Source: Chrysophaeum taylorii
Taxonomy: Eukaryota > Sar > Pelagophyceae > Pelagomonadales > Pelagomonadaceae
DNA: 64,000 nt
Reading direction: 5' to 3'
Assembly (NCBI GenBank): GCA_029834535.1
Contig: JAQMWT010000201.1
Coordinates: 1-64,000 of the forward strand
Positions 1 to 64,000 of this stretch are shown in pieces. The notes below the pieces were generated by a model. That model was not told the DNA's origin and searched no databases. It saw nothing but the letters and a program-made list of their open reading frames with translations. The first letter of the stretch is position 1. Each line of letters begins with the position of its first letter. The position numbers and the translations under genes are program-made.

Positions 1-481
1 ACAATTCAATACGCTTGGCCTCGCGTTGACGTCAAGCATCATCGCCCATCCTCGTCGCCGGCGGCAAGAGCGTCACGACAGCGGCTCGCAATCGCCCCAT
101 CTTGTCGCGATGCACCGCAAGTTTGCGCGCGAGATTAGCGATCGTCTCGAACACGCCACGCGCTTCCGCGCATCAACAGCGCGCTTGTCACTTTCTCTTC
201 GCCATTCGCACACGATCTCCTCCCGCCTCGCCGAGCGCCGGACGGTTTGTCTCGTCATCCGTGCCGCGCGGCGTTCGTCGCTCTCCACGAAGGGGCTAGC
301 CACGACGGTACCGCGAGAAAACCGGGAAGACTCCTTACCATCTTGCGTCCTATAGGTATATTCTCTTCTAGCAAGCTACTTACGGCTTATCCTTTATCTT
401 TATCTCTTTCTTCTCCTGTTTCGAAGCATCTTGCGTCAATCTTAGGTTTGCTCTTCCTCTAGCACGTAAACAAAAATACGG
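1..481. other. Unassigned sequence left of the satellite
   Basis: I see no recognisable gene here. Short open frames on both strands (up to about 109 codons) are arginine- and serine-rich and resemble no family I know; they are probably chance frames in GC-rich DNA. Confidence 0.4.
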
Positions 482-961
482 AAGACTGACAGGACAGACA
501 GAGAGACAGACAGACAGAGAGACAGAGAGACAGAGAGACCAGAGAGACAGAGAGACCAGAGAGACCAGAGAGACAGAGAGACCAGAGAGACAGAAGAGAC
601 CAGAGAGAGAGACCAGAGAGAGAGACCAGAGAGAGAGACCAGAGAGAGAGAGACCAGACAGACAGACAGACCAGACAGACAGACCAGACAGACAGACAGA
701 CCAGACAGACAGACGACCAGACAGACCAGACAGACCAGACAGACCAGACAGACCAGACAGACCAGACAGACCAGACAGACCAGACAGACCAGACAGACCA
801 GACAGACCAGACAGACCAGACAGACCAGACAGACCAGACAGACCAGACAGACCAGACAGACCAGACAGACCAGACAGACCAGACAGACCAGACAGACCAG
901 ACAGACCAGACAGACCAGACAGACCAGACAGACCAGACAGACCAGACAGACCAGACAGACC

Positions 962-1053
<92 letters not shown>
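482..1053. repeat. CAGA/CCAGA satellite array
   Basis: About 570 bp of simple repeat in three blocks. From 482 to about 660 are irregular GACAGAGAGACC units, from about 661 to 965 a regular 9-bp unit CAGACCAGA, and from about 966 to 1053 a pure tetranucleotide GACA run. The minus strand stays open for over 200 codons through it (Leu-Ser-Gly or Trp-Ser-Val repeats), which is a property of the repeat and not evidence of a gene. The GACA run resembles the GACA-rich left end of the Helitron units elsewhere in the window. Confidence 0.95.
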
Positions 1054-1054
<1 letters not shown>

Positions 1055-1294
1055 GTACATTGAACTTCCCGTTTTTTGCGATCCGTTTAGTATGCAATGT
1101 ACTGATATACTGATCTGGCGACGGTTTCGCTCACCATTAATCACCCGAAGAGCTTAGGTAAAACCACTGGGGTATATATAGCCCCGGCACTCGCACACCA
1201 GACCGGCATTCCTACCCTCACCTTTGAAAGCACCCTCTGTTCGAGAGGGCTAGTTTTTAACCAAAGGATTTAATTATTTTTATAGAAACGCTAA
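1054..1294. other. Short unique spacer with TATA motif and hairpin
   Basis: About 240 bp of non-repeat sequence between the satellite and the R1 repeat. It contains a TATA-like stretch (GGTATATATAG at 1171) and a 6-bp perfect hairpin, CCCTCT/AGAGGG with loop GTTCG (1233-1249), followed by a T run at 1254-1258. No coding frame is convincing, so a promoter or small RNA role is only a possibility. Confidence 0.3.
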
Positions 1295-1645
1295 CTAACT
1301 AACTTCAATCTCCCGATCATGAGGGCCAGGCCGAACCGACAGGAGCCAGTCCGGAATCACGGGCCTGTAGACGAGGAGCGCCGAAAGGTCGGTCGGCGGA
1401 GAGTGACCATCAAGATTGTCGCCATGCGACGAGGAGGCGGCGATGAGACTGACAACCAACTCGTCGATAACCTTCCGTCTTCGCCCCCGGCCATACCCCG
1501 TCCCACTGCGAACGTTCCGGCTGCCAACCGCCCCGCTCGGGAGGCGAATAGGTGCCAACCTACGCCGGGAGAGCGGATGCCCTGCAAGGCTCAGGATTCA
1601 TGAGGCACCGTCCTCCATCGCAACCGTAGTCGGCGAATATATATA
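1295..1645 (-). repeat. Dispersed repeat R1, copy 1
   Basis: This is the reverse complement of the ~350-bp sequence inserted in Gypsy-1 at about 8450-8815. Shared landmarks are the CTAACTAACTAACTTC end (1291-1306) and the CGACTACGGTTGCGATGG end (written on the minus strand). Short open frames differ between copies, so it looks like a non-coding, SINE-like or MITE-like mobile repeat. Class unknown. Confidence 0.75.
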
Positions 1646-1668
1646 GAAACGCATGGACATACATAGAC

Positions 1669-1764
1669 TGTGAGGAAGCTATGACACTTACCCCTGCACC
1701 ACGTATCTAGTATCCCTACGTCATTCCCTTATCGCTAGTGTAACGCCCCATTCCAGTTGTCACA
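1669..1764 (+). repeat. Copia-1 left LTR
   Basis: A 96-bp LTR, TGTGAGGAAGCTATG through CAGTTGTCACA, short for a copia element. The TGGCAGCAGGTG directly after it (1765) begins with the TGG expected of a tRNA primer-binding site. Confidence 0.88.
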
Positions 1765-2960
1765 TGGCAGCAGGTGTTCGCTACGAACAAGCCTCTGCTC
1801 GACTTCGTGGCGACTCCTCCTCGGCTTCAGTTCGTTGCTCCGTGTTCGGTTCGTTGTCGTCTATCATGTCCTCGATCGAAATTAAAGATAGCAAGCTTTC
1901 GCAAAAACTTGATGCCCTCAGCGCTGAGCGACATTTTTCCACCAATGGACACGTCGTCTCGAGAACATGATCATCTCCACCGGCGATCAGATTATCTTGA
2001 CCAACGATACTTGGACTAGCATCTCAGCATCTCGCTGCTCTGAAGAAGAATTTCGCGTCAAGCAACAACGTTGATATCCGTGAAACCGCGACATGAACTT
2101 CACGCGGCTTTACAAGCGCATTATCGATGTCTACATGGGCCACGGGGACCGCGAAGCTCCATCCGCTATTGCTTCACTGCATTCCCTGGTGTGCAACAAT
2201 ATTGATGATCTTGCGAACTTCCTCAACAAATTCATCACCGGAGTTCAAGTTGCTCGGCATTGTACCTGATCCGACGCACCCTCGAGTGTGTCCTCGCATT
2301 TGACTACGTGCATCGTGCTTCACGACTTGCTGGCTTTGTTTTATCGTCTAGCGTTTCGTATGTGAATGTGGTTGTACCCTCGAGAAGTTCAACAACAAAC
2401 AATTTAGACGGCATGACGGCATGCACACCCACTACCGTCGCGCTATCCGCCGCGTCGTCAGCCACAACCCCGACTTCAGACTCTTCCAAACTGACCTACC
2501 CTAGACGCTCCCCTTTCCCAACAACCTGGCTCTACTCGATTCCGACTCAATACCCCATGTCATTTTGGCGGCTGCAAGATCACTTTAAGAGGGACTGCCG
2601 CAAGTTTCAAAGTTCCTAGCTATTCAACGACAACACCCTACCCCCATCGCCGTTCTTCTCAACAGCGCAACACTTCCAATGAACCAAAAACCCAAAAAAC
2701 CCAACAACACCAACCCACCAAAACCAACACCACTAACACTACCTTTCTGCTCCTCCTATGCCTACTCCAACCTTGACTGATTCTAGTTCCACTCCGCCGC
2801 TTTTCTTAATACCACCATCTATTACACCCCCTTCACCGCCTTAAGGCCACACCCAACGTCTCACATCCACCTCCCCCGATACTCTGTCTTATCATATTTG
2901 CACCTTTCTGCCAATCAAGATAATTCCATGTCAACGTGTGTACCACCGCTTGTCTGACGC
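1765..2960 (+). pseudogene. Copia-1 gag-like relic
   Basis: Fossil coding sequence downstream of the left LTR. A start region at 1866 (MSSIEIKDSKLSQKLDAL) begins a gag-like stretch. Near 2560-2600 a C-x2-C-x4-H-x4-C-like pattern resembles the zinc knuckle of retroelement nucleocapsids. The frame is broken many times. Assignment rests mainly on position and the knuckle pattern. Confidence 0.5.
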
Positions 2961-3009
2961 AAGCACATCAACAACCCCATCCCACGGAAGCCCTCGTTGT
3001 GGATTTTTT

Positions 3010-3202
3010 TAGCTCCCATTGCACAGGCGCCCTTCGTTCTGTATTTTCCGCTATTCGTTGCTCCCTCCTCGTTCTGTATTTTCTCCTCGTCGTTGCTCCT
3101 CTCCTCGTTCTGTATTTCACCTCGTCGTTGCTCCTCTCCTCGTTCTGTATTTTCACCTCGTCGTTGCTCCCTCCTCGTTCTGTATTTTCACCTCGTCATT
3201 GC
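3010..3202 (+). repeat. ~36-bp minisatellite in Copia-1, left half
   Basis: Four to five tandem units of TCGTTGCTCCTC-CTCGTTCTGTATTTTCACC. Gypsy-1 inserted in this array, and the array resumes at 12087. The two halves flank the GTTGC target duplication of Gypsy-1. Confidence 0.85.
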
Positions 3203-3531
3203 TGTGGCGTAAGGAGAATTTTAGGGGCTACCTGCGCGCCTTCGAATCCTGGCTCGCCGCTCGCGTCCGGGCCTTGGTGGAGTCACTGGACGAGGATGGC
3301 CGTTCTCCCGCCACACAACCACAAACAACTTCCGTGCATGGTCCTCGCAACTTGAGGATCGGCTGTTGCTTTATGATCAAGGTATTATCGAAACACAGAA
3401 ATCAGGGTGACACATGTCACGGAAAGGAAGATGATGTCATAAAGAAAACTGACATCATCACAACGGAGTAGGGTGCCCTGATAAGGGGGCCCTAGAAGAG
3501 GGTAAGCCTTAAAGCGGGAGTTGCCGCCACA
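3203..3531 (-). repeat. Gypsy-1 left (3') LTR
   Basis: A 329-bp LTR with inverted ends TGTGGCG/CGCCACA. The sequence just outside it on the coding side (3532-3545, GGACTCCCTGG on the plus strand) is shared with Gypsy-3. Read on the minus strand it gives a purine-rich stretch just before the LTR, as expected of a polypurine tract. Confidence 0.9.
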
Positions 3532-3569
3532 GGACTCCCTGGTAATAATTCGAGCTGCCCCTGCGAGGT

Positions 3570-4770
3570 GCTAGCGCGAGGAGCGCGGCTTCGCCTTACG
3601 AGCATCTCGTGAACGAATCTTCTGGTAAACGCGGGTGATGACCGGTTCAGGAACTCGGCCACTGCGTAAAGTAAACTTGTGGATCAACACATCAATCTCG
3701 TGCGGAGCGAAATCCGTGACACAAGGACTTGTGTTGGAAAACTCTGGACTTGTCGGTGAAAGAACTTCGACCTTCAACGTCCTTGAACTCGGCTTGAGCT
3801 TACGGTGCGAAAGGTGAGAGTCGGCTTGAAATAGGCCACATCATCGTTCGGACCCAAATCGTAATAAAATGTGGAGCAACACACGATCATTTTGGTAATC
3901 GTAAGGCTCATAAACTTCAGCAATAAAACTTCTTGCGCCAATCAGAGCGCTTCCGGTCAGGAATCCGGAAAACAACAACTTACCGTGCTGATAATCATCA
4001 CGGAAGGTTTCTTCGGGTTTGCGGATGGCTTGATCAACGATCGGAGGTACCATCACAGGCGTGATCTGACTAACATGAACACGTCGTTCTTCGGGCGGAG
4101 AGTCGAGAGACTCAATCCTATAGGTGACCGGGAAAGGCGTTCCTTGATAATAAACGTCCTCGCCATTCCGGTCGAAGTTTGTTCTGAAGGAAAGGAATGT
4201 AGAGCAAAACGTGCGATCCTTCCTTGTATTCAACATCAACATGATCAGCATTGTAAGCCAATCGTTGTTTCTTCAAAGCTTTATCACGAGCCTCGCGGAC
4301 GATCTTCGTATAATACTTCAATCGTTCACGAGTTTCGGCGACTGCATCAGAGCGAATCTTCGGCAATAATCGCGTATCAAACAAAGTCCATAGGCGTGTA
4401 GTCGTCGGCAGCATCGGCTGACGGTTCAGGCGCAGCATAAAGGGAGAAATCTGCGTGCCTGGAATAAACTCGCGGTTGTAGCAAAACGCAATATAATGAG
4501 CAAAGTCAGGCCAATCCGTGATATTCCGGCCCTGAAGCAAGCACGGAGGAGCCTTGATAAATTGGACACGCTCAGCCGGGTTCGACTGGGCATGATAAGG
4601 AATCGTAGTTTGGTATCGTGTTTGAAGAGATGGCAAAACTCGCGCATCAACTTGTTCACGAACTCTTTACCGTTGTCGGTACGAATCATCTGGGCAAATG
4701 GCCTTGAGGAGAATGTTAATGACAAAGACTCGAGGACAGACTCAGCAGTCTTATCGTTCAAAACATCCAA
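3570..4770 (-). pseudogene. Gypsy-1 integrase, C-terminal part
   Basis: Minus-strand relic of the integrase catalytic end and tail. It shows SNPAERVQ and CYNREFIPGTQISPF, typical of the gypsy integrase region after the DDE core, and then RPEWRG, the start of the GPY/F module. The tail continues to a basic end, KIRSRDARKAKPRSSR. Broken. Confidence 0.8.
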
Positions 4771-4771
4771 A

Positions 4772-6835
4772 TCAAGAAATGCGAGGACGGATCAAAAAAT
4801 ATACTAGAAGATACGTCTCGGGACCAGCGCTGGGCAAGGGTCCAAATAAATCCATGCAAAGAACAGCACCATCACCATCGTAGACAGGCTGCTGCAAGAG
4901 TCCAGCTCGTTTCGGCTCAGGCGTACGAGCTTTCTGGCAAACTAAACATTCAGCAATGAAGACTCCAACTTCGTTCGACATGTGAGGCCACCAAAATCCT
5001 TCTTGGATAGCCTGGGCGGTACTGTGACGTCCCATATGACCACCGTTAACCGGAGTGTCATGGTAGAGTCGAATAATGCGCTTGCGCAACGTAGCAGGTG
5101 CTACAATCATCGGGTGCAAATCAGCAGAAATGCGGTAAAGAACGTCTTCAACGACTTCGAATCGTTCGTTCGCTCGGGAACGTCGCGGCGTCTGACCTTG
5201 GGCAATTCGGTAGCGAATATCCTCGCAAGTAGCATCAGATTCTTGCTCACGTGCGATCTCAGCGAGCGTCATATTATCGGGTATCTTAACGATATAATCT
5301 TTGTAAGCGGCTGCGTCCTTGAAGATCTGTGGCTCATCGCGCGCACGGTTCTTCCGACGTTGTCTCGTAGCGTGAGACGTAGCCAATTTCATCGGATCCT
5401 TTTCAGGATCTTCTTCTTCGTCTTCCGGCAGTTCGGTCGTAATAAACGACATTATGAAGTGGCAGCCGGAGGCGGGAATTCCTCGGTCATCAACAGGTCG
5501 GGGAAGCTCTTGGAACACCAAATAAGCGTGGTTCAAAGGTTCTCCAAACTCGTCAGTCTCGTTGACATGGTCTATCGGATTGCGGGAGAGACAGTCAGGG
5601 ATACTCATTCCCGGTGACTTTCCCGGCTTGTAGCGAAGTTCAGGGTCAAAATTGGCGAGGCGCATCGCCCACCGAGCAAGCTGCCCAGACGAGTGCGTCG
5701 CCTTACGTGAAAACGTCAAATTTCGGTGATCGGCCTCCAAAACAGTCCTGTGCCCTTGGATGTAGGCTCGAAAGTGCTCTAGAGAAAGTATAACTGCCAG
5801 CAGCTCTAGCCGACGGGGCTCGTAATTGCGCATCTCCTTCGGCACAGCTCGGCTCCAATATTCAATCACTCGTTCTTCTCGAGTCACTCTTCCGGCACCG
5901 TCCTTGACTTCGACAATCTGGAAGAGATACGCTCCAAGTCCATCCTTGGAAGCATCGGATCGGATCTGAAAAGGCAGATCATAATCGGGGTGGTAGACTC
6001 CTCTGGAATCAACCAAAGCTTCAATAATCGTATCCCAAGCTTTCTGACACTCGGGCGTCCACTCGAACTTTACACCTTCGAGGCATAATCGTCTCAGCGG
6101 TTCCACGATCTTCGAGTAGCCCTTCACATATCGCCGGCAGTAATTACTCATGCCGATGAAAGAGCGTATCTGGGTCTTCGGGGAAGTATTCGGCAAAGTA
6201 CCTGGAATCGGCATCTTCTGCAGTGCTTCCAGCGTCTTCGGATTCGGCTTCAAGCCTTCTGGGGTAGAAATGTGTCCCAGAAATTCTATATCATCCTTGA
6301 GAAGGTGGAACTTCGCGGTTCGACCGCTGTACCCTCTCTGTGCCAAATGACACATCACTTCGATCAAAACTTGTAAATGTCGATGAAGATCGTCAGATCC
6401 CATCATAATATCGTCAACAAACGCAACCAAGTCTTGATACATCCATTTCGAAAGGTCGCTCGCCATTTGCTTGCAGAAAAGAGCTCCGGCCGTCTTCACA
6501 CCTAGAGGTAATCGCAAGAAACTATGAGCGCCAAGTGGGCTAACCATCGTGACAGCGTCTTGCGCTGCCGGGTCAAGACGAAGATTGTGGTATCCCCATC
6601 TAATATCAATGCATGTCCGCCATCGTCTCATGGCGAGAAAAGCTAATGCATCGTCTTGTCGAATGTTCGGCCAACTGTCATTGACCAATTGATTGTCGAG
6701 CTGACGTAAGTCAACTGCTGCACGGACCGCGTTTGACGTTCCAATCACAGCTCCTTTCTTGGGAAGCATCAACACAGGAAAGCCCCAAGCTGAGTTGGCC
6801 GGACGAATGACTACATCCCGACACTACTCACTGAT
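4772..6835 (-). pseudogene. Gypsy-1 reverse transcriptase, RNase H and integrase zinc finger
   Basis: A long minus-strand reading frame (667 codons to 6775). It contains the RT palm with FVDDIMMGSDD, then RNase H with VIEYWSRAVPKEMRNYEPRR and VLEADHRNLTF. Last comes the integrase HHCC finger (LYHDTPVNGGHMGRHST ... CLVCQKAR). Domain order RT-RH-IN is that of Ty3/gypsy. The RT N-terminal end with VLMLPKKGA lies at the right edge. Broken as a whole gene. Confidence 0.93.
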
Positions 6836-7400
6836 CTGCTTGCGGAGACAATCGAGCTTCGCAGGCGTCAGTCGGTCGGGCGTCATCTTAATCGGTCGCG
6901 GATTCGCGTCTTTGGATCGTAGAGATACAGGTGGCGAGTCCACAGGTCTCATAATCGGGTCGAAAAAGGCCCAAGAATATTGCACACAGTGACGGAGCAT
7001 CAGTTTCGCCTCGTCATCTAAGTGCGGATTGTCAGGAATTCCCAGCTCCTGAATAACCTTGTCAACTTCTTCCTTCGTAGGAACTTGAACTTTCATAGCT
7101 TCGTTATCCTTGACATGCTCGGGAGTTTGCGGCAGCGGTGCACCCTCAGCATCGCGCGGCGCATCTTTCCATGGCACATCGAACTTTTTCTCATATTTTA
7201 GTCTCACTTCCGGGTGGCTTTTGTTGATCCTCTCGCCTTTGACACGAACACTCGGCTCGCTCTTAATCTTCGGTTCCCGATCTCGCTCAGGATCTGGCGG
7301 AACATCTAAATTTGGTTGTCGGGGGGGGGCAGCAGAAGAAGCATGAGACGTCCCCGGCTCATCTGTTGCGGGCGGAATCGAGGTTTCCATTTGGTGTGAT
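6824..7400 (-). pseudogene. Gypsy-1 linker between methyltransferase-like domain and RT
   Basis: Charged region with KYEKKFDVPWKDAPRDAEG and KEEVDKVIQELGIPDNPHL, followed by PVSLRSKDANPRPIKM leading into RT. The same order is seen in Gypsy-2 (about 45.07-45.45 kb) and Gypsy-3 (about 50.95-50.43 kb), so it is a family feature. No separate function can be assigned. Confidence 0.75.
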
Positions 7401-7599
7401 CTTGGAGATCATCAGTCGACACCCATCTGACGACACGTGTGCGCGTGTTTAACAGCGGAACTTGTACGTGACGAAGGGTGGTTTCATCAATTTGCAAATA
7501 ATAATCAAACGGTCGGTCTGCAGGACTCAACGCTGACGGCAAAGCTTCGCCGCTCAGATGAAAATCCTTGGTCACAGAATTGTGCAGATCGAGTACTAA

Positions 7600-8425
7600 T
7601 AACGTCATCGTGTCTGGTGGCACGACGGACGCCAAGTGTTTCAACGAGGTAGTCCTGGAGAAGCTGGCCCAATCAAAATCAAGGGGCATCGTCAGCAACT
7701 CCGAAGTCATTTTCAGATTCAGAGATCTGTAATTGGAACGGTGCGGTCCTACACGAAGTGGGACACGCGTAACGGTGTAAGCTGCGTCTGTCGCGGCTCG
7801 TGATTATCCTAAATTGTTCATCTGAAGTAAATGTCGTTCGTCGGCGTAGCCAAGTGCTGCGGCGAACTCTTGCTGCATATTCTTGCAAGTCTTTGGAACT
7901 GCGCGCAAATGGAGCGGATGGCTGGAAACCAACAATCGCACGCGACAGCTCATCAAACTGGGAGTTTTGTCGTAAAAATTGACGACGTACACGTAAGGGT
8001 GCAAACGTGCAACGTAAGAAATAATCGAAGCCTCCTGCTCTATCAACCACATGAAGAAACCCGCCATCTTGCATAATTTCATCGTCCAGTGGGTAGCGGT
8101 GACTCCTTTCCCAACATCTCTGGAGGTCAAGTTGCACAGAGCGGAGTGTACGCCGGGTGGCGACGCGACACACATCGACGACGACCATTCCGCGTAGGGT
8201 AAATAAGATTCGATCAACCGTAAGGTTGTAACATAGCGACCACACAGTGTGTGCTGCACCACAGGAATGTTCGGAAAATTCTTATGGTGGATCTGGTTGG
8301 CGGTGTCCGACGCATCGAGTGCTAGCACGACTCGAAACGACGTTCCACACATTTCGTTGGCTCGTTGGAGACCTAAAGTACTGCCTCCGGCTCCACTGAA
8401 CAACATCCCCACCTTGCGAAAAGTG
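7600..8425 (-). pseudogene. Gypsy-1 C5-cytosine methyltransferase-like domain
   Basis: Minus-strand domain in the element's coding order just before RT. Motif I is GMLFSGAGGSTLGLQRAN, the AdoMet-binding glycine loop of DNA C5-methyltransferases. A motif II-like VVLALDASDTANQIHHKN follows. The motif IV and VI regions (about 8130 and 8040; LIEQE at the latter) and a motif VIII-like stretch at about 7935 are in the expected order. The C-terminal HLASVVPPDTMTLL has the position and pattern of motif X. Fossil copy, broken. The family assignment is by motif order, not by search. Confidence 0.72.
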
Positions 8426-8445
8426 ATTGGAAGCCATTGAACCCT

Positions 8446-8815
8446 TACCCTGATCGCCGACTGCGGTTGCGATGGAGGACGGTGCCTCATGAATCCTGAG
8501 CCTTGCGAGGGCATCCGCCCTCCCGGCGTAGGTTGGCACCTATTCGCCTCCCGGGCGGGCCGGTTGGCAGCCGGAACGTTCGCAGTGGGACGGGGTATGG
8601 CCGGGGGGCGAATACGGAAGGTTATCGACGAGTTGGTTGTCAGTCACATCGCGGTCTCTTCGTCGCATGGCGACAAGCTTGATGGTCACTCTCCGCCGAC
8701 CGACCTTTCGGCGCTCCTCGTCTACAGGCCCGTGATTCCGGGCTGGCTCCTGTCGGTCCGGCCTGGCTCCCATGCTCGGGAGAGGTCTGAAGTTAGTTAG
8801 TTAGTTTTAGTTAGA
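8446..8815 (+). repeat. Dispersed repeat R1, copy 2, inserted in Gypsy-1
   Basis: A ~350-bp insertion absent from the matching place in Gypsy-3 (about 52015). AACCCTT lies on its left (8439) and AACCTT on its right (about 8816), a possible short target duplication. The ends are CGACTGCGGTTGCGATGG and GAAGTTAGTTAGTTAG. It has no coding capacity that I recognise. Confidence 0.8.
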
Positions 8816-10473
8816 ACCTTTTCGTATCGGCGGCGGATCTCCGCTTCGGTGATCTCGCGGCATTTCTTTTCATCTTCTTCCGACCTTCGAGCGAAGTCGT
8901 CGCTGCCTTCGGGTCGTTTGAGGGTGGACTTGTCCGCCATAGCGGTCGTAGCGTCCTTCTGCACCGTGCTCAGCAGCATCGGCGGGGGAGATTCGTCGCA
9001 TCGCGTCAAGTGACTAGCGATAGAAACGGTGAAAGAAAGGTCCCCCTTGTCGTATCCTTCTTCACATTCTTTCGTAAGTTCGTTGATCGTAGAGACGTTC
9101 AACTCATCTTCGTACCTAACGATACCGCCAATCGCAAGGACTTCGCCTCGAGTGACGACCGTCGGCACTTCTTCCGCGGCAGCAACCGCAACCCGAGCAG
9201 CGGACCGGTCGTGCTCTTCGCAAGAAGAACACATTCCTTCGACAACTCCCAGCTGCTCGTTCTCAGCAAACATAGCGACGAAAACCTGTCCCATTCCCAT
9301 AGGTTTCGACAAAATGACCGGTAGATTGTAAGTTCGACCGGGCTCGATTTGAAGCGTGCGCGCAGCGTAAGCAACTACTTCCTGCGCGGCTTCTCCCGGA
9401 GCTGGGGAGAATTTGGTCGTAGCATGTCCTCGCGTAGCCGAGGCTACGGTACGTTCCGGCGGCGGGCTTCGGAGATCTTTAATCGTGCTCAAACGAGCGT
9501 AAACTCGAGTCTTGACCAGGTCGAGACTATTCCGAAAGGCATCGTGTTGTTGATTGTAAATCGGCACGGTTATCGGATCTTGATCGTAAATAGATCGAAA
9601 GGTCACGATTGGTGCATCGATTCGTTCATCCTTGAACTTAATCTTCTTGCGCCCGTAGACGACTTGGGTTCGATAAAAACAGAACCGATCGTGGGGGTAG
9701 TCCACGACGGCTCCTAACACTCGTATATCGCGCCCTCCCAACAGGAACAGATAGTTCGTATCGGCTACAATAGCGACAATGGGGGCGGCGATGTTGTCGG
9801 CGAGGGCGACCCGAATCGCGATCCAACGAAAGATCGTCGTCGTATTCAACCCTGATCCGTACAGCTTGCGCTTAATCGGAAGTTCGCCTTCATCGAAAAT
9901 CAACTGATCTTTGGCCAATTTTCTGACCATTTCTCGGCAAATATAAGAAACATCTGCCATTCCATCGACACCGATGGTCGTCGAGAATTTCGGTCCGTCA
10001 CGATTCCTGTAGATGTGACAGGCTATTAACGTAAGAGTACCCGTATCTAAACAACTGAGGGTAACCAAATCATCTTCGATCGTCTTGCCGTCTCGCGGCG
10101 TCAACGAAGTGTGAGCACATCGGGCTCTGACTCGCTCATCTCCGGGGTTGGGCATCGATACCGCGGCTTGACCTTTCGTATCATCTGTTGTTGGCGTCAT
10201 CGACATAACGCTCGCGGCAGCCTCTTTATCTGGCGGCTTCCGCTCTTCCTCCAAGACAATCTCGGAGGGGGTCAGCGCTGGTAGGGGATCCTGGTCTTCG
10301 TAGTTCTTGGAAGCAAAGGACCCCTCCCATAATCCATTCATTTCGTCTTTCCAGAATGCATATGTAAATTCATTCGTCCTCGGTTGATCATCACCATCAT
10401 CGGCGATCGGTTCCGTGTCGGCTGCAGCTTCGAGTACGTAGCTGAGCGGTTGTTCTGGTGGCTTCTTTAGCAA
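8816..10473 (-). pseudogene. Gypsy-1 protease-like region
   Basis: Minus-strand frame of about 550 codons. At about 9960-9700 lies TIGVDGMADVSYIC, then KRKLYGSGLNTTT, then PIVAIVADTNYLFLLGGRDI. This gives the retropepsin pattern of an active-site loop, a beta-hairpin and an I-L-G-x-D/N-like second half, but with DGMA where D-S/T-G-A is usual. The same variant occurs in Gypsy-2 and Gypsy-3. Downstream is a spacer (QVFVAMFAENEQLGVVEGMC, TRGEVLAIGGIVRYEDEL) that precedes the methyltransferase-like domain. Confidence 0.7.
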
Positions 10474-10479
10474 GAAGTT

Positions 10480-11220
10480 CTGAGTTCTCGTCCACCAATC
10501 CTGCAGGTTCCACGTCGGCTCGTCTTCGTCCCACTTGAGAACGCTGCTAATCTTCTTCTTAAATCTATCCTTTTCTTCCGGCGGCGTATCCGTGGCTCGA
10601 TCCGTAGTAACCGAAACCGTTTCGGGGGGGGTCCGCAGGAAAAGATGTCGTCGTCCCCGACGTCAACTCTATCGTAAGATCGTCGTCTGCATCACTCGCG
10701 GTGGTCATCGTCTCGTCAGGCGAATGAGCGCACAAGCTATCACTGCAGAAATCAATGTCTGGCTCACAGCCAGTTCGGTCGCCAACGGTCGTCTCTGGAG
10801 GGTCCAAAGATAAGCCGATGACATCGAGGGCTTCCACGTCAAAAATAAACGGCGGGTCGTCCGTGGACGACTCGTCAAATAACGTTATCGCGGACACTGG
10901 TTCACAAAGTGTAACTTCTTCATCTTCCGAATCTGAATCGCCTTCCCAGTATCGTGGAGCTTCAAGTTCCTCGCTCGAATCTTCGAGCTCATCGCTCGAC
11001 ATCTGCTCATAAATCTGTGCCAAAGACCGACGATTGGTCAGCACGTCGTTGGGTGGCTCGTCCATCGGCGGGCGAGCAAGATCTTCGAATGCGGCCGCGG
11101 CAAGGGCGTCGGCTGCGTCGTCGGTGCGGGTGTCCTTGTTCGGGTACACCATCACTCCTAATGGTAACTGTTGACCGCAAGGGGTCGTAAACGCGAGCGT
11201 TGCGCTCAAAAAACCCAAAT
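10480..11220 (-). pseudogene. Gypsy-1 acidic region upstream of protease
   Basis: Minus-strand, Asp/Glu/Ser-rich sequence (EQMSSDELEDSSEELEAP, EGDSDSEDEEV). An equally acidic stretch lies upstream of the protease in Gypsy-2 (about 41.45-41.7 kb). Likely the tail of gag or a gag-pro linker. A gag core like that of Gypsy-2 and Gypsy-3 is not seen here. Confidence 0.6.
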
Positions 11221-11390
11221 TATATTGGTGTCGGCCTCCGTCGTATTCGTCGTCGCGCGATCGGCGTCGTCTGTGCCGGCGCGAACTTCGACTGGGGCTC
11301 TTGTTATCTTTGTCTCTCTCTGGCGTCAGTTCGGCAGGTCCTAGAACCTCTGGATCGTCCCCATAGGCGACTGGTAAAGCTCTGAAGTAA

Positions 11391-11740
11391 CAACGACTGG
11401 CTTACAATGCTGATCATGCTGATGTTGAATACAAGGAAGGATCGCACGTTTTGCTCTACATTCCTTTCCTTCAGAACAAACTTCGACCGGACCGTTTATT
11501 ATCAAGGAACGCCTTTCCCCGGTCACCTATAGGATTGAGTCTCTCGACTCTCCGCCCGAAGAACGACGTGTTCATGTTAGTCAGATCACGCCTGTGATGG
11601 TACCTCCGATCGTTGATCAAGCCATCCGCAAACCCGAAGAAACCTTCCGTGATGATTATCATCACGGTAAGTTTGTTGTTTTCCGGATTCCTGACCGGAA
11701 GCGCTCTGATTGGCGCAAGAAGCTTTATGTTGCTCATATC
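11391..11740 (+). pseudogene. Inverted copy of the integrase C-terminal region at the Gypsy-1 right end
   Basis: The plus strand here repeats, in opposite orientation, the integrase tail of Gypsy-1 seen at about 3930-4260 on the minus strand (for example HVSQITPVMVPPIVDQAI-like coding sequence). It sits directly beside the right LTR where gag would be expected. It may have arisen by template switching or by a later rearrangement. Confidence 0.75.
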
Positions 11741-11750
11741 CTCCACCACC

Positions 11751-12086
11751 TGTGGCGTAAGGAGAATTTTAGGGGCTACCTGGCGTGCCTTCAAATCCTG
11801 GCTCGCCGCTCGCGTCCGTGCCCTTGGTGGAGTCACTGGACGAGGATGGCCGTTCTCCCGCCACACAACCACAAACAACTTCCGTGCCTGGTCCTCACAA
11901 CTTGAGGATCGGCTGTTGCTTTATGATCAAGGTATATCGAAACACAGAAATCAGGGTGACACATGTCACGGAAAAGGAAGATGATGTCATAAAGAAAACT
12001 GACATCATCACAACGGAGTAGGGTGCCCCTGATAAGGGGGGGCCTAGAAGAGGGGTAAGCCTTAGGAAGCGGGAGTTGCCGCCACA
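11751..12086 (-). repeat. Gypsy-1 right (5') LTR
   Basis: A 336-bp copy of the LTR at 3203-3531, same orientation, about 98% identical apart from small gaps. The minus strand just inside it reads TGGTGGAGGATATGAG, starting with the TGG of a primer-binding site, close to the Gypsy-3 site. Confidence 0.9.
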
Positions 12087-12225
12087 GTTGCTCCCCTCCT
12101 CGTTCTGTATTTCGCCTATTCGTTGATCCATTCCTCGTTCTATATTATCAGCTATTCGTTGATCCACTCCCCGTTGTGCATTTTCGCCTATTCGTTGATC
12201 CACTCCTCGTTGTGCTTGTGGGTTT
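12087..12225 (+). repeat. ~36-bp minisatellite in Copia-1, right half
   Basis: The array seen at 3010-3202 resumes, with units such as TATTCGTTGATCCACTCC-CGTTGTGCATTTTCGCC. It is interrupted only by Gypsy-1. Confidence 0.85.
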
Positions 12226-14893
12226 TGGTAAAACCAGCGAATCACGCTCCATCGCGCATTTCACCCGCCATAACTATGCTGTGCCTGTCAATTTTTCGCG
12301 TGCGCAAGTTTCGTGCTTCCTATGTGGTTGGATCGCTCATCTTCGTGATCCTGGACCGACGCTTCTTAGCTGTGTTATTCGGCTTCTTCATCTACGGTAT
12401 CAACACAATGTTGTGGTTATCCTTTGCGCACTATTATCTGCTCTTCGCCGTTTTTCTGCTAGCATTCGGTCTTGCTATCGAAGTGAATTCCGTGCTCCGC
12501 GCCCGCGACGCTATCTGCACTGTTCTTACGTGTCACTGCGACGCTATCTGCAACGTTCTTACGTGCCACCACTGTTTTGCCACTATCGCCAACTTCTACC
12601 GCAGTCTATTCGAGTATGACGACCAAAGATCGCCGCTTGCTCCTCAAACGTTGGCCCATATGGCAACTTCGTTCTTGCAAATGCGAAAAAGGGCCAGTCT
12701 CTTATCTGACACAGCAGGCTGGCATACAGCAGCCTGGTCTACCCGTGTTCGTTCCTTACAACGCTGGCGCGTCAGAAGTCTTCCATCTTCGCGTACAGGA
12801 CGCGGTCGTGCCTATGGCAACTTGCTCGCGCCACAACGACCAAACACCCACGTTCGCATCAAACCTGTTTACGCCTGTTTTTGATTCTGTCGACTCCGAC
12901 CATCGTCATAACCTGGTCACTATGCAACATATCTGCCCACAGGCCACGTTCTCATCAGACGTCTGATACACCGCCATCGTATATACCAGCCTGTGTTCCC
13001 GCTATCTTTACCCCGCTGCGATTCTCAGTGGCAACAATCGCCTAACGCAAGTCTTCCCAGGCACCTTTGTCGCTATTGTTCTTCAGACCTCGATTTTGCT
13101 GACAGTTTCGCTTATCAGATTTCCTGCAATGTCAACCACCGAAGGAACTTCAACGTGGTTCCGACTTTCTCGAATCACGCTTCCAAGCTATCGTCTCCTG
13201 TTGCCCCATTGTCACCTGTTCCTGCTGTTGCCCGATTGTCACCTGTTCTTCCGCTGTTGCCCCCTTGACCCCTGTGTTTGATGAGAATGCGCCGATTTCA
13301 CTGGGACTGATCACCCCATCACGTGAACCGACCATTCTACGAGCCCATGAACTCCGAATAACCAACAACCCCCAGAGAAAAGTGCACGACAAAGTCGAGC
13401 AAACCAGAGCCGACAAAACCAACGAGCCCAAAACCCCCTGAGGAAAGTGCAAAACAAAGTCAAGCCAAACAGAGCCGACCGCGCCAAGTCGACAAAAGCG
13501 CACATTATTCAGAAACAACTGGAGAAACAAGATTCGGTGTCATCTCATGTCGATTCTGTGTCATCTTGTCATTCCCTGTACGTTAATTATGCTAGCTTTC
13601 GTTTGTTAGTTCATTATGTCTTCCTTCCCCTCTGTCTCGCCCACACCCTTGTTGATCCCCCATGTGTCGAAGCTTACATTGATGACGGCGCTATCACTTC
13701 CACTCATTTGCGCGAAGCTCTAGCCCATCCAAATCCTGCACGTCGGTTACAAGCCATTGCCGAAGAATATCATTCCCTCGGCCAGCTCGGTTGCTCGGAT
13801 GTTGTTCGCGTCCCTTCTACTTTTTCTGGCAGCATCTGCACTTTGAAGTGGGTCCTCCGAAAGAAGTGTGAATCTAGCCGCTTCAAATCGTACAAAGCTC
13901 GTCTCGTTGTCCGCGGTTACACCCAGGTTCACGGCATTGATTACCACGACACGTACAGTCCTGTAGCCAACATATACGCTTCTTTCTCACCTTCGTCGCC
14001 GTTCACGACTGGGATTTGCATAAGCTGGATGTCAGCTCTGCTTTCATACAAGCCCCTGTCTGGCCAACCGAAGGCTATGCTCCCAGCCAACCCAAAGATA
14101 CCTCCAAACTCATTTCCAAACTCTGTCGCTGTTGGTACGGTTGCAAGCAAGCTTGTCGCCACTGGTGGCTTTACTTAGAACGCTTCCTTGTTAATGATTG
14201 TAGCTTTGTCCGCACACGCTTTTGCTTACTTCCACTGTCGTTCTGCGCCTTGTTCTCGTCGTTGATGATCTTCTTGTTGCGCACCCCCGTTCTTGCATTG
14301 GCCATTACCAAGCTTTCCTTTTGCGTTTTTAAAAGCCTTCACACTTACGTTGTTCTTCGCATTGCGCGCGATCGAGCACGTAAACCCGAATTGACTCCCG
14401 CTCCCATCGGTCTTCGTCTTTCTGCGGCTGACTGTCCTGCACACGGTTCCTCCGATCACCTTTTTTTTTTATTGTCGGTTGTGTCTTGTTTATTTCTGTT
14501 ATGACACGACGCTCCGCTACCTCCATGGTACTCAAGATGTTGCCCTTGTTCTTGGTCGCGATTCTACCCTTCGTCTCTGTGATTATTCCGACGCCAACTG
14601 GGCCGACAACCCCGATGATCGCCGCTCCACCACTGCCTACTGCTACTGCTGAACGTTCTTATGTATGTCGATAACCGCACCACCGTGACCCACTATCACC
14701 GCAACACACTTATTGCCCTCCAGCATGTCCCCCGTCTTGACAATCTTAGCGATATCTTCACCCGCAGTACGGAAGCTCCTCCCTTCCTTCGGCTTCGTGC
14801 TCGTTACCTCACCTCGTGACTTCGCATGGCATCTCCTGTCTTATTATGCCACAATGCCTCTCATGACGTTTTTCCACCTTCGCGCTTCTCCTC
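12226..14893 (+). pseudogene. Copia-1 integrase-region, RT and RNase H relic
   Basis: Fossil pol sequence. From 12.2 to 13.3 kb it is heavily decayed and only tentatively integrase. From about 13670 copia RT is clear: AIAEEYHSLGQLGCSDVV, TLKWVLRKKCE, YKARLVVRGYTQVHGIDY, SSAFIQAPVWPTEGY. Near 14510-14640 the copia RNase H signature appears (RYLHGTQDVALVLGRDS, YSDANWADNPDDRRST). Broken in many places. Confidence 0.8.
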
Positions 14894-14997
14894 TGTGAGG
14901 ACCTCACTTACCCCTTTTTTTCCTTTTCTTTCTTTTCCAGCACCTGTGTGAGGACCTCACTTACCCCTTTTTCCTTTTCTTTCTTTTCCAGCACCTG
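14894..14997 (+). repeat. Two tandem 51-53-bp units before the Copia-1 right LTR
   Basis: Units start at 14894 and 14947. Each begins TGTGAGGA, the first bases of the LTR that starts at 14998, and ends in a pyrimidine tract CCTTTTCTTTCTTTTCCAGC. They look like duplications of the internal-LTR junction. Confidence 0.8.
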
Positions 14998-16151
14998 TGT
15001 GAGGAAGCTATGACACTTACCCCTGCACCACGTATCTAGTATCCCAACGTCATTCCCTTATCCTAACTACTAATCGACAGATGTTTTTCTGTTTGTCTGT
15101 TTGTTTGTCCCTCGATTTAGGGTAAGGATCAGGTAGGCGCGCGAGCCGGACATTGATCCTCCAAGCCGTCTACGGCGACCTCGCCGACTATTTCCACGAC
15201 CCGCGGCGGCTCTTTCAGCGCGCCATTCTCACGCCCCGTCGAAACGATGTTGTCGATGCTGACAACGCGCGCACGACCGCGGCCTTTTTTTCCCGGAGAC
15301 GAGGCGTCGGAGTTCTTTTCGGCCGACTAGGTTGGGTCGGAAGACGACGCCTCGCTCTCAAAAGTCGAGTTTTGAACTCCCTGACAACCAACGGCATGCT
15401 GACTTTGATCGCGAGCTTAAAGTCTTCGCAACCTCGACCCGTCGCACGGCCACTGCAACGTACCAGATACATGATCGATCGTGTCGTTGTCACCGAGGCT
15501 CCTCCAACCTGTATCCCTTAAGGCCCGCCGACGCCAAACGATCACCAAGAGCCAGGGCCAGACGCCCCGCGAGGTCGGCGTCCTCTTGGCGAAGCCCGTC
15601 TTCTGCCACGTCCAGCTCTACGTGGCTCTCTGTCGATCGGCAACCCCGAGGATATCCTCTTCTTGGTCGACGACTCCACCCTACTCCACACGTGTTGCGC
15701 AATACCGATAAGCCCCCTCCCGGCGTCTACACGCGCACTATAGGTTAACATACTGGGACCAGGTGAACTTACTGGAACCAGGTGAACTTACTTGGGTTAG
15801 AGATTGGGACTAGGCGAACTTAGTGACCAGGTGAACTTACTGAGACCAAGTGTGAACTTACTGGGGCTTTCAGAGGAAACTCAAAGCTTAGCGGCGTGTG
15901 CGGATCAAAGCAGCTTAGATTGGCGGGGGTGAGAGCGACGAGCTCGAAGGAGAGTGGGGTAAGTGGGTGTGGGTTTACGCCGAACTTGCTGGGGGTAGAG
16001 ATTGGGTTTACGTCGAATTTACTGGGGTTAGAGATTGGGACTAGGTGAACTTAACGGGAACAGGTGAACTTGCTGGGGTTAGAGATTGGGACTAGGTGAA
16101 CTTACTGGCCTGCACTTGTCGCTAGTCTAACGCCCCATTCCAGTTGTCACA
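14998..16151 (+). repeat. Copia-1 right LTR, split by a Helitron fragment
   Basis: The LTR is present as 14998-15060 and 16119-16151. The two pieces match the left LTR base for base except for two substitutions. The break falls between A and T of CCTTA/TCGCTAG. Confidence 0.92.
15061..16118 (+). mobile_element. Helitron fragment H1 with C-terminal Pif1-type helicase relic
   Basis: A 1058-bp unit inserted precisely between A and T without target duplication, starting TCCTAACTACTAATCGACAG, as expected of rolling-circle Helitrons (5' TC). The 3' end is CACTTG, not the classical CTRR. At 15151-15290 it encodes a helicase piece with RAILTPRRNDVVDADN (compare RAILTP-N--VD-IN of Helitron helicases). 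At about 15530-15650 are the final helicase motifs (compare the INKSQGQT and QLYVALCR stretches in sister units). Frames shift between these pieces. The right part is made of GTGAACTTACTGGG repeats. It lacks Rep and the N-terminal helicase, so it is non-autonomous. Confidence 0.85.
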
Positions 16152-16790
16152 TAGACGAACGGAGGAATACTAGACGAATGGCGGAACGTTCCATTTCATA
16201 CTCCGACAATAGTAGACGGACGGTGGAACGTTCCATTAAAATAGTGTTGCGGCCGCGCGTAGCTTTCAATAGTGTTGCGGCCGCGGTAGCACGACGCTGT
16301 CGCGCGCGCTCGCGGTCCTTTTCCTACCGTTGCGGCTGCCCGGTAGCACGACGCTCTCGCGCTCGGTCGCGTTGCTCTTCCTCGTGTTGCGGCCGCGCGG
16401 TAGTACGACGCTCTCGCGATCGGTCGCGCTCCTTTTCCTAGTCTTGCCGCACGCTCCCACGCGATGTCGCTCTTGGTCCGCGTCGAGGTCGCGGTGCTTC
16501 TGCTGCTTCTCAGCTTCGCTCGGGCGGTGCCGCGCAAGCCGCGCGCGCCCCTCGGCGTCGCGGCGCTCTTTAGGCACGAGACGCCGTGGCTCGTCCCAGG
16601 AGGCGTCGCCATCATTTCTCCGGGGCAAGCACGCAAGATATGCTAAGATCGGCAAGATATTTTTAGCTTCAACCCAACATGACTATTCAATTTTTCTATA
16701 TGTTGGGTGGTCGGACGGACGGACGGACGGTCGTCAGACGGATTATTCGATTAAGAAGGGCTAACGCTGGGGCTGTTGATGGGGGCTATC
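16152..16790. repeat. Minisatellites right of Copia-1
   Basis: From 16152 to about 16250 are short units of the type AGACGAACGG-GGAA with CGTTCCATT. From 16272 to about 16440 are roughly three ~56-bp units starting TGTTGCGGCCGCG and containing GTAGCACGACGCTCTCGCG. The rest, to 16790, has a short GGAC run (16716-16730) and no gene that I can support. Open frames through the repeats are arginine/serine-rich on either strand and not credible genes. Confidence 0.7.
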
Positions 16791-16793
16791 CGT

Positions 16794-17844
16794 TTAATAA
16801 GTGCGTTGCGAATGACGTGACGTAGGGCAAATGCTGGGGGTTGTAATGAATGCGATGAGGGTTTTGCGAAGGTGTTGGAAGAAGGTTTGTGTTCGAGAGG
16901 GGCATTGATGAGGGATGATGGTGGTTAGGAGATGGGCTGGATGTTGTTTTTTTTCGAGGAAGATTCCGGCGTGTTCGAGAAGGGTGCGGATGGTGGGCTC
17001 TTTTTCGGCTTTGAGGGCCCAGTACGTCTTGTCGGGATTGTAGCCGTACACCAACGTGTGCGATATGCCTGGGATGGGTGTGGTGTCGTCATCCTCGGCA
17101 ACGGAGGCGCGCATCGCTTTTCTGAAAAAACAGGTGTCCCCACTGTCGATAAGGGCGACGGGGTCGTCTTTGAGTGTGAGGATGGTGAGGTCGACGGCGA
17201 GTTGGGCAGGAATCGTCTGGACGTCTTCGTGCGTGTCGCCGAGGTAGTGAAGCTCGAGGGTGTTGGTGCGACAGAAGTCGCGGAAGGTGTGGAGGATGAG
17301 ATTGCGTTGGCGCACACTCGAGACCTCGACTTCGATGGTCTTACGTAAATTGAGCCTTTCGCCGAAGTTGCGGAGGAATTCGTCGTGGACAGTCGCCCCT
17401 GGAACTTTTTTGCCTATAGCGAGGCGAGTAGAGGGAGGTTTTTATTGCGCCTCGAGTCGTTGGATCTTCGCGTGCGTGGCCGTTGTTGAAGGCGGTGGCG
17501 TTGTCATCGAAGTACGTGCAGTCGACGGTGAAAACTTGGCGTGCAAATTCTGTAGCGTCTTGGGGTTGGCCGAAGCCCACGTAGGCGATGTGGACGCGGG
17601 CGTCGAAGTTTTGGATGTATTTTCGTGCTTCGGCAGCTGCCGCATCGTTCGCGCGCGTGTGGTTGCGTTTGCGCTCTTTTGTCGCGATAACGTTTGTGTT
17701 CGGGGAGGTGTCGACGAATTTCATGATGTTCTTGTCGTGGCGTGACTTTTCAAAGTTCACTGTCAGGGAAGGTGCAATACTTGTTGGAGTTGTGAATTGG
17801 AATTTGAGATTCAACGGTAATTCAAGTATGTCGTTGACACGCAT
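16794..17844 (-). CDS. Unrecognised protein, probably two coding segments
   Basis: Start chosen at the ATG at 17844 (MRVNDILELPLNLKFQ) because a good TATA box lies about 35 bp upstream. The first segment runs to about 17440 and the second from about 17450 to 16794, in a different frame. The change of frame could be a small intron or a frameshift. The second segment has ATVHDEFLRNFGERLNL, DVQTIPAQLAVDLTIL and TLVYGYNPDKTYWALK and looks like real protein (mixed hydrophobic/charged, no low complexity). I do not recognise the family and see no signal peptide or membrane segment. It could be a host gene or an orphan piece of a mobile element. Confidence 0.45.
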
Positions 17845-17876
17845 TGTGTTGGAATTCGTGGACCGTTGAGGCAAGG

Positions 17877-17889
17877 GGTTATATAATAC
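17877..17889 (-). promoter_or_regulatory. TATA-box candidate for the 17844 start
   Basis: On the minus strand AGTATTATATAACCCC lies about 35-45 bp upstream of the ATG at 17844. Spacing fits a TATA promoter with a very short leader, but no transcription start can be proven from sequence. Confidence 0.4.
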
Positions 17890-18099
17890 TGGGGGAGAAA
17901 CGTGAGTGCGTGAGAAGTCGAGAGCGTGTGATGCGTATGGTCCATTCCGGTGGCGGTGGAGTCGGCGCTCCCGGGTCGATGGGGATGTCTCGATCGGTGT
18001 CGAGACGTTGCTCGATGATTTGTTTGGGGACGCTACGACGCGCGAGTGGTGAGTTATGGGAGGCATCGTGTGTCGAGCCGCAGTAATATTGGGCGACAT

Positions 18100-18338
18100 A
18101 TGCGGTCGAAGGTGTTTGTTTGGTCTTGGTTACGGCTCGCCGAGGTTTTTCGCGTCATCAGTGGCCTGTCGTTAGTGGAGACTTCGTGGTTGCTCGGTCG
18201 TTGTCCTGCGTGTTGCTGTCGCGGTAGTAGTATAAGGTCGAGCGCGTGATCGTCGAAGTGCTCAAGGTGCGTGCTCGTGTGATGGGGGAGGAGTTACGTG
18301 TTGAGTGTTGTCGAAATCGGTGTTCGTGTGAGGGCCCA
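18100..18338. other. Spacer between two minus-strand ORFs
   Basis: I see no gene, repeat or clear motif in this stretch. Confidence 0.4.
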
Positions 18339-18884
18339 TTAGTCTTCTAACTGGTGATGCCGTTTCCGCTTTCGGCGCGTGCCTCGTGGTATTTGGGGCA
18401 GGCATTGACCGAAAATTTTCAACGCCGCGGGGTCGACGATGCGATGGTTGACGAGATCGATCTGTTCTTCTCGTTTCGGTTTTCGGTGGTACGGATTGGC
18501 CAAAATATGCGTTGCTCGTGAAGGCGGGGCGAAATGGGAGGAATGCTCAAGTCCCTGCTCCTGCTCCGATATCACGTGTTGGTCGCTAAGTGTGTCTTGG
18601 CAGCAGTTGCGAGCTTTATATATTACAGACAGGACTGGCGTAGGGGTGAGGAGTGGGCGAGCTGGTGGAGTGACGGCGGGGAGGTCCGGTTGTTCGTGGT
18701 CGGGGAGCATGTGCGTGATGATCCCGCAGGTGTCTTTGTCGACGAGAATAGGAACGCAACGGGGTTCTAGTTTCGAGGACAAGGAGTTTTTTGGGGACAA
18801 GGGTTTCGCGAAGGTGTTGTGAGAAGTTGCAGAGCATTTAGCAAGCAGTGGTAAGTCACCTGGGAAACCATCCCGTCTCATCAT
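18339..18884 (-). CDS. Unrecognised 181-residue ORF
   Basis: Minus-strand ORF starting MMRRDGFPGDLPLLAKC and ending in a very basic tail RGTRRKRKRHHQLED, which could be nuclear-targeting. No domain is recognised. It follows the same strand as the 16794-17844 coding region, 0.5 kb upstream of it, and may belong to the same unit. It could also be a chance frame. Confidence 0.3.
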   Translation of the reverse strand: MMRRDGFPGDLPLLAKCSATSHNTFAKPLSPKNSLSSKLEPRCVPILVDKDTCGIITHMLPDHEQPDLPAVTPPARPLLTPTPVLSVIYKARNCCQDTLSDQHVISEQEQGLEHSSHFAPPSRATHILANPYHRKPKREEQIDLVNHRIVDPAALKIFGQCLPQIPRGTRRKRKRHHQLED

Positions 18885-19370
18885 GAACGTCTGGAAATAT
18901 TTAATTCGGGGAATGAAAAGGTATGTTCCCTATATCCTCAGAACACGACAGGCGGCATCTAGTACTACACGAGAAAGGTAAAGTGTATGGTGCTACATAC
19001 CTCGGGGCGCGCTAGGCCATGATGATGAGCTTAAGCACAAATCAGAGGACTATTTGATTGTGTAGAACGGGAGAATAAGGTTAAGGAAGAGATCACGTTC
19101 TCAACGGACGGATAAGGGTAAGAGGCAGCAGATTTCTCTGCACCCCCTCGAGATGTCTTAAGCGCAAGGTGCGTCTATAGAACATCTCTTGAGAAAGATG
19201 ATGATGAAGGAAGAAAAAAAAAGGAGAATACAGTCTTGATGGTCGCAGAGGTCACATACGAAGCATCAAGAGTATAGAAGGGTCTTAGGACTTGGACTTG
19301 GTGGAGCTGAGAGTCGATTTGACCCTTTTGAACAGAATTAAGAAACACAGATACAACGGGCAGTGTGTTA
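18885..19370. other. Non-coding stretch left of Copia-2 ORFs
   Basis: No gene seen. It contains an A-rich run (19213-19223). It is where a left LTR for Copia-2 might be expected, but no matching copy exists at the right side of that element. Confidence 0.4.
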
Positions 19371-19380
19371 GGATTATCAA

Positions 19381-20244
19381 TCATCGTCCGCTTCTGCTGT
19401 AAGGTGGTGAACACCAATTGCTGAATGATGTGGTGCCAAGAGAGGGGTGAGTGCAAGTAGAGCATTCAGTATGGATGGCGACAGAGAATCTAGTTGAAAG
19501 GTGTCCAGTTGGTTTTCCAACAAGTTGGACTTGGCGAACGAAGATAGAAGAGTCTTCAGATTCACATGAGAGCGGACGGAATGCTCTGAAGCATGAGAGC
19601 AACTTGTCACGTAGATGAAGGAGGTGATCGTCCTGGGAGGAGTGGTTGGCAGCATATTGGTCATAAACTGTAAGAGTTAAGCGAGACAGCAGCTCTGGGA
19701 TCTTGTACAGTGTTATGAGTAACACGTGTGCATTGGCAGTAGGAGGAAAGAGCCGATTCTCCAGGGAGGTGATTGAAGCAATGGCAGCCTGTAGATCAGT
19801 GCGCAGAGATAGATTTTCAGCGCTGAAGGTGTTGACTTTGCGGATATATAGGCGAAGAGTTTTCTGGAGTTGCTCGACTTGCTGATGTAAGGCATCGACA
19901 TCAGCCGAGGCAGAAGAAGCACGGTGTGTCGATGGTGAAGTCCTTTCCAGGGTAGGTCGTGATGTAGAGAGTGAGTAGTTTAACGGCGTCTCGGTCAACA
20001 CATGCTGTGCAAGTAGGGGGTATTTCGCGTTTAGAAAGCGCAGAAAGTCTTGATGTTCTGCCGGAGTATAAGTGGGGCCGAACATTACACCCAGGAGTGA
20101 TGGCGGTTTTGTATCATCCGAGGGTGATACGTAGTCGTCAAGATGTTGTACCCACGATCGGGCAACAGTATTAATCACATGGTGGGATTTGGAGGGCTTG
20201 AACATAGCCTGAGATTCTTTGCGACTCTGTGTTCGAACACACAA
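19381..20244 (-). CDS. ORF-B downstream of Copia-2 pol, coiled-coil
   Basis: A 287-codon minus-strand ORF. Its middle (about residues 110-165) has heptad-like spacing (DVDALHQQVEQLQKTLRL, ENLSLRTDLQAAIASIT) suggesting a coiled coil, and a Ser/Thr-rich stretch precedes it. It overlaps the end of ORF-A by 74 bp in another frame. No family recognised. Its place after pol and on the same strand makes it a candidate extra ORF of the copia element, or a fossil of a neighbour. Confidence 0.45.
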   Translation of the reverse strand: MCVRTQSRKESQAMFKPSKSHHVINTVARSWVQHLDDYVSPSDDTKPPSLLGVMFGPTYTPAEHQDFLRFLNAKYPLLAQHVLTETPLNYSLSTSRPTLERTSPSTHRASSASADVDALHQQVEQLQKTLRLYIRKVNTFSAENLSLRTDLQAAIASITSLENRLFPPTANAHVLLITLYKIPELLSRLTLTVYDQYAANHSSQDDHLLHLRDKLLSCFRAFRPLSCESEDSSIFVRQVQLVGKPTGHLSTRFSVAIHTECSTCTHPSLGTTSFSNWCSPPYSRSGR

Positions 20245-21332
20245 GAGTTACAAGAAAGTTAAGATGCTCAAGGTGCATCTGTGTAATAAGCCGAAGATCC
20301 AGTGCAAATGGCAGTTGAGTGGTGGGATCTGTGGCTGCATCGGATACAGATAGGATTAAATGAGCAAGTGACGGGTATTGCGTTAGATTGCTAGTCAAAA
20401 GAGTATATAACTCCTTTGGCAAATGATAGGTGCGTATGATGGTCGCGCGTATATGACCAGCTGAGCGCGCATCACAGGGGGATTGGAAGGAAGTAGCGTT
20501 GCGAGCACATACAGTAGGTTGTATAGGCACCTGATCAGTATTGTGACAAGCACAGCAAATGTTCATGGTAATAGCAGAAATGGGGATGTGACCATTCTTC
20601 TTATGGTCGCCCGTGTTGAGGTGACTCAGCACTTCAGTGGGGAGTTCACGAGGTGTTTGTGACTTCGAACTGTACGTGGTCGAGACAAGGAACGTTGGTT
20701 GTCCCAAATTGTTGAGGCATTGCGTACAGAAGGATGACAAAATGAAACGTTCGCGTTTGGGGCCTCTGTAGCAGCCAATAGAAGCAATAGCAGGAGCAGC
20801 TTCCCAAGGTATAGTAATGGGTAGGCGCATGGATATGAATGTTGTTAGTTCCACAAACAGTGAAAGGTCAGTAGACTCATAGATCGAGTTGAGTGCCGTA
20901 GCGATTTCCGCTCGCATAAAAGAAGAGAGAGACGGGGTGGCAGGGACACGGAAGTTCTCAAAGAGAGAGATTCCCCGTTCAAACAGAAAAAAATCCATGT
21001 TGAGGCCATGATCCTGGCCATCCTGGAGTGTTAGCGATTGAGGTAAAGTATGTTTGGCTGGTGTCGGTGCGACAGCAGCAGCCTGGGAGGTAGCAGTAGT
21101 AACAGCGATCATGGGTTGTCGCTTTTGCGACAACTTGGGAGAAGGTTCGGCCGTGGAGAGCGAGCGTGGAATTGTCCTTCGAACGACTGGAGAGATGCCG
21201 CGGCCACGGGAATGCCAAGAAAAAGACATGAGCGACACTCACACGCGTACAAAAAATTGTGGCAAAAGAAGGTAGGCCAGGGCTAGGGGATAGTTTAACG
21301 ACGTTGCGGTCACTAGAGTTAGGCATCTTCAA
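20171..21332 (-). CDS. ORF-A downstream of Copia-2 pol, cysteine-rich
   Basis: Minus-strand ORF (355 codons from the ATG at 21238; another frame begins at 21332, only about 12 bp after the pol stop). Near its middle are paired cysteines: SSFCTQCLNN, then ICCACHN, then TVCARNA and SPCDAR, a possible zinc-binding arrangement. The N-terminal 80 residues are Ala/Pro/Gln-rich. No family recognised, and it is not a known copia pol or gag domain. Confidence 0.45.
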
Positions 21333-21343
21333 TCCTGTAAAGG

Positions 21344-23614
21344 CTAGTCATCAGAGGCATGATGCATACCGAGTAGAGAGCGAAAGGTGGAGAACTCAGC
21401 AGCAAGTGGCTTTGTAAAACCATCCGCCACGTTTAGCTTGCCGGGAACATGATGGACTCGTATTTTCTGTAGCGAGATGTACTCACGGATCTTAAACCAT
21501 CTGGTCGACAGTGCCTTGGATCGAGGAGACCCATCTGGGTTATTAGAGGTGTGAACAGCGGCAGCATTGTCAGACAAGAGAGGTAGGCTTCTGATGAAGC
21601 GCATATCTTCAGCAATTGGGTTGTCATTGTCATCGAAGTCAACAGGATCAGCGGTGTTCTCACCATTAGCATTGTTGACGTAGAAGGTGGGGTTGACGAC
21701 AAAGGAGAGTTCCAACCGCAGCTTGCGTAGCCAAACAGCTTCATCAGCACAATTACTGAGGGCAATCAACTCAGCTTCGTGAGTTGAGCAGGAGACAATC
21801 GGTTGAAGTTTGCTTTTCCAACCAATAAGGCAGTTGAAAAGATAGAAGACAGACCCGGTGGTAGATTTCCTATCTTCCTGTGCTAAGGAAGAGGCGCTGT
21901 CAGCGTCAACCATGGCAACTAAGGGATCAAACTGTCCAGTAGATACATCCTGCGGTTGGTAGTCGACCACAGTGGATAGATCAATTCGACTAGCGGAGAC
22001 AGTGCGAAGGTGAGCTTCAATGGCATTACCTTTCGGATGGAACCAGAGGCGAAGTGAGCGGTTTTCCGGCTTCTTGAGGTAGCGAAGCAAATGCTCTGGC
22101 ATTTGGACGTGAACATATGTGGGTGCATGCATACCACGCGAACATCTGCCCAAGGCTTGCGAGAAGTCAGGTCTGCAGGCCACTTGCATGAACACCAGCT
22201 TGCCAAGGAGGGTGGCAAAGTGCGAGTTGATGTACAACTCTGTTTCAGTGCTGGGAGTGCCATCTTTATACTTGAAGGACGATGACATAGGATATTTAAG
22301 CGGGGTCAGTTGCTGCAAGACTGGGTGATCAGCGAAGAGTTCATCCAGCTTGGCTTGCACATCCAGAGAAATGGAACCGTCAGATGTGCGACACACACGC
22401 ATGCCTAGGAGGGTATGGACAGGTTCAAACTGCTCTACAGCATACCGTTTGTGGAGGGCATCCTGTAATTCAGTACGAAGAGGGTCGTCATTGGACACAA
22501 TAACAATGTCGTCTACAGACAGACTGCATACGACGAACTTAGCATGTGCGGATACTCGAGCATATAGGCAAGAGTCCGAATGCAGGCGTTTGTAGCCAAG
22601 GCTACGGAAGAAGCCGCCTATCTCCTTGCTCCAAAGGGATGGTGATTGCCGAAGTCCATAAAGTGACTTCAGCAGCTTCGGTAGACGTCGGCCCTTGTAC
22701 TTAGCGTCATCGGGGTCGATAAGCTTGATGCCGTCTGGTAACTGAACATAGACGTTGGCATCAATGTCAGACTGAACGAAGGCGTTCGGGACGTCTGCAT
22801 GGTAGACAGGCAATTGCTTGTATGCTGCAATAGCTAGTAGTACCCGGATTGCGGTCATTGTGGCCATGGGGCTGAAGGTGCCAAAGAAATCGGCGCCAAT
22901 AGATGCTAGGAAGCCACGTAGCACGAGTCGAGCCTTGTGCTTGACGTATTTGCCTGAAGAGTCTGTCTTAATCTTCAGCACCATCCTGCTGTCAATAGGA
23001 CGAGAGACACCGTCGGGTAAGGAAAGTTTGAAGCAGCCAAAGCGGCTAATGTCGTGGAGTTCATTGGCGATGGCCTTGAGGTAGGCGTGCTTGTTTTCAG
23101 GCGACATACCGTGGAGGCACTTGAGTTTATATTCGTCAATGGAAACGTCCGCTTCTTGGACCTTATATTCGTCAGGATCAACAGTGGCTGGTGAATTATA
23201 GTTTAGCGACGTTGCGGTCGAGGCAGTGTGCGCAACTTCGGGATAAGCGGAAACAGCGTCAGTAGGAGTAGGAGAGGCAGATTCCAGTTGAATATGGATA
23301 GTAGGGTCGGTGTGTAAGACCTGGGTGATAAACTCTGTAGAGACCAGAAAAGGACGGACGGGCAGCCCCAGCGCAAGTCCCAGTAATTCAAAGGAAGAGC
23401 GTCCTTGCGTGGGGCTTGGGGGTCTAGTTCTCGAAGTAGCATGTCTACAGGAGGAGGCTCGGCGTAGTCGAGCAATTTGCATCGGGCTTTTCGCGGCGAA
23501 GGCTGCGGCGAGAAGTCGAAGGGGCCACCGCCGGCGGCTGTGCCATGAGCACGGATTTGCCGAAGGGGTAGTGGACCTGCAGAAGTCAGTTAGTAAGCAT
23601 CGGCTGACGGTCAA
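21344..23614 (-). mobile_element. Copia-2 pol: RT and RNase H of a Ty1/copia element
   Basis: A 756-codon uninterrupted minus-strand frame. The first ~150 residues are low-complexity or linker. RT follows: RPIDSRMVLKIKTDSSGKYV, KHKARLVLRGFLA, YHADVPNAFVQSDIDANVYV, LLKSLYGLRQSPSLW and SVDDIVIVSND in place of YVDD. RNase H follows with QEDRKSTTGSVFYLF, CSTHEAELIALSNCADEAVW, LSDNAAAV and HVPGKLNVADGFTKPL. Gag, protease and integrase are not seen; LTRs are not found. A remnant rather than a whole element. Confidence 0.9.
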
Positions 23615-23639
23615 TCGTCATTCTGGCTTCCTATAAGGA

Positions 23640-23680
23640 TTGGCAGACGGCCTGGCAGACGGCTTGGCAGACAGCCAAGT
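23640..23680. repeat. Three 12-bp TGGCAGACGGCC-like units
   Basis: TGGCAGACGGCC, TGGCAGACGGCT and TGGCAGACAGCC lie in tandem between Copia-2 and the MULE. Confidence 0.7.
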
Positions 23681-23773
23681 TGCACGCGATTTCTCGGCGG
23701 CGGCGCGAAGCGAGCGTGTGCGTCCGGCGGCCTAGTGAGCTGAGAGGTTGTGGAGAATTCGATGACAGTCCAC

Positions 23774-24547
23774 TCACGGATCCAATACCCGTCGGCTGGT
23801 CCTGCAAAAGGGTTTTACCCAAACGACATATTGCCTGAGACGCACATTGGCTGGTAGGTAGTAGCCCATGGCAATCTCGCTGGTGATGCAACGGTCGCCT
23901 CCCCATTCGTGGGAGTCGGCAGTGGAGCCGTCGTCATACTCGACGACGACGTACGTATTTGACTGGCGGTGCTCGACCTTCGCAGTACCTGCGACATAGT
24001 CGCTTGGGGACTTGTGCTCCACGAAGTTCTCATCGGTGGCCATGACTCGGACGGAATCGCGCTGCTCGTTGATGAGTTCGTCGATCAAATTCTGCAGTTT
24101 GGCGTGGGCAGTGTGCTTAGCAGAAGTGGTCGTGGGAAACCAAGAAGAAGCAGCGCTGGCTTCTTCAGACACCGCAGGACCCTGCGCGTCTCCAACAACG
24201 TGGGGCATCGAAACGGGCTGGTCACCATCTTTACGGAGTTCTCCAGCGTCCGGCTTCTTCCGAAAGCGCAAGCTGGACCCGGGAGGGTCTGCAGCCGGAC
24301 GCTTGCCTGCGCGCGCGCGTGCCTTGTTGTTTGAAGCGCCATCGTCGATCACGTCGGCATCGCCGATATTCAGAGTCGGGATCACACGGACGGAGTTGGC
24401 GTCGAGCTCGGCCTCCATGTCCTCCTGGACGGAGTTGGCGGCGAGCTCGGCCTCCATGTTCTCCTTCTCATGATCCAGTTTATCCTGCGCTAGCGCCGCT
24501 GCTGCTTCCTCATCCGCGTCCTCTACCTCGTCCTCCTCGTCATCCAC
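23774..24547 (-). pseudogene. Acidic C-terminal extension of the MULE protein
   Basis: A 257-codon frame overlapping the end of the SWIM frame. It starts with acidic repeats (DDEEDEVEDADEE, two EDMEAELxANSV repeats) and ends with KVEHRQSNTYVVVEYDDGST. The latter resembles a small beta-barrel (Tudor/SH3-like) strand pattern, but I cannot name it. It may be part of the MULE protein or a separate ORF. Confidence 0.45.
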
Positions 24548-25371
24548 GCCTGTGGAAACAGTAAGAGATGTACCAGACTGAGCTCTGCACCTGAGCCTTT
24601 CTGCCGCGACGGGACACCAGCAAGTCCACTGATTATGGCCTTCCTTGCTTTCTGCGTTTTGCGCTGCATCTTTTTATATTCCTGGCCTCGTCCACGCTTG
24701 GTCTTGACAATCTGCGCTCGAGCAGGGTCCTCGAAACGCTGATGCTTCTTAGGCCGCCCTGCTTGCTTCGGCTTGATACAGGGTGGCAAGACAGAGTCCT
24801 GCAAGTCGCCACTTTCGAATCGCCCCTGATATGCGGCTTCGACGTCATCTTTGTGCAGAATTCGAAGTGGCACCAGGCCTTCGTACTGCAAAATATGGTC
24901 GTTGTTGGTGCACCACCTCGGACAGAGGCTGGCGGGATCGTCAGCTCGCGATTCATGGGCGATGATCATGCACCCACATGGCAGTCCCGTAGTTGAGAAG
25001 CGGCCGCAAGCGCAGCTGAAATTCGCAGATGCCTGGCATCCATAGTCAGCTTCGTTAATGAAGTCTCGGGGGCCGATGATGACCGAGTAAATCTTCTCGC
25101 GAGCATCGTCGGCCAAGGGCCATTTAATAGCAAAATGACCTTCGTCTTCGCTGACCATGCGCACAGTGGCACGCGACGCGGCTGCGCGCTGTGTCGCCAG
25201 ACCCTCGTAGGCATACTGCAGCCAAGAAGCTCTGCCGCCGGCAAGACCTACGGCGCGCGCGAAGCTGAGGATGCTGAAGGTTGTGTCCCATCGTTCCTGT
25301 ACATGAGCAGTGATGCCGCCCTTTGCAGCATCGGCGACGGAGATGTGGCGACGGCTCTTGAGCTCGGGCAT
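24523..25371 (-). pseudogene. MULE transposase, SWIM-containing C-terminal half
   Basis: The best preserved part of the MULE (282 codons). The segment HFAIKWPLADDAREKIYSVI leads into the zinc-binding SWIM finger CxCx(n)CxC/H (CACGRFSTTGLPCGCMIIAH). After it come NDHILQYEGLVPLRILHKDD and a basic GRPKK tail. The SWIM domain binds DNA or protein in this family. Frame changes upstream separate it from the catalytic core, so no intact transposase is encoded. Confidence 0.8.
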
Positions 25372-26818
25372 GACGCTTGCGCAGAACTAGTTGAACATAG
25401 TCGAAGTCGTGGCATTTTCAGTGTCGTGGAACAGTGCCATTCCAAGCGTGACGATACGATAATTGGCGTCGGCGGTGACCCGGGAGAAGAGCGTGTCGTC
25501 TAGCAGGGTGTGCGCCGCGTCGACTTCCGTCCGCAGGCTCCAAAGGCCTGCTTTGGTGAATCAATCCGCGTGCGGCACCGTTATTAGCCTGCCTGACGCA
25601 AACTTGACGTCTTCGAACTCGGGGTCAACGAGCTGCTCGGGAAAGTCCACTTGCTTTTCGTCGAAGTTCGAAGCCTGGTTTTCCGCCTTCGCGAAGTCCT
25701 TCTTGCACCGATCAATGAAGCGGGCCTTGAGTTCCTGGTGTGTCGAGAGGAGGATCTTGACGCGGAAACCTTGAAACCTTATAATCGGCGAGATCCTTGA
25801 CGACGAAGATCCGATCCTGCGCAAACACCACGTATGCATGCATGAATGGTACAGCATGGCGATGTTTCAACATAATGTTCGATAGGTCGAAATTGACGTA
25901 GTTTGACGGCTCAAACCGGCTAAACATGGTTGAAAAGAATGAACGCTGGAATGGTACGGCCCAGTACTCCGCATCCCCAACCCAGTTCTTGTACACTTAT
26001 TCTTTGGTGTTCTGAGCACGCTTCGGACATACTTCGCAGTACAAATATGGCTTGAGAATCGCGGCGAGCACCTTGTTCGTGACGTCGATCTCGGTCTTTT
26101 TCTCGTGGTTGCCGCATTGCTGGCCGTCGATGGATGCTAGGACGGCGTCCTTTGGAATATTTTCAAGGTGCCTGGCCGAATAGTTGGACTTGGCCTGGGT
26201 GGCCGTTGGCTTGAAATCCCCAGAAATGCAGGTGTGAGGTACGGCGGCCGTGCACGTGCCGGCAGGGCCGTCACATCCGCGTGGCACCTGGAAGTTGCGT
26301 AAGAACTCGTAGCCTTTGGCCTTGCAGACAATGTCCATCCGCCGCTTTGTGGACCTGGAATTCTCGAGATGGTGGCCGTCTTTCTCGGCTTCCTCCAGGA
26401 CGTTTAACTGAAAGTCCCACTTTGATTTGAAGCCACTCCCCACGGTCACCTCGTGGTCGATCTCCCTCAGATGAGCCAATTTCCGCGGCTCGCGGCCATC
26501 GTAAGTGTCGGTGCAGTCGCGAGACTCGCCTGTCCTCCTAACGGGCCTTTTCCTTCGGTCTTCATTCACAGCCTTCTCGAACGCCAACTGAAAATCATCT
26601 TCGTCGCTGTCCCCGAACTCCATCGTAGACCCGAGGGACTCCCGCCGTGCCTCCATGGCGCTCCCACACCTCTCTGACCTGTCAGCCTCGCGAACAGGCC
26701 ACCGTTGTCGCGTGTCGACCTGGTACGAGCGTTGGTTATTCTTCCTTACAATGCGCTTTTCACACGTACTGGTACTAGTACTGGACCACTACTCAGTTTG
26801 TTTGTCTTTAAAGGTCGA

Positions 26819-27729
26819 CAAGTGCAGGCCAGTAAGTTCACCTAGTCCCAATCTCCAACCCCAGTAAGCTCACCTGGTCCCAGTAAGTATCATATAAGTT
26901 CACCTGGTCAGTAAGTTCACCTAGCTCACACCCACTCTTTGAGCTCGTCGCTCTCACCCCCGCCAATCCAAGCTGCTTTGATCCGCACGCGCCGCCAACC
27001 CTTGAGTTTACTCTAAAAACCCCAGTAAGTTCACCTGGTCCCAGTAAGTTCACCTGGTCACTCAGTTCACCTAGTCCCAATCTCTAACCCCAGTAAGTTC
27101 ACCTGGTCCCAGTAAGTTCACCTACAGTGCGCGTGTAGACGCCGTGAGGGGGCTTATCGGTATTGCGCAGCACGTGTGGGGTAGGGTGGAGTCGTCGACC
27201 CAGAAGAGCAAATCCTCGGGGTTGCCGATCGACAGAGAGCCACGTAGAGCTGGACGTGACAGAAGACGGGCTTGGGCAAGAGGACGCCGACCTCGCGGGG
27301 CGTCTGGACCCTGGCTCTTGTTGATCGTTTGGCGTCGGCGGGCCTTAAGGGATACAGGTTGGAGGAGCCTCGGTGACACGACACGATCGATCATGTATCT
27401 GGTACCGTTGCAGTGGCCGTGCGACGGGTCGAGGTTGTGAAGACTTTAAGCTCGCGATCAAATTCAGCATGCCGTTGGTTGTCAGGGAGTCGAAAACTCG
27501 ACTGTAAAGAGCGAGGCGTCGTCTTCCGACCCAACCTAGTCGGCCGAAAAGAACTCCGACGCCTCGTCTCCGGGAAAAAAAGGCCGCGGTCATGCGCGCG
27601 TTGTCAGCATCGACAACATCGTTTCGACGGGGCGTGAGAATGTCGCGCCGAAAGAGCCGCCGCGGGTCGTGAAAATAGTCTGCGAGGTCGCCGTATACGG
27701 CTTGGAGGATCAATGCCTGGCTCGCGGGT
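26819..27729 (-). mobile_element. Helitron fragment H2, 5'-truncated
   Basis: Minus-strand copy of the H1 unit. The 3' end is at 26819 (CAAGTGCAGGCCAGTAAG on the plus strand) preceded by A, as in an A/T target. The GTAAGTTCACCTGG repeats run to 27125, and the helicase relic with the INKSQG and QLYVAL motifs lies at about 27230-27340 and RAILTP at about 27640. It stops at about 27729, before the usual TC end, and is fused there to a gypsy fragment. Confidence 0.85.
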
Positions 27730-28140
27730 TCCCGCGGATCTGCGACGCCCGCCGCCCGAGCGCCCATCTGTTTCTACGACGATTGGAGTACCGCCGAATC
27801 TACCTTCCAGGATGTCGCTAGAGTCCGAATCTGGTGTGATCGCTTATGCCGCACGCACCCAAATGGTCGAGCCAGGGGGAACTTACAATATTCGTGAGAC
27901 TCTTTCTCCGCCTTCGAAATTTGGTCAGGTTTTCGTGGCGACGTCTTCTGGTTGCGAATAGCTAGGTCCCGTCAGTGGCGTGTGTTCTTCATGTGATGTC
28001 CAAGCTTTCCGCCAGGGTTGCTGTATCGTCTTTGCAGGAAGTCCCGACCACGGTGACGCAAGGCGAGGTTCTGGCTCTTGGCGATATTGTTCGGTGTCAA
28101 GACGAGTTAGACGTCGCTGCTATGGTGGACGCTATCCCTG
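27730..28140 (+). pseudogene. Gypsy-family fragment (protease-methyltransferase spacer)
   Basis: Plus-strand frame VIAYAARTQMVEPGGTYNIR, then GQVFVATSSG and VTQGEVLALGDIVRCQDEL. The same spacer follows the protease-like domain in Gypsy-1 and Gypsy-3. It is an isolated fossil piece of the methyltransferase-bearing gypsy family. Confidence 0.82.
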
Positions 28141-28149
28141 CGGCGGTCC

Positions 28150-28345
28150 CGGCCGTCCCGGAGTGAGACGGTGCCTGCTCCCCTCCCGGGCTGGCCGGTT
28201 AGCACCCGGAAAGTCCGCGCTGGGATGGGGTTCGCTCGGTTGGGCAGAACGCGACGGACAGGTCGATTGTTCGTAGACCAACACGTCCGCGGCCTGCGAC
28301 GCTTTTGCACGACCTCGCACAAGACCGCGCGCAGTGGCGGCAGCG
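28150..28345 (+). repeat. R1-related sequence
   Basis: CTCCCGGGCTGGCCGGTTAG, CACCCGGAAAGTCCGC and GGGATGGGGT correspond to blocks of R1 (CTCCCGGGCGGGCCGGTTGG and so on at 8548). Clearly diverged, so a distant relative of copies 1 and 2. Confidence 0.5.
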
Positions 28346-28364
28346 GCCTAAAAGGACCAATAGT

Positions 28365-28965
28365 CCTGGTCCTCCAACGGACCTGGTCCTTGGGGGGTCC
28401 TGGTCCCTGGTCGGTCCTGTCCTCCCGAGGTCCTCGGTCCCCCGGGACTCCTGGTCCTCGGAGGTCCTCGGTCCTCCGGGGGTCCTCGGTCCTCCGGGTG
28501 ACCTCCGTCCTCCGAGAGTCCTCGGTCCTCCGGGAGACCTCCGTCCTCCGAGAGTCATCGGTCCTCCGGGAGACCTCCGTCCTCCGAGAGTCCTCGGTCC
28601 TCCGAGAGTCCTCGGTCCTTGGGGTTCCTCGGTCCTTAGGGAGTCCTCGGTCCTTCGGGGGTCCTCGGTCCTCCGAGAGTCCTCGGTCCTTAGGGGGTCC
28701 TCGGTCCTTAAGGGGTCCTCGGTCCTCCTTAGGTCCTCGGTCCTCCGGGAGACCTTCGTCCTCCGAGAGTCCTCGGTCCTCCGGGAGACCTCCGTCCTCC
28801 GAGAGTCCTCGGTCCTCCGAGAGTCCTCGGTCCTTGGGGTTCCTCGGTCCTTCGGGAGTCCTCGGTCCTTCGGGAGTCCTCGGCCCTTAGGGAGTCCTCG
28901 GTCCTTAGGGGGTCCTCGGTCCTCCGAGAGTCCTCGGTCCTCCGGGAGTCCTCGGTAATCCTCGC
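28365..28965 (+). repeat. 18-bp GGTCCTC minisatellite, block 1
   Basis: About 33 tandem units of an 18-bp motif, GGTCCTCCGAGAGTCCTC and variants (CGGGAG, CCTTAG). Because 18 is a multiple of 3, both strands stay open (SSVLRE repeats one way, LGGPRT-like the other); these are not genes. Confidence 0.93.
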
Positions 28966-30112
28966 CCCTCCATGCGCCCTCGCTCCTTGGGAGTGCTCGT
29001 TACTTACGGGAATCCATACTCGACCGCCAAATGTGGCGGGCATAGGGGAGGAGGGCGCGAAGAGGATAGCCGGGGTTACAGGTGGGTATCGTTGGCGGAC
29101 CACCCGAAAGGACTTAGACAGGGTCGCCGACGAGCCGGGGTTCATATGACAAGAGGCGACGGGTTGAGCTCGCAGGGCGTAAGCGTTCTGCCGCCGGTGG
29201 AACGTGCGACGGAGTGCAACGTCTAGCTGAGCGCAAGCAGTATGGGTAGGATTGCCCGAGACAGCGACGTGGCTGAGGGCGGTGAGGGCGCATCGAGCTC
29301 GGCCAACGGCAGCTGCGACGCCATACTCCTGGTACATGCGGCGGGGCTGGGCCGCGGTGGCCTCGGTGACGTTGGCGCAGCCGCTGTGTCGACCGACGTC
29401 TGCTCAATCCGCGTCGAGCAGACGTGTCGACGATCGAGCAGCCGTGTGTTGGAGCATGTGGCACGCCGCGGTGGCCTCTCCGAAGGCGCCGAAAACGCGG
29501 CCATCAACGGTACCTTAGTGCGCAGGCGCTGCTCGACGAGGCCCGGGAGACCTGGAGGTGGTAGGGCGCAGTCGGGCAAGAGCCTTATCGAAGTCGCAAC
29601 GAGCGAACGTAGTCGCCGTGGACTTCAGAAGCGCGCTTTTTGACACGGCGGGGTGAAAGGCTCTGGCCGCATACCTCGTCCCCTGGATAGCGTCTTGATG
29701 CCCTAGAGGTGCCCACGGTCGAGATTGAAGATGATGTCAGGCACTGCATGGCGATGGGCAAAGTTGCTGCCGCGGTATCGGCCGTAGAGTCCCAAGCGGA
29801 CCGCAGGAGCGACGACGTCGGCATGAATGTCAAAGATCTCGGACAGGACGGGGATGCGAAAGGCCCCTCGGATGGTGCCGACGACGCGGTGGAGCATGTC
29901 GTCGTCCTAGACTGTCCGCGATGAGTCGTGCATTATGACGCGGTTGAAGGTGATGAGGCGACCGTTGGCGTCGAGAAGCACATATGCGCCCGGATTGCAG
30001 GTGCCTACGAGGCCATCGCGCGCCGGAGATAGGACAGCCACAGTATTAGGCGCGTATCTCATGGCTCATACCGCTCGGCGCAGCACATCAGATCAGTGAG
30101 ATAGCAATGTAC
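28966..30112 (-). pseudogene. Unrecognised GC-rich relic, possibly retroelement-derived
   Basis: No intact gene. On the minus strand, LVGTCNPGAYVLLDANGRLI (about 30.0 kb) resembles the short beta-strand region after the copia integrase core, and the following MLHRVVGTIRGAFRIPVL is not recognised. The frame is broken. The right part (29.1-29.6 kb) gives only Ala/Pro/Arg-rich frames. Assignment to copia is a guess. Confidence 0.25.
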
Positions 30113-30114
30113 TT

Positions 30115-30215
30115 ATCCTAACCCTAGTTCCAAACTTTTACCCTAAAATGACCCATCTTTTTTTTTGGCTTCAACCCTAACACTAACACCAACCCTAGCA
30201 TTGCTCATCCCCTTA
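30115..30215. repeat. Degenerate telomere-like CCCTAA tract
   Basis: TATCCTAACCCTAG, TTTTACCCTAAAATG and CAACCCTAACACTAAC lie within 100 bp, resembling a decayed (CCCTAA)n tract split by a T run at 30152. Confidence 0.4.
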
Positions 30216-30224
30216 GGTACTAAA

Positions 30225-30665
30225 AGGACGACGGACCAACCTGAGGACCAAGGACCAAAGTCGACGAGGACCAGGACCCCCCAAGGACTTAGGACCACCG
30301 AGGACTAGGACCACCGACGACCGAGGACTTAAGGAGGACCGAGGACGCCCGGAGGACCGAGGACTCCCGGAGGACCGACGACTCTCGGAGGACTGAGGAC
30401 CCCTTAAGGACCGAGGACCCCCTAAGGACCGAGGACTCTCGGAGGACCGCGGACCCTAAGGACCGAGGACCCCTAAGGACCGAGGACCGAGGACTCTCGG
30501 AGGACCGAAGACCCCCGGAGGACCGAGGACCACCGAAGGGCCGAGGACTCTCGGAGGACGGAAGTCTCCCGGAGGACCGAGGGGCGGCCGGGGAGTACCG
30601 AGGACTTCCGGCGGACCGAGGAACCTAGACGGGGCTAGGACTCCCGAAGGACCAGGGATTTTAGG
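30225..30665 (-). repeat. 18-bp GGTCCTC minisatellite, block 2 (inverted)
   Basis: The same 18-bp family as block 1 but in the other orientation: GGAGGACCGAGGACTCTC and variants on the plus strand, about 20 units, less regular at its left end. Confidence 0.9.
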
Positions 30666-31385
30666 AGCTGCCAGCCAACACACGCATCTCATAGACCATT
30701 TGTAGTGGTTTCTCATATACCCGCCCACTCTTAGCCGGGCCAGAGGCCTCAACAATAGGGTCGGATAAGAAAACGAGACTAGCCCGCGCCGCAACGACGG
30801 GTCCTACAACGCGTGGGCTTTTTCCTTTTTTTGCGTGAGGGGACGAAAGGATGCCGACTTCACTATGGGGACTAGTTCCATCGCGACGATCTCGCGGCGT
30901 GGCGGCACATACTGCTTGAGTACAAATGAACATAGCTCAGCGATCCGTTGAGTATGTCTTAGTACAAACTGAAACATAGTTAACGGCTCGTACGAACTTT
31001 CTTATCCGACCCTGTCAACAACCCTGCCTCCCAACCCGAACCGCGGGTGAAACCACCACACGCCCGATCTCAGCGCAAACACCTCACGCCATCACGAAAT
31101 CGGACAATCAACCGAGGGTAATAGCAAGAAGACAGCAAGAAGGCAATACAAATGGCTTGTACATTGGGCTCAGTGGAAGCGTAGGCGAGGATGTCGAGAT
31201 GACAACCCCCCCATAATTGCAAGGTCAGTACCAGAGCAACAATCAGGGTAAGTCAGGTGGCAGGCAGGCAAGTGGGGGGATGGGCGATACTGCCACACCA
31301 ATGGTGACCCGCTTCGAGTGTCTTGCGCCGTCGGAGACTTTGGTGCCCAACCCGGGATAAATGCCCTCGTACCTATTTCGCATAA
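30666..31385. other. Unassigned spacer left of hAT-2
   Basis: About 700 bp with no recognisable gene or repeat. Short frames of up to 112 codons are in part read-through from the minisatellite. Confidence 0.4.
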
Positions 31386-31687
31386 GTTTCGCACAGATTC
31401 GAGCCCAATGCTAGATTAATTTTGTTTTTGACATCTAAGGACCACGTGTCCCCACACTATTCCGCATCAGTAGTGCAAGTTTTGAAAATCTGCAGCCTTT
31501 TGGGTCTATGCTCCTCTGCCTGTTTCCGGTCGAGGGATTAAACCTACCCATGGGTGGGGTGGGGTCGAGGGTGGATGCGGGAGGTCGGTGTTTCGCGCAA
31601 GTTCCGAGTCCAATGCAAAATGGATTTTGTTTCAGACATCCATGAACCACGTGTCAGCACACAATTCCGCATTAGTAGTGCAAGTTT
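31386..31687 (+). repeat. Direct repeat of ~98 bp, two copies
   Basis: Sequence 31386-31483 recurs at 31590-31687 with about 80% identity (shared ACCACGTGTC, CACAATTCCGCAT-like and AGTAGTGCAAGTTT). The spacer is about 106 bp. It ends just before the hAT-2 start codon and may be hAT-2 5' leader or a duplicated border. Confidence 0.75.
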
Positions 31688-31721
31688 AAGTTTTTTATAT
31701 TTTTTTTGGGTGCTGAGCACC

Positions 31722-32476
31722 ATGGCACCGAAGCGGCTCATGGAGCGTGCGACGAAAGCAGCAGCCAAGCAGAGAACCGTCAAGAAGGGAATAAAGGCGG
31801 GCGACGATTCGGGAGTAATCGTCGTGGATGACGACGACGCGCTCGCAGAAGCGCAAGCGCGGGAAAAGGAGTTCGCGACATTCCGTGGATGGGCCGAGAA
31901 GCACGAACCAATCCAAGTGCCCGATACTTTTTGGAACAAGACGAATAAGGATGGGAGCAGGCGATCCAGTCGCCAGCGAAAGAATAAGTACCTGCCCATG
32001 AATATCGGCTTCGACGCCGAGCACGAAGTTAAGTTGCCTGGGGGGCGCAAGACGAAGAAACCTATGATCCAGTGGGAGCTTTTGGAGGATCAGGACCCAG
32101 AAAATCTTCCGCTCCAGTGGAGTGAAATCACGTTGGTCGTTAAGTGGCGCTCGGACTACCTCCAGGACAAGCAGAGGGGCGAGTTCGCGAGCAAGGCTGA
32201 GAACCTGGTCCTCGCCCATCAGGAGCTCGAGGGTGAAGATGACGACCCGAAGGTGAGCGAGATCATGAAGGATCGCACAGCCACCGTCTACGCCTTCTTT
32301 CGGCCTACTTTGAAAAAAGAGAAGACGATCAAGGACGGCGCCAAAAAAGAGTCGTACAAGTGGGAATGGCGCTGTGTCCTCGATGATGCACGTGTGTGGA
32401 CCTTCTACGGATCAATGGACGCGCCCTCCTCCACGAGCACCAAGCTCCGCGAGTACATAGAAAGGTGCGTTCCGTG
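31722..32476 (+). pseudogene. hAT-2 transposase, N-terminal part
   Basis: 251 codons. A basic start, an acidic patch (DSGVIVVDDDDALAEAQ), a basic patch (RRSSRQRKNKYLPMN) and MIQWELLEDQDPENLPLQW, a stretch of the kind seen before the BED-type or DNA-binding regions of hAT proteins. No complete zinc finger is visible here; KYKWEWRCVL-like sequence and FRPTLKKEKTIK near the end are not diagnostic. It stops at the target site of hAT-1. Confidence 0.6.
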
Positions 32477-35344
32477 CAGCGTTGGGAATTCACTGGGCTC
32501 ACTTCACTAGGTTCGCTGAATTTGGTTCACTTCACATCACTTCACCGAAAATTTTCGTCCGAAGTCCAATGTTCACTTCACGTTCATTCACTTTGGCTGA
32601 CGGCCAAGTCTGATGAGCGAAGTCGAGCCTCGCTACCTGGAGGTGGAGGATAATGCTGATGATGAGGAGGAATACCCGGAACAGAAGGAGGAGCACAAGA
32701 ACGAGCCGATTGCGACGTCGATGCTGACGTGGAACACACCCGGCAAAAGTGGACGATCAACCAGGTCCAAGGTGTGGGACTGCGTGCGTCGACTGAAGGA
32801 AAATCATCCTGGCCGCGTCAGTGGGAAGGCGACGCCTATGTGTGTCCGGTGCTGGGAGCGCCGGAACGTGACGAGAGACTTCAAGAAAGGCACATGGCAG
32901 ACGACCAAGCCTCTTGCCCACTTCGAGGCTGCGCATCCGGAGGACGAGCAGGGACGTCAACAGCTCACCAAGAAACAGAAGACAGACCAAGAAAAGGAGG
33001 GCGTTATGACGGCCGTGGGCGTTGTGGCAGCCTCGAAGGGTAAATCGGATATTGCGAGATACATCATGGCCATGCCCAGCCAGGCAAAGCACTCTTCCGT
33101 GATGGCGTTCTCGGCTCGGCACTACGTGTACAAGTCGCAGCGGATTTCCAAGCGCACCTTTGACGACGAAGATCATCGCAACCTAATTGAGGCGTATTAC
33201 CGCGGCTGTGGCGGGAAAGGCAAGTGCCCGTTCATGACTCGAACGGCGCTGTTTGAATGGGTGGACGCTGAATATCGTTGCTTTGTTCGAATCTTGATAC
33301 ACGTCCTTGCGGAGTGTTGTGAAGCGGCTTTCGGCAATCCATTCGCCCAGGTGCTGCATGACGGCGGGACACTCAAGGATAAGTTCAAGCGACAGGCCAT
33401 TGGCCTATCCTTCATCTGGCTCGATTGGAGTGGCGTTGAGACGGTGTGCGTGGGCCTTGTTCCAGCTGACGACGGAACCGATCCGGCACGGCTTCTCTGC
33501 TCCGTTCTGTGGTCGCAGAGCGTGCCAGAATCGACATCGATTTGGCGGCCGCAACCATTGTTCAAGACCGGGCTGCAATTGGCGTCGCCGAAGAATTTTT
33601 TGTTGAGGTCGAAGCGTGTGACGTGCATGATATCTCAACAATCTCGGTAGCGGCATGTGGCGACTTGACACGATCCAGAGGCAAGCAGGTGATCAATCCA
33701 TTCCCAGCTGGCCAGGAGCTGCTGAACAGTGCCCACGATGGAGCCAAGTACTTTTCTTGCGGCACACGTTAGTAGGTTCTGCTTGCGTTTTTGCCATTAC
33801 AGCCGGGGAAATCGCCGAAGCTCAAGCTCAAGCTCGACCTCAATAAGACGAGGTTCCGGGCGCGATGCCAACTTATTCGTTCCTTGCTGCGTATGCACCA
33901 CGTGCTAAAACTGTACACGGCTACCAACATTGGACTCCCCTGGACAATCAGTGATGAGCAATGGGTGGCGTTGGCTGAATTCGAGGCGATTTTTGCTATG
34001 ACGGATGCGGCCGTTGTTTTCGTGCAACATGAACACTTATACCTGGGGGCGTGCGCCGCATTCATCAAGCACAGCATGATCGAGTCTCCGCGAGCTGGGA
34101 CGCTAGAAGTCATTGATCTCCCGGACATAACTGCGAAATCCACGCCACGTAAGACTGTCGATGTTGACGACCTCAGCGAAACCGGCAAAATCTGTCTTCA
34201 GCGGGCTATACTCGAACGTGAGCGTCGGTTTTGCGCGAATAATGAAAACTACGTGCGTCACTTCGACTACGAATTCGACGATCGCGAGCTGATTGCCTTC
34301 CTTCTTGACTTTCGGACTATCAACTGCCGGCACCTGTCGTCCAATCGGAGAGCTCAGGCCAGGAAGTTGCTCAAGGGCGAATATGTGATTTACGCACGGG
34401 CTGCATTCCACCACGAAAAGGCCAAGACTTCCTCCGAGTCTGCGCCGCCCTCCGAGCCTACGCCTGCCCGCAGTCTCCTGGCGGCACTCGACGCACCCGG
34501 CGCTTGGGACGACATTAGTGGCGACGTGCCTTCTTTTGCTGTGCCTGAGAACCAGATGCCCGATTACAATGCGGAGTTTGAACAGGCCTTCACTCAACGG
34601 ATCGGGCTCTCGAGATCGCTCAACTGAAAAGAGCACTATCCTGAACTTGAGAAGAAGGATGAAGTCGGCTTCACAGATCTGGCTGTGCTCGACGTTGGAA
34701 AGCTGTATCGACCGCTCACCAACGAGCAGTATGGGTTCCTTCCGGACATGGCGAGAGCCTCTAAGGGTTCAATTGGTACACATGGCGCGCAGTGCTACTG
34801 TGAGCGCTGCCTGAGCATTGGAAATCTTGTCCTGACCAAGGGATACACGTAGCTCGGCGCGGACGAGACTGACAAAGTTGCCCTACTGCGCATGAACAAG
34901 AATTTCATTGCGGCGGCCCGGATTAAGTACAGGGACCTCGCCGAGACCGAGTTCAAAAACGCCGAGAGCACCATCCCCGAGACTCTTTGGGGATGGAGGT
35001 TGGTGAGGAAGAACCAGACGACGATGCCGAGGTCGTTCACGTCGCCTAAAGTAAGAAACACTGAACCCCATCCACGGTAACTCCTCCTTCGTCCCGAAAC
35101 GCGAATGAATCTAAGAGCACCAGACATAGGCAATAGCGCGCGGGGGGCACGGAACTGACGGGGCGCGGCAATGACCGGCGCTGGCGTTAAACAAAAAAAA
35201 AATAATAATAAAAAAGTGGCGTTCATTTCACAAAGGCTCGCGATGGCCACGTAGGGTGACGTGTTCACTTCAAATCACTTCACCAATATTGCGTGGCTGG
35301 TGAAGTGGTTCACGTTCACTTGCTGAAGTGAATTCCCAACGCTG
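32477..35344 (+). mobile_element. hAT-1 transposon with perfect TIRs, nested in hAT-2
   Basis: A 2868-bp element. The ends CAGCGTTGGGAATTCACT (32477) and its reverse complement (ending 35344) are 18-bp perfect inverted repeats. The flanks GTTCCGTG (32469-32476) and GTTCTGTG (35345-35352) form an 8-bp target duplication with one mismatch, the length typical of hAT. TTCACTTCA-type subterminal repeats are seen at both ends. The internal plus-strand transposase gene is broken by frame changes near 33.65-33.8 kb and stops at 34625 and 34849. Confidence 0.95.
32613..34985 (+). pseudogene. hAT-1 transposase
   Basis: Starts MSEVEPRYLEVEDNADDEEE. A BED zinc finger lies at about residues 50-110 (SKVWDCVRRL, MCVRCWERR, TTKPLAHFEAAHPED: C-x2-C ... 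H-x4-H). The middle part (HDGAKYFSCGTR near 33.77 kb, then DLNKTRFRARCQLIRSLLRM at 33.84 kb and MHHVLKLYTATNIGLPW) matches the part before the hAT C-terminal half. The end (34.79-34.95 kb, GTHGAQCYCERCLSIGNLVL, then VALLRMNKNFI) matches the hAT C-terminal dimerisation region. Non-functional because of frame changes and two stops. Confidence 0.75.
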
Positions 35345-35352
35345 GTTCTGTG

Positions 35353-38020
35353 TCTCGTGTTGTTGCTGACGTGCTCACGTCTCTGTCTGCCGTCAAGGTC
35401 GCGTGTCGTAGGAAACACCCCAAATTATACCGCAAGTACCTCGAGATGGACGAGAAGTAGAAGACGACCGATGAGGAGGGCAATAAAGTCTAGTACTATA
35501 CGTTCCAGGTTGCCTTCCCCGCCCACATTGTGTACACGGCCATGTGCGCGAAGGACGCCCGCGCCTTCACGTTACTCCACACCGAGGCGGCGCGACATTT
35601 CCTTGATATGCTCGACCCTCGGTACCGACCTCCGAGTGCGCACGTCTCTCTCAATAAGATCGCGTTCAGCATGCAAGAAGCCGGCAAGGCGAAGTTGATC
35701 AGCATCCAGAAGAAGGTCCATCGCCAAGTCGGAGGGCCGCACTACTCGATCCAGCTCGACGCGTGGACATCCAAAGATTTGAAGCACTCCTACATGGCTC
35801 TTATTCTGACGTTCATGGACATGCAGACCATAGAGAAGGTGCTGACTAAGGAGGGGATCGAGACCCTGCAGGAAGGCGGGGCCAGCCTGCTGGGCGACGA
35901 GGAGCCGGAGGACGTCAATGCTTTCGTCTTCAGGTTGTTCGTCATTGCCGTCGATGCGTCTGGCAAGGACGAACATACGGCAGCCAACATCGCGGACTGG
36001 ATCCTTAGAAAGCTCAACGAGTACTAGCCGAAGTTCGAGTCCTGTGTCAAACCGACGCTCGACGGCGCGTCCAGTGGACAGCCGGCCTTGCGCTGGCTGC
36101 GTAAACCGGCAGAAAGATGCATGGACCACCAGCTGAAGCGCGTCGTCGACTACGCGACTGGCAGTGCCGGCCCCGACATCGAAAACGATCTATTCGCAAC
36201 GCTCATCAAACGCGTCTCGTCGGGAGTCAAAATCGGGAGTCAAAAAGGTGTGGTTTGTGCTGTGCTTTGGAATAGTCAGTTGCGCAGTTGCGCTCCTCGA
36301 CGCGGATTCAAGCCAAGTTCCGCGAGCACCTGGTCGCAAATGGTGTGTCCGAGAAGGAGATGACGATCCCGCCGAAGCCGAATGCGACGCGCTGGTGCGG
36401 CTACAAAAACATGTTCGCCGGCGTATATCGCCTGGTCACCCACTACAACTTGTTCTTGAGAAACGTGCTCCCCGGTATCTCTTCGCGCTCGAAGAAGCGT
36501 AAGCAAGATACCGGACAAAGTCTCGACGAGTTGTACAAGGACATTTCGGACGACGAATACACCGCAGCAATGGAAGAGAGCACCGGGCACAGCGTGTCCA
36601 ACGAGCAGGGTCCGTCGCTCGCGCTAATTGCCGATGAGGAGCAGCAGGCTCTCGAGGCCGAGGCCTTTTTCAACGCTATTGATGCTGCGTCGCGCAAGAT
36701 TGAGGGTGAGTTCCTCTTACAGAGCGCCCTGATTTCCCCCACAGGTACCAAGGACCACACGGACGCCGTGTTCCGAGGCGACCTTTCGAAAGCAGCGATG
36801 GGTCATTCGCCTCCTCACCGTGCCTTTATGACGGTGAAGCGACTCCGGAACCTCTTCGCCGCTAAGCGGCTGAATGTTCCGAGGCGCGATGTCCACAATC
36901 GTCGCTCTCGCTTGGATAACCTGACGCACTCCAACGTCAATAACATGTCGCAGATGATCCAGAACGCTGTAGAGACCGCTCGCATCCAGCTTGACGAACG
37001 CTTCTTCGAAGCGAGCGACAATGTACTGTTGTGCGCGATGCTCGACCCGAGCTTCGACTTGAAAAGAAACACCCAAACCAAGTTACCTACGGAAATTCCG
37101 ATTTTTAGAGAGAGCGATGTCCCGACAGCCCTCCGCATCTACAGTGCGGCTATTGCCCGTCATGCTGACGAGTTGTTGAAGTACGAGCATGACGAGCACG
37201 AGGAGCTGCGACTTGCACACGAGCGTCGCGTCGAAGCCCAGCTCGAATTAACCATTGAAATGCGCGGTGGTGCCATGGCCGGGGTGCAGACGACGCCCAG
37301 AAAACGCCGCCGACGTGAGCGCCGCCAAAGCCCTGGCCTCACGGACGATGATTATGATGACGAGGAGGAGGACGAAGTGGCTGGGGTTGACGACGCCTTG
37401 GTGCAGGAGGCGCTCGGAGGATATGACGACGACGATGACGTCAACCTGACTGAATATGATGATGGAAGCGAAGGCGGCGAGCCCATTGGGCACTCGACCT
37501 TTGTGCCACCGACATCGAATTCGACAGAGCTGCGTCAGTGTAGTCCCCCTCTCACGTGTCATACTCATGAGAACAGCACACAGGCGTGAGAAGGAGAAGG
37601 AACTTTGCGCTTCGCTTCGCGGCTCAAAGAAAGAGCTCGCACGCTATGTCGTCAGTGGCGTGTTTATGGAGGGCGTATTTCGGGCGGCCGTTGCAGACAA
37701 ACCGCCGATCCATGTTGCAGGTCTGGCGGTCATGTAACGCTGTGCTCATTAACTCTTGCGACGTTGAGAGTCTCTTTAGTCTCGCAGGTCGGACGAACAG
37801 CGACCTTCGGTCGAACATCGATCCATAATTCATGGAGGTCCAACTGTTTATTGCCCACAACTGGGATCAGCTCGATGTCGATCCCGATGCTATCTGGCAA
37901 GTGTACGAGGACTTCCGGAAGAGAGGCTCGATGCCTCTCGCCAATGGTGTCGAGACCGACGATGAAATTGACCTCCGTGGAATCGACGGTGATGACGATT
38001 GTGGCGATTTGGATGACTGA
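35353..38020 (+). pseudogene. hAT-2 transposase, catalytic and dimerisation parts
   Basis: Clear hAT features in order are QLDAWTSKDLKHSYMALILT (about 35.75 kb), CMDHQLKRVVDYA (about 36.12 kb, the C-x2-H region) and NATRWCGYKNMF (36.39 kb). LLCAMLDPSFDLK (about 37.03 kb) and NSCDVESLFSLAGRTNSDLR (about 37.75 kb, the C-terminal dimerisation motif) follow. The end is the acidic GVETDDEIDLRGIDGDDDCG with a stop at 38018. Several stops and frame changes break it. A long acidic insert (DDDYDDEEEDEVAG) lies before the dimerisation motif. Confidence 0.85.
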
Positions 38021-38880
38021 GCCAGCTGCTCCTCCGTCGCCCCTCGGTCCTCCTCGGCCGCCCCTCGGTCCTCCTCGGACTTCCGGATGAGAGGCTCGAT
38101 GCCTCTCGCCAGTGGTGTCGAGACGGACGATGAAATTGACCTCCGTGGAATCGACGGTGATGGCGATTGTGGCGATTTGGATGACGAAGCCAGCTGCTCC
38201 TCCGTCGCCCCTCGGTCCTCCTCGGACTTCCGGAAGAGAGGCTCGATGCCTCTCGCCAATGGTGTCGAGACCGACGATGAAATTGACCTCCGTGGAATCG
38301 ACGGTGATGGCGATTGTGGCGATTTGGATGACTGAGCCAGCTGTTCCTCAGCCGCCCCTCGGTCCTCCTCGGACTTCCGGAAGAGAGGCTCGATGCCTCT
38401 CGCCAATGGTGTCGAGACCGACGATGAAATTGACCTCCGTGGAATCGACGGTGATGACGATTGTGGCGATTTGGATGACTGAGCAAGCTGCTCCTCAGCC
38501 GCCCCTCGGTCCTCCTCGGCCGCCCCTCGGTCCTCCTCGGACTTCCGGATGAGAGGCTCGATGCCTCTCGCCAATGGTGTCGAGACCGACGATGAAATTG
38601 ACCTCCGTGGAATCGACGGTGATGGCGATTGTGGCGATTTGGATGACTGAGCCAGCTGTTCCTCAGCCGCCCCTCGGTCCTCCTCGGCCGCCCCTCGGTC
38701 CTCCTCGGACTTCCGGAAGAGAGGCTCGATGCCTCTCGCCAATGGTGTCGAGACCGACGATGAAATTGACCTCCGTGGAATCGACGGTAATGACGATTGT
38801 GGCGATTTGGATGACTGAGCCAGCTGCTCCTCAGCCGCTCCTCGGTCCTCCTCGGCCGCCCCTCGGTCCTCCGGGCGGTC
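37910..38880 (+). repeat. Tandem array of the hAT-2 transposase 3' end
   Basis: Six units start with GACTTCCGGA at 37910, 38078, 38225, 38372, 38540 and 38708. Spacings are 168, 147, 147, 168 and 168 bp, all multiples of 21. The units differ by one 21-bp GCCGCCCCTCGGTCCTCCTC block. Each carries the last ~35 codons of hAT-2 with its TGA, so only the first copy belongs to the transposase gene. The minus strand is open through all six copies (291 codons), a consequence of unit lengths divisible by 3. Confidence 0.95.
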
Positions 38881-39205
38881 CTCCTCGGCCGACCCTCGGT
38901 CCTCCGGAAGTCGTCGGTACTCCTCGGCCGCCCCTCGGCCTCCTTGAGTCCTCGGTCCTCCTTGAGTCCTCGGTCCTCCGGGAGTCCTCGGTCCTCCTCG
39001 AGTCCTCGGTCCTCCGGGAGTCCTCGGTCCTCCTCGAGTCCTCGGTCCTCCTCGAGTCCTCGGTCCTCCGGGAGTCCTCGGTCCTCCTTTAGTCCTCGGT
39101 CCTCCTTAAGTCCTCGGTCCTCCGGGTGTCCTCGGTCCTCCGGGTGTCCTCGGTCCTCCGAGGGTCCTAGTCCTCGGTGGTCCTAAGTCCGTGGGGGTTC
39201 CTGGT
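38880..39205 (+). repeat. 18-bp GGTCCTC minisatellite, block 3
   Basis: Follows the hAT-2 tail array directly. Units such as GGTCCTCCGGGAGTCCTC and GGTCCTCCTCGAGTCCTC, the same 18-bp family as blocks 1 and 2. The Gypsy-2 coding sequence starts shortly after it. Confidence 0.93.
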
Positions 39206-39277
39206 CCTAAGTCCGTGTGGGGTCCTGGTCCTCGTCGAGTTTGGTCCTTGGTCCTCACTTTGGTCCGTGGTCCTGTT

Positions 39278-40620
39278 TGGTGACTGCGAGGAAGAGCGCA
39301 GCTTGATTGCCCAAGAAATCGCGGCGCAGGTCGAAGAGGCGGCGACGGCTCGACTCGAAACCGCCACCCGCGAGGAGAAGGAAGCCCTTCAGAACGAGAT
39401 CCGACGCGCTCGCGAGGATGCGGAGCACGCTCGCGAAGCCGCTGCGACCGATATCCAAGATCTCCGGGAGGAATCGCGCTCGCTCAAGACGCGTCGAGAG
39501 AAGCGAGCACAACCGCCGCGACCCGAATCGCCCCGCGAATCGGATCGCGAAGGATCCGACTCCGAGCCGCCGAGCAGCGAACCGCCGATCCGACGCACGG
39601 AGCAGGCGAGTCGCCCGCGAGCCCAAGAGGAAGAGAAGGAGCCCACGGAGGCCGACAAGATCGTCGACGCGCTAAAGAGGGCCGCGACGGGTCAAGGGCC
39701 ATCCACCGCCCTCGAGGATACGAGGACGCGGCCGCACCGAGGCACCGACGCCTCAAGTTGGGGATGATCAAGCTGGACATCGAGGGCAAGGACCAGCGGC
39801 AGTTCGATCACGAGGCCGCCCTCATCGTCGGTGAGTTATCGAAGGACCATTATTCCACCAACTCGCTGTCGTTCGGCCTGACGACGTGCGCCAGGCCGTG
39901 CTACCGACGTTGGAGGAAGGACGAATGGCGGCAGAGGCATTGTGCACTTCGCTCGGCCACCCCGTGTCGTTTTATCTGCAATTCCACGCCGACAGCAAGA
40001 CGCCGTGCAAGGAACAGACCCGGCAGCTTCGCGACCTGACCCTTTCCCACGTCAAGCGCATCCTCCAGCAGCGCCGCCAAGCCTGCCGACCCGCGCCTCG
40101 ACCCGAGGAAGCGCTCCACAAGGTCCGGAATATCACGCAAGTCACCACGCCGAAGAAGGAGGGCGAATCTTGGGTCCTGACCTACCTCGAGTCGCTGTAG
40201 AAGGAGGCTACGGCCTATACAGCGCGGACGGGAACGTCGATGGATAGCATCGAGATGATTCACCAAATGATCGCCGGACTGGCATCGACGACGCTGCAGC
40301 AAAAGATCCGCACCGCGCGATGCGATCAGCCCAACCAGTACAACACCTTCGCTGAAGTCCAAAGCCTGATCCTCCGGCACGAGATCCAGTTCGACGCGTG
40401 GCAGAAGGCGCACCCCGGCAAGACCACCAACCCACCGCCGCGCGAACCGCGCGACCGCAGGAAACCCGGCGCATACGCGACGCTGCAGAAAGAGCCCGAG
40501 GTGGACGCGGACCCGAGGCCCAGCATGCGAGAGAAAGACGCCTGGCTGCGGGAGATGTGCGACAGCGGACATTTCCACGTCGATCATACGCGAAACGAGG
40601 ATGGTTCCCTCTGATGCCCT
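39278..40620 (+). pseudogene. Gypsy-2 gag
   Basis: First a long Glu/Arg/Ala-rich coiled coil (EEAATARLETATREEKEALQ), then an Arg/Pro/Ser linker, then the gag core: GMIKLDIEGKDQRQFDHEAA with ELSKDHYSTNSLSF. The same core is seen in Gypsy-3 (FKLVIDGRDQRQLNLDSAAM). It ends with MDSIEMIHQMIAGLAS and a stretch like the last capsid helices. No zinc knuckle identified. Broken. Confidence 0.75.
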
Positions 40621-40644
40621 CACCCGAACGCTTATAGGCAGGCG

Positions 40645-42162
40645 ATGAAAGCGCGACGACGGCAGGGACAAGAAACAATCCCTCACGTAGTCTGGAAGAA
40701 AGCACAAAAAACCGCACGAGCCAACGGCGACCAACGACCGCCGGCGAATGCGAACGCCACCGCGTCGTCGAATGCTGGCGCCGTGCAGGCCAACCAGATT
40801 GAGGCGATCGTTGAGCGCGCGCTCGCAGCTCGAAACTCCTCGAGCTCGAGTACGCAATCGTCGATGGATTACGCCGGGTCTTTCTTTGGACCTCAATCGA
40901 GCGACGGCGCATCCGGATGTTCCGTCTCCGACGCCACGCTCCTCGGATCGGCCAGCAGCGCGGACGGAGAGTTTTTCGGAGCCTTGCGGCCGTCCTCCGT
41001 GCTCCCAGCGACACCATCGAGAGACCCGCCGCCGAAACCATGCGCGCTGGCCGCCCCGGCTGACCCGACGTTCGACTCCACGACGGCTCTCGACGTGGTC
41101 CCTGAGGACGAGCTGGACAAACTGCAAGCGGAGACCACTATCGCACAGGCAAAGCTCGCCTTGCTAGGAGTCCCGCTCCGGAACGAAGAGAACGCCGGGC
41201 TCCCCGAGACCGACGTCGACTCCGAGCCGGTGGTCGACCCGCGATCACTCACCGCCCAGGCGCCTGATAACGGTCGGCCCGGTCAAGAGGAGAACGCGCT
41301 ATCGCTTCTGGCTAAGCCAGGACTCCGAAACATCGAGGACATCCAGTGGGGACCGCACGAGTCGGACGCAACACCCTCGGACGTCAACGACGACGCCGAA
41401 GACTCGAGTTCGCGCACTCAGGAGGCAGATGTGGCCTGTCGCATTAGCGGCGCAACCGCGGAAGTCCCGCGCGACTCGGACGCCGACGGCCCCGACCTCA
41501 TCGAGGACACATCCGACGGTGATGACGACTCCGACTCGGGAACGGAAGCGACCGATGAGCACCCGTCTGACTCCGACAGCGACGATGACAGCGACGACGA
41601 TTCCGACCCCGACGCTAACCGAACGGGATCACCGGAGGCAAATCCACTCGCCGCCGATGACGAACTCCCCGACCTCATCGACGATGACACCGATTCGGGA
41701 GCGGCAGTTCGGACGAACGGGAAAGTCAACCCGGAGAATTGTTCCATGCCCCATTCAGTCATCCGCAAGGACCCGAAACCGCCACAGCAAAAACAGACGC
41801 CCTTCTCCAAGCATTCGCGGACCCGCGCCGACAAAACCCCACGGATGCGGACGGCGACGCGCCCGACCGAAACGACCATGACGACGACGGCAGCACGCCC
41901 GCGAACGATATCAACCCCGATTCGACGTCGAGGGCGACGCCGCACTCTCCCCAAGGGGGTACCCGCCGCGGACTCGGCCGCGATGTCGGCAGCGGAAACC
42001 GCGAGTCGCCACCAGTCGAGAAACCCGCCCAGAAACCGAACACGCCGGAACCGGGAGGATCAGAACAAACAGCCGAAACCGACAGGGGACCCCCGCGCAA
42101 AGCTCGGGAAGAGAGAAGCATCGAGGAAGTTCACGGATCGAAAGCGCCCCGCACGCAGTTAA
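40645..42162 (+). pseudogene. Gypsy-2 gag-protease linker
   Basis: A 505-codon low-complexity frame, rich in Asp/Ser in the middle (DSDSDDDSDDDSDPDANR) and Arg/Pro/Thr later. The acidic part corresponds to the acidic region of Gypsy-1. No domain is recognised; overlapping frames on both strands are shadows caused by the base composition. Confidence 0.5.
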
Positions 42163-42689
42163 GAAGCGCCAGATTAAGACCTCCGCGCCGAGGGTCGGGG
42201 ATGTGGACGAGAGTCAAGCGGCTCTGGAACAAGAAGAGTCCAGAGCGAACCGACCCCCCGGCACGAAACCGAAACAAGACCCCCGACGGTGGCAGTGTCC
42301 CCCTTTTCCAAAACGAAGAGAAGCCAACCGGCAAGGAGCCCGAGCCACCCGAATAACGACACGAGCATCGGAAAGGCGAGGAACGAAGATTCCCCGACTT
42401 CCCGGGTCGAGAGCGCGAAGAAAGAGGCCGTCGGTTGCAACGGAGAATCCAAGAGCTACCCGCCGATCCGCGAACGCGCCGACAGAGCTGGTGGTCGAGA
42501 GCTCGCCGAGTCTTCGCGGGACGCGCGCACGTATAGATGCCGATGGCAGGAACCGAGGACGAAGCCATGTGCATGCACTCCTCTTTCGCTTCCATCAACG
42601 CCGAAACGACCGACAGAGACCTGCGTGTCCTTAACTGCCTGGAAGCGGTAGCCTGACGTTCATGCCCATCCACGTGTTCAATAGCCGGG

Positions 42690-43140
42690 CGACTCATCGT
42701 ATGCCACGGTGATCGGTGTGGACGGAATGGCCGACGTCACCTACATCTGTCGCGACCTCGCACGCCTAATGCGAAGGCGAGGGATGTTGCTGGATAGCGG
42801 CAAGCTGCCTTTCGAGCGAACGCTCTTCGGATCGGGAAAGAACACGACCTCGATTTCAGAGTGGATCGCCCTGCGAGTATCCGTTTCGGACGAAATGGCC
42901 GTACCGGTAGTCGCAATCGTGGCAGACACCAACAAACAATTTCTGCTGGGAGCCCGCGACATTCGAGCCTTGGGCGCTGTCGTGGATTATCCCCGATACG
43001 AATCTCCTTCTCGCGATCCCAAACAGTTTCCCGATGATGAAGCTCCCGAAGGTGGGGAAATCGTTCGGTCACCCGCCATTCTTTATCGGGCAGCGTACGA
43101 AAGACACCCTATTGTAGCGCCGATTTGCGGTTTTTGAGGG
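42690..43140 (+). pseudogene. Gypsy-2 protease-like domain
   Basis: VIGVDGMADVTYICRDLARL, then ERTLFGSGKNTTSISEW, then VPVVAIVADTNKQFLLGARD. It matches the Gypsy-1 protease-like region, including the DGMA variant. Likely the family's retropepsin. Confidence 0.72.
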
Positions 43141-43146
43141 CAAGCG

Positions 43147-44556
43147 ATGACGCAGAGTCGGAGTCAAGGTGGCAAGAGAGCTCTGCCATCACTGCTCGCT
43201 GAAGAGGATCTCCTCTCGCTGCCTCCTCAGCGAGCTTCGGCCGCCGTAACCTTGGCCGAGGACCCGTCTATGTCGAGTAACGACCCGAAAACGTCCGCGC
43301 CCGAGATCCGAGCGTTCGCAACCGGCTCCCAGCGCATCGACCCCGGTCGAACCCACAACATCCCGGTCAAGCTGAGTAAAGCGCTGAAGCCCGGAGAAGC
43401 CATCGTCGCCACCGCGCCAAGCCTGGATCACCTCGGCGTCGTCGCCGGGACCTGCTCGACGTGTGACCGCTCCGACCCGACCGCGGCCGCAGTGGCCGTG
43501 TCGTCGATGGACGACACGCCGATGTCGATCATCCCAGGTCAAGAGCTCGCGCGGGGGGAAATCATCAACTGCCAAGAAGAAGTTCAGGTGACAACCCCAT
43601 TGCCAAGCGCCGACCCGGGAAACGCGCACGAGAGCGAGCCCGAGTGCACGGCCTCCTTCACGGTCTCGGTCACTAGTTACCCAAATCCAGACCCCGGAGA
43701 ACTAGACGGTCAGGCATTTCGAACGTCTTCAATCAAGCCGCGTCTGGAAGCGCCGAAGGCGCAGTCGCAAGAACCGCCGAAATCCCGGGCCGCCGAACAA
43801 GCGATCATCGACAAGCACCAGGCGCTCTCCTGGATCCCGGAGAACGTGACGCCCGTCGTGATGTCCTTCGGCGGGATCGGAGGTGGCACACAGGGTATCT
43901 GTCGGACCAATGAATGGTTCGGAACCGCGTACAAGGTCGTGCTCGTCATCGACGCATCCGACACCGCCAAAGAAGTCCATGAGAGAAACTCCCCAGGAGT
44001 AAATGTCGTCCAGCACACCCTCGGCGGTCGGTATGAAAAGGTCTTATCTCTGGTCAAAGGTTACCTGCCTGAAAGCCGATGGCCCACAGCACTTTTTGTT
44101 GGCTCGCCACCATGCGTAGATTCCGCCTTGTGCAACCTTACGGCCCGCGACGCCGGGAAAGGGGTCTCCGCGACCAACTGGACTATCAAGCTTTTCCAGC
44201 TCTCCGGAGTCGGACGCTGGATCATCGAGCAGGAACCTTCCATCCGCTCGAAAATCACGCTGCGGCAAGGTTTCATCACCGTCGTCGATCTATGGACGAC
44301 GACGCCGGACCTCATGAGTACCCGTCGGCGCATGATCATCACGAGCTGGCCTCTTCAGCTCATCCGACGTCCCAAAACGTGCGGCACTATTCAGGATACC
44401 TTCGCCGCCAAACTCGGACTCGACCCTTCGCAGCCTCTCATCCAGCGCAACAACTTTGGATGCACGCGAGATGCCGCGGCACCGATATACACCATCACGC
44501 GGAACGCGGTGCGAACAGGACCCACGCCTTCGGACACCAATGCGCTCAGACTATAG
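43147..44556 (+). CDS. Gypsy-2 C5-cytosine methyltransferase-like domain (with leader)
   Basis: A 469-codon frame. After a ~230-residue leader come, in order: MSFGGIGGGTQGI (motif I, AdoMet loop), VVLVIDASDTAKEVHERN (motif II-like), LFVGSPPCVDSALCNL (motif IV with the PPC of the catalytic loop), RWIIEQEPSI (motif VI position, E-Q where E-N-V is usual) and MSTRRRMIITSWP (motif VIII, RxR). PIYTITRNAVRTGP follows. The next frame (44557 on) has HLAAVIPPSAMAYIVLDAHN, patterned like motif X. This is the full order of a DNA C5-methyltransferase. It sits between protease and RT, as in Gypsy-1 and Gypsy-3. Part of a broken element; activity not inferred. Confidence 0.78.
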   Translation: MTQSRSQGGKRALPSLLAEEDLLSLPPQRASAAVTLAEDPSMSSNDPKTSAPEIRAFATGSQRIDPGRTHNIPVKLSKALKPGEAIVATAPSLDHLGVVAGTCSTCDRSDPTAAAVAVSSMDDTPMSIIPGQELARGEIINCQEEVQVTTPLPSADPGNAHESEPECTASFTVSVTSYPNPDPGELDGQAFRTSSIKPRLEAPKAQSQEPPKSRAAEQAIIDKHQALSWIPENVTPVVMSFGGIGGGTQGICRTNEWFGTAYKVVLVIDASDTAKEVHERNSPGVNVVQHTLGGRYEKVLSLVKGYLPESRWPTALFVGSPPCVDSALCNLTARDAGKGVSATNWTIKLFQLSGVGRWIIEQEPSIRSKITLRQGFITVVDLWTTTPDLMSTRRRMIITSWPLQLIRRPKTCGTIQDTFAAKLGLDPSQPLIQRNNFGCTRDAAAPIYTITRNAVRTGPTPSDTNALRL

Positions 44557-46772
44557 ATGCTCGCGGAGGCTCCCACGATGCCGCGCGATCTCGCATGGGG
44601 TAAACTCACCGTCACGGACCGAATGAAGCATCTAGCAGCCGTGATACCCCCGTCCGCCATGGCGTACATAGTCCTCGACGCCCACAACGCGTTGCGACCC
44701 ACGCTCCGCAACATCGGAATCGCGCGCCCGAACGTAGTCGCACCCACCGACGCACCTTCCGAAACATACATCATCGAGCGCGCCCCCTCCGACCACACCC
44801 GCACTGGAGTCACCGCACCCGACCCTCGGAGCGCCCTCGTGAAGGTTTCGACTCGCGTAATCCGCTGGGTGCCCAACCGCGACCTCCAGAACAAAGCGAA
44901 ATGGCAACCGCCGGATCTTCATTTGACCCCTCCGAAGCCCGCTGCATCAGGGACGATGCACTCATCTTCCCAAAGGGGTACCCGCGCGAACAAAAACGAC
45001 GCAATCTCGAAGGCGAACCGAGGTTTGACGAAAAACCAAGGAACCAACAGGCGACAAGGCCAAAGAGCCCGTCCGGTTCAAGTATGAGGAACGGTTTCAC
45101 GTGCCATGGAAAAACGCACCAAGGGACAAAGACGGCGCGCCGCGACCGCAACATCCCAACCATCTGAAAGATAACGAGGCCATAATCGTCAAGAACCCCA
45201 CGAAGGAAGAAGTGGACAAGGTAGTCGACGAGCTAGGCATACCGAACAACTCACACTTGGACGAGGATGCCAAACTCATGTTGGCGCACTGCGTTCGATA
45301 CTCTTGGGCCTTCTTCGGTCCCATCGCGAAGCCCGGGGACCCTCGACCGGTGTCCCTCCGATTTAAACGCGGACCCAACACCCGTCGAGATGTCGCCGTA
45401 CCGACTCGCTCCAGCCAAGATCGAATACCTTCGCAAGCAGATTTCCGAATGGCGCCGAGACGGAGTCGTAAGACCCGCCAACTCCCCTCGGGGGTTCCCG
45501 ATCTTGATGCTTCCGAAGAAAGGGGCAGAGCTCGGGACATCTAACGCTCTACGCGCGGCCGTCGACTCACGTCCGCTCAACGACCAGGTGGTTGAAGACA
45601 GAGGGCCGAACGCGCCGCAAGAGGACGCCATAGCGTTCCGGGCCGGCCGAAAGTACAGGACGCCGATACCGTACCACGCCCAAGCGAACCCCGCGGAGCA
45701 AGTCAATCGACTCTTCAAAGCGTTCCTCCGGGCCTGCCTCGAGGGTCACAGCATCACCGACTGGCCGGCCTTCGTCCGGTACGTGTCGTTTTGCTACAAC
45801 CGAGAGTGCATCCCCGGCACGCAAATCTTCCCATTCGTGTTGCGCCTGAGCCGGCTGCCGATGTTGCCCACGGACTACACCTTGTTGGTTCAGCCTAACC
45901 CCGTTCTGCCGCGACCCCGATCCGACGCGTTGCTGGAAGTCAAGCAGAGCTTCCAGTATTACTCGAAAGTAGTCGTCGAGGCACACGAGCATGCCAAAAA
46001 GACGCAGAAACTCGCTTACGACACCGAGCACGTTGATGTCGAACACAATGTCAATTCGCACGTGTTACTGTACATTCCACAGTCCCTTAACAAGTTGCGA
46101 CCGGAGTGGCGCGGCCCCTTCCTCATCACCGAGCGTCTGTCGCCCGTTTCGTACAAGATCCGATCGGTTTACGGAGCCGCCGAAGAGCGAATCGTGTCAG
46201 TCCAACAGATCACCCCAATGTCGATGCCTCCCACGCTCGATGCCACGATCCGTCGTCCGAGCCCCAGATTCCGCGATGAGTACGAGCGCGGCAAGCTCGC
46301 CATCTTCCGCATCCCGTCGGCCCGAGACCCCGATTGGCGCAAGAAGCTCCACGTCGCCGAGGTTTTCGAGGATTATGATGATGTTCAGGACCGAGTCGCC
46401 CTCCACTTTTACTCCGATCTGGGCCCGCGCGACGACCCATCGTATTTCGACCCGACCTCCCCGCTCGAAGGTCGCACGCTGAGCCCGGAATTCAAGACGG
46501 CACTCGGTCGCAGCTTCACCCGCGCCGAGAAATTAACACCTCAGTACACGCCTTGCGTTACCGACTTCGCCCCGGACGAGATCGACGTCCTGGTTCCCCG
46601 GTTCAAGCTCCAGTGGAAACCAGTTCCTCCTCCGATCGTCCAGCGCGTTAAACATATTCTCGCGCATCGCGCGCGCCGAGAACAAGAACAACTCCAAGCT
46701 CAACAACGCGCTCATCAGACGCGCGCTCAAGTCCCGTCCCCCGACGGTCCGCGCCGAAACTCTCGTCGGTCG
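44557..46772 (+). pseudogene. Gypsy-2 RT start and integrase C-terminal region
   Basis: From about 45.07 kb the linker seen in the other copies (KNPTKEEVDKVVDELGIPNN), then RT N-terminal sequence (PRGFPILMLPKKGAELGTSN). Integrase sequence from SNPAEQV-like HAQANPAEQVNRLFKAFLRA, CYNRECIPGTQIFPFVLRLS, then RPEWRGPFLITERLSPVSY, the GPY/F module. Basic tail after 46.6 kb. Broken element. Confidence 0.85.
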
Positions 46773-47094
46773 TATGGCGGCACAGAAAAACCATCCCGAC
46801 CCCCTGGTGACAAAGGGGGTACTCACCGACTCGTCCTAGACCTCACTGAACGAGGAAAACACGGACTCGGGGTCGGGTATGCTCGCCACACACCTTGCTC
46901 ACGCTCACCAAGCCTCTCAACAAGATGGAGAGATGGTATATGATAGCAAGAATGCTACAAGAATACTGCAAGAATGCTTATCACAAGAGAGAGGTATGAT
47001 GTCACTAGGAAGGTAGGGAAAGCCGTCCCGTTGAACGGGTATTAAGCCTCGAGAAAGGGAGGGTAAGCCCTAGCGGTCAGGAGTTGCCGCCACA
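46773..47094 (-). repeat. Gypsy-3 left (3') LTR
   Basis: TATGGCGGCACAG to GTTGCCGCCACA. On the minus strand the LTR is preceded by CCAGGGGAGTCC, a polypurine-tract-like sequence. Confidence 0.88.
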
Positions 47095-47109
47095 GGACTC
47101 CCCTGGTGA

Positions 47110-49010
47110 GAACACGAGCTGCCCTCAGCGAGTCCGGCGAGAAGCACGAGCCTTGGATGAACGAGCGTCTCGGGAACGAATCTTCTTGTATACACGTTCA
47201 ACGACAGGTTCGGGAACGCGTCCACTACGCAAAGTGAAATTAGGAATCAGCGCATCGATCTCATGCGGGGCGAAGTCGGTGACACAAGGAGTGGTACTGT
47301 TGTTGACCTTGGTCTTGTCGGTGAAACCGTGACAGTCCGCGTCCTTGTATTCCGGCTTAAGCTTGCGAGTAGAGAGATGTGAGGTAGGCTTGTAATAAGA
47401 AACCTTGTCGTGGGGACCAAGATCAGCGTAGAAATGCAGAGCGACTCGATCATTCACAAAATCATAGGGTTCATAAACTTCAGCGACGTAAATCTTCTTT
47501 CGCCAATCGGACCGTTTATTATCCGGAATCCGAAAGACAACCAACCTCCCATGCTTGTAATCATCCCGAAAGGTCTCCTTGGGCTTGGGCACAGCTCGAT
47601 CGACCACTGGAGAAACCATCACAGGGGTGATCTGGCTAACATGAACACAACGGCGTTCAGGAGGAGAATCAAGAGACTCAATCCTGTAAGTGACCGGGGA
47701 CAAGCGTTCCAAAATAACGAATGGACCGCGCCATTCCGGTCGAAGCTTGTTCTGAAGAAAAGGGATGTAGAGCAGAACATGTGAACCTTCTTCATACTCC
47801 ACATCGACATGGTCCGCATTATAGGCGAGACGTTGTTTACGAAGAGCCTTCTCACGAGCTTCGTTCACCGTAGCGGTATAGAACTTCAGCCTCTCGCGAG
47901 TCTCGGCCACAACATCGGAGCGAGTTTTCGGCAGGCGGCGGACATCAAGATCCATGATCGTATAATCTGTTGGCACTAGAGGCTGCCGGTTGAGACGAAG
48001 CATGAAAGGTAAAATCCGAGTTCCCGGAATAAACTTGCGATTTTAGCAAAAAGCAATGTACTCCGCGAATTCGGGCCATTCCGTGATCTTGCGGTTTTGA
48101 AGGCACGCACGGAGGAAAGCCTTGATAAAGCGGTTGACCCTTTCCGCAGGATTAGCCTGAGCATGATACGGAATCGTGGTACTATACCGAACATTGAAGA
48201 GATGACAAAACTCTTCCATCAACTTGTTGACGAACTCTTTCCCATTGTCGGTGCGAATCCTCTGAGGTAGATAACCTTTGAGTAATATATTCGCGACAAA
48301 AGACTCGAGGATTCAATCAGCAGTCTCATGGTGTAGTACGTCAAGAATCGAGAAATGAGAAAATGTGATCAAAATAGATGGTCAGATATGTATCGGGACC
48401 AGCGCTGGGCGAAGGTCCGAACATATCCATACAAAGGACGACGCAATCACCATAATACACCGGTTGCTGAAGCAGACCTGCTCTCTTTGGTTCGGGCGTA
48501 CGAGCTTTCTTGCACACTATGCAACCAGCAATGTAAGCACCCACCTCATTAGACATGTGGGGCCACCAAAAACGTTCAAGTATCGACTGCACTGTACTTT
48601 GACGACCCATGTGACCACCATTGAGAGGTGTGTCATGGTACAATCGGATGATGCGCGTCCGTAAAGTTCGGGGTGCGACTATCATCGGGTGCAAGTCAGG
48701 TGCGGCACGGTAGAGAACTCCTTTCACCACTTGATAGCGATAATTGGCTCCGTACCGACGAAGAGAATGGCCCTGAGCCATGCGATAACGAATGTCCTCG
48801 CAAGTAGCATCAGTGATCTGCTCTTTGGCTATCTCTTCCAAAGTCAAATTATCCGGAATCTTGTCGATGTACTCTTGGTAATCATCGGCATCACGGAAAA
48901 TACTAGGCTGGGTCTGCAGACGTTGCTTCTGACGTTGTTTCGTAGCATGAGACGTGACCAATTGCATCGGATCATCGAGGTCTTCTTCCTCTTCCTCCAC
49001 AGGCAACTCA
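47110..49010 (-). pseudogene. Gypsy-3 integrase
   Basis: HHCC finger LYHDTPLNGGHMGRQST ... CIVCKKAR at about 48.5 kb, DDE-core region to the left, then RPEWRGPFVILERLSPVTY (GPY/F module). The tail resembles that of Gypsy-1, ending in a basic stretch. Broken. Confidence 0.88.
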
Positions 49011-49059
49011 GTCGTAACAAACGACAGAATGACATGGCACCCAGGTAAAGGTACTCCTT

Positions 49060-50640
49060 CATCATCGACAGGGCGAGAGTTCTTGGCACACTAGATACGC
49101 GTGGTTCAAGGGTTCACCAAACTCGTCCGTCTCGATGACATGATCTATAGGATTGCGAGAGAGACAGTCAGGGATACTCATTCCCGGCGACTTCCCTGGT
49201 TTGTAACCCAATTCAGGATCAAAGTTGGCGAGCCGCATCGCCCATCGAGCCAACTGCCCAGACGAGTGCTTCGCCTTTCGTAAAAACGTCAAGTTGCGAT
49301 GATCCGTTTCAAGGATCGTCTTGTGACCTTCGATATAAGAGCGGAAATGCTCAAGAGAAAGAATAACTGCCAGTAGCTCTAGCCGGCGAGGCTCATAGTT
49401 CCGCATCTCTTTCGGCACAGCTCGGCTCCAATACTCAATTACTCGTTCCTCTCGTGTCACCTTGCCGGTTTCGTCCTTGACTTCCACGAGCTGAAAAAGA
49501 TACGCGCCCAGACCATCCTTGGAAGCATCCGAGCGGATCTGAAAAGGAAGATCGTAGTCAGGATGATAAACTCCGCGAGAGTCCACCAAAGCTTCGATGA
49601 TCGTGTCCCATGCCTTTGGCACTCAGGCGTCCACTCAAACTTAACGCCTTCAAGACACAATCGCCTAAGCGGCTCCACAATCTTCGAATAATTCTTCACA
49701 TATCGGCGGCAATAGTTGCTCATGCCAATGAAAGATCGAATCTGGGTCTTCGGGGACGTATTAGGCAACGTACCAGGAATCGGCATCTGCTGCAGCGCTT
49801 CTAACGTCTTGGGATTCAGCTTCAAGCCTAACGGAGTCGAAATATGTCCCAAAAACTCGATTTCATCCTTGAGGAGGTGGAACGTCGAAGTTCGTCCACT
49901 ATATCCTCGCTGCGCTAAATGACACAACACTTCAATCAAAACTTGCAAATGTCGGTGGAGTTCATCCGATCCCATCATAATATCGTCGACAAACGCGACC
50001 AAGTCCTTATACATCCATGTGGACAAATCGCTAGCCATATGCTTACAAAAGAGAGCTCCTGCTGTTTTTACCCCCAGAGGCAAGCGCAAGAAACTATGGG
50101 CTCCAAGTGGACTAACCATCGTAACGGCGTCCTGAGCAGCGGCGTCCAAACGTAGGTTATGATAACCCCATCGAATATCAATGCACGTCCGCCAACGGCG
50201 CATGGCAAGAAAAGCCAAAGCATCATCTTGACGAATATTCGGCCAACTGTCATTGACCAGCTGATCATTGAGCTGACGCAAGTCAACTGCAGCACGAAAA
50301 GCATTCGACGTCCCGGCCTCTGCTCCCTTCTTAGGCAGCATCAGTACAGGGAATCCCCACGGAGAGTTCGCCGGTCGGATGACTCCATCGCGACACCACT
50401 CAGTGATCTGCTTTCTGAGACACTCGAGCTTTGCTGGCGTCAACCTATAAGGCGTCATCTTGATCGGTCGTGGGTTTGCGTCTTTAAATCGTAGAGAAAC
50501 CGGTGGCGAGTCCACGGGTCTCATAATCGGATCAAAGAAAGCCCACGCGTATTGCACGCAGTGGCTCAACATCATCTTCGCATCATCATCCAGATGCGGG
50601 TTGTCGGGAATTCCCTGTTCTCGAACAACCTTTCGACTTC
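49060..50640 (-). pseudogene. Gypsy-3 RT and RNase H
   Basis: RT with VLMLPKKGAEAGTSNAFRAA, CIDIRWGYHNLRL, FLRLPLGVKTAGALF and FVDDIMMGSDEL. RNase H with VIEYWSRAVPKEMRNYEPRR and ILETDHRNLTF. Very close to Gypsy-1. Confidence 0.92.
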
Positions 50641-50965
50641 TTCGTCGGAATTACGACTTTCATCGCTCATTGTCCTTGACGTGCTCGGGAGTCTGCGGTA
50701 ACGGTACACCGTCCGCATCGCGCGGCGCATCCTTCCATGGCACATCGAACTTTTCTTCGTATTTGAACCTCACCTCAGGGTGGCTCTTATTGATCTTTTC
50801 ACCTTTGACGCGCACATTCGGCTCGCTCCTTACTTTCGGCTCCTGTTCAGGTTCAGGATCCGGCGGAACGTCCACTTTTGATTGTCGGGGGCAGCAGAAA
50901 AAGCATGAGCCGTCCCCGGGGCATCTGTTGGATGCGGGAGCATAGAGACTTTTGGCGGTTCCCAT

Positions 50966-52321
50966 TTAGTGGGATCCTGGAGACCATCGTGACACCCACT
51001 TAACGACACGAGTACGCGCATTTAACAGCGGAATCTGTACGCGACGAAAGGTGGTGTCGGAGACTCGCAAATACTGCTCAAAGGATCGATCTGTCGGGCT
51101 CAACGCGGTCGGCAGGACTTCGCCACTTCGGCGGAAACCTCTGGTCGTGGAGTTGTGCAGATCGACTGCCAAAATAGCAAGAGTGTCCGGAGGGACGACA
51201 GACGCTAAATGTTTGAACGAATCTGTCTTATACAAGCTAGCCCAATCATGGTCCACCGGCATCGTGAGCAACTCGGCCGTCATCTCGAGAGTCAAAGGCT
51301 GAGTGTCCGAGCGATGCGGTCCCAAACGAAGAGGAACTCGCGTAGCGGTGTAAGCCATATCTGTTGCTTCTCGGGACGAGCCAAGATTATTCAGCTGGAG
51401 CAGGTGGCGTTCATGAGCGTAACCTAAAGCTGCAGCTAAGTTTTGTTGCATATACACACATGTCTTCGGAGCCTCTTGCGAATGCAGTGGGTGACTGGAA
51501 ACCCACAATCGCACGCGATAGCTCATCAGAGTGGGCGTGATATCATGAAAATTGACGACGTACACGTAAGGGTGTAAGCGCGCTATACAAGAAATAATGG
51601 ACGCCTCCTGTTCAATCAGCCACATCATGAAGCCAGCCATTTTGCTCAGCTCCATCGTCCAGTTAGTGGCCGTAACACCCCTGCCAACATCTCTGGATGT
51701 CAAGTTGCAGAGTGCTGAATGAACGCAGGGTGGAGACGCTATACACATCGACGATGACCATTCCGCTTCAGGCAAATAAGCCTTGATCAATCGGAGGGTC
51801 GAGTCATATCGTCCGCAGAGCGTGTGCTGAACCACAGGTATCTTCGGAAAATTCTTCTGATGAACCTTGTTGGCAGCTGTTGAAGAGTCAAGAGCAAGGA
51901 CGACTCGAAACGACGTCCCGCACAACTCGTTCGCTCGTTGCAGTCCTAAAGTACTTCCTCCGGCGCCGCTATAGAGCATCACAACATTGCGATACGTGAT
52001 CGGCACCCAGTGGACCTTTCCAAACCTTCGGCGAATCTCGCCTTCTGTAACTTCTCGGCATTTCATTTCCTCCTCGTCAGTTCGTCGGTCGAAATCGTCG
52101 TTACCGAACGATGCTTGACGAGAATTTCTTCTTATCGGCAGAAGGAGACGGCCTGCACCGAGCTCAAAAGCATCGGTTCGGGAGCCGCATCGCCTTGAGT
52201 CAGATGGCGACCGAAACAGTGAATGATAGTTAGCCTTGTTAGATTCGGCTTCACCATCCCTCGTTAAATCGTCGACCGTCTCAGCATTCAGCTCGTCATC
52301 AAAACGAACAATATCGCCCAA
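50966..52321 (-). pseudogene. Gypsy-3 C5-cytosine methyltransferase-like domain
   Basis: A 451-codon minus-strand frame. After the protease-side spacer: VMLYSGAGGSTLGLQRAN (motif I), VVLALDSSTAANKVHQKN (motif II-like), MCIASPPCVHSALCNLTS (motif IV with PPC), WLIEQEASI (motif VI position), MSYRVRLWVSSHPL (motif VIII, RxR) and LASVVPPDTLAILAVDLH (motif X-like). This is the longest uninterrupted methyltransferase-like frame of the three copies and closely matches Gypsy-1. Part of a broken element. Confidence 0.78.
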
Positions 52322-53180
52322 AGCAGGACTTCACCTTGAGTAATCACGGTCGGCATCATCGGGTAGAGGATATCCACCACTCGAGCTGCGAACTTATCAT
52401 GATCCTCAGGAGAAGAACACGTTCCATCGACTACCCCAGTTGCTCGTACCCAGAAGACGTAGCAACGAAAACTTGCCCGTTTCCATGGGTCTGAAAGAGC
52501 GACTGGCACGCAGTGCGCCCAGGCTCGACCTTCATCGTGCGCGCAGCATAGGCTATCACTTCGCAGGCATCGCTGTTCGAACTTTGAGAAGGCGACTGGA
52601 GGGACTCCCCAAGTCGTCGAAGCTCCCGCTCGTTTCGGCGGTGGACGCTGGAGGTCTCAATCTTGCACAAGCGAGCGTAGACTCGGTTCTCAACTGTGCT
52701 CAGGCTCTTTTGCATCGCATGGTGCTGTTGCCCATAAACCTGAACTACCACGGGATTGCGCTCGTCATAAGTTGTCTGAACGTCAAAATCGGAGAATCGA
52801 CTCGTCGATCCTGCACCTTTAGCTTCTTGCGCCCATAAGCGACGTGTGCGGAGAAACGCAATGCGATTTCGCGGGTAGTCCACTATGGCTCCCAACACCC
52901 GAATATCGCGCGCTCCCAGCAAAATAGATGATTAGTATCGGCCACAATGGCAACAACTGGAACGGCCACGTCGTGCAAGCGCAATCGCAATGCGACCCAT
53001 TTGTGGATAGTCGTCTTGTTCAATCCTGACCCGTACAGGGCGCTCGACTGGAAGATCGCCCGGTCAAGGATGATGCATCGCTTGCCAGTTTTCGACCATC
53101 CCGACAAATATAGGAGACATCAGCCATTCCATCCACGCCTAAAGTCGTTGCGAACTTCGGCCCGTCGTCGTCTATAAATA
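52322..53180 (-). pseudogene. Gypsy-3 protease-like region
   Basis: VDGMADVSYI (about 53.12 kb), SALYGSGLNKTTIHKWVALR, VPVVAIVADTN, then LGARDIRVLGAIVDYPRNRI. It contains the same DGMA variant and is followed by the spacer (EVIAYAARTMKVEPGRTA). Confidence 0.72.
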
Positions 53181-53989
53181 TGACCAACTATAAACGTAAG
53201 TGTACCAGGGTCCAAACAACCGATGGTGATGGGTGGCTCGATCTTTTCCCCATCGCTCGGCGAAAGTGCAGTGTGATGACATCGTATCTCCGGTTTCGCA
53301 TCGCCCGGCATCTGCATCGTCACCGCTGCCATATCTGGCGTTCCATCTCGCCTCTGAATCTATATGGCGCTCGCCGCTTCGGCTGCTTCCTCATTCCCCA
53401 GTTTCGCTGACAACAAATTCTGACACTTCTCAATCGGAGGCACATAGCATCCTTTATCTCTTCTGGCAATCGTCGTTTCTCGTCCATCAAATCGGACATT
53501 CCGTCAACTTCCTCCATCGGCGCCGCTGTGGTCTGCTCTGCTGCGACCAAAACTGTATCGGCTAAAACATCGGCTAAAACGGTTATAGGGGGGCGTAGGA
53601 AAAAGACGTCGTCCCGACGTCAACTCAAATCTGGCTAACGTCATCATCGTGAACTGCCCTGCAAGACATGCACATTGACGAATGGGGGACACTGGAACCT
53701 GCGGCATGGGTTCGTCGGTCTCGAATCTGAGTCTTCCAGTAGTGCGGAGAATCCAAAGTAGCATCTGATATTGCTTCATACGATGTGAAGGCCACCGAAC
53801 GATCCGAGCGATGGTGGTATTTTGCTCCTGTTGCAAACGATGGCTCGTCACACAGCGACATCGGCAACATCATCGGAGACTCGGGCGGGGCGCGCCGTCG
53901 GGTAAAGACAACTCCCGACGATGGCGGCGCGTCGCATAAAGATTGGAACGCGAAAGTGGCGCTCGAATGTCCCGAACTATCCTGATATC

Positions 53990-55640
53990 GGCCTCCGTCA
54001 TATTCGTCATCGTGATGTCGATGACGTCGGCGCCGGCGCGAATTGCGACTATAGCTCCGGCGACGGCGGGGACTCGGGCTGGTTTGAGGGTATGGGCCTT
54101 TCGATCGGGCTCTGGCTTCGATGTCGGCGCGACGATCGTCTAGAAGGTGATCGTCCGTCTCGCTGTCGTGTAGAAGACGTGGCATCCTTGATGCCTCTGA
54201 CCTCGCTCACCATGGTCGCCATTGTGGTTCCAAGATCGGTGAGGGCGTTTGAATTTCATTAGAAGGCGATCCGCGCGTGGCGTTCGCATGAGATGCATCA
54301 TCACGCGCCCAATCGGAACGCGATATGGGTTGCTTCTTCTGCTTACGAATACGCTTACATCGCACAGTAATAACGATCCGGATCGCGGTTGCAAACCACG
54401 CGATTCCCGTGTTCATCTTCATCATGGGTGGTCCAGAAGAATCCGCAGTCGCGCACGCCCTCTTGCACCACAAAAAGGATGCGTAAGATCAGCGGATCCG
54501 CATTCCCAGACGGTTTATCCGCATCTTGCTTGGCTTGTTGATCGGAGGCCATGGCTCGACCTCCCCGCCCTCGCGGCGGTTTATTCGATTTCGGATTAGG
54601 AGGGCCTTGGTCCTTCTCCTCCTCCATCAACTTCCGCAAGTCGTTCTCGAGCCGCGTGATAAGCGCCACCATCGACTTAAAGTCAAGTAACTATCAGGAT
54701 GTCCGCTCCTCATAGTCCGCACACGGGTCCTCAACTCCTTGGATGTCAACCCACTGATAAGCTGGTCGAGGATATCGACATCATCCATCGTGGGCTGGAC
54801 ACGGAACAGAACTCCTAGGCTTCCGATTGGAATCTGGTAATACGTCTGGACGTGCCGCTCCCCAGACTTCTCGGAACTGAAGCCTGGTGACCTTCCGCAG
54901 CTTGCCGAGCAGCTAGCGCTGCGTGCTCGGAGGTCGGCAAGTCGATCTAAAGTAATCAGAATTTTATAATGCGGCGTTATTAAGACGACGGATGCGACGA
55001 ACCGAGGCTCCATGCTCTTCATCGTCAGCATCAATTTCAAGTAAAACGACGGACCGTGCGGTAGCTCATCGCAGAGCTCCTCGTATTTCTGCAAGTGTTC
55101 CTCAAAAATTGGTGCAACGGTGTCCGTAGATGCACCGGTAGTAAGTAACGTAATTTCTCGACCGAGTAATGGTCATCTGCTAAAGTATGCATCATCGCTG
55201 CCGAATCCAAATTGAGTTGCCGTTGATCTCGGCCGTCGATTACGAGTTTGAAGTTGTCAGGCTTCAAACTAGAAGTGGGGCGACGGGATCGACTCAGGTT
55301 GCCCTTTTCGAAGGCGTCCGTAACCGTCTGCGATATTCCCCGCGATAATTCCCGTGAAATTTTCGTACCTTCATTCTCAGCTTCCGCCCTACCCCCAGTC
55401 TCCGTATCGACTCGGGGCGGAGGTTCATTCCCCGTTTCAGTATTCCTCTCCGGTTCAGGTGGCCTCACGGGCGTTTCCGGTTCGGGTCGACTCACGGGTC
55501 GTTCGCGGCTACTCTCACGACGCGCACGTTCGGCTAACAATTCATCTCGTTCACGACGAATTCGTTCAGCCTCTTCACGTAGGGTCTTCGATGTCTCAAT
55601 CTCTTGCTGCAATGCGTCATTGAGCATATCAACTTCTCGC
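53990..55640 (-). pseudogene. Gypsy-3 gag
   Basis: N-terminal coiled coil (EIETSKTLREEAERIRRERD), acidic/Pro-rich linker, then the core FKLVIDGRDQRQLNLDSAAM with LADDHYSVEKLRYLLPVHLR. MDDVDILDQLISGLTSKEL and the capsid-end region follow (about 54.78 kb). Matches Gypsy-2 gag. Broken. Confidence 0.75.
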
Positions 55641-56344
55641 AGAGCCGCTTCCTCTTTCGCGTCAGCCCTTTCACGGGCAAACGCTCAGCTAATCGTTCAT
55701 TTTCGCGACGTCTCCGCTCGAGGCACACGAAGTCGACTTCGGGCTGCAGATCCGCGCTCAATCGTAACACGCTCGCCACGGTCTGGGGTCGTTGGACTCA
55801 ACGGCGAAAATGGCAGTATCCGGAGGCACGTCAGGGGCACGTCAGCAACGTCGACTGCGCGGCCTCTTAATTCACCTTCCTCGCGGCCTATCTCAGGGGC
55901 GGCGGGAAGAACTGGAGGAGATTCTTCCTCACGCACGTCCGCGTCTGTATCCAGACTGTATCAAAATGTCGATGATGAATCTCGAAACACGTCCGGATCC
56001 GATGCAAGTAATGCACGTTGATTCCAACAACGCTATCTGTCGCTGTAAAGCAACGCCGCGGAATTCCAATCCGCTGGCAATTCAAAATGCCCGTGGGTAG
56101 CGATCCCACTCGTAAACAGCTTCCGCCGTTCAGCGCCAAAATCAATTCCCGGAGAATGCGCTGCGATTTCCAACTCGCACGCGTGTTCGTCGTCACTCGG
56201 AACGCACGAGCACAAACAACGTTCGCGTATATTCTCAACGCAAACCGGTCACTGGAACTCCGTGTGCTTGATCAGGGCACGCGCAAATCGGACCACGTGA
56301 TACAATACGTACGCGCAGCTCGTCGGCGACCGATGTAGTCGCAC

Positions 56345-56363
56345 GATCTCGTGTCTCCACCAC
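56345..56363 (-). promoter_or_regulatory. Gypsy-3 primer-binding site
   Basis: On the minus strand, directly inside the right (5') LTR, is TGGTGGAGACACGAGATC. It starts with TGG, complementary to the CCA end of a tRNA. The matching tRNA is not identified. Confidence 0.6.
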
Positions 56364-56655
56364 GTGGCGGCACAGAAAACCATCCCGACCCCCGGTGACA
56401 AAGGGTACTCACCGACTTCCTATACCTACTGAAGAGGAAAACACGGACTTAGGGGTCGGGTATGCTCGCCACACACCTTGCTCCGCTCACCAAGCCTCTC
56501 AACAAGATGGAGGATGGTAATGATAGCAAGAATGCTACAGGAATACAAGAGGTGCTCTACAAGAGGGGTATGATGTCACTAGGAAGGTAGGGAAAGGCGT
56601 CCCATTGAACAGGTGATAAGCAGAAAGGAGGGTAAGCGCGCCAGTTGCCGCCACA
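56364..56655 (-). repeat. Gypsy-3 right (5') LTR
   Basis: GTGGCGGCACAG to GTTGCCGCCACA, the counterpart of 46773-47094, with many small gaps between the two. Confidence 0.88.
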
Positions 56656-56880
56656 AGTCGCACCACCACCGTCGCTGAGGACAGCACGCATAAAGCAGGG
56701 GGTCGCGTGGCGGTAACCACCGCCATCCGCCACACCAGTTATCGGGTTCTCTACCCCAATTCCTGTTTACTGGACTATGCTAAACCCGGACGCACATTTG
56801 TTACGCCGCCAAGCGTCTACTATTTCAAATCGACTAATCTCAACCACAAATCATTTCACGAGGCTTCGGATTGAAGCTCG
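56656..56880 (+). mobile_element. Gypsy-2 right end with LTR-like start
   Basis: Sequence after the Gypsy-3 target duplication. At about 56696 a purine-rich AAAGCAGGGGGTCG precedes CGTGGCGGTAACC (56706), which resembles the TGTGGCGGCAAC start of the family's LTR in plus orientation. It is therefore probably the 3' end of Gypsy-2. The end of the LTR is not defined. Confidence 0.5.
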
Positions 56881-57243
56881 TGGGCAGTTCGAAGGTTGAT
56901 CGACAGGAAGGAAGCGCTCATCGACCCGCTCGGCACCCTCGAGACGTCGAGGGCACAGTCGAAGCAGGGTAAGAAGTCAGCGCGCATAATCCTTTCCTGC
57001 CGCACGTGGGAGCCCGTTTGGACCTTCCGTCAAGGACCCGAAGACCCCCCCGAAAGCCATCGTCCGAGTGACCATTTCCGTGTCCAAAACAAAGGATGAC
57101 CGCCCGCGCCGTTCGACCCCCGCTTCTCAGGACTTTGAGAGGGCTCCACGAGCCGTGGTTACGGGGTCGGGTGGCCCAGTACATCGCTCACTAGGGTTTC
57201 GTTTGGAAGCTTTTCGGTCATAAACTTGAGAACTGGTACCGAA
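56881..57243. other. Unassigned spacer
   Basis: No gene that I can support. A 67-codon plus-strand frame (56896) is probably chance. Confidence 0.4.
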
Positions 57244-58252
57244 CAAGGCAGGCCAGTAAGTTCGCCAGTAAGTTCACCTAGCCCCAATCTCTGGATCGCA
57301 CCTGGTGCCGATAAGTTTCCTGGTCAGTAAGTTCACCTAGTCCAATCTCCCCTTAAAGTAAGTTCGGCTTAAGCCCACTCGTGCTCACATCATCTCGAGC
57401 TCGTAGCTGTCGCCTCCGCCAATCTAAGCTGCGATCCGCACACGCCGCTAACCCGCAGTTTACTCTAAAACCCCCAGTAAGCTCACCTGGTCCCATAGTT
57501 CACCTGGTCTACCATTCACCTAGTCCCAATCTCAAACCCCAGTAGATTCACCTGGTCCCAGTAAGTTCACCTACAGTGCGCGTGTAGACGCGGGGGGCTT
57601 ATCGGTATTGCAGCACGTGTGGGGTAGGGTGGAGTCGTCGACTCAGAAGAGCATATCTCAGGGTTGCCGATCGACAGAGAGCCACGTAGAGCTGGACGTG
57701 ACAGAAGACGGGCTTGTGGGCAAGAGGACGCCGGACCTCGCGAGGCGTCTGGTCCTGGCTCTTGTTGATCGTTTGGCGTAGGCGGGCCTTAAGGGATACA
57801 GGTTGGAGGAGCCTCGGTGACAACGACACGATCGATCATGTATCTGGTACCGTTGCAGTGGCCGTGCGACGGGTCGAGGTTGCGGACTTTAAGCTCGCGA
57901 TCAAAGTCAGCATGCCGTTGGTTGTCAGGGAGTTCAAAACTCGACTGTAAAGAGCGAGGCGTCGTCTTCCGACCAACCTTCAGCCGAAAAGAACTCCGAC
58001 GCCTCGTCTCCGGGAAAAAAAGGCCGCGGTCATGCGCGCGTTGTCAGCATCGACAACATCGTTTCGACGGGGCGTGAGAATGGCGCGCTGAATCAGCCGC
58101 CGCGGGTCGTGGAAACAGTCTGCGAGGTCGCCGTAGACGGCTTGGAGGATCAATGCCTGCCTGGCTCGCGGGCCTACCTGATCCTCACCCTAAATCGAGG
58201 GACAAACAGACAAACAGACAAACAGACTGACAGACAGACAGACAGACAAACA
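57244..58252 (-). mobile_element. Helitron unit A (minus strand)
   Basis: Copy of the H1 unit: 3' end CAAGGCAGGCC at 57244, GTAAGTTCACCTGG repeats to about 57580, helicase end motifs at about 57690-57790 (INKSQ, then VFCHVQLYVALCR), the RAILTP region at about 58080, GACA-rich left end at 58200-58252. Its 5' end abuts the 3' end of unit B: head-to-tail. Confidence 0.85.
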
Positions 58253-58998
58253 CAAGTGCAGGCCAGTAAGTTCACCTGGTCCCAGTAAGTTCACCTGGTC
58301 ACTCAGTTCACCTAGTCCCAATCTCAAACCTCAGTAAGTTCACCTGGTCCAGCAAGCTCACCTACAGTGCGCGTGTAGACGCCGGAGGGGGCTTAGCGGT
58401 ATTGCGCAGCACGTGTGGGGTAGGGTGGAGTCGTCGACTCAGAAGAGATCATCGGGTTGCCGATCGACAGAGAGCCACGTAGAGCGGACGTGGCAGAAGA
58501 CGGGCTGGGCAGAGGACGCCGACCGCGGGGCGTCTGCCCTCTGGCTCTTGTTGATCGTTTGGCGTCGGTGGGCCTTAGGGATACAGGTTGGAGGAGCCTC
58601 GGTGACACGACACGATCGATCGTATCTGGTACCGTTGCAGTGGCCGTGCGACGGGTCGAGGTTGCGGAGAAGAAGCTCGCGATCAAAGTCAGCATGCCGT
58701 TGGTTGTCGGGAGTTCAAAACTCGACTCTTGAAGAGCGAGGCGTCGTCTTCCGACCCAACCTAGTCGGCCGAAAAAGAACCCGACGCCGTCTCGGGAAAA
58801 AGGCCGCGGTCATGCGCGCGTTGTCAGCATCGACAACATCGTTTCGACGGGGCGTGAGAATGGCGCGCTGAAAGAGCCGCCGCGGGTCGTGGAAACAGTC
58901 TGCGAGGTCGCCGTAGACGGCTTGGAGGATCAATGCCTGCCTGGCTCGCGGGCCTACCTACCTGATCCTTACCCTAAATCGAGGGACAAACAGACAAA
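58253..58998 (-). mobile_element. Helitron unit B (minus strand)
   Basis: Starts CAAGTGCAGGCCAGTAAG at 58253, immediately after unit A. It is more degraded, with many small gaps in the helicase relic, and ends at the TAGGGTAAGG/GACAAACAGAC region near 58998, lacking the TCCTAACTACTAATCG tip. Confidence 0.82.
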
Positions 58999-59346
58999 CC
59001 CACCCACATCCTTCATGCTCCCCACACACACCGCCCTCTTAGCAGTCGACATTTAAAGACAAACAGACAACCCACCCAGGCCGCCCGATCCCAGCAGGAC
59101 GTCACCCTTCGTCGCACATACGTCCGGCGGCAGCATGCGTACGACCTACGGGCGGGGCCCGTCCTCTCTTCGCCTGCCCCACGCCTCGGCGATGACCATG
59201 ACTAGGTCCCGTGCCATCTCCGCCCGTCAGGCACATCCCCCATACCCCACAAACCCACCCACATCCTTATGCTCCCACACACCCCCTTAGCAGTCGACAT
59301 TTAAAGACAAACAGACAACATGCTCTCCACACACCCCCCTCCTAGG
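58999..59346. repeat. Spacer between oppositely oriented Helitron pairs
   Basis: Contains two copies of a ~75-bp block: CCCACCCACATCCTT-CATGCTCC ... AGCAGTCGACATTTAAAG at 58999-59072 and 59256-59318. GTCGACATTTAAAGACAAACAGAC also recurs just after unit D (61443) and, reversed, next to H2. No gene. Confidence 0.7.
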
Positions 59347-60372
59347 TCCTACACGAATCGACAGATGTTTGTCTCCCTCGATTTAGGGTAAGGATAAGGT
59401 AGGCGCGCGAGCCAGGCAGTGATCCTTCAAGCCGTCTACGGCGACCTCGCAGACTGTTTCCACGACCCGCGGCGGCTCTTTCAGCGCGCCATTCTCACGC
59501 CCCGTCGAAACGATGTTGTCGATGCTGACAACGCGCGCACGACCGCGGCCTTTTTCCCGAGACGAGGCGTCGGAGTTCTTTCGGCCGACTAGGTTGGGTC
59601 GGAAGCCGACGCCTCGCTCTTTACAGTCGAGTTTTCAACTCCCTGACAACCAACGGCATGCTGACTTTGATCGCGAGCTTAAAGTCTTCGCAACCTCGAC
59701 CCGTCGCACGGCCACTGCAACGGTACCAGATACATGATCGATCGTGTCGTGTCACCGAGGCTCCTCCAACCTGTATCCTCAAGCCCGCCGACGCCAAACG
59801 ATCAACAAGAGCCAGGGCAGACGCCCCGCAAGTTCGGCGTCCTCTTGCCCAAGCCCGTCTTCTGCATAGTCCAGCTCTACGTGCCTCTCTGTCGATCGGC
59901 AACCCCGAGGATACGCTCTTCTGAGTCGACGACCCACCCTACCCCAACGTGCTGCGCGATAAGCCCCCTCCCGGCGTCTACACGCGCACTGTAGGTGAGC
60001 TTACTGGGCCAGGTGAACTTACTGGGGTTTGAGATTGGGACTAGGTGAACTGAGTGACCAGGTGAACTTACTGAGACCAGGTGAACTTACTGGGGGTTTT
60101 AGAGTAAACTCAAAGGTTAGCGGCGTGTGCGGATCAAAGCACCTTAGATTGGCGGAGGCGAGAGAGACGAGCTCGAAGGTGGTGTGAGCTAGGCGAACTT
60201 ACTGACCAGGTGAACTTATATGAAACTTACTGGACCAGGTGAACTTACTGGGGTTAGAGATTTGGACTAGGTGAACTTACTGACCATGTGAGCTTATATG
60301 AAACTTATTGGGGCCAGGTGAACTTACGGGGGTTAGAGATTGGGACTAGGTGAACTTACTGGCCTGCACTTG
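59347..60372 (+). mobile_element. Helitron unit C (plus strand)
   Basis: Starts TCCTACACGAATCGACAGATG (close to the canonical TCCTAACTACTAATCGACAG), RAILTPRRNDVVDA at about 59490, QGQT/AKPVF-type helicase end motifs at about 59800-59900, GTGAACTTACTGGG repeats, and ends CTGCACTTG at 60372. Confidence 0.88.
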
Positions 60373-61444
60373 TCCTAACTACTAATCGACAGATGTTTGT
60401 TTGTTTGTCTGTCTGTCTGTTTGTCTGTCTGTCCCTCGATTTAGGGTAAGGATCAGGTAGGCGCGAGAGTAAGGATCAGGTAGGCGCGAGAGCCAGACCG
60501 TGATCCTCCAAGCCGTATACGGCGACCTCGCCGACTATTTCCACGACCCGCGGCGGCTCTTTCAGGGCGCCATTCTCACGCCCCGTCGAAACGATGTTGT
60601 CGATGCTGACAACGCGCGCATGACCGCGGCCTTTTTTTCCCGGAGACGAGGCGTCGGAGTTCTTTTCGGCTGACTAGGCTGGGTCGGAAGACGACGCCTC
60701 GCTCTTTACAGTAGAGTTTTCAACTCCCTGACAACCAACGGCATGCTGACTTTGAGCGCGAGCTTAAGGTCTTCGAAACCTCGACCCGTCGCACGGCCAC
60801 TGCAACGGCACCAGATACATGATCGATCGTGTCGTTGTCACCGAGGCTCCTCCAACCTGTATCCCTTAAGGCCCGCCTACGCCAAACGATCAACAAGAGC
60901 CAGGGCCAGACGCCCCGCGAGGTCGGCGTCCTCTTTCCCAAGCCCGTCTTCTGCCACGTCCAGCTCTACGTGGCTCTCTGTCGATACTCATCTGGGTCGA
61001 CGACTCCACCCTACCCCACACGTGCTGCGCAATACCGATAAGCCCGCTCCCGGCGTCTACACGCGCACTATAGGTGAACTTACTGGGACCACGTGAACTT
61101 ACTGGGGTTTGAGATTGGGACTAGGTGAACTGAGTGACCAGGTGAAACTGGGACCAGGTGAACATACTGGGGTTTTAGAAGAGTAAACTCACTCAAAGGT
61201 TGGCGGCGCGTGCGGATCGAAGCAGCTTAGATTGGCGGAGGCGAGAGCGACGAGCTCAAAGGAGTTGGTGTGAGCTAGGTGAACTTACTGACCAGGTGAA
61301 CTTATATGAAACTTACTGAGACCAGGTGAACTTACTGGGGTTAGAGATTGGGACTAGGTGAACTTACTGGGGTTAGAGATTGGGACTAGGTGAACTTACT
61401 GGGGTTAGAGATTGGGACTAGGTGAACTTACTGGCCTGCACTTG
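60373..61444 (+). mobile_element. Helitron unit D (plus strand), joined head-to-tail to C
   Basis: TCCTAACTACTAATCGACAG begins on the base after the CACTTG end of unit C. The helicase relic at 60500-61030 shows INKSQGQTPREVGVLFPKP and FCHVQLYVALCR, as in Pif1/Helitron helicase motifs V-VI. A ~27-bp segment around GTAAGGATCAGGTAGGCGCG is duplicated near 60445-60490. Ends CTGCACTTG at 61444. Confidence 0.9.
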
Positions 61445-61513
61445 TCGACATTTAAAGACAAACAGACAAACAGACAGACAGACAGACAAACATCTGTCGA
61501 ATAGTAGTAAGGA
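61445..61513 (-). repeat. Inverted Helitron 5' tip
   Basis: Reads TCGACATTTAAAGACAAACA ... CTGTCGAATAGTAGTAAGGA, the reverse complement of the canonical Helitron 5' tip with one base missing. It is either a remnant of another minus-strand unit or part of a longer terminal structure. Confidence 0.75.
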
Positions 61514-61684
61514 AAAACCCGCTTTACCAGGGACTTAGTGGGGTCTCGGCGCGAGTTCGTGTTGTGGAATCAATCCATGACCTCAGTGGTGATGTTCGCA
61601 CCAATTGGCGCATGACTTCGTCTCGCAACGTCCACTAACACAGGAAAGCCGTCCATTGGCAAACTTTTGACCGACGCGTGAAAC

Positions 61685-64000
61685 ATGCGTGCAGTCAGGG
61701 TGCACACGACGTGCCTCCGATTGATTTTACACGCGTGTGTTTGCACCTTGTCGAGGACTTTTTATCTTCCCGGAGTTGCCCCTCGAACTTTTCGCTATGG
61801 GGATAAAGTTGAGTTGAAAGTCAACAAGCTCACAAGTGTCCGTACACAAATCCCTTATGACTTCTACTCACTGAAGTTTTGTCGGCCTTCGGGTGGTATC
61901 AAACAGGTGAATGATAATGGCTCATTGTGCACAACGATTGCTTCGATTATACATTAGGCAACGGAAAATCTGGGAGAATTCCTCTCGGGCGATCGTATTG
62001 AGAATTCAGCTTACCAAGTGTGTGCACTCTTTCGTGAATCAGTGACAACTTGTTGCCAGCTGTTTATGGAGCAAGATCAATTCTGCAAAGTTTTATGCCA
62101 AGTGCATCTTAAAGCAAATGACGTGTCTGCACTAAGAGACATAGTCAAGGAGGAATATCACAATAATTGGATTATTGACAACTTGCCCGCTGGTAGTGTG
62201 TTCTCAATTTGCTGACGCACACGCGTTTACGCAGCTTCAATCGTGGACTCTGAACAATACATTATCACAGCCTATGCGGGGGGGTTCCCTGTGGGCTATC
62301 AAGATCACAAGTCGACGTACATTTTCAACCACGTGAACATCATTGTTGAATACCATCCGTAGAGCCCATGTGTGGACAACATCAATATTGTAGTATTTGT
62401 AGATTGGTTGCATCATCTTGTAACTTGTAAAGTGGTGGTTGTAGGCTGGATGATGGCTCGCGAGTCGTTGGGTTTTATGCTAGAAACAGCGTCGTGTGGA
62501 ATCTCAAACGCATAGGGTAAGACCACAGGTCGAACCGTTCACCATAAAGCATCGTTTTGTAGCCGGTTCATCGTGGGATGGTGTCAATCTGTGCAATTTA
62601 CGCCGCTTTCTTACCACCCTTTTTTCACATGGTGTTCGTTTCTAGCTGTTGTCCGAGCTTCTGTCGTTCCATTCCAGGCATTGATGCTGGTGCGGCGCCC
62701 TTACTTGAAACTTGCGATAAATCCGGCCCTATGGTTTATGAGGCAATTTCGGCGAAACAAGAGGTTCACATCGGGCCTGTTATTTTTACATATGATGTTC
62801 TCTGGCGTGCGAGCAATGTTAAGTGGGCCAGCCGATGGGATGTATATCTTTCCATGGACAACGCAGTCCCTGACAAAGTGCACTGGTTTTCTATAATTAA
62901 TTCGTTGCTAATCGTGCTCTTCCTGTCAGTAATGGTTGCAATGATCATGATACGCAACCTTCACCGGGACATTGTGCGTTATAATCGTGTACTGTCTGAC
63001 GAAGAAAAAGCAGAGGAGCGCGAGGAATCTGGATGGAAGCTCATCCATGCGGATGTCTTTCGACCTCCGAATTACTTGACCATGTGCTTTTGTGTAGCCG
63101 TGGGCACAGGTGTGCAGGTGCTTTCATGTACAGCCATGTGCATTATCTTTGCGGCTCTTGGATTTCTATCACCTGCGAATCGAGGTAGTCTGGTAGCTCA
63201 CCTAGTCACAGAAAGGCTTCAACCTTTGCGTTGTAGGCAGATTGTTCGTAATTTATTTGACCTAACAAGCTGTTGTTTGTGTTGTGCATTTGTGTACTTC
63301 GATGAGATACCAAGGATTGATTTTTCTTGATGAATCTAGCTTGTATCACGAAACGACACAGGCCACCGCGCTTCTTGTCCTTTTCGTTCACAGCAGAGTC
63401 TGTATCGCACTGCTAACATCGTGACGTAGCTGATAAGGTGTTGATGGGGGCGTTTGCTGGCTACACATCGGCCCGCTTATACAAGACGTTTAAAGGTCGC
63501 AAGTGGCAGAAATGCACTCTTTATACAGCGTTGGCGTACCCCGGTATATGTTTCTGTACCTTCCTCCTGTTTGATACACTATTGTATGGCTATGGTTCTA
63601 CTGGTGCTGTTCCGATGCTTTCACTGGTATCATTGCTCTCGTTGTGGTTCGGTGTATCAGTGCCACTGGTATTCATGGGATCTTATTTTGGGTACAAGCA
63701 AGAACCACTGACCTATCCACTCATCACGAGCAGTATCCCACGTGAAATTCCGGAGCCGCAACCATGGTATTTGTCACTTGGATTCACAACCATAGTCGGT
63801 GGTATTCTACCTTTTGGCGCTTGCTTCGTTGAACTCTTCTTCATGTTGAGCTCCATGTGGATGGATCAATACTACTATGTATTTGGCTTTACGGGCTTGG
63901 TTTTCGTCATTCTTATCATAACCTGTGGTAGTTTGCAGTGTTCGACAACCATTTTAGTCTGTACTTGGCTTATGCCTTAACAAAGGGAGCTCGAGGAAGA
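61685..64000 (+). CDS. TM9SF (nonaspanin/EMP70) family membrane protein, 5' part, multi-exon
   Basis: Endomembrane nine-pass protein; the family acts in Golgi/endosome sorting of transmembrane cargo. Start at 61685: a hydrophobic signal peptide (LRLILHACVC) leads into FYLPGVAPRTF. Landmarks: VELKVNKLTSVRTQIPYDFY, ATENLGEFLSGDRIENSAYQ, WIIDNLPAG, TYIFNHVNI, EPFTIKHRFVAG, FTYDVLW, KWASRWDVYL, HWFSIINSLLIVLFLSVMVA, GWKLIHADVFRPP, FLSPANRG, GAFAGYTSARLYKTFKG and SVPLVFMGSYFG. GGILPFGACFVELFF and FGFTGLVFVILIITC follow. Introns inferred from GT-AG and family alignment: 61907-61957, 62018-62059, 62193-62234, 62359-62402, 62420-62464, 62491-62528, 62581-62677, 63193-63437 (the 6th and last least certain). 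The alignment lacks about eight residues around the last. The C-terminus runs off or is spliced near 63935. Probably a working host gene. Confidence 0.85.

Follow-up and report, generated by a model that had tools for sequence, protein, structure and literature searches.

The window analysed, 64,000 nt of contig C201 of Chrysophaeum taylorii (Pelagophyceae, Stramenopiles; assembly of 70.8 Mb in 697 contigs), contained three Ty3/gypsy copies, Gypsy-1, Gypsy-2 and Gypsy-3, all carrying a C5-methyltransferase-like core of 831 nt (277 codons) between the protease (PR) and reverse transcriptase (RT) regions, the position given to it in the preliminary description of this DNA (Table 1). The motif strings reported there, which share one order and one location across Gypsy-1, Gypsy-2 and Gypsy-3, were confirmed by in-frame reading: SPPC was present in Gypsy-2 and Gypsy-3, with SPPG in Gypsy-1, and E-Q, RxR and a PP end were found in all three. 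Gypsy-1 and Gypsy-2 were decayed, each having a stop within the core, and Gypsy-1 also had PPG for PPC and an insertion, of which nt 8454-8804 were an inverted copy of nt 1291-1636 (94%).

Table 1. Features of the three Ty3/gypsy copies in the window and of three elements elsewhere in the genome
Element	Feature	Position	Strand	Remark
Gypsy-1	LTR, 3' side	3203-3531	-	TGTGGCG...CGCCACA ends
Gypsy-1	RT, RNase H, integrase zinc-binding part	4961-7327	-	
Gypsy-1	C5-methyltransferase-like core	7582-8412	-	277 codons
Gypsy-1	Stop within core	7804-7806	-	
Gypsy-1	SPPG	8146-8166	-	catalytic Cys replaced
Gypsy-1	Insertion just upstream of domain	8444-8813		370 bp, relative to L025
Gypsy-1	LTR, 5' side	11751-12086	-	95.6% identical to 3'-side LTR over matched stretch
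Gypsy-2	Protease-region remnant	42685-43134	+	GVDGMADV from 42715, LGARDI from 42946
Gypsy-2	C5-methyltransferase-like core	43855-44685	+	277 codons
Gypsy-2	Motif I	43855-43884	+	
Gypsy-2	Motif IV, SPPC	44101-44121	+	
Gypsy-2	VI-like, IIEQEP	44221-44238	+	
Gypsy-2	VIII-like, STRRRM	44317-44334	+	
Gypsy-2	In-frame stop TAG within core	44554-44556	+	
Gypsy-2	RT N-terminal part	45053-45668	+	two frames; tblastn with P0005, 69% identity
Gypsy-2	Deletion junction	45420-45794	+	RT N-part joined in frame to integrase-core C-part
Gypsy-3	RT and RNase H	49077-50890	-	
Gypsy-3	C5-methyltransferase-like core	51155-51985	-	277 codons
Gypsy-3	LTLEMTAELLTMP	51257-51295	-	
Gypsy-3	SYRVRL	51506-51523	-	
Gypsy-3	LIEQEA	51602-51619	-	
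Gypsy-3	SPPC	51719-51739	-	
Gypsy-3	Motif I	51956-51985	-	
Gypsy-3	Protease region, upstream of domain	52434-53347	-	GVDGMADV at 53139, LGARDI at 52919; several frames
L059	DTG	codon 1024		protease pattern
L059	LGGRDI	codon 1126		protease pattern
L059	C5-methyltransferase-like domain	from codon 1444		
L059	RVT_1	codons 1997-2161		
L059	RNase H	codons 2256-2368		
L059	H2C2	codons 2552-2610		
L059	rve	codons 2628-2721		
L025	LTRs	C109 172387-172735 and 182531-182856		90.8% identity
L011	C5-methyltransferase	codons 349-475		
L011	rve	codons 1016-1110		E 0.006, under cut-off
L011	RVT_2	codons 1686-1933		
L011	Repeats fit for LTRs	C96 60459-60666 and 69888-70083		89.4%

Dozens of copies of the family to which the domain belongs are present in the genome. 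Gypsy-3 and Gypsy-2, used as queries, each gave at least 93 matches in overlapping sets that include several pieces of single copies and near-identical contig pairs, numbers that rule out a single odd copy as the explanation. Two main subfamilies were distinguished, A comprising Gypsy-2 (represented by L026) and B comprising Gypsy-1 and Gypsy-3 (represented by L025). The cores of L026 and L025 were equal in length and aligned in register and gap-free, with 133 of 277 residues identical; this and the shared site bear out the earlier proposal of one capture before Gypsy-2 split from Gypsy-1 and Gypsy-3. The same domain order was seen in L059 (contig C5), in which a single open frame, at least 3057 codons long, spans PR, the domain, RT, RNase H and integrase (IN). 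The Ty3/gypsy pol order PR-RT-RNase H-IN is thus present there, PR being recognised by DTG...LGGRDI only, a pattern which we take to be the protease of these elements; their protease region gave no Pfam match. In L026, WEAG occupied the position of the L025 DTG. In L025, PR and the domain share one frame and RT, RNase H and IN another, and a run of ten C lies where the two overlap. A long frame, without match to any Pfam gag family, precedes PR in the gypsy elements. Direct LTR pairs were present in L025 and Gypsy-1, all four LTRs sharing the TGTGGCG...CGCCACA ends, and no clear target duplication was seen in the flanks of L025.

Similarity to the C5-methyltransferase family PF00145 of Pfam was detected for Gypsy-3 (E 8e-4) and Gypsy-1 (E 1.7e-3) below the family cut-off and for L025 above it (24.6 bits versus 22), and Gypsy-2 alone had no Pfam match. 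In alignment A2, 13 of the 19 members matched PF00145 at E<=1 (best 2.1e-6), other Pfam matches of its members being DUF4964 and DUF7328, and all five gypsy sequences tried matched PHROG families named 'DNA methyltransferase', with E from 9e-8 to 0.06. Features by which PF00145 membership is judged were found, namely the FxGxGG of motif I with the acidic strand of motif II, and the Pro-Cys nucleophile of motif IV, aligned by the profile. A profile-profile comparison, named beforehand as the result that could overturn the assignment, gave a strong match to 120 Dnmt2-family proteins (probability 97%, E 5.5e-11); since it covers motif I and all that follows up to the PPC of motif IV, on which the alignment ends, it extends past the glycine loop, and the proposed relation to C5-methyltransferases is supported by it, catalytic Cys included. 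None of 100 column shuffles reached this score, which rules out a chance match of motifs I to IV.

Past motif IV the profile gave no such signal. Similarity to the Dnmt2 profile was no better than that of shuffled columns for the C-terminal half after motif IV (35 of 100 shuffles as high), the part after motif VIII (42 of 100) and motif VI (26 of 100), and what remains there is the conservation of residues, their spacing and a fold model of low confidence. Among 31 copies, GxGG of motif I was kept in 28 and the catalytic Cys in 29, whereas RxR of motif VIII and the Glu at the position of motif VI (ENV in the C5 family), at the expected spacing, were kept in all 31, the Glu being followed by Q in 30 and by R in one. 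The labels VI, VIII and X of the preliminary description draw no support from the profile. Of the candidates scored from a protein collection, 7998 and 7996 in number, none was a relative of the domain at E<=0.001; viral and prokaryote contigs yielded 11 and 13 pattern matches with no relative among them, and the same held for 10 pattern matches to viral-contig C5 enzymes, sought as a wider reference. A search with PF12047 (DNMT1) had no match anywhere, controls included, and was thus uninformative.

The gypsy domain is under purifying selection, as the long retention proposed earlier would have it. By the NG86 method, with pairs that are not independent and with within-group figures that are ratios of means, domain dN/dS was 0.22 in deleted A copies (see below), 0.19 in A, 0.18 in B1 and 0.20 in B2, versus 0.36, 0.34, 0.48 and 0.28, respectively, in the adjacent linker; one row in these figures is misplaced, L028 having been grouped as undeleted A ('Aauto') although it has the deletion junction (46-125). 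When L025, L059 and Gypsy-1 (B2) were each paired with Gypsy-3, dN/dS was 0.09, 0.07 and 0.07 for the domain, 0.06 in all three pairs for the RT part, and 0.30 and 0.34 for gag-PR (third pair saturated), ratios that are rough because dS was 1.6-2.1. A domain value of 0.07-0.09, near that of RT and below that of gag-PR, therefore means that the domain has been kept by selection. Among the three B2 copies, the constraint was weaker than on RT (domain 0.26-0.37, RT part 0.13-0.22, gag-PR 0.52-0.63), a short-range comparison in which decay after insertion weighs more.

The deleted form to which Gypsy-2 belongs has retained the domain but no longer has RNase H, the core of RT and a portion of the integrase. 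Among the best 150 of 1204 candidates, a junction probe matched full-length in at least 12 loci, Gypsy-2 among them, and part of it matched across the junction in at least two more (C266 and C384); an A-type domain lay beside the junction in 11 of 12 contigs, the exception being C253. As read, these copies have no complete RT and integrase and are best taken as non-autonomous. They are interspersed with undeleted copies in the tree, a pattern suggestive of recombination in the course of reverse transcription. Retention of the domain in this form was considered as proof of a need in cis; this idea was dropped because of that mixing and because domain dN/dS was 0.44-0.74 in the six pairs among Gypsy-2, L027, L045 and L048, four close deleted copies chosen once the tree had been seen, and 0.20-0.47 in the close deleted pairs of L026, L046 and L053. 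A need of the deleted form for an enzyme of its own thus lacks good evidence.

A genome search with PF00145 (123 of 474 candidates scored) returned at least 57 matches, two of which were host genes, a Dnmt2-like gene (L018, on contig C634 of 102313 bases) and a DNMT5-like gene with PF00145 and SNF2 (L017). Host DNMT5 was rejected as the source of either element domain, no match to its single sequence being obtained (gypsy P 0.27, copia P 0.24). All 19 distinct non-host places fetched (20 loci, one place twice) had a domain like that of L011, a Ty1/copia element with a single frame of 1952 codons in which the domain is placed after the protease. Pfam searches of five such loci found RVT_2 within three frames, those of L011, L013 and L016; the frames scanned in L014 and L020, which were shorter, had none. 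A search with the copia domain gave at least 152 genomic matches, some being pieces of one copy; the copia copy of the window (nt 22256-23161, 34% identical in RT) had no match to it at E<=1. PCQ and EN were conserved in all 14 aligned sequences, which had been chosen for open frames, and dN/dS (12 loci, ratios of means) was 0.16 for the domain, 0.14 for IN, 0.14 for RT and 0.20 for PR plus linker. The profile of this domain matched Dnmt2 from motif II to VIII (P 4e-4); a single-sequence PDB search found nothing, and the structure model (pLDDT 32) was too poor for use. Between the copia and gypsy domains no similarity was detectable (P 0.79) and a common origin was rejected, though strong divergence could hide one. 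We tentatively suggest, at somewhat short of even odds, that Ty3/gypsy and Ty1/copia independently placed different C5-methyltransferases just after PR, both under selection near that on RT or integrase.

The preliminary description had further suggested that the element marks its own copies. A lasting CpG mark decayed by deamination was not seen in the gypsy copies: CpG observed/expected was 1.16-1.34 in six gypsy stretches versus 1.43 and 1.33 in two host stretches, and CpG exceeded GpC barely in transitions per site (0.065 versus 0.056) and similarly in transversions (0.033 versus 0.026) over 83 pairs that are not independent. That form of self-marking is thus not upheld. In copia stretches, CpG observed/expected was about 1.0 and that of TG and CA 1.10-1.19; because such values occurred both in six stretches with the domain and in the window copy without it, the lower CpG does not track the domain.

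Retrotransposons are usually viewed as targets of cytosine methylation. Here, homology over motifs I to IV, the position within the polyprotein, open frames, many copies and purifying selection were observed for one domain, and the explanation that joins them, to which we give a probability of about 0.6, is that a Ty3/gypsy lineage captured a C5-cytosine methyltransferase, keeps it in its polyprotein and methylates its own nucleic acid. The domain would be packaged in the virus-like particle and bind AdoMet through motif I, and the PPC cysteine would attack cytosine in the element's own nucleic acid, most likely new cDNA and less likely its RNA. Methylation would occur before or during integration, and the new copy might thereby withstand host surveillance or establish itself in chromatin where it is tolerated.

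The absence of CpG decay in DNA would also suit an RNA C5-methyltransferase acting on the element RNA or the tRNA primer instead of cDNA, as would the strong Dnmt2 profile match, the two Dnmt2 (tRNA C38) chains ranking top in the PDB profile search, albeit insignificantly (E 0.059 and 0.067), and the RNA methylation proposed for SymbioLINE-Dnmt in the available text of PMC5890265. However, Dnmt2 was the sole C5 family profile compared, so that the apparent affinity could reflect sampling, motifs I to IV do not separate RNA from DNA substrates, and the similarity ends before the target-recognition part; we consider an RNA enzyme unlikely. In the single-sequence PDB search with the L025 core, GGA1 chains (E 0.07) stood above Dnmt2 (0.71), all insignificant; WzzB and Cry1Ac were further insignificant rows of the PDB searches.

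The unusual E-Q of motif VI, the diverged C-terminal half and the occasional loss of the catalytic Cys (2/31) or GxGG (3/31) would be expected if the fold were kept as a non-catalytic structural or nucleic-acid-binding part of pol, yet Cys, Glu and RxR persist in nearly all or all copies, in subfamilies that have only about half of their residues in common, which makes such a role quite improbable. Least credible is another Rossmann methyltransferase, e.g. of the N6-adenine type, with a first half similar to that of C5 enzymes: METTL16 chains were the top two Foldseek rows, obtained with a poor structure model, but the methyltransferase families returned were C5 or the generically named PHROGs, no N6-adenine family appeared at E<=1 in sequence and profile searches, and the match takes in the PPC of motif IV. 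Capture of a C5-cytosine methyltransferase remains the preferred reading.

Precedents in a charophyte and a dinoflagellate, mentioned in the preliminary description, are in print. The available text of PMC5890265 describes C5-methyltransferases under purifying selection in Symbiodinium LINE and DIRS elements and in a Klebsormidium gypsy Pol, and reports that the SymbioDIRS enzyme gives CG methylation in yeast. KnitGypsy-Dnmt3 of Klebsormidium nitens is, according to that text, likewise an LTR gypsy element with several copies, a C5-methyltransferase in its Pol ORF and Ka/Ks < 0.2 on the domain, but belongs to a charophyte, is Dnmt3 by tree and has a DIRS-like repeat arrangement, whereas the Chrysophaeum gypsy elements are from a stramenopile, have a direct LTR pair in L025 and Gypsy-1 and E-Q in motif VI, and were compared with the Dnmt2 family profile only. 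SymbioDIRS-Dnmt3 and SymbioLINE-Dnmt, as described there, are also retrotransposon-borne C5-methyltransferases with several families per genome, but in DIRS and LINE rather than Ty3/gypsy or Ty1/copia elements, and SymbioLINE-Dnmt is CG-depleted, unlike the Chrysophaeum gypsy copies. In the available text of PMC12344493, one sentence citing PMC5890265 names Copia and DIRS elements with DNMT3; the cited 2018 paper speaks of Gypsy, and neither a pelagophyte nor an element description was found in that text. PMC6338049, in the part available, deals with accessory domains and refers to the 2018 paper. The Ectocarpus Sola1 ParB-methyltransferase protein (PMC12477816, available text) is likewise a DNA methyltransferase of a stramenopile transposon, but of a DNA transposon, of N4-cytosine or N6-adenine type and encoded by a separate gene. 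Dnmt2/TRDMT1, the host gene mentioned above, resembles the gypsy domain in motifs I to IV but is a free-standing tRNA enzyme, with no profile similarity to it after motif IV. The available text of PMC9998398 reports that pelagophytes have DNMT5a and that DNMT3 is missing from most stramenopiles, diatoms being the exception. The terms retrotransposon, repeat, transpos and gypsy were not found in the available text of the genome paper (PMC10366177), and no such elements in a pelagophyte were reported in open-access PMC titles and abstracts among the matches listed. Given these precedents and the lack of a pelagophyte report there, the kind is already known from two other algal groups, and the lineage and the double occurrence are new.

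Methyltransferase-like domains in a third major algal lineage, and there in two LTR superfamilies that share a genome but are unrelated, amount to a natural replication of the capture and offer a system for testing the benefit of the enzyme to the element. If the two captures were indeed independent, retrotransposons would have been selected repeatedly and convergently for methylating cytosines of their own nucleic acid within the particle, with RNA or an RNA-DNA hybrid perhaps as the target.

In L025, a B-type relative from the rest of the genome, the frame encoding the protease and the methyltransferase-like domain overlaps the RT frame around a run of ten C residues, versus one single frame in L059, another B-type relative. 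Since L059 is single-framed, the overlap in L025 would reflect either frameshifting or slippage of the C run. In the B-type copy Gypsy-1, a piece of the 3' coding region was doubled with the second copy inverted, and the inverted duplicate adjoins the 5' LTR, at the position of gag in L025; Gypsy-1 is a rearranged copy. In the A-type copy Gypsy-2, the reading frame was kept across an RT-to-integrase deletion, the junction of which was matched full length in at least 12 loci among the best 150 of 1204 candidates scored. Judged from sequence, Gypsy-2 copies possessing this junction represent a putative non-autonomous form.

Positions of the elements, repeats and gene described
Feature	Sequence	Positions
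Duplicated 3' coding piece, Gypsy-1	window	3923-4304, 11353-11728
Repeat of ~0.8-1 kb, several copies, both orientations	window	15088-16121, 26829-27726, 57383-58999, 59366-61447
Copia RT	window	22256-23161
B-type gypsy fragment	window	27737-28124
Mutually similar repeat arrays	window	28362-28956, 30222-30656, 37909-39208
RT-to-integrase deletion, Gypsy-2	window	45420-45794
Frame overlap	L025	3489-3577
Copia element with methyltransferase domain	L011 (G000:C96)	3097-8952
DNMT5-like host gene	L017 (G000:C621)	3968-9901

The B-type fragment originated between the protease and the methyltransferase domain. TCCTCGG-like units were read in the arrays at window 39000, and copies of the repeat of ~0.8-1 kb shared about 86-93% identity.

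The host gene, similar to DNMT5, has a long open frame with PF00145 and SNF2. A C5-methyltransferase domain, possessing PCQ and ENV motifs, was also observed between protease and integrase in a Ty1/copia family (L011 and 18 other places); the genome search with this domain gave at least 152 matches, including several pieces of single copies. The copia RT in the window shared just 34% identity with L011, and the copia domain had no match in the window (E<=1). Sequence comparison shows that purifying selection acts on the L011-type copia family carrying this domain.
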